From Hygrocybe punicea (lineage: Eukaryota > Basidiomycota > Agaricomycetes > Agaricales > Hygrophoraceae), in the NCBI GenBank assembly GCA_963556145.1, contig OY744470.1, forward strand, positions 5,997,400 through 6,061,399: a stretch of 64,000 nt of DNA. The letters are read 5' to 3'. Below the pieces are notes generated by a model, which saw only the letters and a program-made list of their open reading frames with translations, was not told the DNA's origin and made no database searches. A program made the position numbers and the translations under genes. Of the stretch, positions 1 through 64,000 are shown piece by piece. Each line of letters opens with the position of its first letter. Position 1 is the stretch's first letter.

Positions 1-2
1 GA

Positions 3-206
3 CTGACCATCATAGCCTATATTGGTACCCGTCCACCACGAAGTGTGCGGGTCATGGACGTGGAAGCACGGAAACGCGTGTTACGGGAAGAGATCGCGGT
101 GATCGAAGAACGGGTCGCGGTGTGGGTGAGAGCGCAAACCGAAATGAGGCGGGAGCTGGTGCAGCTGGAGGACGAGGAGGAGGAGTACGGCGAATATGAG
201 GAGTAA
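3..206 (+). CDS. 3' end of an unrecognised protein gene (partial)
   Basis: An open frame enters from the left edge and ends at TAA 204-206. From the internal Met codon at 54 it gives about 50 residues. The tail is highly charged and predicted helical: an Arg/Glu-rich stretch followed by an acidic EDEEEEYGEYEE end. No domain can be recognised. It may be the end of a host gene or of a retroelement gag-like ORF read on the opposite strand from the neighbouring Ty3 element. The call rests only on an uninterrupted frame and a coherent charge pattern. Confidence 0.35.
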   Translation: MTIIAYIGTRPPRSVRVMDVEARKRVLREEIAVIEERVAVWVRAQTEMRRELVQLEDEEEEYGEYEE

Positions 207-560
207 ATGGGAGAAGGTGCGAAAACGCGCGCGTGCCATCTGTGTTATATATGTAAAACCTTTTTAGCTGTTTTCATATATGTATTATAGTAATTTGTCT
301 GCTCTCGAATCGAAAAAAAGTCACAGGAAGCGGAAGAAGCGGAAGAAACAAATATAAACTTATCTAGGGGAAAGGCTCAGTAGATCATCATCGCCGTAAA
401 ACCCTGCAAAGACGAAGTCTTGCGCGACAAAAGTCTCGCTTTTATCGCGACTTGAATCTCGTGCTACAATAAATAAATAAAAACAAGGTATAAGCGATAA
501 GTGTAAAAATGAGAGAAGCAAAGAAATTCAGTCAATTGTCGTCGACATCAGAACTGGGTT
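207..560. other. Non-coding stretch beside the retroelement 3' end
   Basis: AT-rich sequence with a purine-rich patch around 310-345 and several cgcga/tcgcg words. This is where the 3' LTR of the minus-strand Ty3 element should lie. I could not match it to the region right of the gag ORF, so no LTR pair is claimed. Confidence 0.3.
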
Positions 561-677
561 CCTGTGCTTCAGGAGGTTGATCGTCGTCAGAAGTGTTTTC
601 GAGTTCGTTTAGTCATTGCGCGGGAATATCGAGGAAGCGCGGCGGGAGTGAGATTGAACTGCGAGCAAAATAGGGGA

Positions 678-1780
678 CTACTCGAAACGCTGCGATCGGT
701 CGGTGAAAGACAGATCCATCAAGTTCACAGAGAATGTAAGCGCCGCCAAGTTGTGCGAAATAACAATGAGGGGACCAAGATACCGCGGGCGCATTTTCCG
801 GTTTAGCGCTTTCTCTATCTGTGTGTTGCGAATGAGTACTAAGTCACCGCTTTTGAAATCAAAGTTGCGAATCGTCTTCGCGTGTTGCTTTTCGAAACGT
901 TGTGCCGCTTTCCGGCGAACATCGTAAACTTGCGAGTATATGCGATTAATATTGTCGCTACGTTTTTTGGAGTGCGATCGCGCGTCGCGCAATCAGGTCT
1001 GTAGAGGATAGGACTGAATCCGGCGGGGGTTGAAGGTATGTTGCTTCTACGATGTCGAGTGGTAATAGGGGATGAGCGCCAGTCGCTGCGAAGTAAGGTG
1101 AGCAGCCCATTCATCGTCGGATAGTGATACGTTCGGCCCAAAATACCGAGTACGTCACATTGGCCCATCTAAACTGGTCGCCGTCCGCAGCTTTGAAGAG
1201 AGATTGTCGAACGTCGTAGTGCGGTCGTTCCACGAGACCGTTTGCACGGGAATTGTAGCCGGAGATGCGAATGTGGTTAACGCGGTATCGCTTCGAAAGA
1301 TAAGTGAGAGATTTGATGAGCGCGGGTCCGTTGTCTGTAACGATTTCGCGGAGAGAACCCCATCAACAGAGAATATCTTCGAATATCCAATCTCCGATTG
1401 CGCGAGCATTTTCGTTGCGAAGCATTCTGAATTTGGGGTACTGAGTAAGCGAACAGCGTCCTTGGATTATATATTTGTATCCGCTAGATGTCGGTAAGTG
1501 CATCGTGTCGATGAATATTTTGGCGAAAAGTGGGGCGGGCGTTGCGACGACAGGGGGAATGAGAACCTGACCGGATTGGCGAAGCTGGCAAAGATGGCAT
1601 GTGCGAACGAACCAGTGAATATCGGCTTGCATGTGTGGCCACCAGAAGCGTTCTGCGATCATAGCGCGAGTTGCGTAAAATCCTTTGTGTCCTACTTCGT
1701 CGTGGGCTTGTCGCATAATTGATGTTCGGTGATCGCGCGATATGACTAACTTGTGCGCGCCATTCTGGTCTTTGCGCCAT
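678..1780 (-). pseudogene. Ty3 integrase, frameshifted
   Basis: The minus strand encodes the integrase in at least three frames. The HHCC zinc-binding region (GHKG ... CHLCQ) lies around 1570-1716. The catalytic core shows FIDTMH, then TDNG and a VER glutamate spread over shifted frames between about 1490 and 1200. The C-terminal region (FKSGDLVLIRN) lies around 680-992. The D, D and E residues can be found but not in one open frame, so this is a dead integrase. It ends about 120 bp before the presumed 3' end of the element. Confidence 0.75.
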
Positions 1781-1812
1781 AGTCTAGTTCCATCGAGGAA
1801 AAAGTCTGTACA

Positions 1813-2517
1813 CTATCGGATGAAGGTCGCGTAGTCGGAATCAGCGAGGCCGATCGGGCGATCTAAGTCGCTGAGCCATTTCTTTACTAGGGTTATGCGA
1901 TCGTCTTCTCTGCGAGCAGCGTCAGTGCACGGTACGTCGTCGTAGGTAAGCGTAGGATTGGATCCTTCCTCCTCACTAAAATGGTGACTGTCCCCAGTCA
2001 CAAGCGCGGCGAAAGCGGAACAAGATCGCAACGAACGCAGGGACGGATGAGGAGTATTGATCATATGCGCGAAACCATAGAGGCGGTCGATCCAGTCTTC
2101 AGTTTCTTCTATGCTGTCCTTTTCTGGCGGAGAATCCAGAGGTTGTTGTACACGCCTTGAAAGACCATCCGGGCCGTGGTGCGTACCCGGGACGTGGACT
2201 ATAGTGCAGTGGAAAGTGAGAATCGTGGCGATCCAGCGGTTAACGCTAGCACTTGGCGCGATGTCTGGGTTGCGTAGCATGCCTGTGATGTAGCGCGCGT
2301 CTACCTCGACAACGAGATTACGAACGCCGATTAAGTACAGCCGCAGGTCGCAGAGCGCGCGATAAAGACCAAAGATTTCTAGTTTAGGTTGAGAGAAGCG
2401 CGATTCGCGATCATTTAGTGTGATAGAACCAAAGCAGTTGTAGAAACGGCGAGAAGTTGTCGGGATCACATTGACAGAGGATGTATCCAACAGCGATGTA
2501 GGATGTGTCGACAGCAA
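1813..2517 (-). pseudogene. Ty3 RNase H plus connection domain, out of frame with RT
   Basis: The RNase H begins in the RT frame (LAVDTS, near 2530) and continues in this second frame with KLEIFGLYRAL, VEVDARYITGML and the downstream HVPGTHHGPDGLSRR element. These supply the D-E-D set and the histidine-rich tail typical of Ty3 RNase H. The break between the two frames, inside the overlap 2411-2517, separates RNase H from RT, so the polyprotein cannot be made from one frame. Confidence 0.7.
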
Positions 2518-4174
2518 GAATGACCAGCGAATTTGAAGTGTAGTCGATCGGACGAAGCGCAGGTGAATCGAGAACGGCTTGTTTCAGGTCTGCCTGAGCG
2601 GCGATCTGGTCGGGACCAAATTCGAAGGGTGCGTCTTTGCGCGTGAGTTTAACAAGATGATGCGCACGTTGCGCGAAGTTGCGGATAAAGATTTGAAGAA
2701 CGCCTACTGTACCAAGGAACGAGCGGACATCGGACAGGTTGTGGCAAGGGCCCCAGTTACGAATCGTGGCTAGTTTCTCCTCGTTGGGTAAACGGCCGGT
2801 TGTTGTGCAGCGATGACCTACTACTGTGATTTCAGGAGCACAGAGTGTAGACTTGAAGGCGGAAAAGGTTCCCCCACAGTATTTCATGCGTTGGACAATG
2901 CGATTAAGTGTAGTGAAATGTTCCCAGACGAAGCGGCGAATCCCCGGGTTTGCGGCGATAGTTTCGTAAGTGCCGTTGTGTAGGAGATAGGACAATTTAG
3001 GGCCTTTGACTGGGACATCGTCGATGTAAGGTATCGTCCACTGCGGGATCTCGGGTTGCAGGATGAAAGTAACGTCATCATGGAATATCGGGACTGAATT
3101 TGTCCATCCCATAGGTAGAGTAACAAGTCGCAACGCTCCGAAAGGTGTTTGGAAGGTGGTATAGTCGCGCAAGGACTCGGCGATAGGTCGCTCGTCGTAT
3201 CCGACGTATAAATCAAAGCAGGCGCCACAGGATCGGCCAGCGAACTGTTCGGCCATGTGTTCGGGGATAGGAGGTACGCCAGAATGCGCGATGGTCACTG
3301 CATTAAGAGGCTCGAGACTGTGAACGATGCGAAGCGTTTTACCGCCTTTCTTCAGAACCGTAAACCAACGCGAGCGATAGGAGGAGTTCGAGGGTTCGTA
3401 GGCTTTGGCTTCGATTTTACAGCGAATAATATTGCATACTTCCTCATAAATACCAGGAGGAATAGGAATGTTGCGCTGGACCCAGGGAGTGTGCGGTAAT
3501 ACGGGAAACTTGACGGGTGGAAAGAAATCAGTGCGAAATCTTCCGCGCTCGTTGTCAGTCCACGCGAAACCTTTCTCTTGTTTGCGTATAAAGTCGTGCA
3601 TTAGTGCGCGCTCAGCCGGCCAGAGGAAGTCGCCTTCGTGAACTTTGTCGAACGCATCGCGACGTTCCTGCGTGTAGCGGTCTGTGGGGACGAAAGGTGG
3701 AGGATTCGGATCGAGGTCAGGAAGTTCGGCAAGCGGATCGCCAGTGATTTTGTGTTTTATACGGAATTTGTCGGGGAGTTCAGTGATGACAGGTTTGACC
3801 TTGCGAGCGACGGGCTTGTAGACTTTCTTTTGGGCGGCGAAAACGCTAGCGAAATCATCTGATAGTGTAAAAGGAAACGCGGATGAAGCTGAATAGGAAA
3901 AGGATGACAAGGGATCTGTCGACGAAGGAGAAACAGAGGTTGAGCATACTGGAGTAGACAGGGAACCATTAGGAAAATCGCAGGCGGAAAGATAGACGCG
4001 GGGAACTGTAGACGAAGACGACAGGTCCGCTAAATGGGTATAAGATTCAATGTACGTAGCGTTGGTATGTTCGTCGTGCACTATTACTAGCGCGATGTCT
4101 CCGTCATCTAGTGCGCTCAGTTCCCCTTGTTGATAAAAACCGAGGACGAGTGTAGGGGTACGCCGCGCCGTCAT
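2411..4174 (-). pseudogene. Ty3 reverse transcriptase region
   Basis: A 587-codon frame. The first half is a poorly conserved linker. The RT fingers and palm run from about 3400 to 2880 and include SRWFTVLKKGGKTLRIVHS, a TPFGALRLVTLPMG segment and the catalytic YIDD box near 3030. The frame starts at an ATGA overlap with the protease frame (stop and start share 4171-4174). That is either a natural reinitiation or frameshift site, or the scar of a 1-nt change in an original gag-pol frame. The RT core itself appears undamaged. Confidence 0.8.
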
Positions 4175-5067
4175 GCTTCGCTTCGAGGGTACGTTGGAAT
4201 TGTCACCGATCTGTTCAAATTTGGATCGCGTATCGTAATCGTCTGGTCTTCGTTGCGGTAATTCTTGACAACGCTTTCCGTTAGTACGTCGAACGGTCGT
4301 CCCAGGAGAATATGGTACGCGGGGTCACGGATGACATGCATCTGAAGGAAAAGCATGATGTCGCCAATTTTACAAGGAACATTCCACACGAGACCCAGGG
4401 ACTGATCAATCGAACCATTCGCCGACTGCATATTGAGACGAATCGCCGGGTCGTAGGGAAGGCTAAACTGATGGCAGACGTCTTCCGACATTGCGACAAT
4501 CTGAGAACCAGGGTCAATGATGCTACCGACTTGTTCTTGTCTGTCGACGAGTAAATTAACGGCGCGTAGAGCGTGCAATTCTTTTGCGATGGTAAGGATT
4601 TCAGGAATTTCGCCCGGCGAGAGACTCATGAGGTAGGTCTCATACGGGTCGGGAACAATGATGGGTTGCGGTTCAGCGGAGGCATTTTTGCAAGTGTTCT
4701 CGCATGACGCAAAAGGAAGTGGGTCGTCGGCGAAGATGTTAACTTTTACCGGCGATGTGCCAGGAGGTTGTACTCGCTTGGGCGTAATATCATTGCGAAG
4801 TTTCAAACGACAGTCCGGAGAAATTGAGAACAATTCCATTGGTGTGAGCGTGACACAGGGAGCCGCCATAGAGCGCGAGTAAACCTCACTAATAATCTTA
4901 GAGTCCTGGATAGGGGCTTGAGTGCGATACGCGGGTTCTTTATCCTTAGATTGTTTTAACGGTGGACCTGCAAAATTACATTCGTGTGGCGGGCGGTACG
5001 CAGTTTCCGGTGCGGATGCGAAGGGATGGATGGGCGGTTCTGCGGTAGGAGCGGGTGTCGCAGGCAA
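4171..5067 (-). CDS. Retropepsin-like aspartic protease of the Ty3 element
   Basis: A 298-codon frame with a single-domain aspartic protease around residues 165-270. The active-site loop reads IIDPGSQ, the DxGS variant common in fungal Ty3 proteases, and the domain closes with HILLGRPFD, the second hydrophobic-Gly element. The N-terminal half is Pro-rich and probably belongs to the gag-protease linker. It is preceded by the gag frame, which overlaps it by 112 bp, and followed by the RT frame through an ATGA overlap. Confidence 0.7.
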   Translation of the reverse strand: MPATPAPTAEPPIHPFASAPETAYRPPHECNFAGPPLKQSKDKEPAYRTQAPIQDSKIISEVYSRSMAAPCVTLTPMELFSISPDCRLKLRNDITPKRVQPPGTSPVKVNIFADDPLPFASCENTCKNASAEPQPIIVPDPYETYLMSLSPGEIPEILTIAKELHALRAVNLLVDRQEQVGSIIDPGSQIVAMSEDVCHQFSLPYDPAIRLNMQSANGSIDQSLGLVWNVPCKIGDIMLFLQMHVIRDPAYHILLGRPFDVLTESVVKNYRNEDQTITIRDPNLNRSVTIPTYPRSEA

Positions 5068-5741
5068 AGGGGCTTGTTGCGCGGTTGATTGATCAGGCGC
5101 GGGCTGAGCGCATGGACGAGGTAAACCGGTGGTAGACGGGACAGGTTTGCGCTGACGAGAAATCTCTCAGCTTCGGAGATGCAATTCTTTTTACAGAGAA
5201 ATTTTGTGATAGTGAGGAATGCGCGATGATAAGCGCCAAGCTCTATGATGTTTGCGATTCCCGACTGATGTTGTTTCTCGACGAGTTTCTCCATATCCGA
5301 TATGGACCATTTCCTCTCGTCTTCCGAACCAGGATAAAGCTTATACACAGCCTTTGTGAACTCTTCGTAAGTCGATGCCGGTTCATACTCGTCGAGCGAT
5401 TCCCAAAGTTCGGCGGTGTCTATGTCGAGATAGCGCAACGCATATCTCTTTTTGTCGACAGCATCGGCTACTGCACACGAATCGAATTGGGCCTCGAGCT
5501 CGTCAAAGTATCGGCGAAGTTTGCGCGGGTGCTCCGGCGAGAAGCTAGGAGCGGTATTATGACCGCGAGCGGGCATTTGCGGTGGAGTCGCCATTGTTTG
5601 AGCTGCGGGTGGTGGTGTGGGTGGACGCGATAAGGTAGATGACGAGGGTGTGGATGTTACATTTCCAACTCCGCTTCCGACCCCGATGCCCATTCCAATA
5701 CCTACCATGACGATTCTGCACTGCACACCTTCCTTTTTCAT
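4956..5741 (-). CDS. Gag-like capsid region of the Ty3 element
   Basis: A 261-codon frame. A Gly/Ser/Pro-rich leader (SRPPTPPPAAQ) precedes a helical capsid-like region with RKLRRYFDELEAQF, KRYALRYLDIDTAELWESL and TYEEFTKAVYKLYPG, the retrotrans_gag pattern seen in agaricomycete Ty3 elements. It loses homology after about residue 190, where the frame probably shifts. The methionine at 5741 is unlikely to be the true start, because a second gag-like N-terminal ORF sits 1.5 kb upstream at 7278-7679. Confidence 0.65.
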   Translation of the reverse strand: MKKEGVQCRIVMVGIGMGIGVGSGVGNVTSTPSSSTLSRPPTPPPAAQTMATPPQMPARGHNTAPSFSPEHPRKLRRYFDELEAQFDSCAVADAVDKKRYALRYLDIDTAELWESLDEYEPASTYEEFTKAVYKLYPGSEDERKWSISDMEKLVEKQHQSGIANIIELGAYHRAFLTITKFLCKKNCISEAERFLVSANLSRLPPVYLVHALSPRLINQPRNKPLCLRHPLLPQNRPSIPSHPHRKLRTARHTNVILQVHR

Positions 5742-5975
5742 TTCATTTTGTCCTTTGTCTTCCTTTCAACGTCATTGTTTCTTCATTCGGACATCCTTGT
5801 ATTTTCTTATTCTTGTTCTCTTTTTGTCCCTCCTTCTGGAACAATCCAGACCGACCATGGACATATCCCACGTGACCTTGTTGTACCCAAATAGTCTCCT
5901 TGCCGATGGACGTCACCGACATTGTCTTTTCCCTTCGATATCTTGTTTACGCTATCCCACGACAAACCGATCACA

Positions 5976-6443
5976 ATGGCTGTACTCCCGACACAGCTCA
6001 TTACTGTAATTGTTATTGGCAGCATTGCCATCACCTTCCTGATCGGTTTCTACCTTGTTATGATCTATCTTTGGCATCGGCACCGAAACCCTTCCACCAT
6101 TGATACTTCTGACTTCCACCTCAACAATATATCGACACGTAATTGACAATTGCCATTCCCGGATATTTGGTTTCCATATTCGTACCCTGTGCCCACCATT
6201 ATCCTCCCTGACGATCCGACGACATTCCTCACCTGCATGCGAACTCTGGACAATCCCCGATCACAAGACATTTCACTGTTCTCTCTAATCCGACCATCGC
6301 CGGAGCATACTCTTTTAGACTTCGACCACAGACCATACGACTTCCCAAACAGTGAACCAACCCCTATCGCATATTGTTCGCACGACACCGCTTCAATGCA
6401 GTACCCGACGACTTGTTCCCACAGCTTGTCACTCGTGCCATGA
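5976..6443 (+). pseudogene. Possible single-pass membrane protein ORF antisense to the retroelement
   Basis: From ATG 5976 the plus strand encodes a clear transmembrane helix (about 23 hydrophobic residues, residues 6-30) followed by a basic HRHR anchor. The frame stops at TGA 6144-6146 but is open again in the same frame to 6443, giving about 155 codons with one interruption. It lies between the two gag-like pieces on the opposite strand. It is unrecognised. The surrounding 5745-7272 interval is C/T-rich and may be an insertion into gag. The hydrophobic segment could be chance. Confidence 0.3.
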
Positions 6444-7277
6444 CTCGAAACCTGGACCCACGTTCATTTATCCTTTTCCATCCATAATCTTGATACCTCC
6501 CACACTCGTTTACAATGATACCCTTTCTTGGACAAATACCGACATCAGGTGGACCACATTGTTCCACACACAGGACAAGACACCGCCCCTCGATACGTCA
6601 TTGACACAGACATCGTCATCCGGTACAGCTTGTGCTGTTCACATGTCTGACCTCGACTAGCCCACTGTCCTAGTTGGTTTTTTCCTCTATACATTCCTTC
6701 ATTTTCTTTCATACCAACCTTGCCACTATATCCACGCTACCTCAAGACACTCTCATCACCAACCCCACACTGGACGATACCCATCTTCGACCCGACCGTG
6801 CAACGCACTTGCCAGACTGCGCACTTGCCTGTTACAGCAAGTGTAGACCCCGAATAGGCAATTCTGCACATCACATGATCCGATGACAAATCATCCGAGT
6901 CATCCGGACCCCCTCTATTCCTCAATGACACCCGGGCCTCCAGTTGGATCGCGAGAACATCGACATGAGGACGCCTCATGTACGCCTCATGGTGAACACA
7001 TGGTAGAGTTGGACATATTATGGCTTCATGGTTGTATTTCTATTTACCTCCCCTCAAGACCAGTCACTATATATACTGTTCTTGTTGTTGGTTCGGACTT
7101 TTTCTTCTTTTCCTTTCTTTACGTTTAGTCTGGTTCTTGGGGCAGACTCATCTTGTTTTGGGTAACCCCCACGGCTCGCAATGACATTAGACCTTGACCC
7201 CCCCCTCTTAGCAGTGTTGTCTTAGCTGTAAGCAACAATGAAAACTGCTGTCCTCTCCTCTGGAATCCGATCCCTAG

Positions 7278-7679
7278 TTAAGTTGATTGTTGCCGGAGCC
7301 CGCTGCAGAAGCGATCCGTAACAGTGGAGCTCGGTAGAGCAGGAATAGAAGAATCGAGAGTGGATGTGGATGGTAAGTTAGAAAGTGGACCGGAAGAGGG
7401 GTCGGAAGTGTGTCGAGATAAGGAACCGCTAGCTGGTGTGGGAGATTGTGGATTGTAATCACGCAGAGAATCGTGAAAATCTAGAGGCATGCGAGGTGAA
7501 TGAGAACAAAATCGATGTGAGGTATCGTGTTCGGAATCGGAGGAACTTTCGGTGAGTTCGTCGAGATCGCTGTCGAAGTCGGGGATATTCCGAGAGGTTG
7601 TCGCACATTGTTGCGCTTGACGCTGTACTGAGCTACGAGTACGATATCTGTTGGTAGCTATGGTGCTCGAACTAGACAC
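7278..7679 (-). CDS. Gag-like N-terminal segment of the Ty3 element
   Basis: A 133-codon frame opening MSSSSTIATNRYRTRS and continuing as Ser/Asp/Pro-rich low-complexity sequence (DLDELTESSSDSE). This resembles the disordered start of basidiomycete gag polyproteins. It begins 31 bp downstream (in the element sense) of the candidate primer-binding site at 7711-7729, the expected place for gag. It ends before the capsid region resumes at 5741, so about 1.5 kb separates the two parts. Confidence 0.45.
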   Translation of the reverse strand: MSSSSTIATNRYRTRSSVQRQAQQCATTSRNIPDFDSDLDELTESSSDSEHDTSHRFCSHSPRMPLDFHDSLRDYNPQSPTPASGSLSRHTSDPSSGPLSNLPSTSTLDSSIPALPSSTVTDRFCSGLRQQST

Positions 7680-7710
7680 GTTAGTCGAAGGAGTGGTTTA
7701 AATGTTAAGT

Positions 7711-7729
7711 CCCCTCGCGGTGGGCTCCA
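7711..7729 (-). promoter_or_regulatory. Candidate tRNA primer-binding site
   Basis: The minus strand starts TGG, complementary to a tRNA CCA end, and is followed by AGCCCACCGCGAGGGG. It sits just upstream of the gag-like start at 7679. The primer tRNA was not identified. Confidence 0.35.
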
Positions 7730-8640
7730 GAAAATGATACGGTTTCCACGTCTATGACCCCGGATAAAGAGATAATAAATGATGAAAAACATCGCAAAGG
7801 TGCGAACGAGACTTGGGGACACTCCTGACAATAACGCGATAGTGCGCGATAATATGCGCGATAAAATAAACAAACGCGAAGAGTCGCAAGACAACGCGAT
7901 GTCGCAACGCAGTGATAAACAAGGATCGGAAGGCTTAGCTGGGTGTCCTAGATGACAGCGCGATACGCGGTGATGACGCGACGAGACGGAGGTTCTGCGC
8001 TACGACTTAGGTCACGATAGCGGAGAGTACGTGATGAGGAGAGACGCAGATTCAAGTGAGAATGACTAGATCCTTTTAAAACTTAAGCCGCAAACTAGTG
8101 GAGAGGGGAGAACTGGGTTCTTCGTCGCATATTTTCTACTACAGGGCACTTTTTATATTCTAAAGGGATAGGGGGAAAGGGTGGATGAGTGAAATAGAAA
8201 TGCAGCGAAATATCGCATGAAAGCGACGAAACGGGAACGGAATAGCGAAGGATTTGAAATAACGGCAAATATCACATGAAAGTCGGCGAAAAGACGAAGA
8301 TAAACCGGATGAATTACATTTCTGGTATCGGACTCGGTGTCCGAACGTGTAGGACGTGTTTAACAGTCGTGTGTCAGCGTTTTAAGACCGGGTCGCGTGG
8401 TTAAGATACAGCGAAGATGTCGCGGTCACGCGCACGTCGATCGGCATAAGTCGTGCAAGTCGCGGGCGGCGCGCTGATGTTTCGCATGTACGCGGGACTG
8501 CAGAAGAGTCGTAGGGAAAGTAGAATTGACCATATGAGAGATTCTGTGCCCAAAGGGAGAGACTGCGTATCACCAGGGTTCTATACTTAAGTAGAACCGG
8601 ACTTAAGGTTCAGTCCGGGGTTCACCAAATTTGGCTGAGA
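7730..8640. other. Gene-free interval, presumed degraded 5' LTR
   Basis: Rich in gcgat/cgcga words (for example around 7830-7910), without coherent ORFs. By position it should hold the 5' LTR of the minus-strand Ty3 element. No partner copy was found in the window, so the assignment is positional only. Confidence 0.25.
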
Positions 8641-8799
8641 ACCGGACCAAACCGCACCTGTCCATCACTAGACCTTGCAAATGCCGGTGTGCCTCCATAC
8701 TTGATTCAGAGCATTGGCCGCTGGGCCTCCGACACTTGGCAGCTTTACATCCATCAACACCCTGTGTTACAGGCCACACTACTATTCGCCCATCGTTGA
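8641..8799 (+). pseudogene. Relic of a tyrosine recombinase C-terminus
   Basis: An uninterrupted frame ends at TGA 8797-8799. It contains ANAGVPPYLIQSIGRWASDT, then WQLYIHQHPVL. This is the C-terminal block of basidiomycete tyrosine recombinases (DIRS- or Crypton-like), in which an SIGRWxS(D/S)T segment leads into the nucleophilic tyrosine of the YI dipeptide. Only about 50 codons survive. Nothing upstream resembles the R-H-R part, so it is a dead fragment. Confidence 0.6.
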
Positions 8800-8949
8800 C
8801 TGCTTAGCTGCTTCCTGTCACGTTTCCTGCTCACCACTTCCATCCATTTTTGACCAAAAAAATTTGATAGCCTCTTACAGTTCCACAGCCTCCTGTCTTT
8901 CTGATTACTTTGTATTACTTTGTTCTTATAATATTTCTACTTTAGCCTG

Positions 8950-8978
8950 GGTCCAGCTTCTGAATTCAGAGCTGGACC
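8950..8978. repeat. 29-bp near-perfect palindrome
   Basis: GGTCCAGCT and its complement flank a CTGAATTCAG core, with a single unpaired T. It lies 62 bp left of the composite transposon boundary and 150 bp after the recombinase relic. Confidence 0.7.
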
Positions 8979-9039
8979 GCAGACACCTTACTGCACTCAA
9001 AAGACAAACTGAGTAAGCGTGATTAGTTGAGGGTTAAAT

Positions 9040-9070
9040 CCCAGTGAAAAGCCGCAAGTTTAAAAAAGAT
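9040..9070 (+). repeat. Left TIR of the Tnp2-type element
   Basis: Starts CCCAGTGAAAAGCCGCAAG and continues into an A-rich tract. It pairs with 25151-25181 in inverted orientation. The preceding 7 bp, GTTAAAT, also follow the right TIR. Confidence 0.7.
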
Positions 9071-9363
9071 ATACATAGTCTAAAATAATTCTGTATATTC
9101 CTGGAACATTTTAAACTTAAAATGCACCCTGGCTCGATTTTTTTCATGCAAGATAATTTCAAAACGAGTACTACTTCGTGTACAAAACATTTGTATCATT
9201 TCAAAACAATTCTATCGGTCCATTGCTGTTCCCCGTTTTGTTCCGTTTACCGGTTCCGTTCACCTGTTCCATTTGCTTGCCATTCCATTTGCTTGCCCGC
9301 TCCCCCCTCCCCAATCCATTTGCTGGCTTGCCCCCTCCCTTCCCTGCTGTTCAGTGTGCCGAA

Positions 9364-10822
9364 TTATGATCTGGTGGCTCTTGCAGCCACTGCTGCCGCC
9401 GCCTTCGCTTCCTTGACATCTTGCTTGACTTTCCGGCTCTTCTGCTCATATTCCTAGCATACAATGTCAGATAGAGAATGTCGCGCAATCATAGACTTAC
9501 ATTCTTCTTCATGTCATCAAGCTGTGTCCAGACATCCTCAAACTCGGCCTTTGAAATCCGCTGTTTTGCACAATAATCCATCGCAAACAGGTTCCTGTTA
9601 CGAGGTGTGTCAGTACACGAGCAAGTACCCTGGCAGGAGCAAACCTTGCAGTCATGGCCTTTGTAGGTTTCATCACCGGGCCTTTCACTACCCCAGAATT
9701 TTCTTTACCTTTACCTTTCAATAGCTGAAATTCTCCTGTCGTGGTGGTGTTCAAAGAAGACGCATTGGAAGGTGTACAAGTGATCTTCTCGTGCGAAACG
9801 TCTCTGACTGGTGTTGCGACTACAGCCGAATGTGACGCACTGATATATATGGTACCATCAGATGCCATAGCGACTGTTATGAGTGACTCACAATGGATCC
9901 AAAATCGACAAACTGTTAGTGGATGCTTTCAAAAAGGCCTTGGAAGTGTCTAGAAACATGTCATTGAGAACGAGAAAACAAGACGCCAATCAAACTCACC
10001 AGTTGGCGTAATGACCGGAGTGATGTCCTTGGCGCCTTGTTCTGATTCGGACTCTCTTGAGACATCGGGCGAGACAGGTGGAAAAGACGGGGGTGCTTCA
10101 CTATCAACCGGTGAAACTGATGCGTCTGAAACAGATTCGGTAGATGTCGAAATGGCTGATGAAGAATCTGTAGGAGTATCATTACCGCCTCGTTCTTGTG
10201 GCGGCTGTGGAACTTTGAACTTCGGCTTCTTTGATAAGGCTGTGCGATGGGCTGTGAGTGATAAGCGCTTTTGAGGAAGTTGCATGTAGTCGTCTGTGTC
10301 AGTGGACCCAACATCGCTCGCCTCCACGTCTTCCTCCATCTTGACAACACCCGACTCCTTCAATACATGCTTGCGATACCAACCTGGATAAGTCACGGTG
10401 GCGAGATGCTCCAGTTTCCAGTTATTCTCGCATAGACGAAGTTCTGGCGCGAAGTTGTACATCTGTGAGCGCAAAAAATTCTTGACAGTAGACCTGGCCT
10501 TGCCCCACGACGTCGGCACCATGTTCCTTTTGTAGAGCTCACGCCAGATCTCTCGCATCTGCGAGGTAATTTCAGATATCCTGAAACCGCTCACTGACAG
10601 TCCACTCTGGTCCTCAACAAACCCATACGACACATTTTGACCTGCCGCAATACGACTCTTGCCTCGTAGCCCGATCTTGTTGTTCGCTTCTGTTGTCAAG
10701 AGAGCCTTTGATTCGACCCAATCTTGTTTCCACCAAAACCGAACCTTAGGATATTTTTCACGGTCGACAAATTCTGATAGTGAAGGGGTGTCGATGTGGG
10801 AAGGTAAATCCCCTCTTGCCAC
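9364..10822 (-). CDS. Unnamed agaricomycete protein (YPxVRFW family), transposon passenger
   Basis: Five minus-strand exons can be chained with phase-consistent GT-AG introns: 10822-10000, 9949-9892, 9803-9645, 9594-9501 and 9453-9364 (stop TAA 9364-9366). Introns are 47-88 bp. The long exon carries KYPKVRFWWKQDW, then SWGKA and a LRLCENNWKLEHLA block ending in YPGWYR. I recall this architecture from uncharacterised agaricomycete proteins, but it has no named function. A Ser/Pro/acidic linker follows, and the C-terminus is a short charged helical tail. The 5' end is unsettled: a further exon may lie at 10863-10953 or even at 14149-14355 beyond the hAT insertion. The position inside the TIRs suggests a transposon-encoded accessory gene. 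Confidence 0.6.
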
Positions 10823-10991
10823 AGACCCAGACTCAGAGTTTGACCGAATCGATACAGTAAGCGTTCAGATAGTTTCACTGTAGATTTATCAGCACAAGAA
10901 ATGATTTGGTATGGTACATACCGTGAATAATCCAACATAGTGTGCATTTGCATGTTTTCATAAAAAATTGTGCGATATCTTTCATTGCGAA

Positions 10992-13970
10992 GGAGGGTGT
11001 AGTGTTACCGCAACTATGACTAGTAGTCGACTAGTAGTCATAGTTGTAGTCGGTCATAGCTGAGTTGATAACCGACTCGACTATGACTATGACACCGACT
11101 ATGACTACGACTACCCGATTCGGTCAAGTCGATAGCTGGCGGCTAAGTCCGGACCACGTTTTTTTTTTCTTTCTTCAACAATCTCGTTCGTGACATGACC
11201 AAACGAAGTCGTCGCAAGGACAGCGACGATGGGTCCTCCAAGTCCTCGGGAAATGCCTCATCTCTGGCTACCTCATCATCTGAACTCCCTGCCCTTACGC
11301 GTGCCAAAAAGCAAGCCGCGATGAAGAAGGCCGAGCGTGCCAAGAAGAAGGCCAAGAAACGTCAACCATCTCCCGCTCCTACGCAGTCAGCAGCCCTGTC
11401 AGAGTCAGCAGCCCCGTCAGAGTCAGCAGCCCCATCTGCTACTGCCGCTACTGGGCCCAGTCAGCCCGCGTCCGTCAACGACCTCGTAGGCTCGGTCCGA
11501 TTCAAAACGGCTGCACACGATATCTGGCACTTCTTCACGAAGGGGAGTATCAAGGAGAAGATCCGAACGATATGTAAGGCCTGTCAGTGAGTGTCTTCCC
11601 CCTTTCTATTGATTTCTGTACACTAATTATCTACCTACAGGGCACGCCGATCCGCCGATCCGAAGTTCCTCGCCCTCAACATCAACTATACCTTTGCCCC
11701 TGCCACAGCTAACCCCAATCTCCGTGTCCACCTCGAGAAGTACCATGAGGACGAGTACGTCAAAGCCTGCAAGGAGAATGGCTGGTTGATGCAGTTGCCG
11801 AAGCGGAAGATCCGTGAGGAAACTGCTAGCCTCAGACAATCTACCCTCGACTCTAACCTTCAAGACATATCATCATCCGGCCGTCCCACCTTCACTCGTG
11901 CCGCCCTCCTTCACGCTTTGATCAACTTCGTCGTTGCGGATGATCAATCAATCAATGTCATTGAGTGTCGGGAGTTTCGAGATCTCCTCCTCCTCCTTCG
12001 TTCCGACCTTCAAGACAAAGACATCCCCCACCGCACCAAGTTGCGTGAGGCAATCATTGCAGCCTGGGAGTCCCACTTCAAGGCCCTGCGGCTCGAACTC
12101 GCCGACGCTGTAGGGAAGGTTAGCTTTACCGCGGACCTCTGGTCTGACAAGAATCTTCGCTCATACCTCTGCATTACCGCCCATTGGATTGCCTGCAACA
12201 AGCGCAGCAATCAGCTGGAACTCAAGACCGCACTGATCGCGTTTCACAACGTCACTGGCAAACATGATGGCGCCAACCTCGCCGCCATCATCCTGCAACT
12301 GCTTGACCGTGCCGGTATCACAACCCTCATTGGTTGGTTTACCCTCGACAACGCGAGCAACAATGACACCTTCGTTGTAGCGCTGGAAGGCCTCCTCAAG
12401 GCCCGCGACATCGATTTCTGTGCCGTTGAGAATCGGATCATGTGCTTCGCGCACATCATCAACATATGTTGCCAGCACCTCGTTGAAGGCTTCACCAACA
12501 CCGCACTCGTTGATCCCGTGGAGACCTTCGTTGCTGCGGACCGTCCGCATGAGCCTGGTGCTCAAACATTTGAGGAGGCCATCAAGCGTGACCCAATTGC
12601 ACTCGGTCGTGTAGTAGTTCGCAAAGTTCGATCTTCTGGTCAACGCCGTGAGCACTTCAAATCCATCATCATTGAGGGCAACAGCAGGGCCCACTTCACA
12701 CTTCCGGATGGCCGTGCGATAACGGTCCCTCTCCTACAACTACTTCGCGATGTCAAGACGAGGTGGGATTCAATCTACTACATGATCAATCGTCTTCGCA
12801 TTTTGCGGCCTGCCATCGATTCCTTCCTCGCAAGCCCTGTCAACAAGGATCTTCAAACGCTCCGTCTCACAGACGTTGAGTGGAATACCCTTCAGGACAT
12901 CGAGGCAATCCTAGCTGTGCCCCATGCAGCCCAACAAACAATGTCGAAGGAAACCACACCGATTCTGTCTGGCTCCATCCCAGCCTTTGAAATGTTCATG
13001 TCGTCTTGGGAGCAGCTCGCCGAGAAGATTCCCTGCCTCAAACCATTCATCGACGAAGGCCTGAAATGGGCGCTCAAATACTATGAGCGGATGGACCGAA
13101 CAGATGCCTACGTCGTCGCAATGATCATCAACCCGGCAGTCCGCACATCTTGGATCAAGAAACACTGGGCCGCAGACTGGTTCGAGAAAGCCGAAACCAC
13201 CTTCCTTGACCTCATGCAGCAGTACCGAGACAAATCCAAACCTGTAGCCCCCGATGAAGTCTTACCCACTAGGCCGGCCATCGCTTCCGTTGAGGCATGG
13301 CAAACACTTGACTCGCAATATGGCCTCGACGACATGTTCGAAACAGCCGAAGAATCAGGAGAGTTGGCAACGGTCAACGAAGAATACGAGTCCTATGTCA
13401 AAGGCCCACTCTCGAAGCCAGGGACGAACCTTCTTCAATTCTGGTCCATGTCCGATTCAACCTTGCCGACAATTTATTCTATTGCAATGGACTATCTACC
13501 TATTCAAGCGTCATCTGTCCCGAGTGAGCGTGTTTTCTCATCCAGTGCCGAGACTGACACACACAAACGCAACCGCATCCATCCCCTCCTCATGGAGGCC
13601 CTTCAAATGCTCAAATTCGGCCTCAAGAAATCTCGACTTGACTTCATGACTGGGTGGGCAGTCAATGAGGCCAGCATGATGGATGTAGAGGAGGAGGAGG
13701 TGGATTTGTTGGGTGCATTGTTTGAGGGGGACAAGGACCAAGCATTTGATGTGCTGATTGCAGCCATGGGTGAGGGAGATGACGGGGATATATAGATCGT
13801 TAGCATTTTTGTAGTGAGAACCCCGACTGAGCCGCGACTGAAGTTGACTGTAGTCGGTAGTCGTGACTACCGACTACAACTATATGAAATTGTAATGAAT
13901 AGTCTAGTTGAAGTCGCGACTTTCCTAGTCGACTATTGACTAGTCGAGTCGCGGCAACACTAGGAGGGTG
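10992..13970 (+). mobile_element. Complete hAT transposon with 8-bp TSD
   Basis: The element runs 11000-13962 (2963 bp). Its ends are inverted repeats starting TAGTGTTACCGCAACT on the left and TAGTGTTGCCGCGACT on the right. Perfect 8-bp duplications GGAGGGTG lie at 10992-10999 and 13963-13970, the length expected of hAT elements. Both termini are dense in GACTA/TAGTC words over 100-150 bp, a typical subterminal transposase-binding arrangement. The single gene inside is open from start to stop, so this copy may be autonomous. It landed in the composite Tnp2-type element. Confidence 0.92.
11195..13795 (+). CDS. hAT-family transposase with BED-type zinc finger
   Basis: Two exons, 11195-11586 and 11641-13795, joined by a 54-bp GT-AG intron, give about 848 residues without interruption. 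After a basic Lys/Arg-rich start, a BED-type finger spans the intron: DIWHFFTK, CKACQ, then LRVHLEKYHEDEY. The RNase H-like core shows FTADLWSDKN (first Asp), then TLDNASNN (second Asp). The C-terminal hAT dimerisation domain has SVPSERVFSSSAE and KRNRIHPLLMEALQMLKF. These are the conserved blocks of active hAT transposases, and no damaged motif is apparent. It binds the element's TIRs and cuts and pastes DNA in the nucleus. Confidence 0.93.
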
Positions 13971-14148
13971 TTGTGGTCAAGAATTTCCACAGAAAGTGAT
14001 TGCGGCAGATTCGGTGCGTGTGGTATATCCGCTGCATAGCGAATGTGCTATGGCAAGAAAATATTGGGTATGTTATCGGAGTCAAGGAAGGCGAATATAT
14101 GCGTACCGATTGTGCTGCAATCCCTACATCCCATGACTCCAAGGGTGG

Positions 14149-14355
14149 TCAGTTGGGTAGAGTAGTGGTTCGGGCGATCCTGCGAGTGGGGAGCGGAGTA
14201 TAGGTAGACAACGGATTCGGGTTGCAAGACACTGGGAGTAAAGTTGCAGGTAATTCCGGAGAGTCTTCAAGAAACGAGTTATGATGAGAATGAGAGCTAG
14301 GAAATGAGATCGGAGGGGAAGGGAAATGGTAGTGGTTGTTGGCGCTGCCTGACAT
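14149..14355 (-). CDS. Putative first exon of a minus-strand gene
   Basis: Starts with a good ATG at 14355 (MSGSANNHYHFPSPP) and encodes a Ser/Pro/His-rich, probably disordered 68-residue stretch. It diverges from the gene at 14405. It may be the original 5' exon of the YPxVRFW gene at 9364-10822, now separated from it by the hAT element. No clear splice donor was fixed, so the link is a hypothesis. Confidence 0.3.
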   Translation of the reverse strand: MSGSANNHYHFPSPPISFPSSHSHHNSFLEDSPELPATLLPVSCNPNPLSTYTPLPTRRIARTTTLPN

Positions 14356-14404
14356 GGTGGTACAGGATCAAGAGGCAGGTCGGAGTCGGACGAAAGTCAC
14401 TTGA

Positions 14405-14871
14405 ATGCATACCATGCCTGTACTCCTCGCGGATCGTGTTGTGCACATTCATCTCGACAATCTCACTCACAATTGGGACAAGTACACTGTTTCTTTCAAT
14501 GTGACCTCCCCGCCAATGGTAAGTAGCACAACACTCTTTCTCGTACAGGATAACTGACATTATGACCTCAGACTCTTGTTCTTGCTCTTCGCAAAGCCGG
14601 ACTGACTATTCTACAAGCTGGAACGACCCCCACTGAAGGGACCGAGCTTGTCAAGCAAGAGGAAGAAGAAAATGAACTCAAACCTTTTACTGGGAGTACA
14701 CATGTCTTGGCAGAGCCATCAGTTGTCCTATCCTACCGCCATGTACCCGGCTCTCAAGAAACTCATCCCAAGATTCATTCGTACTGTATTCGACCTGCTA
14801 GGCTAGACGAGGACTACAAAGAGGAGGATGAGAAAGAGAACATAGTACCGAACAAGCGCAGGAGAATGTAG
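14405..14871 (+). CDS. Small unrecognised protein within the Tnp2-type element
   Basis: Two exons, 14405-14518 and 14572-14871, with a 53-bp GTAAGT...CAG intron and matching phase, give 137 residues. The ATG follows an in-frame stop, which supports it as the start. The N-terminal part (LADRVVHIHLDNLTHNWDKY) is compact. The middle is acidic, and the end (KENIVPNKRRRM) is a basic cluster that could act as a nuclear signal. No domain is recognised. It lies between a divergent minus-strand exon and the convergent 3' end of the Tnp2 gene. Confidence 0.5.
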
Positions 14872-15685
14872 AGTAATCCCATTCATGTTGTATCAATCCC
14901 ATTCACATTCGTTTCTCATTTCGTTTCTCATTTCTTGTCACAATCAAATCACAATTAAATCGAGTCCATTCATAATACACGAGTAAAAAGAAAACTATTC
15001 GTCAAGGTCCTCTTCGATTCCACCCAACATCGCGACATCCAACCCAAGCTTTTCTCCAACAAAGAATAAATTGTTGTCATGAGGTAGAGGTACCATCGCG
15101 ACAACAGAGTGGATATCCGTCACATCAATCACTCGAAGTGCTTCTGCGCCTTGGTAACGACACGTCCAGAGTGTGTTGAAGCTTCGGCAGAGCAGTTCTT
15201 GGTCCGGTGGAGAATAGGTCGATTGTAGAGCTAATGTTTTTGTACGATTATGTACAGTAGCCTGGAAGAAGTACTGCACTTCACCGTATTGGAGAATATC
15301 ATTAGTTGAGAACTTGACCAATAAAAAATGAGTACAACCATGCAGTCAATGGAGTTGATAAGACTTACCCAAATATTGCGAGACATCCGCAGCTTTTCGA
15401 GAGGCTTTTTTTTCTCTTTCCATGCAGATCTTGCGATTTGGCCAGTGGGAAGCCAAAGTCGGGCCCAACGGAATACACGAGGTGCCCAATCTGCGAGGTC
15501 TCCTCCAACTTGGTCATGCATATATTCACGGATGGCAGCTGCGGCGGGCCCATGGATCGTCTGCATTGTTCGATCTCTTGCACGTAGTAGAACGTATCCA
15601 TCGCCTAGATCGATTGATCCATGGGGATTCTCCTTCTTGGGTTCGAGTGTTGGAATCATTGCTTTGAGAGCGTTCACTTGGGCGC

Positions 15686-15843
15686 TGGAGAGGTACCGAG
15701 GTACCTCTCCGGGGGCTCACGCAGGACTCGAGGTGGAAGTCGACTGGATAGGATAGGAATGGACTGACTACTACATCGGGAAGGCTACTAACTAGGTCAA
15801 CCGTGGGAGCCTGGTCACGTGACTGGCAGGTCCCACTACTCCA
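15686..15843 (-). repeat. LTR copy (left)
   Basis: 158 bp, TG...CA ends. It contains an 11-bp inverted repeat GGAGAGGTACC/GGTACCTCTCC separated by 2 nt near its left end. It matches 17539-17696 at a constant offset of 1853. Confidence 0.85.
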
Positions 15844-16439
15844 AGTGCCCCTTTTCCTCATGGCGACGCCCTCGTCGCCAACTGCTACAGAAAAGAACAC
15901 GAAACAAACAAAACTGACCAAAAAACTCTCAAGCCACAACTCCCAGTCCCTCAGAATGCCTCGAATCAAGGCCGGGGCCTTATATCATGAAGCGGGAAGT
16001 CGTCCTCGCGCAGGGGGCGGTAGATGACCAGACTATACAAGACTCTCCTCAAACTCAATACTCTTCGAATGCCTCCCTCGCAAGGGTTCGGGCTCACAAC
16101 ACAAGGCCAAAGATCCCTCGAATCGTCCTAGCAAGTACTTAGCGCAGTGTGAAGGTTCAGGTGGTCCAAAATATAACTGTATTGGCGGAGATCGGGTAAA
16201 CGGGTGCATGAACGTAGTGTAGTGACGGCGTGCAGGTAGACTGTGATTGACATCCAGTATCGGGGGAACGGGGGACGAGGCTATAATAAAAGCTATAATA
16301 CTGACGGGGCATAGGGTTGTACTTAACAAGGGCATGGTATCCCGACGCGGAGGGGGTTGGCGTATCACGCGAAGAGATCGGGGTGGCTCGTCCAGGTCGA
16401 GAACGATGCCGCAGGGAGCTGAATGAGGGTTCGCGGGGC

Positions 16440-17300
16440 CAGGTAGGGTGTTAGGAACTGGCCGGGGGGTGGTGACGTGGCGCGCGGCGCGGGTGTCTGA
16501 AAACGACGGCGGGGGCTCGTTTGGCGCAATGGAGATGAACGGGGGGTCCTGGCCGGTGGAACGAGGGCACGGGTGGTCGAATGGGTCCGTGTGGGGCTGG
16601 GGTACACGAAAGAACGGGAGTCCAACGGGTGGGCGCGACGGATCCGTGGTGCGACCAAAACGGCGGTGGGGGCTCGTTCGGGGCGTTAACGAGACGCAGG
16701 GTGTTCTGGGGGGTGGGCCGCGAGTTTGGTGAGTTGGTCTGGGCCGGTTGTGCTGGCAGAACGGGGCCGCGCGATGGTGACGTGGCGCGTGGCTTGGGTG
16801 TCCGAGAACGACGGTGGGGGCTCGTCTGGGGCAAACGGGGGGCAACGGGGGGCCCTGGTGGATGGAACGAGGGCGCGGGGGATTGAACGAACGTGGGTTG
16901 GGAACGGGACATACGAAAAGCGGGGGGTTGAGGGTGATGACGTGGCAGGCGCTTGGGCATCCGAAATGGATGGCGACGGGTTCGTTTGGGGCAGAACGGG
17001 GTGTTGGGTCGTCGAGCGTGCGTCCTGGGGCTTGGATGGATACGCGTGGGTTGGGGTACACGAAGAAGCGGGGGTCCAACGTTGGTGACGTGGCGGATCC
17101 GTGTGTAACCAAAAAGGTCTGCGACCGTGGATTCGGGGTGGCGTAGGGGAGCGCGCGGCTCCGGTACGTCAAACGGGGGTCCGTGGGGTCGGATGAGCCT
17201 GCCTGGGGCTAGGAATGACGAAAGAAAACAACAATGAAATGAAAAAACGGGGGGGTCGCAAATGTGACGTGGCCTGCCGCTTGGGTGTTGAGAAGGGTCG
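16440..17300. repeat. Degenerate ~160-bp GC-rich tandem repeat inside the LTR element
   Basis: A block of the form TGACGTGGC...GGGTGTCNGA...CGACGGNGGGGGCTCG recurs near 16471, 16633, 16776, 16936, 17086 and 17260. Long overlapping ORFs on both strands here (up to 379 codons) arise from the G/C skew and repetition, not from a protein family. Confidence 0.65.
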
Positions 17301-17538
17301 CGGGCGTGTTTTTGGATCAACGCGGGGCAACGCGGGGCCCTATTGGGTTGGACATGTGCACCGGGGTAACTGGGTGTTGTACGGCCGTGAATGAAGAGAA
17401 GATGCGTGGCTGCGCGGCAGTGGGTGGTGAGGCCGTAAAGAATCGTCTCGCGAGAAAATCCAGCAAAGAAAGGCAAAAGAGGAGAAAATCCCAAAAAAGA
17501 AAGGCATCAGTGAGTCGAAGACACTCTCATCACCACGA

Positions 17539-17696
17539 TGGAGAGGTACCGAGGTACCTCTCCGGGGGCTCACGCAGGACTCGAGGTGGAAGTCGACTGG
17601 ATAGGATAGGAATGGACTGACTACTACATCGGGAAGGCTACTAACTAGGTCAACCGTGGGAGCCTGGTCACGTGACTGGCAGGTCCCACTACTCCA
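17539..17696 (-). repeat. LTR copy (right)
   Basis: Second 158-bp copy, with the same TG...CA ends and the same GGTACC-centred hairpin. It is followed by the GCGC target duplication. Confidence 0.85.
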
Positions 17697-18959
17697 GCGC
17701 GACGAAGCCCACGTTGTGCCAGATTTGTGTAAGGCTGTGAGGGCTGTTTCATTTCTTCGGTAAGGTTTCCGATGGTTCGTTCAATCATCCACTGTGTGTA
17801 GTAACACCCAGGTCTGAGTCGAGTTACTTCGGGTGCAAGATGGAGGAGGGCATGAAGGGCAGGCCGGCAGAAATGAATGCGCTCTTGCTTTCGCTGATAA
17901 TAAAGTTCTTTGAATTCTCAAACATATTCGACCAGGAGCTGGTGTGCTTGCTTGAGTTCATCGCGTGTGATTCTGCGCTGGTGAAGTGTTCGAATGGCAG
18001 AGACAAATTTACAGTAGTGGAAGAAGTATTGGTCAGGAAGAACACCGTAAAACAATCTAGGACCTAGAACAAACATGTATGTGAGATATTCCCATGCCTT
18101 GTAGCCGCTCGAGATTTTTTCGGCAGGATTTCGAGGAGGTACATCGAAAGAGCCTGGGAGATATGGTGTAGCCTGGGCAACGGTGGTGCCATGTTCAATT
18201 CATGTGTCACCACGCAGGACAGCCCAATCCCATGTTGCTATGTCGTCTGGATTCTTGCAGGGTATCTTTCCACGCCAAAGAGAGAGATTCAAGTCAGTGT
18301 TGTTGAATGCGACGAGGTGCATGAGATCGTGGCCATAGCAGACTGGAACGGGTATCATACGAGGTGAGTGAAGACCACTGAGGATACTCGGTCTGACGAT
18401 CCCAGTTGCTTTGCGGCGATCTTTATATCGAGACAGGTTCGGAGAGGCGGTGACATAGTTCACATTGTGGAGATATTCGTTGTCAGGCCGAACAGGCATT
18501 TGGTTGAAGGGATAATCGTCATGGTCAGATCCAGGTAGGACAAAGTTGTGAGGCTTGAGATGAGCCGGGTAGTAAGTATTCTCGTGAGGAGCTCGACGTC
18601 CAGGATGGGGACAGTATGTTCTGCATGAATAATAACCCTGGTGACCGACAAGGCCAGTTAAATGAGTGAGGCCGGGACCATCAGCGGCGCCGATAGCAAA
18701 GAATGGCCGGGAAAGGTGTTCCGTCTCATCGAAACTATCCCAAACTCGGAACCCTTCTTTTTGCAGGGCTGAGAGATGGTGGAGGCCCAGGTACATGAAT
18801 GAATCGTAATTTTGGGGCGGGTTGGGTCCGGGGATAAATCCACCAGGTGCGACCCCTTTTGTTTTGTATCGAAAATCGGGAGGCAAGTCAGTAGACCCAG
18901 TCGTTTTGGTTAACCCGATCGCAGATATAGTTGCAAAAGGTAGGTACACATAGCGCAGT

Positions 18960-20400
18960 TGCTTGCTGGGGGGGTAGGTTAACCCAAAAGACAGCTCTTG
19001 CTGGGGAAATGTGGTGTGGTAGGTTGACCCAGGTACAGATCTTGCTGGTCAAGGGCGCCTGGGTGGGTCAACCCGGTGTCAGCTCTGCCATGGGGTAGGT
19101 TAACCCAGGGCAGCTATTCCAGGATGGATGGGTTGACCCAGGTCCAGCTGTTCAAGCCATGTGGGTTTACCTGGCTTCAGTTATTGCTGCAGCACTGGGT
19201 TGACCCTAGACCAGTTCTTGCTGCACACTGGGGTTGACCTGGACCCAGCTGTTGCTGCGGCATTGGGTTGACCAGGGCCCAGCACATGCTGGAGGGGGTG
19301 ACTGGGGTCCAGCAATTGCTGGGTTGACCTGGCCCCAGCTCTTGCTGCAGGATTGGGTCAACCCAGGTCCAGCTCTTGTTGCAGCATCGGGTCAACCCAG
19401 GTCCAGCTCTTACTGCTGCACCGGGTGGACCCAGGGCCAGCTTTTGCTGCAGCACTGGGTCAACCCAGGGCCAGCTATTGCTGGAGCATTGGGTTGACCT
19501 GGTCCCAGCTCTTGCTGCAGCACTGGGTTGACCCAGGTCCAGCACCTCCTGCAGGGCTTGGGTTGACCAGGGTCCAGCTATTGATGCAGCACTTGGTTGA
19601 CCCAGGTCCAGCAATTACTGTGGCATTGGGTTGACCTGGTCCCAGCTCTTGCTGCAGCACTGGGTTGACCCGGGTCCAGCACTTCCTGCAGGGCTTGGGT
19701 TGACCGGGGTCCAGCTATTGCTGCAGCATTTGGTTGACCCTGGCCCAGCACTTGCTGCAGGGTAGGTTGACCTGGTCCCAGCTCTTGCTGCAGCACTGGG
19801 TTGACCCAGGTCCAGCACTTCCTGCAGGGCTTGGGTTGACCGGGTCCAGCTATTTCTGCAGCACTGGGTTGACCCTGGCCCAGCACTTGCTGCAGGGTAG
19901 GTTGACCAGGGTCCAGCTATTGCTGCAGCACTGGGTTGACCAGGGTCCAGCACTTGCTGCAGGGCTTGGGTTGACCAGGGTCCAGCTATTGCTGCTGCAC
20001 TAAGTTGACCCTGGCCCAGCACTTGCTGCAGGGTAGGTTGACTGGGGTCCAGCTATTGCTGCAGCACTTGGTTGACCCAGGTCCAGCAATTACTGCAGCA
20101 TTGGGTTGACCTGGTCCCAGCTCTTGCTGCAGCACTGGGTTGACCAGGGTCCAGCTATTGCTGCAGGGTAGGTTGACTGGGGTCCAGCCCGTTCTGTAGT
20201 GTTGGGTTGATCCTGGACCCACCCAATCAGCAGGATTGGGTTCACCACGGCCTGGCTATTGCTCCAGCACTGGGTTGCCATGCTCAGCTCTTGCTGCAGA
20301 ATTGGGTTGACCCTGGCCTAGCTCTCGCTGCAGGATTGGGTTGACCAGAATCCAGCTCTTGCTGCCATGTGGGCTCATGTTGGTCCACAGGCTTGAGCCA
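18960..20400. repeat. 34-35-bp minisatellite, left foldback arm
   Basis: The unit is about ctgcagcactgggttgaccc plus aggtccagctattg, repeated dozens of times with small variants. The open frames it produces (QPSAAxIAGP, STQ, CCSNSW) are repeat translations, not genes. Confidence 0.85.
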
Positions 20401-20985
20401 CACCTCACTCTGCCTGCAATTATTTCATGTTCACAACATTGACAGCGCCCACACCAGCACAAGCCAATATTTATTCAGAAACTGCCATATAAAGTAATCA
20501 AAATATTTCAATCTGTCAATCTGTACATGACATAAATCTACCCTTTAATATAATTTGAATGCACTTATTAAAAGCACAGGGAATAGCCAAATTATACAAT
20601 TGTTATTTTGACAATGCACAATCTCTTACTTTTCTATCAGCTATCACCCATTACAGGAGCTACTTACTCCCAATGACAGTCTGTGGCAAAATCCCACTTG
20701 GAATATTGTGCTTTTCTATTTAATATTGCTCAAGTCCATTGGAACCAATATATATAACCACTATTACTTATTGCTATTTGCATATATATACAATGACCTT
20801 TTTGAAAAATAAATCTTTTAAAGAAGGAGGTCCTAGTAAAATGATAACTTGTGAAATACTGCACCAAATTGCATAGTTTGAGAGGGACAGTTTGTCTATG
20901 TCCTAAGGGCCACTGTTCCCTCCATTTACAATTTCAAAATATGTGTTATATAGAAAGTTATAGGGGAATTGTTGAATTGAGTCAT

Positions 20986-21387
20986 TGTAACTTGTATGAT
21001 GAATATCTGTACAAGAAATGCTTGGATTGACATGGTTGTAGAGGGAAAGTTGTTCTATTTTTCAAGGGCTACAAGGACCCATACCGTGTTTTTCCATATT
21101 TCGAAAGTTTGAAGGTGAATTACACAAAAATGACCTNNNNNNNNNNNNNNNNNNNNNNNNNNNNNNNNNNNNNNNNNNNNNNNNNNNNNNNNNNNNNNNN
21201 NNNNNNNNNNNNNNNNNNNNNNNNNNNNNNNNNNNNTGTAACTTGTATGATGAATATCTGTACAAGAAATGCTTGGATTGACATGGTTGTAGAGGGAAAG
21301 TTGTTCTATTTTTCAAGGGCTACAAGGACCCATACCGTGTTTTTCCATATTTCGAAAGTTTGAAGGTGAATTACACAAAAATGACCT
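20986..21387. other. Assembly gap with identical 151-bp flanks
   Basis: A run of 100 N (21137-21236) lies between 20986-21136 and 21237-21387, which are the same 151 bp in the same orientation. The parsimonious reading is two contigs that overlap by 151 bp but were scaffolded with a fixed-size gap. The true palindrome would then be 251 bp shorter. Confidence 0.85.
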
Positions 21388-22129
21388 CTGTATAAATAAC
21401 ATTACAATAATCCAAAATATGGAAAAACATGGTATGGGTTCTTGTAGCCCTTGAAAAATAGAACAACTTTCCCTCTACAACCATGTCAATCCAAGCATTT
21501 CTTGTACAGATATTCATCATACAAGTTACAATGACTCAATTCAACAATTCCCCTATAACTTTCTATATAACACATATTTTGAAATTGTAAATGGAGGGAA
21601 CAGTGGCCCTTAGGACATAGACAAACTGTCCCTCTCAAACTATGCAATTTGGTGCAGTATTTCACAAGTTATCATTTTACTAGGACCTCCTTCTTTAAAA
21701 GATTTATTTTTCAAAAAGGTCATTGTATATATATGCAAATAGCAATAAGTAATAGTGGTTATATATATTGGTTCCAATGGACTTGAGCAATATTAAATAG
21801 AAAAGCACAATATTCCAAGTGGGATTTTGCCACAGACTGTCATTGGGAGTAAGTAGCTCCTGTAATGGGTGATAGCTGATAGAAAAGTAAGAGATTGTGC
21901 ATTGTCAAAATAACAATTGTATAATTTGGCTATTCCCTGTGCTTTTAATAAGTGCATTCAAATTATATTAAAGGGTAGATTTATGTCATGTACAGATTGA
22001 CAGATTGAAATATTTTGATTACTTTATATGGCAGTTTCTGAATAAATATTGGCTTGTGCTGGTGTGGGCGCTGTCAATGTTGTGAACATGAAATAATTGC
22101 AGGCAGAGTGAGGTGTGGCTCAAGCCTGT

Positions 22130-23460
22130 GGACCAACATGAGCCCACATGGCAGCAAGAGCTGGATTCTGGTCAACCCAATCCTGCAGCGAGAGCTAGGC
22201 CAGGGTCAACCCAATTCTGCAGCAAGAGCTGAGCATGGCAACCCAGTGCTGGAGCAATAGCCAGGCCGTGGTGAACCCAATCCTGCTGATTGGGTGGGTC
22301 CAGGATCAACCCAACACTACAGAACGGGCTGGACCCCAGTCAACCTACCCTGCAGCAATAGCTGGACCCTGGTCAACCCAGTGCTGCAGCAAGAGCTGGG
22401 ACCAGGTCAACCCAATGCTGCAGTAATTGCTGGACCTGGGTCAACCAAGTGCTGCAGCAATAGCTGGACCCGGTCAACCCAAGCCCTGCAGGAAGTGCTG
22501 GACCTGGGTCAACCCAGTGCTGCAGCAAGAGCTGGGACCAGGTCAACCTACCCTGCAGCAAGTGCTGGGCCAGGGTCAACCAAATGCTGCAGCAATAGCT
22601 GGACCCTGGTCAACCCAAGCCCTGCAGCAAGTGCTGGACCCTGGTCAACCCAGTGCTGCAGCAATAGCTGGACCCTGGTCAACCTACCCTGCAGCAAGTG
22701 CTGGGCCAGGGTCAACCAAATGCTGCAGCAATAGCTGGACCCCGGTCAACCCAAGCCCTGCAGGAAGTGCTGGACCCGGGTCAACCCAGTGCTGCAGCAA
22801 GAGCTGGGACCAGGTCAACCCAATGCCACAGTAATTGCTGGACCTGGGTCAACCAAGTGCTGCATCAATAGCTGGACCCTGGTCAACCCAAGCCCTGCAG
22901 GAGGTGCTGGACCTGGGTCAACCCAGTGCTGCAGCAAGAGCTGGGACCAGGTCAACCCAATGCTCCAGCAATAGCTGGCCCTGGGTTGACCCAGTGCTGC
23001 AGCAAAAGCTGGCCCTGGGTCCACCCGGTGCAGTAGTAAGAGCTGGACCTGGGTTGACCCGATGCTGCAACAAGAGCTGGACCTGGGTTGACCCAATCCT
23101 GCAGCAAGAGCTGGGGCCAGGTCAACCCAGCAATTGCTGGACCCCAGTCACCCCCTCCAGCATGTGCTGGGCCCTGGTCAACCCAATGCCGCAGCAACAG
23201 CTGGGTCCAGGTCAACCCCAGTGTGCAGCAAGAACTGGTCTAGGGTCAACCCAGTGCTGCAGCAATAACTGAAGCCAGGTAAACCCACATGGCTTGAACA
23301 GCTGGACCTGGGTCAACCCATCCATCCTGGAATAGCTGCCCTGGGTTAACCTACCCCATGGCAGAGCTGACACCAGGTTGACCCACCCAGGCGCCCTTGA
23401 CCAGCAAGATCTGTACCTGGGTCAACCTACCACACCACATTTCCCCAGCAAGAGCTGTCT
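22130..23460. repeat. 34-35-bp minisatellite, right foldback arm
   Basis: Inverted counterpart of 18960-20400 with very high identity. Differences are mostly single bases and a few gained or lost units, so the two arms were recently homogenised or recently formed. Confidence 0.85.
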
Positions 23461-24354
23461 TTTGGGTTAACCTACCCCCCCAGCAAGCAACTGCGCTATG
23501 TGTACCTACCTTTTGCAACTATATCTGCGATCGGGTTAACCAAAACGACTGGGTCTACTGGGCAAGTCATATATACCCCACACATAGATCCAACAGCTAG
23601 ATTTCTTCTTCTCAAACAATTGTGCGCCATCGAGGGAGAGGAGGAGAGCAGTGTCATGACTGCCAATGCAACCTTCAGAAAATGCTTTGAGATATTCGGA
23701 ACCTGAGAAAAAGTCTTCATAGATATCTAATTGTCTAATTTCCTTTGTGGCAAGGTCATCCAAAAGTTCACGTGAGCGTGTGTCTCGATAACGCATAGCT
23801 TCTGCGCTCTCAGGGCTGCACCACATGGCTTGGAGTTGTGGGCCCAGAGGAATGGTGAGAAATGTCTTGACAGGTATTCGTGTCTCGCCATTACTGGCCT
23901 CATATTGGATGGGGTCGTATCATAGTGTTCCGCAGGTTGGGCAATGCGTAAGGTCAGCAAAAGGTCCTGTAAAGCCGACACAAGAGTTCTCGCACATGTC
24001 GTGGAAAAGTGGGGATATACCCGTCACCTCGCGGATCTTTCGTTTGAGACGGTCGAGGGAACGGAAGTCACAATGTGGGAATCGCTCGGAAATTGCAGCA
24101 CCAACGTCAGTATAGGCATCCTCAGATGCTTTGGTGGTTGCCAGGAAAATTTTCAAGGCGAGGATGAAGTCAGGATCGTCAACGTCAGGTGGGCCATGTG
24201 GAGGGAAACGGAGCCGTTCGGTGGTGTCAGGATCGAGGGTGCCATTGTCGAGTGTGGCAGAATGAATGCGATTGATGAAATCGAGGCAAATGTTAAGGTC
24301 GTCCAACGTTCCAATTAGATCGAGTTCAGGAACTGGCTCAGGGTCGGGGTTGGG

Positions 24355-24402
24355 GTTGGGCTCTGGATCTGGCTCTGGCTCTGGCTCTGGCTCTGGGAGA
24401 AC
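24355..24402 (-). repeat. Hexanucleotide (GGCTCT)n tract coding for a Pro-Glu repeat
   Basis: Encodes the EPEPEPEPDPEP linker in the N-terminal half of the Tnp2 pseudogene. Confidence 0.6.
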
Positions 24403-25150
24403 AGGTCTGGCCAATGTATCATCCCAGTGGACATCAGCAAGACTTCTGGGGTCAATTGCATCGTCTGGAGGACCATCCTGGGGTGGAGTGAGTGGGGATG
24501 CCTAATGTGAAGTATGCTCACCAAATCTTCATCTGGTTCATCATTAGCAGGAGGTTGCTCAAACCGTACATCGGGAGATTGCTCAAACCGTGCATTTGGC
24601 ACACAATTGTTGTCAGCATAAAGGTCCTCAAGATCATCATATATCTCAACCGGCTGGACAGGGTTCTGTTGGTGTGCTTGGTCTTCATTGGCCTCGGCCC
24701 CATCTGACATCTCCTCATCAGGATCTAGTACGTTGTCATCCTCTACGTCCCTTTGTGTAGGTCCCGGATCAATATTATGCTGGCGTAGATAGTCGTCGAG
24801 CACGGTGTGAAGCTGTTGTTGGCAGTAGGGTGCATGGGCAAAATAAGTTCGTTTGGAAACCTGCTGTAGAGTCTGGCAGTAACGAGCACAGTCGCAGAAG
24901 TATTGGCGTTCGGGGCACATTGCAGGTGGCTGTCAAAGAAATCAGTAAATTTCAAGTGTGAAATCAGTAAGTAAATTTTGAATATGAGCAAACCTTAGTC
25001 GAGCTCAAAATGAGTGAGACGGTGAGGACGTGAAGAAGCCGAGTGAAAGTCAAGCAAGTGTCTTTTATGACTGAGGAAACGGAACGCCGAGTGATCATTG
25101 CCATATCTAACTAGTTACAAATTGATATAAAAGGAAATATATTATTTAAA

Positions 25151-25181
25151 TCTTTTTTTAAAATTGCGACTTTTCACTGGG
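25151..25181 (-). repeat. Right TIR of the Tnp2-type element
   Basis: Reverse complement starts CCCAGTGAAAAGTCGCAA and continues into a T/A-rich tract like the left end at 9040. It is followed by GTTAAAT. Confidence 0.7.
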
Positions 25182-25302
25182 GTTAAATATTGAAACTCCC
25201 GGTGTGTTAATCAAACTAAAAATACGGAGTTTTCCTGGGTTTATCTGTTCCACCCCAAGTTTTTGATGGTTGCCCAAGATAAGGTGCCCTCTTTCGGCTT
25301 CG

Positions 25303-28300
25303 CTAAGAAAAACAATCTTCCTCGTCTTCCACGTCTGACAGGAAAACTCCTTCCCGATCCTCAGACTGGACTTCTACACCGCTGAGTTCAGGACAATCAA
25401 TCCAATGATAGCAATTTGCGCCTCGACTCCAGAACGGTTTCATTTTTCGGAGAGCGGCGATGGAAGCATCATCTCCCCGAGCATGTTCTCCCAGAAAATC
25501 ACGAGAGCGCAGTAAAAGCGCAAAACTTGCCCTTTGCTCTTCGAGGATTCCTCGGTACACAGTCGGGGAACAACCATAGGCTTTGATGCTGTAACGTGGA
25601 TGGTCAGGACGAGGGTGATGATGAGTACCTGATTTCGCGATGACAACTTTAGACGGGGTACTGATTATAGCTTGAGTGAATCTTTTCATAGGCGTCGTGA
25701 GTTGTGCCGCTGGGCTGTGAGCAGGTTTTTTGGATGCGATATTTTGCGTAGTAGCAGGGTTCCTCTGCGAGGATGAGCTTTTGGTTTTCGTGACTGCATT
25801 TTCACGTATTGAGGTTTGCACACCAACCTCCATAATTAGAGTGATGTAGGGACGTGAATCCGGGTGAGGTTCGGGCTTGTGATTTGGACAGCCTGAGCAG
25901 TTTGCCTTGGGGAAGAAGCCAACGTCTTTCTCGTCGATGAAGTAGTTTCCTCCGTGCTTGCGCCGCTTAAATTGCACAAGAATACCCGACATAACCCACT
26001 CGCAGAGTTTTTTGTCCCAAAGATGTACGGGAAGCACACAATCAAGCGTTGGTTGCCCACTGCGGCATGTAATAACCATGCTCCTCATGAACGCTGCCCA
26101 GGCGGAGTACGTCGTCGTACCACTGTCATCCGCCATTTTCCCGAAGTGTGTGAAGCGTATTTTCGCACCCTGAAAGGCCTCCCGGAGTTTCTGAGGTTGG
26201 AGATCAACGTTTGGGCCTTGGTTACGATTGTCGGGTTGGGAATCAAGGATCGTCGTCGCGTGGGGTTCGGCAAACAGCATTTCTATGAAGGTGGTCAAGA
26301 GACATCCAGCGCTATAGTTGATACTGTCCTGAGCAGTAAGGTGCTCATGTCGTACGGCGCGCCGGTAGGCATCCCATATGAGTGCACGCCCTGCGAGTTC
26401 ACCCATCTCGCCATAATTCAGCAGCCCGGATGTGATATTCTCGTTGACAATCTCGAGGAACGCGTTCGGCTTTTGCTCGGTCCAGGACGCAAGTTGTCTG
26501 CAAGCAGCTTCTGCTATGATAGGCTCCGACGGATACCCCGATCGCAGGTACACAAGGTCTTTCGGGACGGAAAAGGCAGTCCGCATATGGCTTGCAACCA
26601 AGGACGCCTCCGTCAATTGAACATTTTCTCGCCGGACTTCGAAATCTAGCATCAAAATGCAGTCCACCACAGCCAATTTCGCCTTGGGTGACACCGCAGG
26701 AAACTGGATTTTGATATCGTGCGTGCCCAAAAGCTTCGCCTGCGCGAGTTCCATAACCTGAAGGCAAACAGAATCTTTTTTCAATCCGGCAGCCTGTATC
26801 ATTGTCCAAAACCTACATGAGAGTCAGACAGAAGGAAAAACTTTGGGAAGGAAAGTACAGTTACACTCACAACGGCCTCCCAAATCGAGCTAAGTACTCT
26901 ACGCTGGTAGTCTCTGCGAGAGACATTGTTTCCGGCTTGATCAGCATATCAGGGTAGCAGTCAAAGGGCGTCTCGGTAATCGGAGCATGAATCGTTGCTT
27001 GACCTTCGCGGATGCGAGCCGACCTGGCGAGGTTTCGAGGCGTGGCAAATTCGGCCAAATCACTATTTGTGGAGAGGAATACGGCAAACACAGGGAACTT
27101 CAAAAAAACATTTATGACGGAGCATAAGACATCATATAACGTCTTCTGGGTTTCGTTTTGTGGTTTGTGTGGCGTCAATGAATGAGCTTCGTCGAAATAT
27201 ATGACCATTTCAATTGCGTATTCGGGTTTTCCGCTATACGACGCTCGCAGCTGCTTCAAAAGTCTTCCCAATTCACCCCTGGCTCGATTTTCCAGGGCAG
27301 TTTGCTCGACCTCATATATATTTTGATCTCTACTAGTAGATTGACGGGGGTTATCGGTCTGCACCGATCATGAGACCCGTTTCTATGACATGCTTCTTCA
27401 CGCACCTTTGTAAAAATGTCTTTCCCAGTGTCGTTGGCCACACGAGAATAAAGTTCCTGACGAATCCCAACTAGTTGCGTCGACCACCAAGCCGCGAACA
27501 TACGGGAATTCTCAAAAGTTGGTTTATGTTTCTCCAGTTCGCTTCGAATACCTTCAAACAAGGATATGAAAAATCGAAGGTACATATTGGTGACCCCGTT
27601 TAGGTCAAGAACGCGAGTGAGACAGTTACGGATGGTATCGTCAGCCGGCGGAAAGGCGAGATCTATTGGAAGATTAAGTCTCGCAAGACGAAATTGAGTC
27701 AATGAACAACTCACCTCGATCATCAAGGGCGGGTCGAAGGTTGAATGGAATAGTGAAAACTAATTTTGCTTGTTCGTGCACCATACGTGACTTGCCATAG
27801 CCAGAGCTCTGTATGATGGAAATTTGATTTCCGTAGAGTTCCGCTTTATTCAAGGCACAAATGTTGTTGAGCATCAGGACGTGAAGATCGCCGATATAGA
27901 GGTTATCCCACGCTCTGCCGAGCACTGCATCGCACCGATATGTTAGGCAACTCGACTTCTCCGAAGAGGGATTCCAATACCTTGTCCTAGACCAGAATAA
28001 TCTTATCATCAAGGAATGTTCAAAAGTATGTCAATGCTCACTTGTGACCTCTCTGTCTGCGGTGGGTGGCAGACTCCTACGAGAGACACTGGGAGCATCC
28101 GGCCAGAGAAGGTCTGTGTAGTGTTGAGCCTAGGAGCTCAACGTTAGCAAGTTATGGTACGGCAAACACACCTATTCGTCGTACTTCCTTGAACGACCCT
28201 GCTTGCCACGCGTTCCTTAGTACCCTCGCGATTGAGGGTTCCCGATGAAGCAGCCGGTCTGATTCGTCAGTTGTGAGCGTTGAGAGTCTGTTGTCTTCGA

Positions 28301-28523
28301 GAGTGATGTAGGAGAGAAGTGTAGGCAAACCAGGTTCCTCATTCAATTTCCGGTTTAGGCTAAATGCTTTCTCGATCTTCGCATCGAGTAGCTTGTGATC
28401 GTCATCGGTGAAGCCATCGCGCTCCTGCGATACCTTTCTAAGGGCAGGAGTGGTGGAAGGTTCGACGGGGGCATGTACATCGCCAACAGACAAGCGTGAA
28501 AAGTCGTTGGATATCGCGTCCAT
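25303..28523 (-). CDS. P-loop NTPase of the fungal Crinkler-associated type
   Basis: Multi-exon gene starting at ATG 28523 (MDAISNDFSRLS). An early LLWPDAPS segment follows a short intron. Walker A (QSSGYGKSR) lies near 27800 and leads into FTIPFNLRP. Then come PPADDTIRNCL, a helical region, a 48-bp intron, Walker B (YFDEAH near 27190), a FLSTN sensor-like strand and RFGRPL. The last exon (26812-25303) joins as RPLFWTMIQAAG. The C-terminal 300 residues form a domain ending in a Ser/Lys linker and an acidic tail. I recognise this as the large agaricomycete ATPase family linked with CRN effectors. One exon junction near 27975 could not be phased, so a small defect is possible. Nucleic-acid or effector-related activity is inferred only. 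Confidence 0.65.
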
Positions 28524-28585
28524 GATAGTTGATGCTAGTGCCACGTGATCTTGGGCAAGACGAAGGATTTGAAAATTTGTACGAA

Positions 28586-28620
28586 GGGTTTTCCTCATCG
28601 GGAAAACCCTTCATATGGCG
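28586..28620. repeat. Hairpin GAAGGGTTTTCC / GGAAAACCCTTC
   Basis: Inverted repeat with a 5-6-nt loop in the upstream region of the P-loop gene. Related motifs occur at 47364-47400, 49198-49225 and 50800-50834. Confidence 0.7.
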
Positions 28621-28623
28621 AAG

Positions 28624-29059
28624 TTGCCCTGTCGCAGAGCTTGCTCGTCAGCAAAGGCAGGATCAGTTACAGGTCTAGTCCCAAAGGGCCACCGGCCCGG
28701 TATGAATTGTTATTTGTATATAAGTGTTGATCTTACTGTAATCTAATGCCCAACAAGCAAGTTTCTCAAATTTACTGGAATACGACACGATAGGTATAAG
28801 TAGAGTGCCTTTTCATGTACCCCGATTTTTTTTTTCGTCGACTGTCCCTCTCTGGGCCTCTCACAATTCTCACACTTGATGACAGCGACCCGAAATTCTG
28901 CAAACGCTAAGCCCTCCTCATTCCCACAACTAACCCACCTGACGTCCGAACTTTCACATCCAACGACAATGACTTCCATGATGACTTCCATGAAATCAAC
29001 AACGCTTTACAAAACAGCGATCTTTTTCTTGGCAATGCAAATCTGATACAAAATGTTGA
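28624..29059. other. Intergenic interval between divergent genes
   Basis: No convincing exon. A T-tract (around 28830) and C/T-rich stretches precede the plus-strand ORF at 29060. It may act as a shared promoter for it and the minus-strand P-loop gene. Confidence 0.35.
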
Positions 29060-29567
29060 ATGGGTACCGTTTGGCCGTCAAAAAAAATTGGTCGTAAAAC
29101 GGGCAACGAATACAACCCCGCAGTACTGGAGTGGGTTGGCGAAATCAGCCCGAATAATTTCTGGCTATATGCATGCGCTGGTTGGAATGGTGAACGAGGT
29201 CCAGATGACTCCTGGGCAAAGCCTTCTCCTTTCGAGAAAGCGGAGGCAAGGGCACTTGTTGTTCGCCCCCCAACCAACGCACTATTTGCCATGGATTGGA
29301 ATAGATGTCTCAACAACCTCGACAACCTTATGGCTTCTGCAACAGGTCAAGGCTCACGAATAGCCCTCAATCTGATATCAGACAACGAAATAAAAATCAG
29401 ACACAGTATATTTGAGGTGAGAATTTTTATTTTTCCTTATCGTGTAATACGAGTGACTAACGGTCTCCCATCTCTCTTAGCGCAAACTGACTGAAGAATG
29501 CCCTGACAGGAATGGCTCGAATAACGACGAAACTACTGTACGAAGTAGTGAGAGTCCGCTAATCTAA
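29060..29567 (+). CDS. Small unrecognised protein
   Basis: Two exons, 29060-29416 and 29481-29567, with a GTGAG...TTAG intron of 64 bp, give 147 residues. The protein looks real: balanced composition, a Trp/Tyr-rich centre (NNFWLYACAGWNGE), then DSWAKPSPFEKAEA and a charged end. No family is recognised. Another open frame upstream (about 28940-29080) meets this one at an A8 tract (29080-29087), so a homopolymer frameshift joining a longer gene cannot be excluded. It lies between the P-loop gene and the 3' end of the cyclase gene. Confidence 0.45.
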
Positions 29568-30048
29568 CTTTCCTTGCTGGTGTGGTAGCCGCTGACTTAT
29601 TTTGGGGGATTCGTCAGGCTCCGAGCTTAGGCCAGAATTCTCGACTGAAAATTTGCCATGCAAATTTTCAAAGGCTGAAGAGGGCATCAAAGACGAAGGA
29701 TTGTTCAAAGTCAGCCCATTACCTGCGACTTCCATGAACGGACAACCGATGTACCGTCCGAATACGTACGCAGACTAGCAGGGGCCACCGTACTCGTTGG
29801 AGTATTTTGGTTTCGTACTGTTCTTTATATACCGTTCTTAATATTAGTTATTTTGAGTCATCGCAACAACATGCAAGCAAGGTTTCCGCCAACGCAGTTG
29901 GCATTTCCTACTTAGATATCGCAAAGAAATTGACAGGGCTTGAACAACCAGTCGCTGTTGTTGTTCAGTCTCACTCTTCTATACATTGTTAGGCCGTGTA
30001 ATTGTGGATACCATTTCTCAAATGAAGGTCAGAATGGCCCAACCCATG
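29568..30048. other. Intergenic, no gene seen
   Basis: Contains a perfect 11-bp-arm palindrome around 29646-29670 (TGAAAATTTGC, 3-nt loop). It forms the downstream flank of the minus-strand cyclase gene. Confidence 0.4.
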
Positions 30049-32864
30049 TTATGCTTTCTCTCGCTTCAAATATTTGTCCGCCATGCCTAGCATCCAGATA
30101 GGGAATGTCAATCTGGGGGAAGGCCACCATGAAAATCTTGAATGCATAAACACTACCGGGAACACAATGCGTACCTGTACAGAGGGTAAGGAAGCACGCC
30201 CGTCCGGATACCAATGCCAGTCCCTGCTTCTGGAGCCCACGAGCCATCCTGCGTAATGTGTCAATTATGTCCAACGGCTCAACAGGAATTATGTACACAC
30301 CGGAAGCTGCGAGTCCATCACTTTCTTGACCGCACGCTCTACGGGATTCACGTCCGGATATTGCGCAAGCATGAGGGCCATTGCTGCCCACGACGTTTGC
30401 GCCATGCTCGTCTTCTCGGCATGGACGTACTTTCCCGTAAAGCAAGACCGGAAGCTCTCGCCCCAACCGCCATCTTCCTTCTGGTACTCCAGCAGATAAT
30501 GACACGCCCTCCTTACACGGGCGCTGTTGGCGTAGTCTTCGCCAAACGTTGTTAGGCCTAGTAACGCGAACCAAGTTCCGTAGGTGAAACAGATTCCCCA
30601 CGAGCCGATCCAACCACCTTCGGGATATTGCGAATTGTGTAGGTATTGAATGGCCCGCTTGATCGAGGTACTAGAGTAAGCAGGCCAACTTTTAAGTAAC
30701 GTGTATTACGAAAAGAACATAAACACACTCAATCTCTTGTCTTCGGTAGTCGTACCGCTTTTTGAACTCAGCGAGGCCAGTAATCACCGATGTTGTACAC
30801 TCGGGGTAGGAATATTCGATCATGATATTGTCTGAAGCAAAGACTCAGATGCAGAAGGAAAAGTAACCAGTTCGTGACAGCGCACCGTAAATCTCCGCAG
30901 GATTGAACATCTCCAGCAGCTTGTTCCCTCTGTTGCACTCATAACTCGGTAGACCGCCATCAGAAGCTTGCATACCCAGAAGCAAATCAACGCTGTCGAA
31001 TAATCGGCGATCAGAGATACGGTCCTCTTCCCTGAAAGGCAACGTCACCACTACCCAAAGGATATAGCAACAACGGACGTACTTGAGACGGGATTGTAGA
31101 ATAAGCACGGCCTTAAGGGCCTCTCCAGTACAATCCGACACGACATAGCCGTTCTCCCGTCTGGTACTAAAAGGCCTGTAGTGAAGACGTGAGCCTTGAA
31201 ACCGAGCATGAAAAGAAATGGGCATCACGACGCACCAGCCACCTTTCGTCGGATGCCGGTAGTCCATCGGATAGTGGATGGTGTTTTCGGTCATTTGTTC
31301 CCTGTCAAGGAATCCGAGCAGCCTGTGCACAGCATCTTGGTTGCTGGGCAGCTCCGAGAGACCGGACTCGATCAGGGCGAACGAGATGAAAGCAGTATCC
31401 CAAACCTGGCACCCATTGGTCGCGGTGAACTGCATTCCGTCGGGGCCCATCCAGATAAATTCCTTGAGGGTAACAAGATGGCGGCGTACAGCCTCGCTCT
31501 CAATGCCTTCGGCGTGTGCGCGACAGAGCATCTGCAGGAGCTTTGAGACGGAGATGAGGTCGAAGTAGTCGGTGTTCTCGTCCTCCTTGACGATCAAGTC
31601 GTATGCCTTGTTGAGTGCACGTCTTGTGAGTGGCGGGAAGGGGCAAGATTCGATGGTGCAGCTGACGAGGAAGTAGATCGCATCGAGGAAGTAAGTGTGC
31701 GGAACAAGGTTGTCGACGTCTGCTATGTGATTTTTCTGCGAGGGCCAATGTATTTTGTCATATTGCTGTGTGAAGAGTTCCTGCAATGTTTGCTAAGAAA
31801 GTGAAGTATTTGCCAACAAGAATGTCAAACTTACCTCTCTCAGCGAGAGGATGAGCTCGTTCTCTGGAATCTGAGAACGGACGCGATAGAGGTAGCTCAT
31901 GGGGATGTAGAACGCGCGCATGAAAATCCACCATTTATTGGGATGTATCGGTGTCCACTCAGGTAAGAGCCTGCGTACAAAAGAATTTCAGTACCAGTAA
32001 TCTACGGAAAGCAGAGACTAACAATATTTCAGGAGGGATGGGGTTACTACCGGCCCAGTCATAGAGGTTAAGCAGAGACAACCAAAACTTGCCCCATGCC
32101 GGACAGCCAATGGCGCCACCTGTTGGACCGATGAAATTAAGGAAAAGTAAAATTGAGAAGACATGTAAGCCCTCACCAAGGCGATGGAGCGTGTTTCTGG
32201 CCTTCACCATTGCCGGGTGGTCGGGGACAAGACCGAGCATGCGCAATGCGATATAGGCAACCGACGTGCTGAAGACGGTAGTTTTATGCTCAAGATGACT
32301 TGAAAGACGTTTGAGCGTTAGAATTGTACATACGTATTACCATGTAAAGAAAGGAATGAAACTCACAGGCCCCAACCACCATCCACAGGATCGGCACGGT
32401 TCAATAGATAGCGGATCATCTCGACACCTTCCTCCGGCAGCGGCTTGGTACCACAGAGGTATAGACTGATGACGTACATGGGGACAAGATACATTTGCCC
32501 TCCGCATACGCCATCCCAGTGACCGTCAGGGGCCTGAATAGCTTTCATAAAATTGAAGCCATTGACGGCGGCCTCTAGAGGCGTAGCAGCTGTGTTATGC
32601 TCTACGCCAGTCTGAAGAGAGGTGAAAAAGCCTTCAAGCATTCAAAAGGCTACCACGAACCACCGGTAGACCGAAGATGTGTTTTTCGACATTTGATTGC
32701 GGCCATGCAATGCGCTCCTCATCCGAGTGCAAATAAATCCATTCTTTCTGTGTGTTTTGCCCAAAACGCAGTCTCCAGTGTTCATGGCGAGTGAAAGGTG
32801 TGATTCCGTCAAGCGAAACAGCAGTGGCATTTTGAACAATACTGTTGGGTTGGACCCGGGACAT
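30049..32864 (-). CDS. Oxidosqualene cyclase (lanosterol synthase-like triterpene synthase)
   Basis: About 12 exons joined by 40-60-bp introns give about 750 residues, the usual size for fungal oxidosqualene cyclases. The N-terminal part has [14 protein letters not shown] and [20 protein letters not shown] is the first QW-like repeat. The catalytic acid motif is DCTGE at 31121-31135 (usually DCTAE) after a GGWPFSTR segment interrupted by an intron that happens to be open. DGGLPSYE, then [20 protein letters not shown] and [10 protein letters not shown] follow. Stop TAA is at 30049-30051. The enzyme is a monotopic ER/lipid-droplet protein that protonates 2,3-oxidosqualene and cyclises it. The last 50 residues diverge from the family. 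Neighbouring P450, acyltransferase and glycosyltransferase genes point to specialised triterpenoid synthesis rather than sterols. Confidence 0.9.
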
Positions 32865-33472
32865 GTTTGAAAAACAGGATCACTGTAGCGGTTCGGCATG
32901 AGGCTGGAGATATATGTTTTTGAATCAGTTAGATTCGGAGCCTTGAGGATAGCCATATGTTGATAGTATTATCAACTTGGTCATCGTGAGCACCGATGAA
33001 ACCGGCATTCAGCCTGATCAAAGGGTCATTGTGAGCGCCATCAAGAAAGAGTTAGCATCCGCGGCACCAATGAGCCTCGTCATGGTTTCACCAACATACG
33101 GAGATAAGTATTATTGGCTTAGGCTGGCGCCCGGTGCGGCTTGGTAGGAACGGTGGGTTGAGGGCCGATTTCCTGTGCCATCATGGCGTCTGTGCGGTCG
33201 GAATTCGATTGACAGCGCGGTTAGTGGTGCTAGACTCGTTGCCGCGTTGGTCCCACTAGCAATCAACCGGGTGTTTCATGATAGTTTCCGATAGTGTATC
33301 GTGGGGGCGGCGATTATTCAAGTAATTATGAGTAGTAATCACCGGCAAGATGTGGCTCAGCTATGGCTGGATCGCAAATGGAAATAAAGTATTCAAAACT
33401 CGTCTACAAACAAACACTCGATGTAGGGGGCTATTATCTAGAGCTAACGATTCTTTCTATCTTAGTCAACAT
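32865..33472. promoter_or_regulatory. Promoter region of the cyclase gene
   Basis: 608 bp upstream of the cyclase ATG with no exon of its own. It also holds the 3' flank of the next P450 gene, which is read in the same direction. Confidence 0.4.
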
Positions 33473-35766
33473 TCAATCGTCATTGACCGCTACAGCGAGG
33501 GGGAGGCAGATTCCCCTGTCTGGCTGCCCTTCGATCTTGGGCAGCATGAACACGGATGTTTCTCTTCTGACCTTTCTCGTGTCCTCAGTCTGCGAAAATT
33601 TAAACTTGCTTGCCATCTCAAAGGTGAACACCTGCAACACAACGATGCTACGCGAAGCGCACGGGATGAGGAGGATGCTGGAGGGCACGAAGCCGAACAC
33701 TTACGCCATTCTCCAGCCCGTACAACCCTTTGGACCGCCAAGGAACGACGCCCTATATTTTCAAGCAAAGCCAATCAGTCAATAAAAGTGTCAATAGTCA
33801 GTATGAAAAGTATGAAAGCACAAATTTGCATGCATGCCAAATCCAGTCGTCTTGGGTTTGGTCTCGTCATGCAGCCACCTATCTGGATTGAACAGATGAG
33901 CGTCCTCGCCCCATACCGACTTGAGTCTGCAAGCGAAAGAAACCCATAATCAGGGGGGGGCCGAATGATAGCGCCAAGGCCTCGAACACACCTGTTGTAC
34001 CCCGAGAGCGAGGAGAAGATAGTCTGTCCTTTGGGGATAGGCAGCTTGTCGACAACCTGACCTGTCGTGAGGGTAATAGGTTGCCACAAGGGTAGGACGG
34101 TGTCGACTTTGGGTGACTGGACGACCATAAACGCGACTGGGTGGAAGCGGAGAGTTTCCTAAGGCGGGACAGTCAAGTCAGCGAGGATATAATAATAAAT
34201 TAGTTTCGGTTACTTTGACAATTGCGTTCAAGAACGGTAGTGAATCAAGATTCGTCGTCTGTGCTTGCTTGCCACGCACTTCATCTTTGAGACGCTGCTG
34301 ATGCTCTGGATGTCGGGCGAGCTCGTAGAGCAACCAGTGCATGGTGTGTGCAAGGGTACTGTTAGCAGCAAATAAGAAGGTCCTAGAAGGGATGGAATTA
34401 AAAGACGACGGAAATGATACGGTAAACGATTTACTAACCTGACTTGCGCCAATAGCTCATCGTCCCTGAGGCGGGATTTAGCATCTTCAGATCTGTTCGC
34501 CTTGATGATCAAAGACATGGTATCTTTATGTTGACGGCCCTCCATAAGCGCCGCCGTCTTTTCATGCACGAGACGACCCGCAAAAGACGTGCAAAGATCA
34601 CGAGCGTAGCGCACACGCCGGATCTTCTCGCTCCAGCTGTAGTCCAGAAGGAGCTGGTATACCCAGGACGGAACGAGTTTGCTGATAGACATGGATAGAA
34701 CGCCGCCTTCGACCATGCTGCCCATTGTTTCGACCCTGTGTATATGTTTGATTGTTAAGATGATAGGGGAACAAATATTAGATGGACTTGCATGATATCT
34801 TCAGAGTTCTGGCATGCCCTCATGAGCGGGTCGTCCTTACCATCAAGCGCTCCGAATTCATAATCCAGAACAGCTGCGTGCAGCAGGCCGATTAGGAGTT
34901 ACGGTGGTGGGGGGAAAAAAATCAGGGTGCAAACGCACCAACGCCCATGCAGTCAAGGGTATACTTGACATTCCATTCGGTCACATCAATGACAGTGCTA
35001 GTACCAGAGTCTGCTGCAATCAAGTCGGCCCATTTTTCAGCGAGCTTAAGAAGGGAAAATAGCAGAAGCGAGTGAGATAAACTAAGTGGAGACGACGATG
35101 ACATAAAAGAGAGGGTTTTACTTTGGCAGCGAAGCTGGAGAACTTTGGGATTTGAGCCTTGATATCACCAACGGCGAAGCCAGGTTGGATTACGCGTTGT
35201 TGTCGAACATGTTGCTGGCCTGGACAGATGATATCAAGAGCCAGAACTAAGTAGACACGTCGCGGTCGCGTACCCTGTGCAGTGGCAATACCTTGACCTG
35301 TCATAAGATCAAGCACAACATGTCGAAGGGAGTTTGGGCCGAAATCGTTGAACGCGGTCTGATGCATGTGGCGAAGGGCTTTAGGATCAGCCACAAGCAA
35401 TATATCGCCCAGCTGTAGAAAAAATGATGGTGTGAGTTTGAGTAAAACAGGTACGGGGGGACTGGCTTACGCCGAGCGTGAGCGGCACGGGGACTCGGAT
35501 GATGCTGCCATACTCCTCTAGCCAAGGAAAGTCGGCTTCGCCCACGGGCATTCGCATAAAGTCCAGCGCAGGACCTGGATGGTTGCGAAGACATCGATTG
35601 TAAAAAACGAAGCCAGCAAAATGACAAAGTGGAATTATCGCTCACCATACCAAGTTGTCGCAGCTGGACCGCGAACTTTAGAGACGAGGTCATTTGTGGA
35701 ACGTCGATAGAGATGGAAAGCAAAGAGGGCCAACAGAGTTACGGATAGTGAAAGCAAGAGCAACAT
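33473..35766 (-). CDS. Cytochrome P450 (first of the cluster)
   Basis: Starts MLLLLSLSVTLLALFAF (ER membrane anchor) at 35766 and ends TGA at 33473. About 12 exons. Features in order: VRGP proline hinge, a C-helix region (QQHVRQQRVIQPGF), I-helix TFLFAANSTLAHT around 34370, ExxR as ETLR around 34150, a PERW-like FNPDRW near 33890, and the heme loop FLGGPKGCTGWR at 33705-33752, whose Cys ligates iron. Family length and order are complete. The I-helix lacks the usual acid before Thr (NST for xDT). It is a monooxygenase working with NADPH-P450 reductase, probably on the triterpene backbone. It is divergent from the next P450 and shares its 459-bp promoter. Confidence 0.88.
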
Positions 35767-36225
35767 TGAGCGATGCGAGGGGCAGTACGTCTAGCGAGCC
35801 TGAATGAAGTAGTAGTAATCATACTGTATATCCCGTATACGGCTGTATCCCGTACAGCTGCCGCTTGATTACTAGATGAACATGCGGTAACAACAAAAGT
35901 GACCGCACCGCACCGTTGACCCTGAAAACCTCTGAGTTTTAGCCTTGCAAATTGCGCAACGCCGATGATGATGGATTGATGGGGCCCTGTGGGCGGTAGG
36001 CGGCAAAAAACATCACGGCATGGTACCCAGCTGCAAACCTAGTTACCCATTACCCACCCTCATTTACCGCAACATTTCTGACATTTGTCAGATACCTCCG
36101 AATGGGTCGCACTCTTTCTCACCTCATCGCGAATAAGGCGGGGTACAGCCATGACGAAACCGTATCAAACGCGGCCGTCGTTCGCCTTTTTCGTTCAAGT
36201 TCATTCTCGCCCAGTACTAGTCAAC
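35767..36225. promoter_or_regulatory. Divergent promoter between two P450 genes
   Basis: 459 bp between the start codons of a minus- and a plus-strand P450. It contains the palindrome CCGTATACGG at 35833-35842, an inverted CCG/CGG pair of the kind bound by fungal Zn2Cys6 regulators. No cluster-specific regulator gene is visible in the window. Confidence 0.45.
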
Positions 36226-38324
36226 ATGCTCGAGCTCTTGGCACCAACGATACTTGTCGCTACCGCAGGCTTTTGGTTGCTGCAAAAGATATCCTCACTA
36301 CGCCCCAATAACTTCTCTCATGTCCCAACCATTGGTCCGAGACTCTCGTTCTTCAACGGCATCAAGTTTCTGTTGTATCCCCAAGAAATGTGTATGGAAG
36401 GCTTCAAAAAGGTTTGTCTAGTTTGGTTGTTGTCTTTCCCCAGGCTTGCTTGACTTTTTCTTTCTTTTTTTTTTCCAGCATGGTGGTGCGCCGTTTCGCG
36501 TTCGTCAACAGACAGGATGGACAGTCGTGATTAGCGATCCGCAAATGGCCGACGAGGTCCTGAACGAATCAGATGAGCTCATGCAACGTAAGGAGCCTAT
36601 ACGAGAAGTATGTTGTGGCCCGTGTGTTCGTCAATAACAACCAGGCATTGAAACCTTATTCCCCCAGGTTCTTCAGATTCCCTTCACTGTCGGTCCCCAA
36701 ATAGACACTGATCAATACCACAACGACGTCGTCAAAGGTGGACTGCAACGTCACCTTGCAGATTGCGCTCCCGACGTCCTGGATGAAGTTGCGGCTACGT
36801 GTGAAGACGAATTGCCCAACACGAAATCTGGTCAGTCGTCACTTCCGAGCTTTCCATCCCGACCCGAATTTGAGATCGTATTTTATTGGTCCCCAAGAAT
36901 GGAACATGGTCACCGGATATCATGTAGCGACCACTATCATATCTCGAGCGAGTAACCGTTTGTTCATCGGTTTACCGATTTGTGAGAACTCGTGCGCGTC
37001 TTGCCACTCAGTGTTACTGACATCGAAATTTCGATCCAGGTCGGAACACAGATTACATCAAGTTCACCATTAAGATCACTTTTGACATCTTCAACACCGC
37101 CAATATCATCAACTTTTTTCCACAACCGATTCAACCGTAAGCAGTGTAGTTTTCAAAAAATGTTTGAAGTGCTGGCGGTTTAGTGTTGTTGTCACAAGAA
37201 TTGTGGCGCCGTACATCGCTCGGCGCAAAACGACTGCGAAGCAAGCCGCAAGCTATTTGGAAGATATTGTTCAAAAACGGATAGACAGCCTTGATCGATA
37301 TGGCCGTGACTACGAGGAGAAGCCGGTATGCTCCGTCAAAGGAGAACATTTACAAAAAAAACCCTGATTCGGCACTTTTCTGAACTTTGTACAGAACGAT
37401 CTTTTGTCGTGGCTTCTTGACGAGGGGAACAAAGAGCGGCGAGAAATGCCAAACCTTCTCAGTCGGCTGGTCTTTGTCAATTTTGCCTCTGTAATGTCGA
37501 CGGCAATGGTAAGCAATGTTTTTTTTTTGTCTTCTTCTGCTGAGCGTTATCTTTGACTTCGTTCCGATCTATTGTAGACGTTGCTGCGTTCAATGTATGA
37601 CCTTGTTCGACATGCAGAGTTTGTGCCCGAGCTGCGAGAAGAAATCGAGCAGGTGATCGACGCTGAAGGCTTCACGCCTCCAGCGCTGGACAAGATGTAC
37701 AAGTTGGATAGCTTTGTGAGGGAGTCGCAGAGATTGACTCCTCTGGCCGCTCGTGCGTACATACCGTGCGTGATATCAATGACTGACTAATTTTTGTGTT
37801 TTTCTTTCTTTCAAGATACGATGATGCGGCGAGTTCGCAGAGACTTCAAGTTTTCCAATGGTTTTAGCGTTCCGGCAGGCACACTTGTCACGCTGAACCA
37901 AGTGGCGCTGAATCTAGATGAGGTTGATTGTTTTTAAATCTGCTCAAGTCCTTGGGTTGACTTTGGGGGGGTGTTTTCAAGAAAATCTGGCCGGTACCGT
38001 CACGGTTTGATGGCTTCCGACATATGGATGAAGACCCAAGAAACAGGCTTATAAGCACTTCGAACAACTTGCTGTTCGGTCATGGTCGACATGTCTGGTA
38101 GGCTATGTCTGCGCCGTCATCATGGAATTGTTCCAAACAACCCTTCCTTTCTTTGCAGCGCCGGTCGTTCTCTCGCCGTGCAAGAGCTCAAAGCAGCCAT
38201 GGCTTATCTGATCGTGAACTACGACTTTAAGGCATGGAAAGCGAGTGATATTGATGGGGACGCTCTTCCATTTTTCAAGCTCATCAATTGGAAGGTCTAC
38301 GTTCGGAAGCGCGCCGATGCCTAG
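36226..38324 (+). CDS. Cytochrome P450 (second of the cluster)
   Basis: Eleven exons from ATG 36226 (MLELLAPTILVATAGFWLL, membrane anchor) to TAG 38322-38324. The chain runs HVPTIGP hinge, WLLDEGNKERRE, I-helix NFASVMSTAMT, a helix with LRSMYDLVRHAEF, ExxR as ESQR, a KIWPVPSRFDGFRH (PERF-like) stretch, and the heme loop FGHGRHVCAGR split by an intron near 38097. Exon layout and sequence closely parallel the P450 at 40.3-42.5 kb, so the two are tandem paralogues. Like its relatives it has Ser-Thr instead of Asp/Glu-Thr in the I-helix. It is a likely ER-anchored oxidase of the triterpenoid pathway. Confidence 0.88.
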
Positions 38325-38896
38325 ATGACGTCGATATGTATAGCGTGGAAATTTGATTTATGAGCACCCTGCGGCACAGCCAAACCATGATGTATATACC
38401 GTCATCATGATAGATATAACGATCACCTGTAGACGAAAATATGAATGTATTGTATGCCGTCATTCCGGAGCCAGCTGCCGTGTCCCGAATCTCCTAGATA
38501 CCGTACATAAACTGTTCCGTGTTCTTCGCACACCCTGTCGAAAGTAAGGCGGGTTTCCGTTGGCGGAGGACGTTGCTTGAATATAAGACACCGGAATCCA
38601 AATCCCCGTTAGGCAGGTCGTCGAGCGAACATTATGATCGGTGATCTGACTGATTATGTCACGAATCTGAGATGTGTTTCGATCAAACTACATCAGTCAT
38701 ACAAACTGCATCAGTCAGACTCGTCGGCCCACAGAACCCCCAAGGGGAAAACTCCTACATGGAAATGGGCGCAGCGTTTCAAATTTCGAAAGTAGTACCG
38801 CCACTGCGAGACACTAGAACACTCCCAGTGCGAAAGTGAGTCCGAATTCGAAGTCACTGCAATCATCAAATTCAACTTCATTCAATCACCTTGCTC
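38325..38896. promoter_or_regulatory. Intergenic region upstream of the acyltransferase gene
   Basis: 572 bp with no exon. The last 150 bp contain C/T-rich tracts leading into the ATG at 38897, as in other genes here. Confidence 0.35.
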
Positions 38897-40276
38897 ATGG
38901 ACTGGTTGGCTGCACCAGCTAGCACAAATGGCCGCTCACCCGCGTCTGTGGCCCTCACAAACTTGCTCGTACCAAATATCTTCCTGGCTCTCTGCTTGGC
39001 TTGCTATTCTGGACCTTATGTTTCGCTGAGGCTCTTTCTATGGGCCCTATTTGTACTCGCATCCATTCCTGCTCTCGTCCACTTCCCCGGGGATGCGAAC
39101 AGAGAGTACGTGATGGGTGTCGTCGTCGGCAGCGGCATCGTATACGCCCTCCATCTACTCCTCGTCAACCCGATAGCAATCTACCGCTTTCACACGGATA
39201 AAATTCACCCTCGTTCAATGCCGTTCTTCAAGAGGATCTACTGGGCCCTGTCTGTCATCGTCTCCTCTAGAGGTATTGGTTGGAACTACGAGGTACGTTT
39301 CAACCATTCTGGCGACAAAACAAATCATTTTTTCACATTATGTAGGTGCCTAACGTACCCCCCAAACCGAACCTTACTCGCGGGAAATTTGTGATCTGGA
39401 GTAGCTTTCGTGGCTTCGTATCGTTTCTGCTGCTGGACATTGCCCAGACCTACATACACACAAATCCTCTGCTCTCTCTCCCACCCCAACCTGGCAACCC
39501 ATCTGTTGCTTCTCAGACGATGGTGCACTTCTGCCTTTCCACATTTTGCTGGGTTTTTGGCAACGTATGCATGGTCAGCATGCAGTATTTCTTTTGTGCC
39601 GCTGTCCTTGTCGCCCTCGGTCTCTCAGACCCTCACCTCTGGCCTCCTTTGTACGGAAGTCCTCTCGAAGCCTACACCGTTAGACGTCTATGGAGGTGTG
39701 TTCGTTCGCCGTGTGCTTAATCCACCAACGGAAGCTGAATCGACTTCTGGGCAGTCGAACTTGGCAGTTGATGATGCGACGCGTCAGTGCGAATCATTCT
39801 TCTTTCAGACCCTCATGACTGAATGAGCCTCCATCCAGCAACACTCAGGACTTGGAAAAATGGCCGCTAGAGCGTTGGGACTTAAACAAGGAACATTCGC
39901 GTCTCGGTACACCCAACTTTACATCGCCTTTGCGCTCTCAGGTTTCACACATGCCTTGGGCGACTTGAAAATGGCGCCACATCTCTTACCTGATGGTCCG
40001 CGGTCGCTGTTGGTCCGCGGTGGATTTCCATTCTTCGTCATGCAGGCTGTAGCGATCACGGTCGAGGACGCGGCTATCGCACTGTTCAATCGGGTCTTTG
40101 CCTCGCTGAAGTGGTCTCCACCCATAGCATTTTCACGACTTGTCGGATATGCATGGACGCTGACCTGGTTCCTCGCGTCCTGGGGCTGGTATTGCGAGTT
40201 CAACTTTCAAGCTGGAATATTCTACTCCGACGCTCTCCCTGTCTTTTCTCCCATTCGATCACTTCTATTACCACTC
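38897..40276 (+). CDS. Wax-synthase-like MBOAT acyltransferase, reads into the next P450
   Basis: Starts MDWLAAPAST. At least five hydrophobic segments are visible. Exon 1 ends GIGWNYE, and exon 2 runs VPNVPPKP to VRRLWS. A short exon then gives RTWQLMMRR, and the next begins QHSGLGK. RLWSRTWQ matches the wax-synthase FWxRxWH block (final His replaced by Gln), and LSGFTHALGD holds the MBOAT-type histidine. Related MBOAT_2 enzymes transfer acetyl or longer acyl groups to terpenoid hydroxyls in the ER membrane. After the usual C-terminal region (around 40240) there is no stop codon. The frame continues into the membrane anchor of the downstream P450. The end given is therefore a domain boundary, not a stop. 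Confidence 0.8.
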
Positions 40277-42535
40277 CTTGTGTCGAATGCATCGATTATC
40301 CGACTCAGCACGAAAGCACGCCCCGAAGCAGTCATTGTTTCAATTGGGACTTTTGCACTTTGGCGAGTTGGGGCTAGCCTTTTGAAACGGCACAAGGCAG
40401 GTGGTTTTATTGTATCTGTATATCGTTGGCCTACATTTCCTTCCAGTATAGTCACGTCCCGATCGTGGGACCGCGTATTGGGTTCCTCAATTCTATCAAG
40501 TCCATGATGTACGGTTCCGATATGTGTATAGAAGGCTTCAACAAGGTAATAATATAACAAAACACATCACGAGTCGGTCTGCTGACGATCTGAGTTATGC
40601 ACGCAGTATGGCCTGGCGCCGTGTCGCTATCGTATTACCACCGGATGGGTGACGCTCATCAGCGATCCTGCCATGGCAGCGGAGTTATTGAAGGGTTCGG
40701 ACGAGCTCATGCAGCCCTACGAGGTGAACGACGAGGTACATTCGATTATCCATCAGTTGAATTATGAGCAAATTTTCACCCTCACATTACACACACACAA
40801 CTACCATCCAGGTCCTACAAGTCCGTCATACGCTTGGCGACCATTTCGTCAAGGATCAATATCAAAATGAAGTCACCAGGATAGGGATGAACCGTCATTT
40901 CAGAGAAATCAGTGTTGATGTGTTGGAAGAGCTCGTAGCGACATTTAACGATGAGTTGCAGAGCGTCAATGGAACTGGCAAGTTTTCTCTCTCCCCTCAC
41001 TCAACCCCTGACATTGACCATCGTGCCAGCAGAATGGACTGACATTACAATTTACGACGTGGTGAAGAAAGTTTCTTCAAGATCCAGTAATCGACTATTC
41101 GTCGGCTTACCCCTTTGTATATATGCATTTTGGGTTTTGAATGGAAGTTCCTACTGTTTGCTAACGAGACCTCGCAGGTCGAGATCCTCGCTACATCGAG
41201 TTTACCATACGTAACAGTTTCGACATCTTCCAATCGGCCACCGCGATTAACCTCTTCCCGACTTGGCTTCAGCCGTTCGTGTTTACAATGGGATAATACG
41301 CGAGATTCTTCTAACATTTCTCTCTCAATTACAGACTACTAGCACCTCTCCTCGCGAAACGTCAGGAAAATACGCGTGAAGGCGCGGATTTCTGGTTGGG
41401 CATGGTTCAGGAGCGATTGCGCAGCATGGATGTCCACGGAAAAGACTATCCCGGAAAACCCGTACGTTGCGGACCTTACACTGCTTCTGTTAGATTTCAT
41501 ATAACCGATTCGCACAGAATGACGCTCTTTCGTGGCTTCTGGACGAGACCAACGAACAGCGACGGAAAACGCCGGACATCATCAGCCGTCTTCTTTTCCT
41601 TAACTTTGCAGGGATACTCTCGACGGGCTTGGTATGTCGGTTATATACTGCTGTGCGTGTGTGTCTATAGGTGACTGACAACACTTCTTTTCTTTTTTTT
41701 TTCAAGACTATCATGCGGGTTATCTATGATCTCCTTCGCCATCCTGAGTATCTCCCAGCCCTCCGTGAGGAAGTAGAACAAGCTATCGAAGCTCACGGGT
41801 TCACCGCGGATGCGTTGGACGACATGTACAAGCTTGATAGTTTTGCTAGAGAGTCGGCGAGGTTGTCGCCTTTGAACACTCGTGCGTTCTTTTTTTTTAC
41901 CACACCGTATTATGCTACAAAACAACAACAACAACAACAACAACACTGCAATTAGATACCATGCTTCGTCAGGTTCGACGAGATTACACATTTTCGAACG
42001 GATTCAGCGTTCCTGCTGGTACGCGCATCGCACTCAATCAACCGGCGTTGAATCGCAGCGAGGTGCGGCCTACGTTGTCTTTTTTTTTTCCTTATTATTG
42101 TCTGGTCACACAAGCGAATGTCTTTTGCTTTTACCTCTAAATAGATTATTTGGCCCGACGATCCCTTGAGTTTCAAAGGATTCCGCCACGCGGACGCGAC
42201 GAAGCCAACAAGCAGGCTCGTCAGTACTCACAATCTTTTACTGTTCGGTCATGGACGACATACTTGGTGAGTCATCGGAAGAAGAAGAGGGGGAAAAACA
42301 CAAGCAGGGTTGTGCGCCGTTCACTGATTTGGATACACTTTTTTTTTTTGGTAGTGCTGGCCGAGCTCTCGCTGCCGAAGAGATAAAGGCGACCTTGGCA
42401 TACTTGATGACCAACTACGACTTCAAAGCCGCAAATGAGAGCGACGTGAAAGGCCCTAGATCTTTACCCATTTTTAAACTCATGGCATTGAGGCTTTCCC
42501 TCCGCAAACGTAAGCGCGTAGCCATTCCTATGTAA
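40277..42535 (+). CDS. Cytochrome P450 (third), in frame with the acyltransferase
   Basis: The membrane anchor (AVIVSIGTFALWRVGA) lacks a Met and continues the MBOAT frame. A phase-0 intron (GTATCT...CCAG) leads to YSHVPIVGPRIGF, aligning with HVPTIGPRLSF of the second P450. Then come WLLDETNEQRRK, I-helix NFAGILSTGLT, ExxR as ESAR, IIWPDDPLSFKGFRH, and the heme loop FGHGRHTCAGR split by an intron near 42266. Stop TAA is at 42533-42535. Eleven exons mirror the second P450. Either this is a bifunctional acyltransferase-P450 fusion or the start codon has been lost or moved to an unseen exon. The role is again a triterpenoid oxidase. Confidence 0.82.
41918..41946 (+). repeat. (CAA)n microsatellite in a P450 intron
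   Basis: About eight CAA units within the intron preceding the TMLRQVRRDY exon of the third P450. Confidence 0.8.
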
Positions 42536-42806
42536 ACACATGTCTTGTACTGCGTAAAGGAGAAGTGTCATTTTGTTTTTTTTTGCAGTTGTAGAAGTAA
42601 CTGATAGATAGAGATAATAGATCTTGAAATTGAATTTTTTTTTTTTCATTGATATGCTCGAAAATGGTTTCATTGTGAGGTAGGCAGGTGGTTTTCTAAT
42701 CTATCAAACTATGTAACAATGTGCTCGGGGTTGCACTGTGAGGTAGATGGGTGAATTCTAATCTATCAACATATGTAACAATGTGCTCGGGGCCCGAGTT
42801 TAGGTC
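42536..42806. repeat. Convergent intergenic region with a two-copy ~60-bp tandem repeat
   Basis: Between the 3' ends of two convergent P450 genes. A unit ending ATGTAACAATGTGCTCGGGG occurs twice (around 42676-42736 and 42737-42795). Confidence 0.6.
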
Positions 42807-44962
42807 CTACTTCTCCGCTGTCTCAGGCTTGCGCCTCCTTCTGAACTTGAGCTTCGCGTAACTGTTGGGCATAAAGAATACGCCGAGAATCAGATGCTGT
42901 GGAGGTTTCCTTCCGTCCTCGCCCTCTAGCTTAAAATCAAAGTTCAGCAAGATATATGCAAATATCAGCTTGATGAGCAAGGCGCCGTAGAAGCTAAACA
43001 CAAAAAAAGTAAGGGCCGGCCAGTCAGATTATCTCCGATAGGACCACCCCGGCCATTTGATTGGGCAAAAGGAGACGTACCGCCCGGGGCATGCATGACG
43101 ACCCAGACCCCAGATTAAGAAAGACGGGTCCGGGGTATCCATACGCCGCGGCATCGCCTCTGGATCGTCCTTGCTGAGGAAGCGGTATGGATCAAACTCT
43201 TCCGGGTTGTTGTGGAACGCTGGGGTTTCACCAGACTCAGAATGCGGTTGGTGGAAAGGTGGTGAGAAAAAAAGAAAAAAAAGGGATCCTTACCTGGGTC
43301 GTAGTGGAATCCTTGCTCGGCGGCGGACACCATAGTCCCCTCGGGGAGGTTAACGCCATTGCGGAAAGTGAACCCGCCAGGTTTTACAACCTTTCTATTC
43401 ATTGTTACTAGGGAACGTTCACACCGTCAGTGGCGAAAGCACAACAAAGAAATGTATGAAAGGGAGGGGAGAAGGATGCTTACAAACGCCCGCGCCGTGG
43501 TATCGCATATTTTCTCTCCCAAAACTCTCCATAAGCTTCATCGAGTCGAGGGATGCCTTTGACCAGCCGCTCTGTCCGATGACGCGCTCGGCTTCTTCTC
43601 GCAAAGGCTCAATGAATTCCGGCATGTTGGCTGCGAGCTGATAGAGGCCATGCGTTATGCTCTGAAAATAATAAATCAAAAAAAAGTCCGTGACTTTTTT
43701 TTCTTTTTGGAAAGAACATACCGAACCGAGGGAAGTGCTGGAGGCCACATTGGTGAGCATGATGCGCTGTGTGATACGAAACGGAGTCCTCTGTTGGGGT
43801 GGTGCTTCTTCCAAAAGCCACGTGACGAGGTCATTCTGCGCAACTGTGAGTAATTTTGCTGGTTCGGTCGTGCTAACAGAAGGTGGACGAACGGGCTTCT
43901 GATGCTTCCACTCTGGGCCCAAGTCCTCTTCCATTCGCATCCGCTTCTCGATGATTGGGGCAGTATATTTCAAAACACGACGGGTTGTGGTGGTCATGGG
44001 AGAGTAGAAATATCTGACAATTCTGTTTGGAACAATTTTTTTGTTGTTGTTGTTAGTTATAGCGTCGATGTTGAAGGATGGGCCTGCTCACGGTCGAAGG
44101 AAAGCAGGAGCATACTGGCAAATAAGACCAGAAACCACTGCACTAATGATGAATTCCTTTGCAAGGGCAAGATAATGAGGGTTGCGACCTAGAATCATAG
44201 CAGAGGCGGGGTGGTTCATATTTGCGAATAAGACAAAGACTGGAGGAACCTACAAACGGGAAGGCCCAAGAAGTAGCGGTTGTTGAGACGCATCAAGAGC
44301 TTAAATACAGTCTCTTGGGCGAAAACCGCGGTCCACTCTGTTTCCAAACGCATGTCAACGAAATTCCTCATGTCAAATTAAGACGCTCGAACTTGCCGTT
44401 GGGACCGTTTGAGGGACAGATCTCGTCAAAGAAGACGTCGAGTTCGTCGAGAAGCTCGGGAAACTTGGATTCGACGGATCGGGTGAGTCCGTGGTGGATC
44501 GCTTGGACATGAAAGTCGGCAAACTTGTGGTCTTTTGGATCCATGTCCTTGACCAATTCACTGGTGAATGCCTGTCGGAGAAATAGTTAGTCCGTGCAAG
44601 ACCTTGGCTGATGAGCTATGCGACGTTACCTCGGCAAATCCGAAGAAAAACGACAACTCGGTCTCTGGGGCACGACGAATATCGTCGAGAAGGTCTGGCG
44701 AGGCGACGACAACGTTCCAAGTGTTTGGCAGGGATATCTTGAACAACCCGCCCTTGTACTTGTTGTAGGCTTGCCTTACGATCTTGTCATTTTTTGAGAA
44801 GTGAGAGATGGCATCCCAGCACGAGCCCAAGAAGTCGGAATGGCCGATAGTGGGGATATCAGCTAGCTTGCGTGAACCGGCCCGGGTTATGAGTTCGACA
44901 GCGATATAGACGATCAGGAGGAGGAGGACGAGGGGAATGGCTGTATCCAAGAGGTCTGCCAT
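42807..44962 (-). CDS. Cytochrome P450 (fourth of the cluster)
   Basis: ATG 44962 begins MADLLDTAIPLVLLLLIVY, a membrane anchor, followed by the IPTIGHSD hinge. Exons chain through AFTSELVKDMDP, RYFLGLPVC, RPIVRYFYSPM, VTWLLEEAPPQQR, I-helix NVASSTSLGS, an ExxR as ENMR, YRFLSKDDP, and the heme loop WGLGRHACPGRFYG at about 43083-43115. It ends TAA-side at 42807 after a basic tail. One intron, between NGPN and EWTAVF, best fits a GC-AG donor (G|GCAAGT). The family is the same broad clan as the second and third P450s but clearly diverged. Convergent with the third P450 and divergent from the glycosyltransferase. Confidence 0.87.
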
Positions 44963-45458
44963 GTACACGATGGGGCGGAGAGACTTGGTGTGCTCTCAGA
45001 CTTGGGACTGAGTACTGAGGATTCCATCATAACTCGAATAATAAAGTGGTCTCTCCGATTTCGATTGCTTCTGCTGCATGGGGATATCGTCTCTCTGATG
45101 ACGGTGTTGCAGGAAAGCAAGATTCCGGTTCGATCGTTGGTATCCGGGCGCGTTACTAACGGTGCTGATTTGATCCGCAACCGTTTTGTTTCCGCAACAT
45201 TTGTAATTCACTGAGACCGGACATGTCTAAGCCAGAGCGCTCAAAGACCGTGACGGCGGCCATCAAGAGGTCGTAAGCTTGCTTTCTAGCTCTTACCCTT
45301 TGGGGGACTCGGATGCATCAGGTCGTTTCGTCGCCACGGGCCTGCTCTGCAGGGTCATATAATGGTCTGCTGGGGGTTTAGCTGCCAGTGTGAGTGCACT
45401 TCAGTTCTCTCTCTCCTAACACTTGCATTCTACTTTCTTCGAAAGATCGCTTTTCCAA
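44963..45458. promoter_or_regulatory. Divergent promoter, fourth P450 / glycosyltransferase
   Basis: 496 bp between opposing start codons. A TATA-like CATATAATGG lies near 45355, about 100 bp upstream of the glycosyltransferase ATG. A shared promoter suggests co-regulation. Confidence 0.45.
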
Positions 45459-47227
45459 ATGCCTCGTCATGTCGTTACTTTCTCCTATGGGTTGTGGGGA
45501 CACCTCCGCCCCCAGATCAGCTTCGTGTCCCGACTCATCATGGCCGAGCCCGACATCCTCGTCACCATGATCTTCGACTCCAAGCTCATGGATCCAACCA
45601 GAGTGCGTGCGCAACTGGACCGTGATTTGGCAGGAGGAAGCGCAGAAAACGTCAAGTGCGCTCTCAGAGGGTCCAAGTCAGTTTGACATTGTCGTAACAC
45701 TCTACAACAGGTGCTGCACGCTCGCCGATGCTACCATGTTCGATAGTGAGAGCATCGAGGCCGAATTTACCAAGGTCTATGTCAGTCTCCTCGAGACTGC
45801 AATCATCAAGCCCGACGTGTTCCTCGGCGAGGTAAGCCGTGTCGTGAAGCCTACGTTTCGACACTTTTCATCTGAGCATCATCAACAACAGATGGGCCCA
45901 TACGACACTGGTAGCATCGTTCGCAAGTTATCCAAGGAAAAGAACCCTAAAATTGTGTTTTGGTACCCGGGCCCTCTTTCGGCTCTGTACACTTATGTCC
46001 ACCGCTGGCAAGACGACGTAGATCATCTCATGGACATTGATTTCATGGCTCTTCACACGTATGACCAGGTAATATCACCTCTCCTGCCGTTCTTCAAGTT
46101 TCTTGTTTCGCTGACAACCCTATGCTTCCAGAACAGGCACCTTCCTATCCCAGGTTTTCCTACCATCAGCGGTAACGAACTATTCCCGCAGCCGGTATAC
46201 ATTCATGCAGCTTCGTCTTTCCGCTACCTTTTTGTGGCTGAAAATATTGCTTGCCACAGATTACTCAGACACCACCTTTCGCCATCCATGTCTTGACTGC
46301 CAAGAGCACCCAGATGTGGATCGAGTCTAACGCAATTCTAGGCGGAACGTCCGAGGTCCTCGAGCCTGAACAGGCAGCACATCTACGCTCGGCTCTGAAG
46401 ACGCGTGGACGTGACCTTTTCCTGGTAGGAGACAATAACCGACCGGTAGACCTCGCCACCGTCGATCCCGCGGTCACTACATTCTTGGATGGCAAAACCC
46501 CGAAATCCGTTCTCTATGTGCGCCTTTCCTGACGGTCTGTCTATACTGATTTACAATCTATTACCCACCACCAGATCGGCTTCGGTTCAATCACTACCCA
46601 TAACACCCCTGACAAGTTCCATGCGTTCATGGATGTCGTTCTGGAGCTCGGAATACCCTTTGTAAGTTCCGCCATATTTTTACCCCCCCGTCTTGATTTG
46701 AAATCGGTCATCAATCCTGCACACAGATCTTGGCCCACGGCGACCATGCTGCTCCTCTTCCCGAGCGTTTCGCCAAGTCTGACCTGGGCCTCGTGCTCAA
46801 GTGGGCGCCGCAAGAATATATTCTCTGTCACCCCTCGACTGGCTGGTTCTTATCACACGCCGGCTTCACGTCAGTCAAGGAGAGTCTCTCCGCAGGCGTG
46901 CCTATCATCTGTTGGCCGTTGCAGTACGACCAGCCTCTGCTGGCGATCATCGTCGATCAGGTACTGGGAGCTGGGTATGAGCTCGAGGAGGTTAGGGATG
47001 GTCCTCTGGGCTTGCAACCTAGGAAGAGCAATGGCAAGGTGCCGACAGGCACCATCGAAGCTGTCCGCGAAGAAGCAAAGGAGGTACTTCACAAGGCATT
47101 CTTTGACAAATCTGAGCACGGAAAGAAGCAGGCGGCGGTGGACAAGGTCTGCAAGGAGCTCAACGCAGCTTGGGGCTCGGAGGGGTTGTCAACTGGTGAG
47201 ATGAAGCGTTTTTTGGAGTTTATTTGA
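45459..47227 (+). CDS. UDP-glycosyltransferase (GT1 family)
   Basis: Starts MPRHVVTFSYGLWGHLRPQ, the N-terminal acceptor-binding fold with the catalytic-His-like GHLRP block. About seven exons with short introns give about 500 residues. The middle contains KIVFWYPGPLS and IPGFPTISGNELFPQP. The C-terminal nucleotide-sugar domain has VLYIGFGSI rejoined across an intron, and the signature WAPQEYILCHPSTGWFLSHAGFTSVKESLSAGVP, a PSPG-like box with an HxGxxS core. It ends with a helical tail and TGA at 47227. It transfers a sugar from UDP-sugar to a small lipophilic acceptor, here probably a hydroxylated triterpenoid. Its last 130 bp and 3' flank are duplicated at 48882. Confidence 0.9.
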
Positions 47228-47869
47228 AAAGCAAAAGTAAATTGTCAAGGTACTACCACTACAAATAAGGATTAGCTGTATCCTGTCCTAAGATTCGGTG
47301 AGAACTTGAAAATTGGCTTGAGTGTCACATCACTGTTATTATTTTATAATAATGTTTGAATAAAGGGTTTTCCAAAACCCTTCATACGACCGATTTTCCC
47401 CTCAGCCCTTGAACTCAACACGGAGGAGTTCCTGCAAACGAACGCAAATACCTGCGACTCTATCCGAATGATTGACCTGAATGTTCGTATTATTCTTTAT
47501 CTTCACTGGGTGACTGCATAACAAGGGCGAGAGTGACATCATTCATTTGAATGTAGCCGTCACGACGCATGAAGGAAAGTTGAGGGTAGACTTCAAGCTC
47601 GTACTAAGCTTCATCCGACTAGCGAATAAAGGCGAAGTGCTGAGGGTTCTCTTCGAAGAGGGTAGGAGTCTTGATCCCGTTGTCATTTCGTCGTCAATAC
47701 TTCCATCTAGTTACAGGGTCCCTGAAAGTGACAAGGAGGTACTCGCCCAAATTGTTTGGATTTTGTTTTCCGGCAACTGTAATAAGTGTGACAACAGGAA
47801 TGTTTCGTTTGACAATACAGGAAGTCTCCGTGACATCTTTCTAAGCTTTCTTAGCTCCAACCTTAGCTC
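47228..47869. other. Intergenic with a perfect palindrome; no confident gene
   Basis: Contains AAGGGTTTTCCAAAACCCTT near 47365-47384 followed by CATACGACCGATTTTCC. A plus-strand frame at 47547-47888 (113 codons) shows no family features and overlaps the end of the secreted-protein gene, so it is not called. Confidence 0.5.
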
Positions 47870-48426
47870 TCAGACCTTGCGCTCATAGGCCTCTTCCATG
47901 GTGAGGAATCCTTTACCCTCGGTATCGTAAAGAGCCCACTTAGCTGCCAACTCCTTGCGTGTATTGGCAGTGGAGAATGTGTACCACTCTTGGAATGTAA
48001 GCATGCCGTCGCCGTCATTATCAGCAACGATGAACTTGCCCCTAACAAAGTAACATGAGCGACCTAGCACCACACGTAATCGGACACAACAGCTTACTGG
48101 CAATCGTTGCTCTGATCAACGTTGCTCTGATCAACGTTGCGAGAGCTTTGGTCCTTCCAGTGCAGCTTCAATGTGTGCCTGCACCCACCGTCACAGTGGC
48201 AGCAGAAGATGTTGCTACGTCGTTTTCATTGTGTTGTCAGATAATGGCCGCAATAAACTCGCATGGCGATGTACGCTTACCATGGGCCATATCCACAGCA
48301 AGGAGTGGGGTACGTGCCATCGAAGCACAATTCGGCAGATTTGCAGCAATGAGCAGCGACAGGGAGTAAGGAATAGCTCAGGAGCATGAGCATGGCAAAG
48401 ATAGACGCGAAGATACTGTGCTTCAT
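47870..48426 (-). CDS. Small secreted cysteine-rich EF-hand protein
   Basis: Three exons (48426-48281, 48214-48098, 48041-47870) give 144 residues. The first 25 residues (MKHSIFASIF...LPVAA) form a signal peptide. The mature part starts HCCKSAELC and continues PTPCCGYGPCNIFCCHCDGGCR across the first intron, a dense cysteine cluster likely paired in disulfides. The C-terminal half has a canonical EF-hand loop DNDGDGMLTFQE and a second, weaker one (DTEGKGFLTMEE). Choosing the acceptor at 48215 rather than 48179 preserves the cysteine motif. It is probably exported and calcium-binding. The function is unknown, and small secreted proteins of this look are frequent in plant- or litter-associated agaricomycetes. 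Confidence 0.8.
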
Positions 48427-48881
48427 GACGATATTAACAGTGGGGGGTGTGGGGGGTTCTGTAGAAGGAACTGAGTCGAAACCTGAAGTCATCATGGCGG
48501 ATTAAATACTCTCATAACGAGGGTGGCGGGGATTAGATCCTAATAAGCCAATTTGAACACAAGACCCCCCAACCCCCGCCCCGATCACGGTCTCCGATAA
48601 CAATCAGTTTGGATTGTTTTGCCGTTGACCCATGACCATGATTATCCCTGCAGGGTACGAGACGTATGTGAAGTGTGTGGGGCATAGTGAGGCGCTTGGC
48701 AAACGTAATTGATGTTGACATGCGGAAGGTTCCGAAATACTGTTGGACAATTCGCCGACTCCAAACCCTTGACGCTTGAACGTGGTGGTACTGGCTGGAG
48801 CCGGCCAACAGTCAGTAAGGACATGGCTGCAAGGTCAACGATGAACCTATTCTTGATGGTACAGATAATAACAATCCACAC
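48427..48881. other. Upstream region of the secreted-protein gene
   Basis: C-rich runs (around 48440 and 48562) and no exon. It lies between the secreted-protein start and the duplicated glycosyltransferase tail. Confidence 0.35.
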
Positions 48882-49228
48882 GGCATTCTTTGACAAATCT
48901 GAGCACGGAAAGAAGCAGGCGGCGGTGGACAAGGTCTGCAAGGAGCTCAACGCAGCTTGGGGCTCGGAGGGGTTGTCAACTGGTGAAATGAAGCGTTTTT
49001 TGGAGTTTATTTGAAGGGCAAAAGTAAATTGTCAAGGTACTACCACTGCAAATAAGGATTAGCTGTATCCTGTCCCAGCGAGAACTTGAAAATTGGCTGG
49101 AGTACATCACCATTATTATTTTAATGTTTGAATTTGCCCTTCTAGAGACATCACCCCTGTTCCCCACAATGTCTGACCGCCGCCGGCAACTCCGCCATAT
49201 GAAGGGACCCTTCATACGACCGACTCAG
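48882..49228 (+). pseudogene. Duplicated 3' end of the glycosyltransferase gene
   Basis: From 48882 the sequence repeats 47095 onward at offset 1787: the last about 43 codons (FFDKSEHGKKQAAVDKVCKE...), the stop, and the 3' untranslated flank up to the CTTCATACGACCGA motif. A few substitutions and a 60-80-bp unmatched insertion occur in the flank. There is no upstream coding part, so it is a non-functional fragment. The copy brackets the secreted-protein gene together with the original. Confidence 0.85.
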
Positions 49229-49246
49229 TACAGGTACATGTTCAAA

Positions 49247-50714
49247 TTACGAGAATGAGGACAAGTCCAGATAATGAACATAAACTCCTGGGTCTATCAA
49301 TCCTCGAACCATCAGGATATCATTAACACTCATACTCCCCATGACACCTTTCTTGAAAGAGGTAGGAGGTAGAGGTGAACATTGCCAGGTTGTTCTATTG
49401 TCGATGCGGCCCGACCAATCCAAAATGTCGGTCGAAGACAGTGTTTGTCCACAATGCTCGGTCTCAACGTCTTGTGCTTCGGAGGACCCTTCACTAAGCT
49501 CAGAATCCACCCAGGTACTTCCTTTCATGCTCAAGCGTTCCCATTCCACAGAATACATCTTCGACTGCTCCTCGGTTCCAACTGTAGCTTGCAACCCATT
49601 TTCGAATTCCCACGATACGCAAGGTGCAACACCAAGCCAAACTTCGCCAGATGGGAGCACAAAAACGCCTTTGTCCGATGTCATGCTACTTCCGGATGTA
49701 GGACGGCAGGCAGGCAAGGAAGCATGCATAATAACGGGAGGCGGGGGAAGTTGCATAGAGGCGTATACGATGCATTGGCGTGAGGGATGTTGGATGGGCA
49801 GAGGTTTGGGTGTTCGTGCTGTGATGATGCCGCCATTAGCAGCAGCAATTGCTTCGGAGTGGGCCAGCTCCTCTGATGACGGATCCCACGACCATAGGCG
49901 TATGATATGTGCGCTCATCGCAATTAGGTCTTCCTGGTACTTGCTGAGAGGGACGATGGACATAAGACGAGGGGAATTGTGGAGGACGGAAAACGGGATG
50001 GAAAGTAGAGTACTGATTTCGGGGAATGGATTCGCAGAATTTGGGTAGACACCAGGACAATCCATGGGGTTGTATAATATCCTTGTTCCGTATCTAAATC
50101 TCGGCTCCGTGCTGTGCCACCGGTGTATTGTTGGGCCAAAAACCTACTATATGGTCAAAAGTGCACCGAGTCAAATGCACAACAATTGCTCACTTCAAAT
50201 ACTTCTTCGTATTGAGGTCTGCCAGGGTCACCTCGTCCAGCCTGTAACTCCATACGCCTCCATTGCTGTAGCTCAAGTTCGAATGCAAGCGTACGAGCCA
50301 ATAAATCTTCGTGCAGGAATAGCGTTGCGGTCGCCGGGCGAGTGTCGATGTGTACGTGCGAATCGGAGCTCACTAAAATAGTTATTGCTAAATTGATCAG
50401 TGTTTTAAAGCAAATGACGCACAAGGTACAAGATTTTCTCGCAACTCTGCGGCGTGCCTAGGATTTCTCTCTTGGCGTAGGTTACGGTCCAACATCCATC
50501 TGGGCTATGGACTGCGTAATTAGTACCAAGGTATGGAATGGCAGGTTGGAGGTCTCACTCTGCGGTTACTGGGCTCTAGAGCCGCATCAAGCATATGAGC
50601 CCATTGGACAGCGACAGTCTGCTGGGTAATGATACACTTCTTCCCGTCGTAAAAAGTCGACATCGCTTCGACTTCTTCGGCGGGGTAATAATGAGTTATT
50701 GTTCTTTCAGACAT
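49247..50714 (-). CDS. Unrecognised protein gene
   Basis: Likely exons: 50714-50565 (MSERTITHYYPAEE, with KKCIITQQ and QWAHMLDAALE), an exon about 50519-50430 (SPDGCWTVTYAKRE), about 50390-50200 (ATLFLHEDLLARTLAFELELQQW) and a 272-codon exon ending at 49247. The CIxTxx...QWAHxLD pattern faintly recalls the CxxT...AHL start of fungal HNH_2 proteins, but the rest does not confirm it. Two junctions could not be phased, so the gene may carry lesions or my exon ends are off. Confidence 0.4.
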
Positions 50715-50799
50715 GGGACTCGGAGATTTATACTTGTTTGCTGTAATATGTAATATCGTAGGCACGTTTGGCGAAAGCCCGTTTAAGTTTAGGAAATGT

Positions 50800-50834
50800 T
50801 TGGAAAATCGGTCTATGAAGGGTTTTGGAAAACT
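50800..50834. repeat. Inverted copy of the AAAACCCTTCATA(C)GACCG motif
   Basis: The reverse complement reads GTTTTCCAAAACCCTTCATA then GACCGATTTTCC. It matches 47366-47398 apart from one base, in opposite orientation, so the pair brackets 3.4 kb. Confidence 0.7.
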
Positions 50835-50961
50835 GTACTCAATTCTATCGCACTGTTTTTCGCAGTCCGCTTAGAATCCCGCCGGATTCTTCCGCCGTGC
50901 GAGAACGTCGGGTACGAGACTACTCTTTCACGTTAGCCGCCACCTACAAACGCAGTGATTG

Positions 50962-53041
50962 ATGTCCTCGGTGCCTACTGAACTTTGGTGCATTGTTGAC
51001 GATGATGCTGCCAGCGCACCCTTCACAATCGATTTACCGGGAAATATCAACACGTTGGGTGTGAAGACACTGATCAGAGCGCAGGGCGTTGACATGGAGA
51101 ATGCCAGGGATCTTATCCTTTGGAAGGTGAGGACAATCGTCCAAATCCGCTAATTCCACCTCACAACCTCTTGCTAGCTCAACGTCGCCGAACCTGTTGA
51201 TCCTGATGACACCCTTCTTCACCGCATTCATCAGCGGGGCAAAGATCTAACCAAGTTCGCCACCAAGATGAGTGCCGCGGAGAAGGTTTTGCTGCACTTT
51301 TCGCAATCTCCTGTGGATCACCTGCACATATTCGTACAGGTTCCGAAAGCTAGTGAGTCATATTCCATGGTCTTCGGTTCCGTAGTCGAATCTATCGTGT
51401 TACCATTACCCTATTTCCACTGCGTCAGCTTCTCGCAAGCGCTCAGCATCATACGAGGGTGATCATGTTGATAAGAAACCACGGACTGGTCAGTGCTACA
51501 TATTATCGTCCTGCCTATGCACAGCGCTGACGAAATCCTGTTTGTTCTAACCCTCTCGTTACTCGTTTCTGCCGCCAAATTTCACACTGTACCCCTCTGC
51601 CTATCTTACTACAACGATTTCACATCACGGACCTCAGAGAAGAAGTGGACGGTCAACGGTTCCATTTATCCTGGAAATCAATATTATTACGCGGATCCAG
51701 CTGGTCAAGAAGCAACAATATCGTGTCTGGATCGTTTGGAGTCTGGTACCTACGTGATTCTCATGGGAGCCCGAGCATCTGGCAAGACAACACGTTTACA
51801 CCGACTTAGGACGATGTCAGAGGAGCAAGGGTATTTGTGCTTTTAGTACGTTTTTGTGAAAACCTCAGCATTTTCAAGTTCGAGCATAACTCTTGACATC
51901 AATAAGCGTGACATTTGAACATGTGGTGTACGATCGAACTGATGTCGATTTCTGGAATTCGTTCTGCGATTGCCTTGCTTTAAACCTTCCGGACAACAAC
52001 TTGCTTGCTATGAAGTCTGCTAACGATTTTCTGAAGGCCTTCCACGCGTCGCGTTGGAGCGGACGCAAAATCATTCTGTTTTTAGACGAATTTAGTGACT
52101 TACTGCAAGCAGTGGACGACATTCGTCCCGATTTTCTTCGGACTTTACGAGGCATCAAGAACTCACCCGGACAATATGCGATTCACAGTGTCATCGCCTG
52201 CGGAACTTTCAGCCTCTTTAACCTGACCGAACAAAAACCATACCCCCCTTTCAATGTTGCAGAACACATACAAAACTCGCTCCTTACGAAGCAGCAGACA
52301 GTGCAACTCTTTAATGAGTTTGCCCAAGATCGTCGGATTACGATACAACCAGCTGTTATCGATGATATCTGGAATAACTCGAATGGGTATGTTTAAGAGC
52401 GATCGCTATGACCTTTCTCTGACCCCTGTTTGGACAGCCATCCAGCTATGGTCTGCCTGTGTGGACGGGCCATTTCGGAAGAAGCCCACCATATCAAGGA
52501 CATCAGGACGAATACTATTTCCATTGAAGGCTGGCACGACTTTGCCACATCACATCTGCACGACAGGGCTTATGGATACGTCACGTTTAAATCCATGATT
52601 AAATCTCTCCTTAACAACCCGCCTGCTGTAGACCTTTTCCGGTCTCTCTTTTCCGGATTCTCTGGCATGGTTGCTCTCGGGGATACTGAGCAGCGAGAGT
52701 TAGCCGATTTCTTAACAGCGGAAGGGGTACTCTTACGGCCAAACGTGAACAGCTTCGAGTACAGGATTGCAGCTCCTCTAGTCGACGGACTTGTTCGAAG
52801 ATATGTCATCCCCGAGAAATACCCCGGCGCTCCCACAATTCCCCCATGTAGGCGGGATGGGCAACTCAGCGTTTTGGACGTTTTGACAGAATCTGTCAAA
52901 TGTTTCGACAAAGATCACCTCCGCCTTGCTGCGAATCGGTCGTTCAAGCAGCCCGAGGTGAAAGTTGGCGGTCAACGCACCACACGTGTACCTCGAGAGA
53001 GCGTATATGATACGGAGCTCATTATATATAGTGTTTTGTAA
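50962..53041 (+). pseudogene. Crinkler (CRN)-type gene truncated before its C-terminal domain
   Basis: Exon 1 (50962-51126) and exon 2 (51178-51352) encode the CRN header: ELWCIVDDDAASAPF, a ubiquitin-like fold, then LILWK/LNVAEPVDPDD and HIFVQVP. A later exon has Walker A GARASGKTT and, after another intron, Walker B IILFLDEF, followed by a helical ATPase C-lobe and GQLSVLDVLTESVK. The conserved VPRESVYDTEL lead into the C-terminal effector domain (in this family usually a PD-(D/E)xK nuclease) stops at 53019. There the 216-bp repeat begins and adds seven codons to TAA 53039-53041. The nuclease part is absent from the window. Confidence 0.78.
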
Positions 53042-53235
53042 AAGAGTTAGGCTAAGACTAGCGTTGGGCTTGTGAGAAATGGAAAATGTCACCCACTACG
53101 TGTACATTTTTGGCCCTGTGAATGCTGTGTGGTACAGCGGTGGAAACATATGTGCGGGTCGAGCTTACTCGACCCACGGAATCAAGCTATAGCATTCTGC
53201 AATTTGCCTGTACTTGGATTGCAGGCATCTGCATT
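53020..53235 (+). repeat. 216-bp direct repeat, copy 1
   Basis: Begins CATTATATATAGTG and ends GGCATCTGCATT. It recurs at 60909-61124 with few changes. It contains a hairpin GGGTCGAG-CTTA-CTCGACCC near 53157. Confidence 0.88.
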
Positions 53236-53766
53236 ATACCGGTCTTCTATGTATATATATACAAGTCTGGGACATGAAATTGTTGCAGATTTAAGTTGGC
53301 AATCCATTGGGTACACTACTGAGGTGCTCTGTACCAATTTTCTAAGAAATCGGCGGACCGGTTATGGAGAAAGAGTCCATGCAAGTTGGGGGGGAATCTG
53401 TGTTAATGTGGGAAATTAGTCCGAGTTTGGCTTCTAATTATCATGTGATGATGGCATCAATTATGATTCATAATCAAGTTGTTTGGTCATGTTTACTTGT
53501 CTGATATGGGTTATGAGACTCCTTCTGGCCTCAATTCTCATAACTGTACTGTGGTCATTCTGCACTTTATGTGCCTCTATAGACTCTTTTATTGATACAT
53601 GTATTCAACTCTGGTCACCATCTAAAGTGTACTTGTGGCCATGGAGTCTTCAACAGTGCCTAATTCCACTCCACTGGTCATGATTGTCTGTATGAGATAT
53701 TTGTAAATCTAAATTTCATCACAATGGTGTTGATCATGAATGAATTACAAGTGTACTGGCAATAGT
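53236..53766. other. AT-rich repeat-derived sequence, no gene
   Basis: Contains a diverged piece (GGCGGACCGGTTATGGAG around 53352) related to the start of the satellite block at 55215, so it belongs to the same repeat landscape. Confidence 0.4.
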
Positions 53767-54745
53767 TCACATCTGGTTAAGACATGTAGGACATTCATAA
53801 CAGTCCCACTGTGTCTGGATCATCTCATCCACAAACTCTGCACCCAGCAACTGTCTCCAATCATTTGGAGCCACCTCTTTATCAGCCCAGTCACGAGCCT
53901 TCTCAATCTTTCGTCCAGTACCAGCCACATGCCAGTCCTTCTGCTGATCCCGACCTTGGCCATTTGAACCCCTGAAAATTGGCACGCTCTGTGTCAACTT
54001 ATCCAAATCATTCAGCTCCCGAAGTGTCACTTCAATGGGCCCTGTGAGGCATCCCTCATGAAGCCATTCTTCACAGTAAACGCAAAAACGTTGGAGATCC
54101 TTGCTTGGACTGTAGACTCTCTTGCAACAGCCTTTCTGAATCCTCTGAGCAGCAAGTCCTTCAGTTAATAACAGCTTTCACTGCCATGTTTAGCCACTCA
54201 CCATCACCTCAAGATTCTTGTTTAGGAAGTTGACCTCAAACCGCCAAAACCATGCACCAACACCAACTTCCCGACTGTTGGATCGCCTGTCATCAAAGTA
54301 AGGAATTTTCATGGGGGCTGGCAAGGATAATCCATGTGTTCAATGTGAAGAAATACAACCATCAAGGTAAGCTCACATTCAATACTTAGAGCAGGAATGA
54401 TTTGATCATGATTGCTCTTGATGAGCTCAGTAGAGCTCATCTGCTCAAATGGACTGAAGAGAATGGATGATTCAATCCAAGACTATGATGGCAGATGAAT
54501 AAATCTTACAGCAAGGCAAGCAGCTTCCTTTTCAGCCTTTTACTTAACTTCACATCCTGAATGTGCTGTTGGGTGTAAAACCAGGACACCTTTGCCCACA
54601 GCTCAGGGGGTTCACCATCATCACCCTCAGGTGAGGCTCTGAGATCCTCAATGGTCCCATACCAATAGCAATCTGGATGAAGATGTCCATCCGGCTGTCG
54701 AGGAGGAAGAGTAGCATACTCTGTCTCTGGTGGGATGATTGCCAC
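53767..54745 (-). pseudogene. BAH-domain protein relic
   Basis: The minus-strand frame 54745-54506 encodes AIIPPETEYATLPP, YWYGTIEDLRA and WAKVSWFYTQQHI, matching the BAH domain of agaricomycete BAH/PHD proteins that bind chromatin. A C-terminal piece at 54030-53767 (PIFRGSNGQGR ... CYECPTC) fits the terminal zinc motif of the same family. The middle (PHD-like) part between them is missing or unreadable, so the gene is probably dead. Confidence 0.5.
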
Positions 54746-55106
54746 ACTAATAGCTTTCCTGGGTGGCAGATGGTAGCATTCGCCGATTTGGTTTGCAGGG
54801 AAGAACCTGTGTAGCTATCGCCGAAATTGTCTCAGATTCTGAAAGCCAGGCTCCTATTCCCCGATCTGCGTGGTCAGTTTGTGCTTCCCATGGTTGGATT
54901 CCATTTGCAAGCAGTGACTATACAGGGTGCACAATCGTGGGAACAGTGGTTTGCGAGGGAGAACCGACCATGGGAATGTTATGCAATCGACACGAACCAG
55001 GGGTTTTTGAACCCTGTGAATGCAGCCGCAATGACCGCGGACGAGAAACACATACCGCATTTGGGCAAGAAAGTGATATCCAAGCAAGCGTTACAAGATA
55101 AAGCCA

Positions 55107-55770
55107 TTATATATGCCTGGTAGCAATGCATTGGAAAATTTGCACCAAAATCTGACTTGGTGGGATGGTTTAGAGTCATCATATAACCCATGAGATGTCC
55201 TGTGCAAATTTTGAACAAAATTGGCGGACCGGTTTCGGAGCTATGGCACAAACAAGGGGTAGAAGGTGGTATGAGGAGCACATCGGCATATCTCAAGAAT
55301 GCATTCACAAAATGGTCCGGGAGATCATTTCAATGGAATTTGGTGATCAAATAGCCCCCAGAACAAGTGATTTGAGGTTACTAGCTGCCCTGGAACATGT
55401 GCTATACAAGGGGGGTATGAGGAGCACATGGGTATATCTCAAGAATGCATTCACCAAAGTGTCCGGGAGATTGTTTCAATGGAATGTGGTGATCAAATAG
55501 CCCCCAGAACAAGTGATTTGAGGCTGCTAGCTCTCCAGGAACCTGTGCTATGCCAGGGGGGTAGGAGGAGCACATTCCTATATCTCAAGAATGCATTTAT
55601 ATATGCCTGGTAGCAATGCATTGGAAAATTTGCACCAAAATCTGACTTGGTGGGATGGTTTAGAGTCATCATATAACCCATGAGATGTCCTGTGCAAATT
55701 TTGAACAACATTGGCGGACCGGTTTTGGAGCTATGGCACAAACAAGGGGTAGAAGGTGGTATGAGGAGCA
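55107..55770. repeat. ~490-bp higher-order repeat
   Basis: The block starting TTATATATGCCTGGTAGC at 55107 recurs at 55597, including about 170 bp that are not part of the 146-bp satellite. Each copy leads into satellite units. Confidence 0.75.
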
Positions 55771-57440
55771 TATCGGCATATCTCAAGAATGCATTCACAA
55801 AATGGTCCGGGAGATCATTTCAATGGAATGTGGTGATCAAATAGCCCCCAGAACAAGTGATTTGAGGTTACTAGCTGCCCTGGAACACGTGCTATACAAG
55901 GGGGGTATGAGGAGCACATGGGCATATCTCAAGAATGCATTCATAAAGGGGTCCAGGAGATGACTCCATTGCAATCCCATGGTGAAATAACCCCCAGAAC
56001 AGGTGATTAGAGGTTCCTAGCTGGCCAGGAACATGTGCTGTACTAGGGGGGTATGAGGAGCACATGGGCATATCTCAAGAATGCATTCATAAAGGGGTCC
56101 GGGAGATGACTCCATTGCAATCCCATGGTGACATAACCCCCAGAACAAGTGATTTCAGATTCCTAGCTGGCCAGGAACATGTGCTGTACAAGGGGGGTAT
56201 GAGGAGCACATGGGCATATCTCAAGAATGCATTCATAAAGGGGTCCAGGAGATGACTCCATTGCAATCCCATGGTGAAATAACCCCCAGAACAGGTGATT
56301 AGAGGTTCCTAGCTGGCCAGGAACATGTGCTGTACTAGGGGGGTATGAGGAGCACATGGGCATATCTCAAGAATGCATTCATAAAGGGGTCCGGGAGATG
56401 ACTCCATTGCAATCCCATGGTGACATAACCCCCAGAACAAGTGATTTCAGATTCCTAGCTGGCCAGGAACATGTGCTGTACAAGGGGGGTATGAGGAGCA
56501 CATGGGCATATCTCAAGAATGCATTCATAAAAGGGTCTGGGAGATGACTCCATTGAACTCCCATGATAAAATATCCCCTAGAACAAGTGATTTGAGGTTG
56601 CTAGCTGGCCAGCAACCTGTGCTATGCCAGGGGGGTATGAGGAGCACATTGCTGTATCTCAAGAATGCATTCATAAAAGGGTGTGGGAGATCATTTCAAT
56701 GGAATGTGGTGATCAAATAACCCCCAGGACAAGTCATTTGGGGTTGCTAGCTGGCCAGGAACATGTGTTATGTCAGGGGGGTATGAGGAGCACATGGGTA
56801 TATCTCAAGAATGCATTCACCAAAGTGTCCGGGAGATTGTTTCAATGGAATGTGGTGATCAAATAGCCCCCAGAACAAGTGATTTGAGGCTGCTAGCTCT
56901 CCAGGAACCTGTGCTATGCCAGGGGGGTAGGAGGAGCACATTCCTATATCTCAAGAATGCATTCATAAAATGGTCTGGGAGATGATTCCATTGCGATCTG
57001 GGGATCAACTTACCCCCTGGACATGGGATTTTAGGTCACTAGCTGGCCAGGAGCATGTGCTATGCTAGGGGGTATGAGGAGCACATTGGTGTATCTCAAG
57101 AATGCATTCACCAAAGTATCCGGGAGATCATTTCAATGAAATCTGATGATCAACTAGCCCCCTGGACAAGTGATCTCGGGTTGCTAGCTGGCCCAGAGCA
57201 TGTGCTCTGTCAGGGGGTAGGAGGAGCACATTCATATATCTCAAGAATGCATGCACAAAATGGACCCGGAGATGACTCCATTGAGAACCCATGGTGAAAT
57301 AACCCCTAGGTCAAGTGATTTGAGGTTCCTAGCTGGCCAAGAACCTGTGCTATAACAGGGGGTAACTCAATACATTCATAAAACCGTCTTGGAGATGATT
57401 CCATTGATATCTAATGGTTCAATAGCCTCTAGGACAAGTA
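55250..57440. repeat. 146-bp tandem satellite, about 14 units
   Basis: CTCAAGAATGCATTCA recurs every 146 bp (for example near 56073, 56219, 56365, 56511, 56657, 56803 and 56949). The units also share GGGGGTATGAGGAGCACAT and CTAGCTGGCCAGGAACATGT. Variation is 5-15 percent, increasing towards the right edge. Short ORFs here are satellite translations. Confidence 0.9.
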
Positions 57441-57469
57441 TTTTCATGCTGCTCAATGTCTAGACACTA

Positions 57470-60400
57470 CTACTCTTCACCTGTCTCATCATTCTCTGAA
57501 CATGTATCACCACTCTTCTCAATCTCTGAACTCCCACTGCCACCATCGTCGCTGTCATCAGTGGAATCACCGTTGCTTTCACTGACACTGCTCTCCTCAG
57601 ATTGGACCTCTTGTCTTCTTGCTGGAGGCTTGCAGAAATTTGCCTTCTTCCAGGACTTTTGACGATCCCTGTATTCACGTCTGCTTACTTTGTATGGGAT
57701 TCCGCGATGCTCTTGATCCAATTTCGCAGCTATCACAGCTGTGGATGCCTTTACCCTCGTTCTCACCGGTTTCTTCTCTCTGGTGACATTCCCAATCCTG
57801 GCCAGCTTGTAGTATCTTGAGTTGGTGACCAGCTCGATGTAACCATTGCGTGTCTTCCATATCGTTCCACATCTTCTTCCACCTTCCTGGCATCGTTTGC
57901 TGACAGGAAGACACTGAAGGTGAGCAAAGATGATGCTAAGCCCCGTGTTAATCTCCAGGAGCCGACGCTCGGAAAGTGTCTTGCACAGATGATGATATTC
58001 CCCAATATAACCCTTATCCATCAATGGCTGCCAAACAGAGTTGGCATTGAAACCAGCATCGGGAGCGGGGAAAAAGATGGAGAGCATCGAGCGAAACGAA
58101 GAGTGTTTTTGTCCGGTCTTTGCCCCTCGAAGATTGTAGCTTGAAGCCAAGAACGTGCAGTTACGAAAAGATGCCTGTATGGCTTGTACCGTCCAACATT
58201 CCATGGCTTCTTGAAGGGTGGTGGGCTTGGGAGGTAGGCCATACATGGCATCGTCCACCACGGTAAGCCAGAGATCGACCGTCATTCTGATAAATAGGTC
58301 ATTTGCCTGAGCGTGCTGGTCATACATGGCACTCCATTCCCAAGCCTTCAACATCGTCTCCGGTGAGTCTTGAACAGCTTGAACCACCAACTTCCAGGGA
58401 GGCGAGTCACCGATGGGATACTGAGCATTTGGTTCAGAATTGATGAAATTGATTGTCCTAGCCTTTTTGCGTGCCCTCTTGTCCAGCTTCATCACCTTGG
58501 CCACCTCATCGTCGTCGTTTTGCTCCAATCCTGGAAGAAAGATGTTGTTGGAAATGTCTATATCATGCAGAAAGAACATTCCAAATCTTTCTATGCAGGG
58601 ACCGAAATTGAGGTCAATGAGAGCAGCATTAAGATAGCTGTAGATGTTTATGGGGGTGGTGATGATGTTCCGGATCAGATGCATGATCAGACTAGTGATG
58701 ATTCCATAGTTGGAGGGACGTGATTTCGACAACTTGAGTTGGAAGTTTTTGAGCTCCAACATTCTCCTTCCCACAAAGGTGAACCAAAGATCGGATTTAA
58801 CCCACAACACGGGATCTGACCGCAAGTAATCCAATGCCTGGATCACAAAATACTGCAAGTCAGATGTAGAAGAAAACCACCAGAGACACACAGCAAACTA
58901 GCCTTTCTTTTTGCGGACATCAAAGCCGTCTTGATGGCCAGTCCACTTCCACGAATTTCTTCTCTAACCCCGAATGACTTTCTTTTGGCACCCTTGAACA
59001 TGCCACCATATCTTTTGCAACAGTCGAGGAAAGTGGGGGAGGCAAAGTAAGCCTCACGGTCCTTGCAAAAGTAGGAGTTAGACCCTGGACGGCGAATGGC
59101 CTCAAAGTACAGGCCATAGGAAGAACGAAAAGTAAACTGGACTGCCTTCATCCTCTCCTGTTGCATTTCAGCCTGCATGCCACCGTACTGTGCCAGAGTG
59201 TTGGTGTTATGGATGGTGCTCTGCTTCATCCCAGCGGCTTGATATGAACCTTGCACAACGGGCAGCTTCCAAAGACCGACCAAAGGGGTTGCATCTTTGG
59301 GATTTGGATGGAAAGAAATCCCAAAGTCGAGGAAGAGCTGTCCATTGGATCGATCCATAGCATAGTCCCAATCCATTCCGGGGTACTCCCTCATCAAAGC
59401 TTGATAGGGGTCATCCTCCACGGTAAGGCCTTTGGAGCTTCGAAAGTCGCAAACGAAGAAGAAGGAACCGAAGAGATCGAGATTGTCAGGATTTTCCATA
59501 ATGATTTTCTTCATGCAATACTGCAAATCATCGAGGGCAGAAGCACGAACAGGAGTGGTCTTGGTGTCGACGAATCTATGATTTACTGAAGCCTTCCATC
59601 TCCACTCATCCAGAGTGAAATCTGTGTACTCCAAACAGCCAGGAACTGTGGAGGCAATGATGGAAGGGAGGACGACCTCTGTAAACCACAAAGATTGCAC
59701 TTCGAAAGGAATCCGGTTGACTCGAAAGCCCCTGAACTCGTCCCGGTGAATCATCCGTGGAAAGAAAACATATATGTTCACGCTTCCTGCACCATCTCCA
59801 AGATGAGCAAAGTGGGTGTGAGGTATTCCAGACAAAGGAAATGACTTGGATAGCCACTCTGATCGACCACCGCTGTCCTTGTCGAGCTCTGAACGAGGAA
59901 GAAGGATGTCCACGTAAACGTGATTGTTTCTGTGGATAGGAGCTTCCCTCCTTTCGTATGGCAACACGAACATCTTGATGGCTTGAAGAAAATGGAGTTT
60001 GTGAGTGACCCAGATCATGCTATCGATGTCGAAACACGAGGTTATTTCATCTTCCTCCAAATGAACTTTGTCTTCCTCGAGAGATAGGTGGATATAATGG
60101 CCATAAGAAGATTGACCGCAAACAAAGGCATTGAAACTCTCTATGGAGTTTTCTCTACCAGCATGAGACAACATGTCTTCCATTCCCATAGTCACGATAT
60201 CGTTAACATCGACATTGATGTCCTCGTGACCACGTCTTGCCAGAGAATAATCACCGGTGATGTGATCGGAGGTGCTTTCCCCTGTGAGTGATGACCCGAC
60301 AGGCAGGAGATGTTCTTGGACAAGGATCGGGTCGACATTATTGAACATGAGGGCGAAACTGGGTTCCAACCTGTAACCATAGTCTTTGTAATGTTCCCAT

Positions 60401-60911
60401 GATGAACGGATGGTGGGCATGGCAAAAGGATTGGTTGGGAAATTGTCAAGATATTTTGGATACGTCGCATTGTCTTCCAAGGTAGGCCCTAGGAAATACT
60501 CATCGAAATTGGAATTAGAAGGAAGAGGGATGAAACGTTGGGGTGGCAAGGGAATTGTGTTGTCGGTGGCTTTCAACCTACGAGGCAAGAATGTTGCTCA
60601 CTGCTCTCCTGGTCCTCGCTCTCCGGCTCATTGCCACTCTGGCTATCATTGGAACTTGAATGTGGGTTAGACGAGGATTTGATCTTGGCCGCCATAATGG
60701 TTCTACTTTGTTTGCAATCTGGGCAATGGGATTGGGCCTTCTTAAATTGTTTTGACATTCTGCTGATTTTGGTCAGCCATTCTTGACCAGACTCCAGCAT
60801 ATCCACGGAAGCTTGGATGGGTTCAGTAACCCAAGCAATGGGATGGGACTCTTTCATGGCTTTCCAGGTGGTGAAGCAAATAAATGTTTGTTCCACTATA
60901 ACCTCAAACAT
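57470..60911 (-). CDS. Large uncharacterised protein, possibly element-encoded
   Basis: Two long minus-strand frames (60588-58843 and 58891-57470) joined by a short intron near 58866 give more than 1000 residues. A 112-codon frame from ATG 60911 (MFEVIVEQTF, with CPDC) precedes them but is shifted by one base near 60588. Visible features are LEPSFALMFNNVDP, EDEITSCFDIDSMIW, a VNIYVFFPRMIH strand, LVGLWKLPVV, WVKSDLWFTFVGRR, FGMFFLHDIDISNNIFLPG, and an Arg/Lys-rich then acidic C-terminus. I recognise no domain. The start codon lies at the edge of the second 216-bp repeat, and the gene lies between repeats. It may be host-derived or the main gene of an undescribed mobile element. Confidence 0.55.
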
Positions 60912-61124
60912 TATATATAGTGTTTTGTAAAAGAGTTAGGCTAAGACTAGCGTTGGGCTTGTGAGAAATGGAAAATGTCATGCACTATGCGTACATTTTT
61001 GGCCCTGTGAATGCTGTGTGGTACAGCGGTGGAAACATATGCGCGGGTCGAGCTTACTCGACCCGCGGAATCAAGCTATAGCATTCTGCAATTTGCCTGT
61101 ACTTGGATTGCAGGCATCTGCATT
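60909..61124 (+). repeat. 216-bp direct repeat, copy 2
   Basis: Same boundaries and length as 53020-53235. Its hairpin is better preserved: GCGGGTCGAG-CTTA-CTCGACCCGC near 61045-61070. Confidence 0.88.
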
Positions 61125-61189
61125 TGGTGCATCAAACAAACTCAATGAATAGAAATATATTAAGTATGTCCTTGTATGATACATCTAAG

Positions 61190-62270
61190 ATTCCAACAAC
61201 TCGAGGATGCTGACCCGACAGACATGGCAGCCGCGGGTCGAGCATGCTCGACTCGCGGACCAATAAGCTGCCACTCCAGCATGCTCGACCCACAGAAGCA
61301 CACATTAGATGCTGCAGACATGAAGCCACAGGTTGAGCATGCTCGACCCACAGACCAATAAGCCACGACTCCAGTGTGTTCAACTGGTAGACAGACAAGC
61401 TTTGACTCAAGCATACTCGACTCATAGACATACAAGCTGCGATTCAAGCATGCTCATGCGGCGACTTGAGCATGCTTGACCCACAGACAGACAAGCCAGG
61501 ACATGTGCATGCTCAACCAACAGACATACAAGCCACCACTCAAGCATGCTTGACATGTGGGTAGACAAGCCTTGACTTGAGTGTGCTGATCCTGTGGACA
61601 TACAAGCCGCGAGTCGAGCATGCTCGACCCGCGGACAGACAAGCTGTGACTTGAGCACACTCGACCCGTTGACATACAAGCCATGACTTGAGTGTGCTCG
61701 ACCCGTTGACATACAAGCCATGACTTGAGTGTGCTCATCCTGTGGACATACAAGCCGCGAGTCGAGCATGCTCGACCCGCGGACAGACAAGCTGTGACTT
61801 GAACATGATTGATTCATGGACCAACACGCCGCGACTCGAGCATGCTCGACCCGCGGCTGCCTGGTGGATCAGTGGAGATCATTCGTGCGGTCATTTTAAG
61901 CCGCGGATCATGCAAAACGGACAAGTATTGAATGAGATATGCACCAAACACTCTGTCTAGTGTTTTGAGCATACCTACCTGTGGCAACTGAGAGTTGATG
62001 AAGTCCATATCATATAAACTGACACAGAGCCATGCATGGATGGAGGGGCATGGCATTGGACATATTTATGTCCGCAGGTCGAGCATGCTCGAGTCCCGGC
62101 TTTTTAGTCTGCAAGTCAAGCATGCTCGAGTGGCGGCTTCATGTCTGCAGTGACCAATGTGTACGTCCATGAGTCGAGCATGCTCAGATGGCACAGTCCC
62201 TTACATTGATTGGCCAAATGAACTCTGGGTCATGGAGAATCGGCTGGCTGCTGGGTCAAGCATGCTCAGA
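61190..62270. repeat. Array of TCGAGCATGCTCGA palindromes
   Basis: About twenty copies of GTCGAGCATGCTCGAC and near variants, mostly spaced about 50 bp and embedded in a degenerate unit (gacatacaagccgcgact plus palindrome plus ccgcgg). The best copies are at about 61238, 61611, 61760 and 61832. Spacing loosens after 61870. Confidence 0.85.
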
Positions 62271-62798
62271 CAGTATTATTTGGCAGGATGTTTGCTGGTT
62301 ACGAAAGGAGGGTGAAGTGCAGGTGGATGAGGACAACTATATGGAGATGTGAGTCATCTGAAGCAAGATGCCGGAGGGAAGACCATGTTGCCATGGAGGG
62401 AGTATGGTTGTCCTGTGGGTAACTCCCAGTGGATCTTCTATCATGGGGCGTCACATCACGAACCAACATTAAATGACTGTTGCAACTGTTGAAGCCACGA
62501 TAATCATAGGAATAATTAAGACAAGTAACATGAATGTCATATTTGGGTGTGCCAGATTATGTAAGCACATGATTAGCAGCATTGCTGAGTTTCACCAGCA
62601 TATTTCAAGTTTTTCACACTCATTGCCACAGACAGAAGCATAAAGACAGCTGAATTGGAGGTTATTGCTGCCAAAAGACACAGGAAATGATGATTATTGA
62701 GAGGACAATATTGAGTTTTGTGATAGGTTCTGACAATCATGAATATGATGAGCAAACAAATGTCAAGGCAAGCATTTCGTCACATTTTTCTATTAACT
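62271..62798. other. Unassigned AT-rich interval
   Basis: No ORF with family features, and no repeat beyond the flanking arrays. Confidence 0.4.
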
Positions 62799-64000
62799 GT
62801 AGTAGTATAGTAGATTTTTGAAGCCGTTAGAAATGAATTCCGTACGCTTTTTTCTCGTAGTAGTATAGTAGATTTTTGAAGCCGTTAGAAATGAATTCCG
62901 TACGCTTTTTTCTCGTAGTAGTATAGTAGATTTTTGAAGCCGTTAGAAATGAATTCCGTACGCTTTTTTCTCGTAGTAGTATAGTAGATTTTTGAAGCCG
63001 TTAGAAATGAATTCCGTACGCTTTTTTCTCGTAGTAGTATAGTAGATTTTTGAAGCCGTTAGAAATGAATTCCGTACGCTTTTTTCTCGTAGTAGTATAG
63101 TAGATTTTTGAAGCCGTTAGAAATGAATTCCGTACGCTTTTTTCTCGTAGTAGTATAGTAGATTTTTGAAGCCGTTAGAAATGAATTCCGTACGCTTTTT
63201 TCTCGTAGTAGTATAGTAGATTTTTGAAGCCGTTAGAAATGAATTCCGTACGCTTTTTTCTCGTAGTAGTATAGTAGATTTTTGAAGCCGTTAGAAATGA
63301 ATTCCGTACGCTTTTTTCTCGTAGTAGTATAGTAGATTTTTGAAGCCGTTAGAAATGAATTCCGTACGCTTTTTTCTCGTAGTAGTATAGTAGATTTTTG
63401 AAGCCGTTAGAAATGAATTCCGTACGCTTTTTTCTCGTAGTAGTATAGTAGATTTTTGAAGCCGTTAGAAATGAATTCCGTACGCTTTTTTCTCGTAGTA
63501 GTATAGTAGATTTTTGAAGCCGTTAGAAATGAATTCCGTACGCTTTTTTCTCGTAGTAGTATAGTAGATTTTTGAAGCCGTTAGAAATGAATTCCGTACG
63601 CTTTTTTCTCGTAGTAGTATAGTAGATTTTTGAAGCCGTTAGAAATGAATTCCGTACGCTTTTTTCTCGTAGTAGTATAGTAGATTTTTGAAGCCGTTAG
63701 AAATGAATTCCGTACGCTTTTTTCTCGTAGTAGTATAGTAGATTTTTGAAGCCGTTAGAAATGAATTCCGTACGCTTTTTTCTCGTAGTAGTATAGTAGA
63801 TTTTTGAAGCCGTTAGAAATGAATTCCGTACGCTTTTTTCTCGTAGTAGTATAGTAGATTTTTGAAGCCGTTAGAAATGAATTCCGTACGCTTTTTTCTC
63901 GTAGTAGTATAGTAGATTTTTGAAGCCGTTAGAAATGAATTCCGTACGCTTTTTTCTCGTAGTAGTATAGTAGATTTTTGAAGCCGTTAGAAATGAATTC
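62799..64000. repeat. 58-bp satellite, about 21 near-identical units, continues past the window
   Basis: Unit: GTAGTAGTATAGTAGATTTT continuing to ...GAATTCCGTACGC and a T-run. It repeats every 58 bp with no visible differences, each unit carrying one GAATTC. The array is cut by the right edge. Confidence 0.97.

Follow-up and report, generated by a model that had tools for sequence, protein, structure and literature searches.

The fuscoatroside (fso) cluster of an ascomycete is described as one fused cyclase-glycosyltransferase gene, three P450s, one acetyltransferase and one glucose oxidase (PMC12667498). Together with the enfumafungin (efu) cluster, it resembles the Hygrocybe punicea locus reported here in combining a cyclase with several P450s, an acyl- or acetyltransferase and a glycosyltransferase (PMC12667498). 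In EfuA and FsoA, however, a single protein carries both cyclase and glycosyltransferase (PMC12667498), whereas the Hygrocybe UDP-glycosyltransferase (UGT) is a separate gene located 12.6 kb from the oxidosqualene cyclase (OSC) gene OSC1, and, unlike in fso and efu, it is an MBOAT acyltransferase that is joined to a P450. The efu and fso cyclase products are given as fernenol and isomotiol (PMC12667498), a description that sets these systems apart from OSC1. The helvolic acid cluster, with its protostadienol synthase HelA, likewise brings a second fungal OSC together with P450s and an acyltransferase, and its cyclase has a C-terminal motif of its own; the seven genes listed for it include no UGT (PMC8227516), in contrast to the Hygrocybe cluster, and the protostadienol motif ACPGGMR is missing from OSC1. 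A dedicated agaricomycete OSC with a specialised product is also represented by the oxidosqualene clavarinone cyclase (clavaric acid) of Hypholoma, although its neighbours in H. fasciculare, compared here by description, are mostly housekeeping-looking genes with no P450, UGT or acyltransferase among those described (PMC8181146).

The erinacine UGT of Hericium, eriJ, is likewise a basidiomycete family-1 enzyme, but it is 34% identical to the Hygrocybe UGT and falls in a separate clade of the UGT tree. It presumably acts in a clustered terpenoid (erinacine) pathway. Hebevinosides are mushroom triterpene glycosides known from fruiting bodies, and the open-access literature that was searched yielded no basidiomycete cluster combining an OSC with a UGT.

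Results

Between positions 30049 and 47227, the window, a 64,000-nucleotide stretch of H. punicea DNA, encodes seven catalytic modules, distributed over six spliced genes that are all open. Gene models were built ab initio with a light intron penalty, and each exon was then corrected by comparison with the reading frames and with paralogous and related genes, which gave 60 introns (56 GT-AG and 4 GC-AG). OSC1 (30049..32864, 12 exons, 732 aa) and the cytochrome P450 gene CYPA (33473..35766, 12 exons, 536 aa) lie on the minus strand. They are followed on the plus strand by a second P450, CYPB (36226..38324, 11 exons, 487 aa), and by a wax-synthase-like O-acyltransferase (MBOAT) in frame with a third P450, CYPC (38897..42535, 15 exons, 908 aa). 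CYPD, the fourth P450 (42807..44962, minus strand, 9 exons, 532 aa), and the family-1 UGT (45459..47227, plus strand, 7 exons, 462 aa) complete the set. Further along the plus strand, at 48877..49133, is a duplicated fragment of the UGT 3′ end only, 90.8% identical to 47090-47361 over an alignment of 272. Transposon-like genes are found around the cluster.

Seven catalytic units had been placed here by a preliminary description, and all seven modules were recovered with Pfam scores above the curated cut-offs (185 and 165 bits for OSC1, 112-174 for the four P450s, 64 for MBOAT_2 and 55 for UDPGT, the last match spanning only aa 262-373 of the UGT). The two divergent promoters that it had proposed correspond, in model coordinates, to intergenic stretches of 459 bp between CYPA and CYPB (35767..36225) and 496 bp between CYPD and UGT (44963..45458). 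Backbone and tailoring genes are contiguous, and the gaps separating neighbours (271-608 bp in model coordinates) leave, judged by their length, little room for the unrelated gene that it had said was absent. Its count of seven genes has to be lowered to six, as MBOAT and the third P450 form a single open reading frame as far as the sequence can tell.

Two OSC loci in the genome exceed the Pfam cut-offs. OSC1 was recognized as an oxidosqualene cyclase by PF13249, PF13243 and the acid motif DCTxE, which includes D455 and C456 (human lanosterol synthase numbering, used throughout). The DCTGE form of this motif, in place of DCTAE, was rejected as a mark of an unusual enzyme, since it is the commonest among the forms shown in the aligned OSCs. 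The second locus, OSC2, shares 74.9-79.9% identity with the 15 best matches to it among the 120 OSCs listed, and in a tree of 59 rows it groups with lanosterol-synthase-type agaricomycete sequences, while OSC1, 51.2% identical to it, does not. The separate OSC2, the 51% identity and the position in the tree rule out OSC1 as the genome's sterol cyclase. The preliminary description would have been refuted had its cyclase been the genome's only OSC; OSC1 is not, and the sterol-type enzyme belongs to another clade.

OSC1 pairs with an OSC of Bondarzewia in the tree (support 98) and the two are joined by one from Cyathus (100), within a clade of second OSCs (11 rows, 96) that is apart from OSC2 and from the other Bondarzewia OSC. 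With Cyathus removed, OSC1 and Bondarzewia held the same place (10 rows, 98). Across 122 aligned rows, a one-residue insertion is filled in exactly these three enzymes. By identity, the nearest relative of OSC1 is a partial protein of Bondarzewia mesenterica (76%), and the same species provides the nearest relative of the UGT (75%, also a partial protein), followed by Mucidula at 64%; the other 27 UGT matches are at or below 40%. Bondarzewia has one UGT in each of two clades, that of the cluster UGT and that of eriJ. The contigs that carry its OSC and UGT relatives measure 3.9 and 5.1 kb.

Broken copies of OSC1 and UGT were found on two other contigs, C39 and C41. Measured against these copies, dN/dS is 0.28 for UGT (210 codons) and 0.42 for OSC1 (156 codons), values that fit a conserved coding function. 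The copies also bear on a recent horizontal transfer between the Hygrocybe lineage and Bondarzewia, which was considered. Such a transfer would accord with the greater identity of OSC1 to its Bondarzewia relative P0001 (75.8%) than of OSC2 to the other Bondarzewia OSC (70.2%), over shared columns. However, dS values of 0.34 and 0.76 for the broken copies suggest that the OSC1 and UGT genes are old in the Hygrocybe genome, and the Bondarzewia genes, being on tiny contigs, are possible contaminants.

In the 908-aa MBOAT-CYPC protein, PF13813 matches aa 231-303 and PF00067 matches aa 482-884. The CYPC part shares 52.7% identity with CYPB across 484 aa, and CYPD is about 26% identical to both. Searches with the P450s covered this genome and the PDB; among the 60 best of 201 PDB matches for CYPA and of 167 for CYPB there were only distant P450s of many families, and CYP family names and substrates were left unassigned because of this. 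From the continuous frame, MBOAT and CYPC would be predicted to act as one polypeptide, and we know of no earlier natural MBOAT-P450 fusion. That they are two proteins, the continuous frame being accidental or an assembly error, deserves some weight without being the expected outcome. Each of the seven relatives that the MBOAT search yielded (320-400 aa) is unfused, and CYPB, the nearest P450, has its own start. Against this, the frame passes from one part into the other without a stop and has no in-frame ATG from the MBOAT domain to the P450 anchor. It meets the anchor about 50 bp past the last block common to the relatives, which themselves extend beyond that block by anything from zero to about 30 residues; the other neighbours in the cluster are 271-608 bp apart.

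A decaying locus, in which OSC1 is crippled and the cluster makes no product, like the broken copies of OSC1 and UGT elsewhere, appears improbable. The copies on C39 and C41 and the nearby transposon-like genes would be in keeping with decay, as would the loss of a nearly invariant aromatic in OSC1 (F696G) and, as read by eye, deviations from the AGx(D/E)T I-helix motif in each of the four P450 models. Yet none of the six genes is interrupted once the 60 introns are removed, dN/dS against the broken copies is 0.28 and 0.42, and key residues are in place: D455, C456 and C533 in OSC1, the Cys ligand and ExxR motif in the P450 gene models, the N-terminal His of the UGT and the SGxxH His of MBOAT. 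It is also very unlikely that the genes are mere neighbours serving separate pathways, with UGT and MBOAT, for example, detoxifying or storing something else. The MBOAT search, in which none of the seven relatives returned came from Bondarzewia or Mucidula, would agree with separate roles, but the compact order with two divergent promoter stretches, the shared nearest foreign species of OSC1 and UGT, and the standing of this UGT as the only intact family-1 UGT found in the 92-Mb genome (exon-by-exon search, best candidates) argue for a common one.

The active site of OSC1 retains W387, F444 and W581 besides the residues named above, but has lost both H232 and F696, the late-cation residues of lanosterol synthase. 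We take positions 232 and 696 to face the late cation in OSC1 as well. Position 232 is F, where 112 of 118 other OSCs have H, five have Q and one has F. F232 is also present in the Bondarzewia enzyme; besides this, it occurs within the 118 solely in the enzyme of Cyathus striatus. Position 696 is G, where 116 of the 118 have F, leaving one of the two late-cation-site aromatics. T381 and N382, which belong to the protosteryl-type motif MQGTNGSQ, are retained in OSC1. The plant dammarenyl form, MQSF-G(S/C)Q, is absent; only its C matches, as in four of five lupeol synthases (PMC4346913). No close kinship of OSC1 to the amyrin, lupeol and hopenol B synthases of plants was evident. Residues 697-703 read IRTGVLP, with no ACPGGMR-like motif in this C-terminal block, where that motif would presumably fall in human numbering.

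From 2,3-oxidosqualene, OSC1 would form a skeleton different from that of lanosterol, and we lean towards a chair-chair-chair (dammarenyl) route because of the aromatic residue at the H232 position, where Y or F would be expected in dammarenyl-type enzymes. In a table of 22 plant OSCs, all five cycloartenol synthases have MWCHCR and all 17 amyrin and lupeol synthases have Y in place of its H (PMC4346913). Hopenol B synthases appear, from the choice of mutants, to share F with OSC1 at this place (PMC11951148). Docking of a plant OSC put the C20 cation between tyrosines Y256 and Y725 (PMC12858397); Y256 aligns with position 232, and Y725 probably corresponds to 696. Given a dammarenyl route, loss of F696 could tip the outcome towards a tetracyclic or hopane-like compound. 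The retained T381/N382, the missing MQSF-G(S/C)Q motif, the loss of F696 and the moderate or weak effect reported for H259F in the plant OSC PHS (PMC11951148) count against the lean. We tentatively suggest that a fungal OSC clade made up of OSC1, Bondarzewia P0001 and Cyathus P0064 has left the sterol fold for plant-like, dammarenyl-derived triterpenes (of lupane, hopane, oleanane or dammarane type) by way of H232F and F696G/A changes that arose independently; the cluster would in that case be a basidiomycete saponin pathway convergent with plants and would include an acyltransferase-P450 fusion enzyme.

Alternatively, and this too is possible though short of probable, OSC1 may still fold its substrate chair-boat-chair via the protosteryl cation with a different ending (protostane, parkeol or cucurbitane type), so that the cluster would yield a glycoside resembling lanostanes or protostanes and comparable to the hebevinosides of mushrooms. 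The C-terminal motif of fungal protostadienol synthases, 699-ACPGGMR-705 in Cordyceps farinosa (PMC8227516), would lie just after F696 in human numbering, in a block that is rewritten in OSC1. F728A and F728S in PHS gave protosta-13(17),24-dien-3beta-ol, next to the modest effect of H259F (PMC11951148); triterpene xylosides are known from Hebeloma (PMC10830979), and T381/N382 again fit. This protosteryl route is opposed by the absence of ACPGGMR itself and by the loss of H232, which is otherwise kept in the 112 OSCs counted above and in the five plant cycloartenol synthases (PMC4346913).

Discussion

Taken together, the gene content and residues make it likely that the cluster is a working, specialised non-sterol triterpenoid pathway, comprising cyclisation by OSC1, four P450 oxidations, esterification by MBOAT and glycosylation by UGT. 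The dedicated triterpenoid cluster of the preliminary description is well supported, with a non-sterol-type cyclase, six open genes, the sole intact UGT found, and OSC1 and UGT both nearest to Bondarzewia mesenterica. In the proposed scheme, the four P450 modules would oxidise the OSC1 skeleton, the MBOAT module would esterify a hydroxyl, most likely by acetylation, and the UGT would attach a sugar. The product, the order of steps and the membership of all genes in one pathway are inferred parts of this scheme; glycosylation and acylation are predicted from the enzyme families. The product is most likely a non-sterol triterpenoid glycoside-ester, and a plant-saponin-like compound is possible.

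Glochidone, glochidonol and glochidiol are reported from Cyathus striatus (PMC8122434). If its F232 enzyme shares the chemistry of OSC1, it would be a candidate gene for these reported glochidone-type triterpenes. The OSC1 clade also poses a question that can be tested in yeast, namely whether a fungal OSC can quit sterol-type cyclisation through changes at two late-cation residues, and the six genes of the cluster are a tangible starting point for studying how glycosylated triterpenoids might arise in mushrooms.

Gene models and genomic setting

The H. punicea assembly comprises 92.2 Mb in 42 contigs, and the window takes up the final 64 kb of its 6.06-Mb contig C36. Spliced models derived from reading frames and splice sites gave six genes at 30049-47227 that are open from start to stop: the oxidosqualene cyclase OSC1 (732 aa), the P450s CYPA (536 aa), CYPB (487 aa) and CYPD (532 aa), MBOAT-CYPC (908 aa), in which a wax-synthase-like O-acyltransferase is in frame with a P450, and a family-1 UDP-glycosyltransferase (UGT, 462 aa; 45459-47227, + strand). 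Every cluster module exceeded its Pfam cut-off. By-eye reading found the Cys-ligand and ExxR motifs in all four P450 models (33473-44962) and an imperfect AGx(D/E)T I-helix motif in each. Introns were GT-AG in 56 of 60 cases and GC-AG in four (CYPA, 1; MBOAT-CYPC, 2; CYPD, 1), a GC-AG share that seems high. An intron directly 5′ of the EW pair has the same position in CYPB (GT-AG), CYPC and CYPD (both GC-AG). Elsewhere in the genome MBOAT and CYPB have no close kin: identities are 28-43% for MBOAT and mostly 30-41% for CYPB, and the exons of a single C2 locus match the latter at 40-61%.

No stop interrupts the MBOAT frame before it enters the membrane-anchor segment of CYPC, the third P450. 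CYPC looks like a CYPB copy without its own start, because residue 418 of MBOAT-CYPC pairs with CYPB residue 7 and the two are 52.7% identical over 484 aa. A protein search with MBOAT and the first part of CYPC, in which 8000 candidates were scored, returned seven MBOAT relatives. Each is unfused, and neither Bondarzewia nor Mucidula is among their sources; in the alignment their C-termini fall at the last shared block or up to about 30 residues past it. The SGxxH histidine is kept in all eight aligned sequences, cluster MBOAT included; RTWHQ reads RTWQL in the cluster enzyme, with Q at the same place also in P0154. On balance, MBOAT and CYPC probably form one fusion protein.

The surroundings of the cluster hold retroelement pieces (1813-5166, - strand; RNase H above the Pfam cut-off, reverse transcriptase and protease below it), a hAT-family transposase with a 722-aa open frame (11627-13795, +) and a weak tnp2-like transposase match (18200-19048, -). 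Two 34-bp tandem arrays (19129-20365 and 22151-23287, about 1.8 kb apart), whose units look like mutual reverse complements, may mark the two ends of a single mobile element. Just past UGT, a short draft gene (47870-48492, -) has an EF-hand match and is not counted with the cluster; draft genes at 26867-28598 (-) and 50962-52396 (+) contain the P-loop-like stretches SGYGKSR and GARASGKTT. About 17 kb separate the cluster from the end of C36, which falls inside a 58-bp satellite (62799-64000; 20.7 copies, 100% matches); the window has no TTAGGG/CCCTAA runs of at least two units.

OSC1 is distinct from the sterol-type cyclase

The preliminary description took it as counting against a dedicated cluster if its cyclase were the only OSC in the genome, and so the sterol enzyme. 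A whole-genome Pfam search found two OSC loci, the second being the sterol-type OSC2 on C35, and a protein search of the genome added a broken third on C41. OSC1 and OSC2 share 51.2% identity. Among the best 120 of 1251 matches in a public OSC search, the 15 best for OSC2 were at 74.9-79.9% identity, and the best for OSC1 was a partial Bondarzewia mesenterica protein, P0001, at 75.8% over 530 aa, followed by Jaapia at 56.8%.

In quick trees with SH-aLRT support only, the two cyclases fell in separate parts. OSC1, P0001 and the Cyathus striatus enzyme P0064 grouped together (support 100) within a second clade (96) that includes Heliocybe, Ramaria, Pleurotus pulmonarius, Jaapia and some Mycena rows. 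OSC2 and P0070, another Bondarzewia OSC, fell outside it, among rows including a Wolfiporia enzyme that we take to be lanosterol synthase; OSC2 belongs to a 17-row clade (97), presumably Agaricales from the species names. The P0064 branch is long (2.36), and removing it left the placement of OSC1 with P0001 unchanged (98). Their own stem is also long (1.46), as would be expected after a change of function. A one-residue insertion is exclusive to OSC1, P0001 and P0064 among 122 aligned rows. Judged from these comparisons, OSC1 is an enzyme other than the sterol cyclase of this genome.

Over 530 columns OSC1 and P0001 are 75.8% identical, and OSC2 and P0070 are 70.2% identical over 510 of the same columns. 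Because the specialised pair is more alike than the sterol-type pair, these values suggest transfer of the OSC1 gene between the Hygrocybe and Bondarzewia lineages. Contamination of the Bondarzewia assembly, whose OSC1 and UGT relatives sit on small contigs (3.9 and 5.1 kb), is just as possible an explanation.

Active site of OSC1

Two residues of human lanosterol synthase, H232 and F696, point towards the late cation (C14/C20). Compared with 118 other OSCs, mostly basidiomycete by name, OSC1 is unchanged at D455, C456, C533, W387, F444, W581 and Y503 (human numbering). It has F at 232 (others: H 112, Q 5, F 1), G at 696 (F 116, A 1, gap 1), I at 697 (N in 114 of 118), Y at 521 (F in 117), C at 98 (Y in 111) and C at 384 (S in 109). 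P0001 shares F232, Y521, C98 and C384 and ends before 696. In 8j5z, an OSC with a solved structure, positions 232 and 696 are Y and F.

In PMC12858397, plant OSC docking places the C20 cation between Y256 and Y725; by alignment the former would be human 232 and, less certainly, the latter 696. PMC11951148 reports that the PHS mutants F728A and F728S make a protostane, with most or all of the protostahopenol lost, and that H259F has a moderate or weak effect. Residues 259 and 728 would correspond to human 232 and 696. The docking and these mutants agree that the two sites steer the cyclisation outcome. The mutants were picked to mirror hopenol B synthases (PMC11951148), which suggests that the latter carry F at 259 with A or S at 728, a pair similar to those of OSC1 (F, G) and P0064 (F, A). 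The aromatic residue in place of H232 leans towards a dammarenyl reading of OSC1. Against that reading, OSC1 retains TN within a 10-residue stretch, like protosteryl-type enzymes, and F728A/S in PHS pointed to a protostane.

P0064 is the only other OSC of the 118 with F232, and has A at 696. Glochidone is a lupane. C. striatus contains glochidone, glochidonol, glochidiol and glochidiol diacetate, according to PMC8122434 and, with an identical list, PMC9103111. P0064 may make something other than these compounds, or nothing, because its residue 533 is I instead of C and the sequence flanking its conserved W387 is altered.

UGT relatives and broken copies

The cluster UGT, in which an N-terminal His and a donor-binding-like block were found, is the only PF00201 match found in the genome. 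Searching the genome with the protein brought up two further pieces, a broken copy on C39 and, at 48.9 kb of the window, a 3′ fragment. Among 29 public matches, Mucidula mucida (64% identity, full length) and Bondarzewia (75% across 64% of the query) stand out, the other 27 being at or below 40% (eriJ, 34%). The cluster, Mucidula and Bondarzewia UGTs form a separate group (support 100) in a tree of 18 rows whose other branches are long, apart from an eriJ group that contains a second Bondarzewia UGT. No Mucidula OSC occurred among the best 120 of 1251 OSC matches.

The broken partial UGT copy (C39:5606555-5607433) has 80.9% DNA identity to window 45488-46400, and the broken partial OSC copy (C41:944943-945409) has 73.0% to 30880-31361; both contain out-of-frame gaps and stop codons. 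Against the window genes, dN/dS was 0.28 for UGT (210 codons) and 0.42 for OSC1 (156 codons). Because of these broken, diverged copies and ratios, the window UGT and OSC1 look constrained, and both genes appear old in the H. punicea genome. A repeat resembling window 5963-7323 occurs in both surrounding 10-kb stretches (96% and 84%).

Comparison with known systems

Hebevinosides are known mushroom triterpene glycosides (PMC10830979). No basidiomycete OSC-UGT cluster was found in the open-access literature searched, which takes in few subscription papers; PMC4346913, PMC8227516 and PMC8181146 were also drawn on. Ascomycete clusters joining cyclase, P450s, acetyltransferase and glycosyltransferase are described in PMC12667498. 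The triterpenoid cluster originally proposed, whose product class is unproven, is real, open and most likely dedicated, and its cyclase is unusual.
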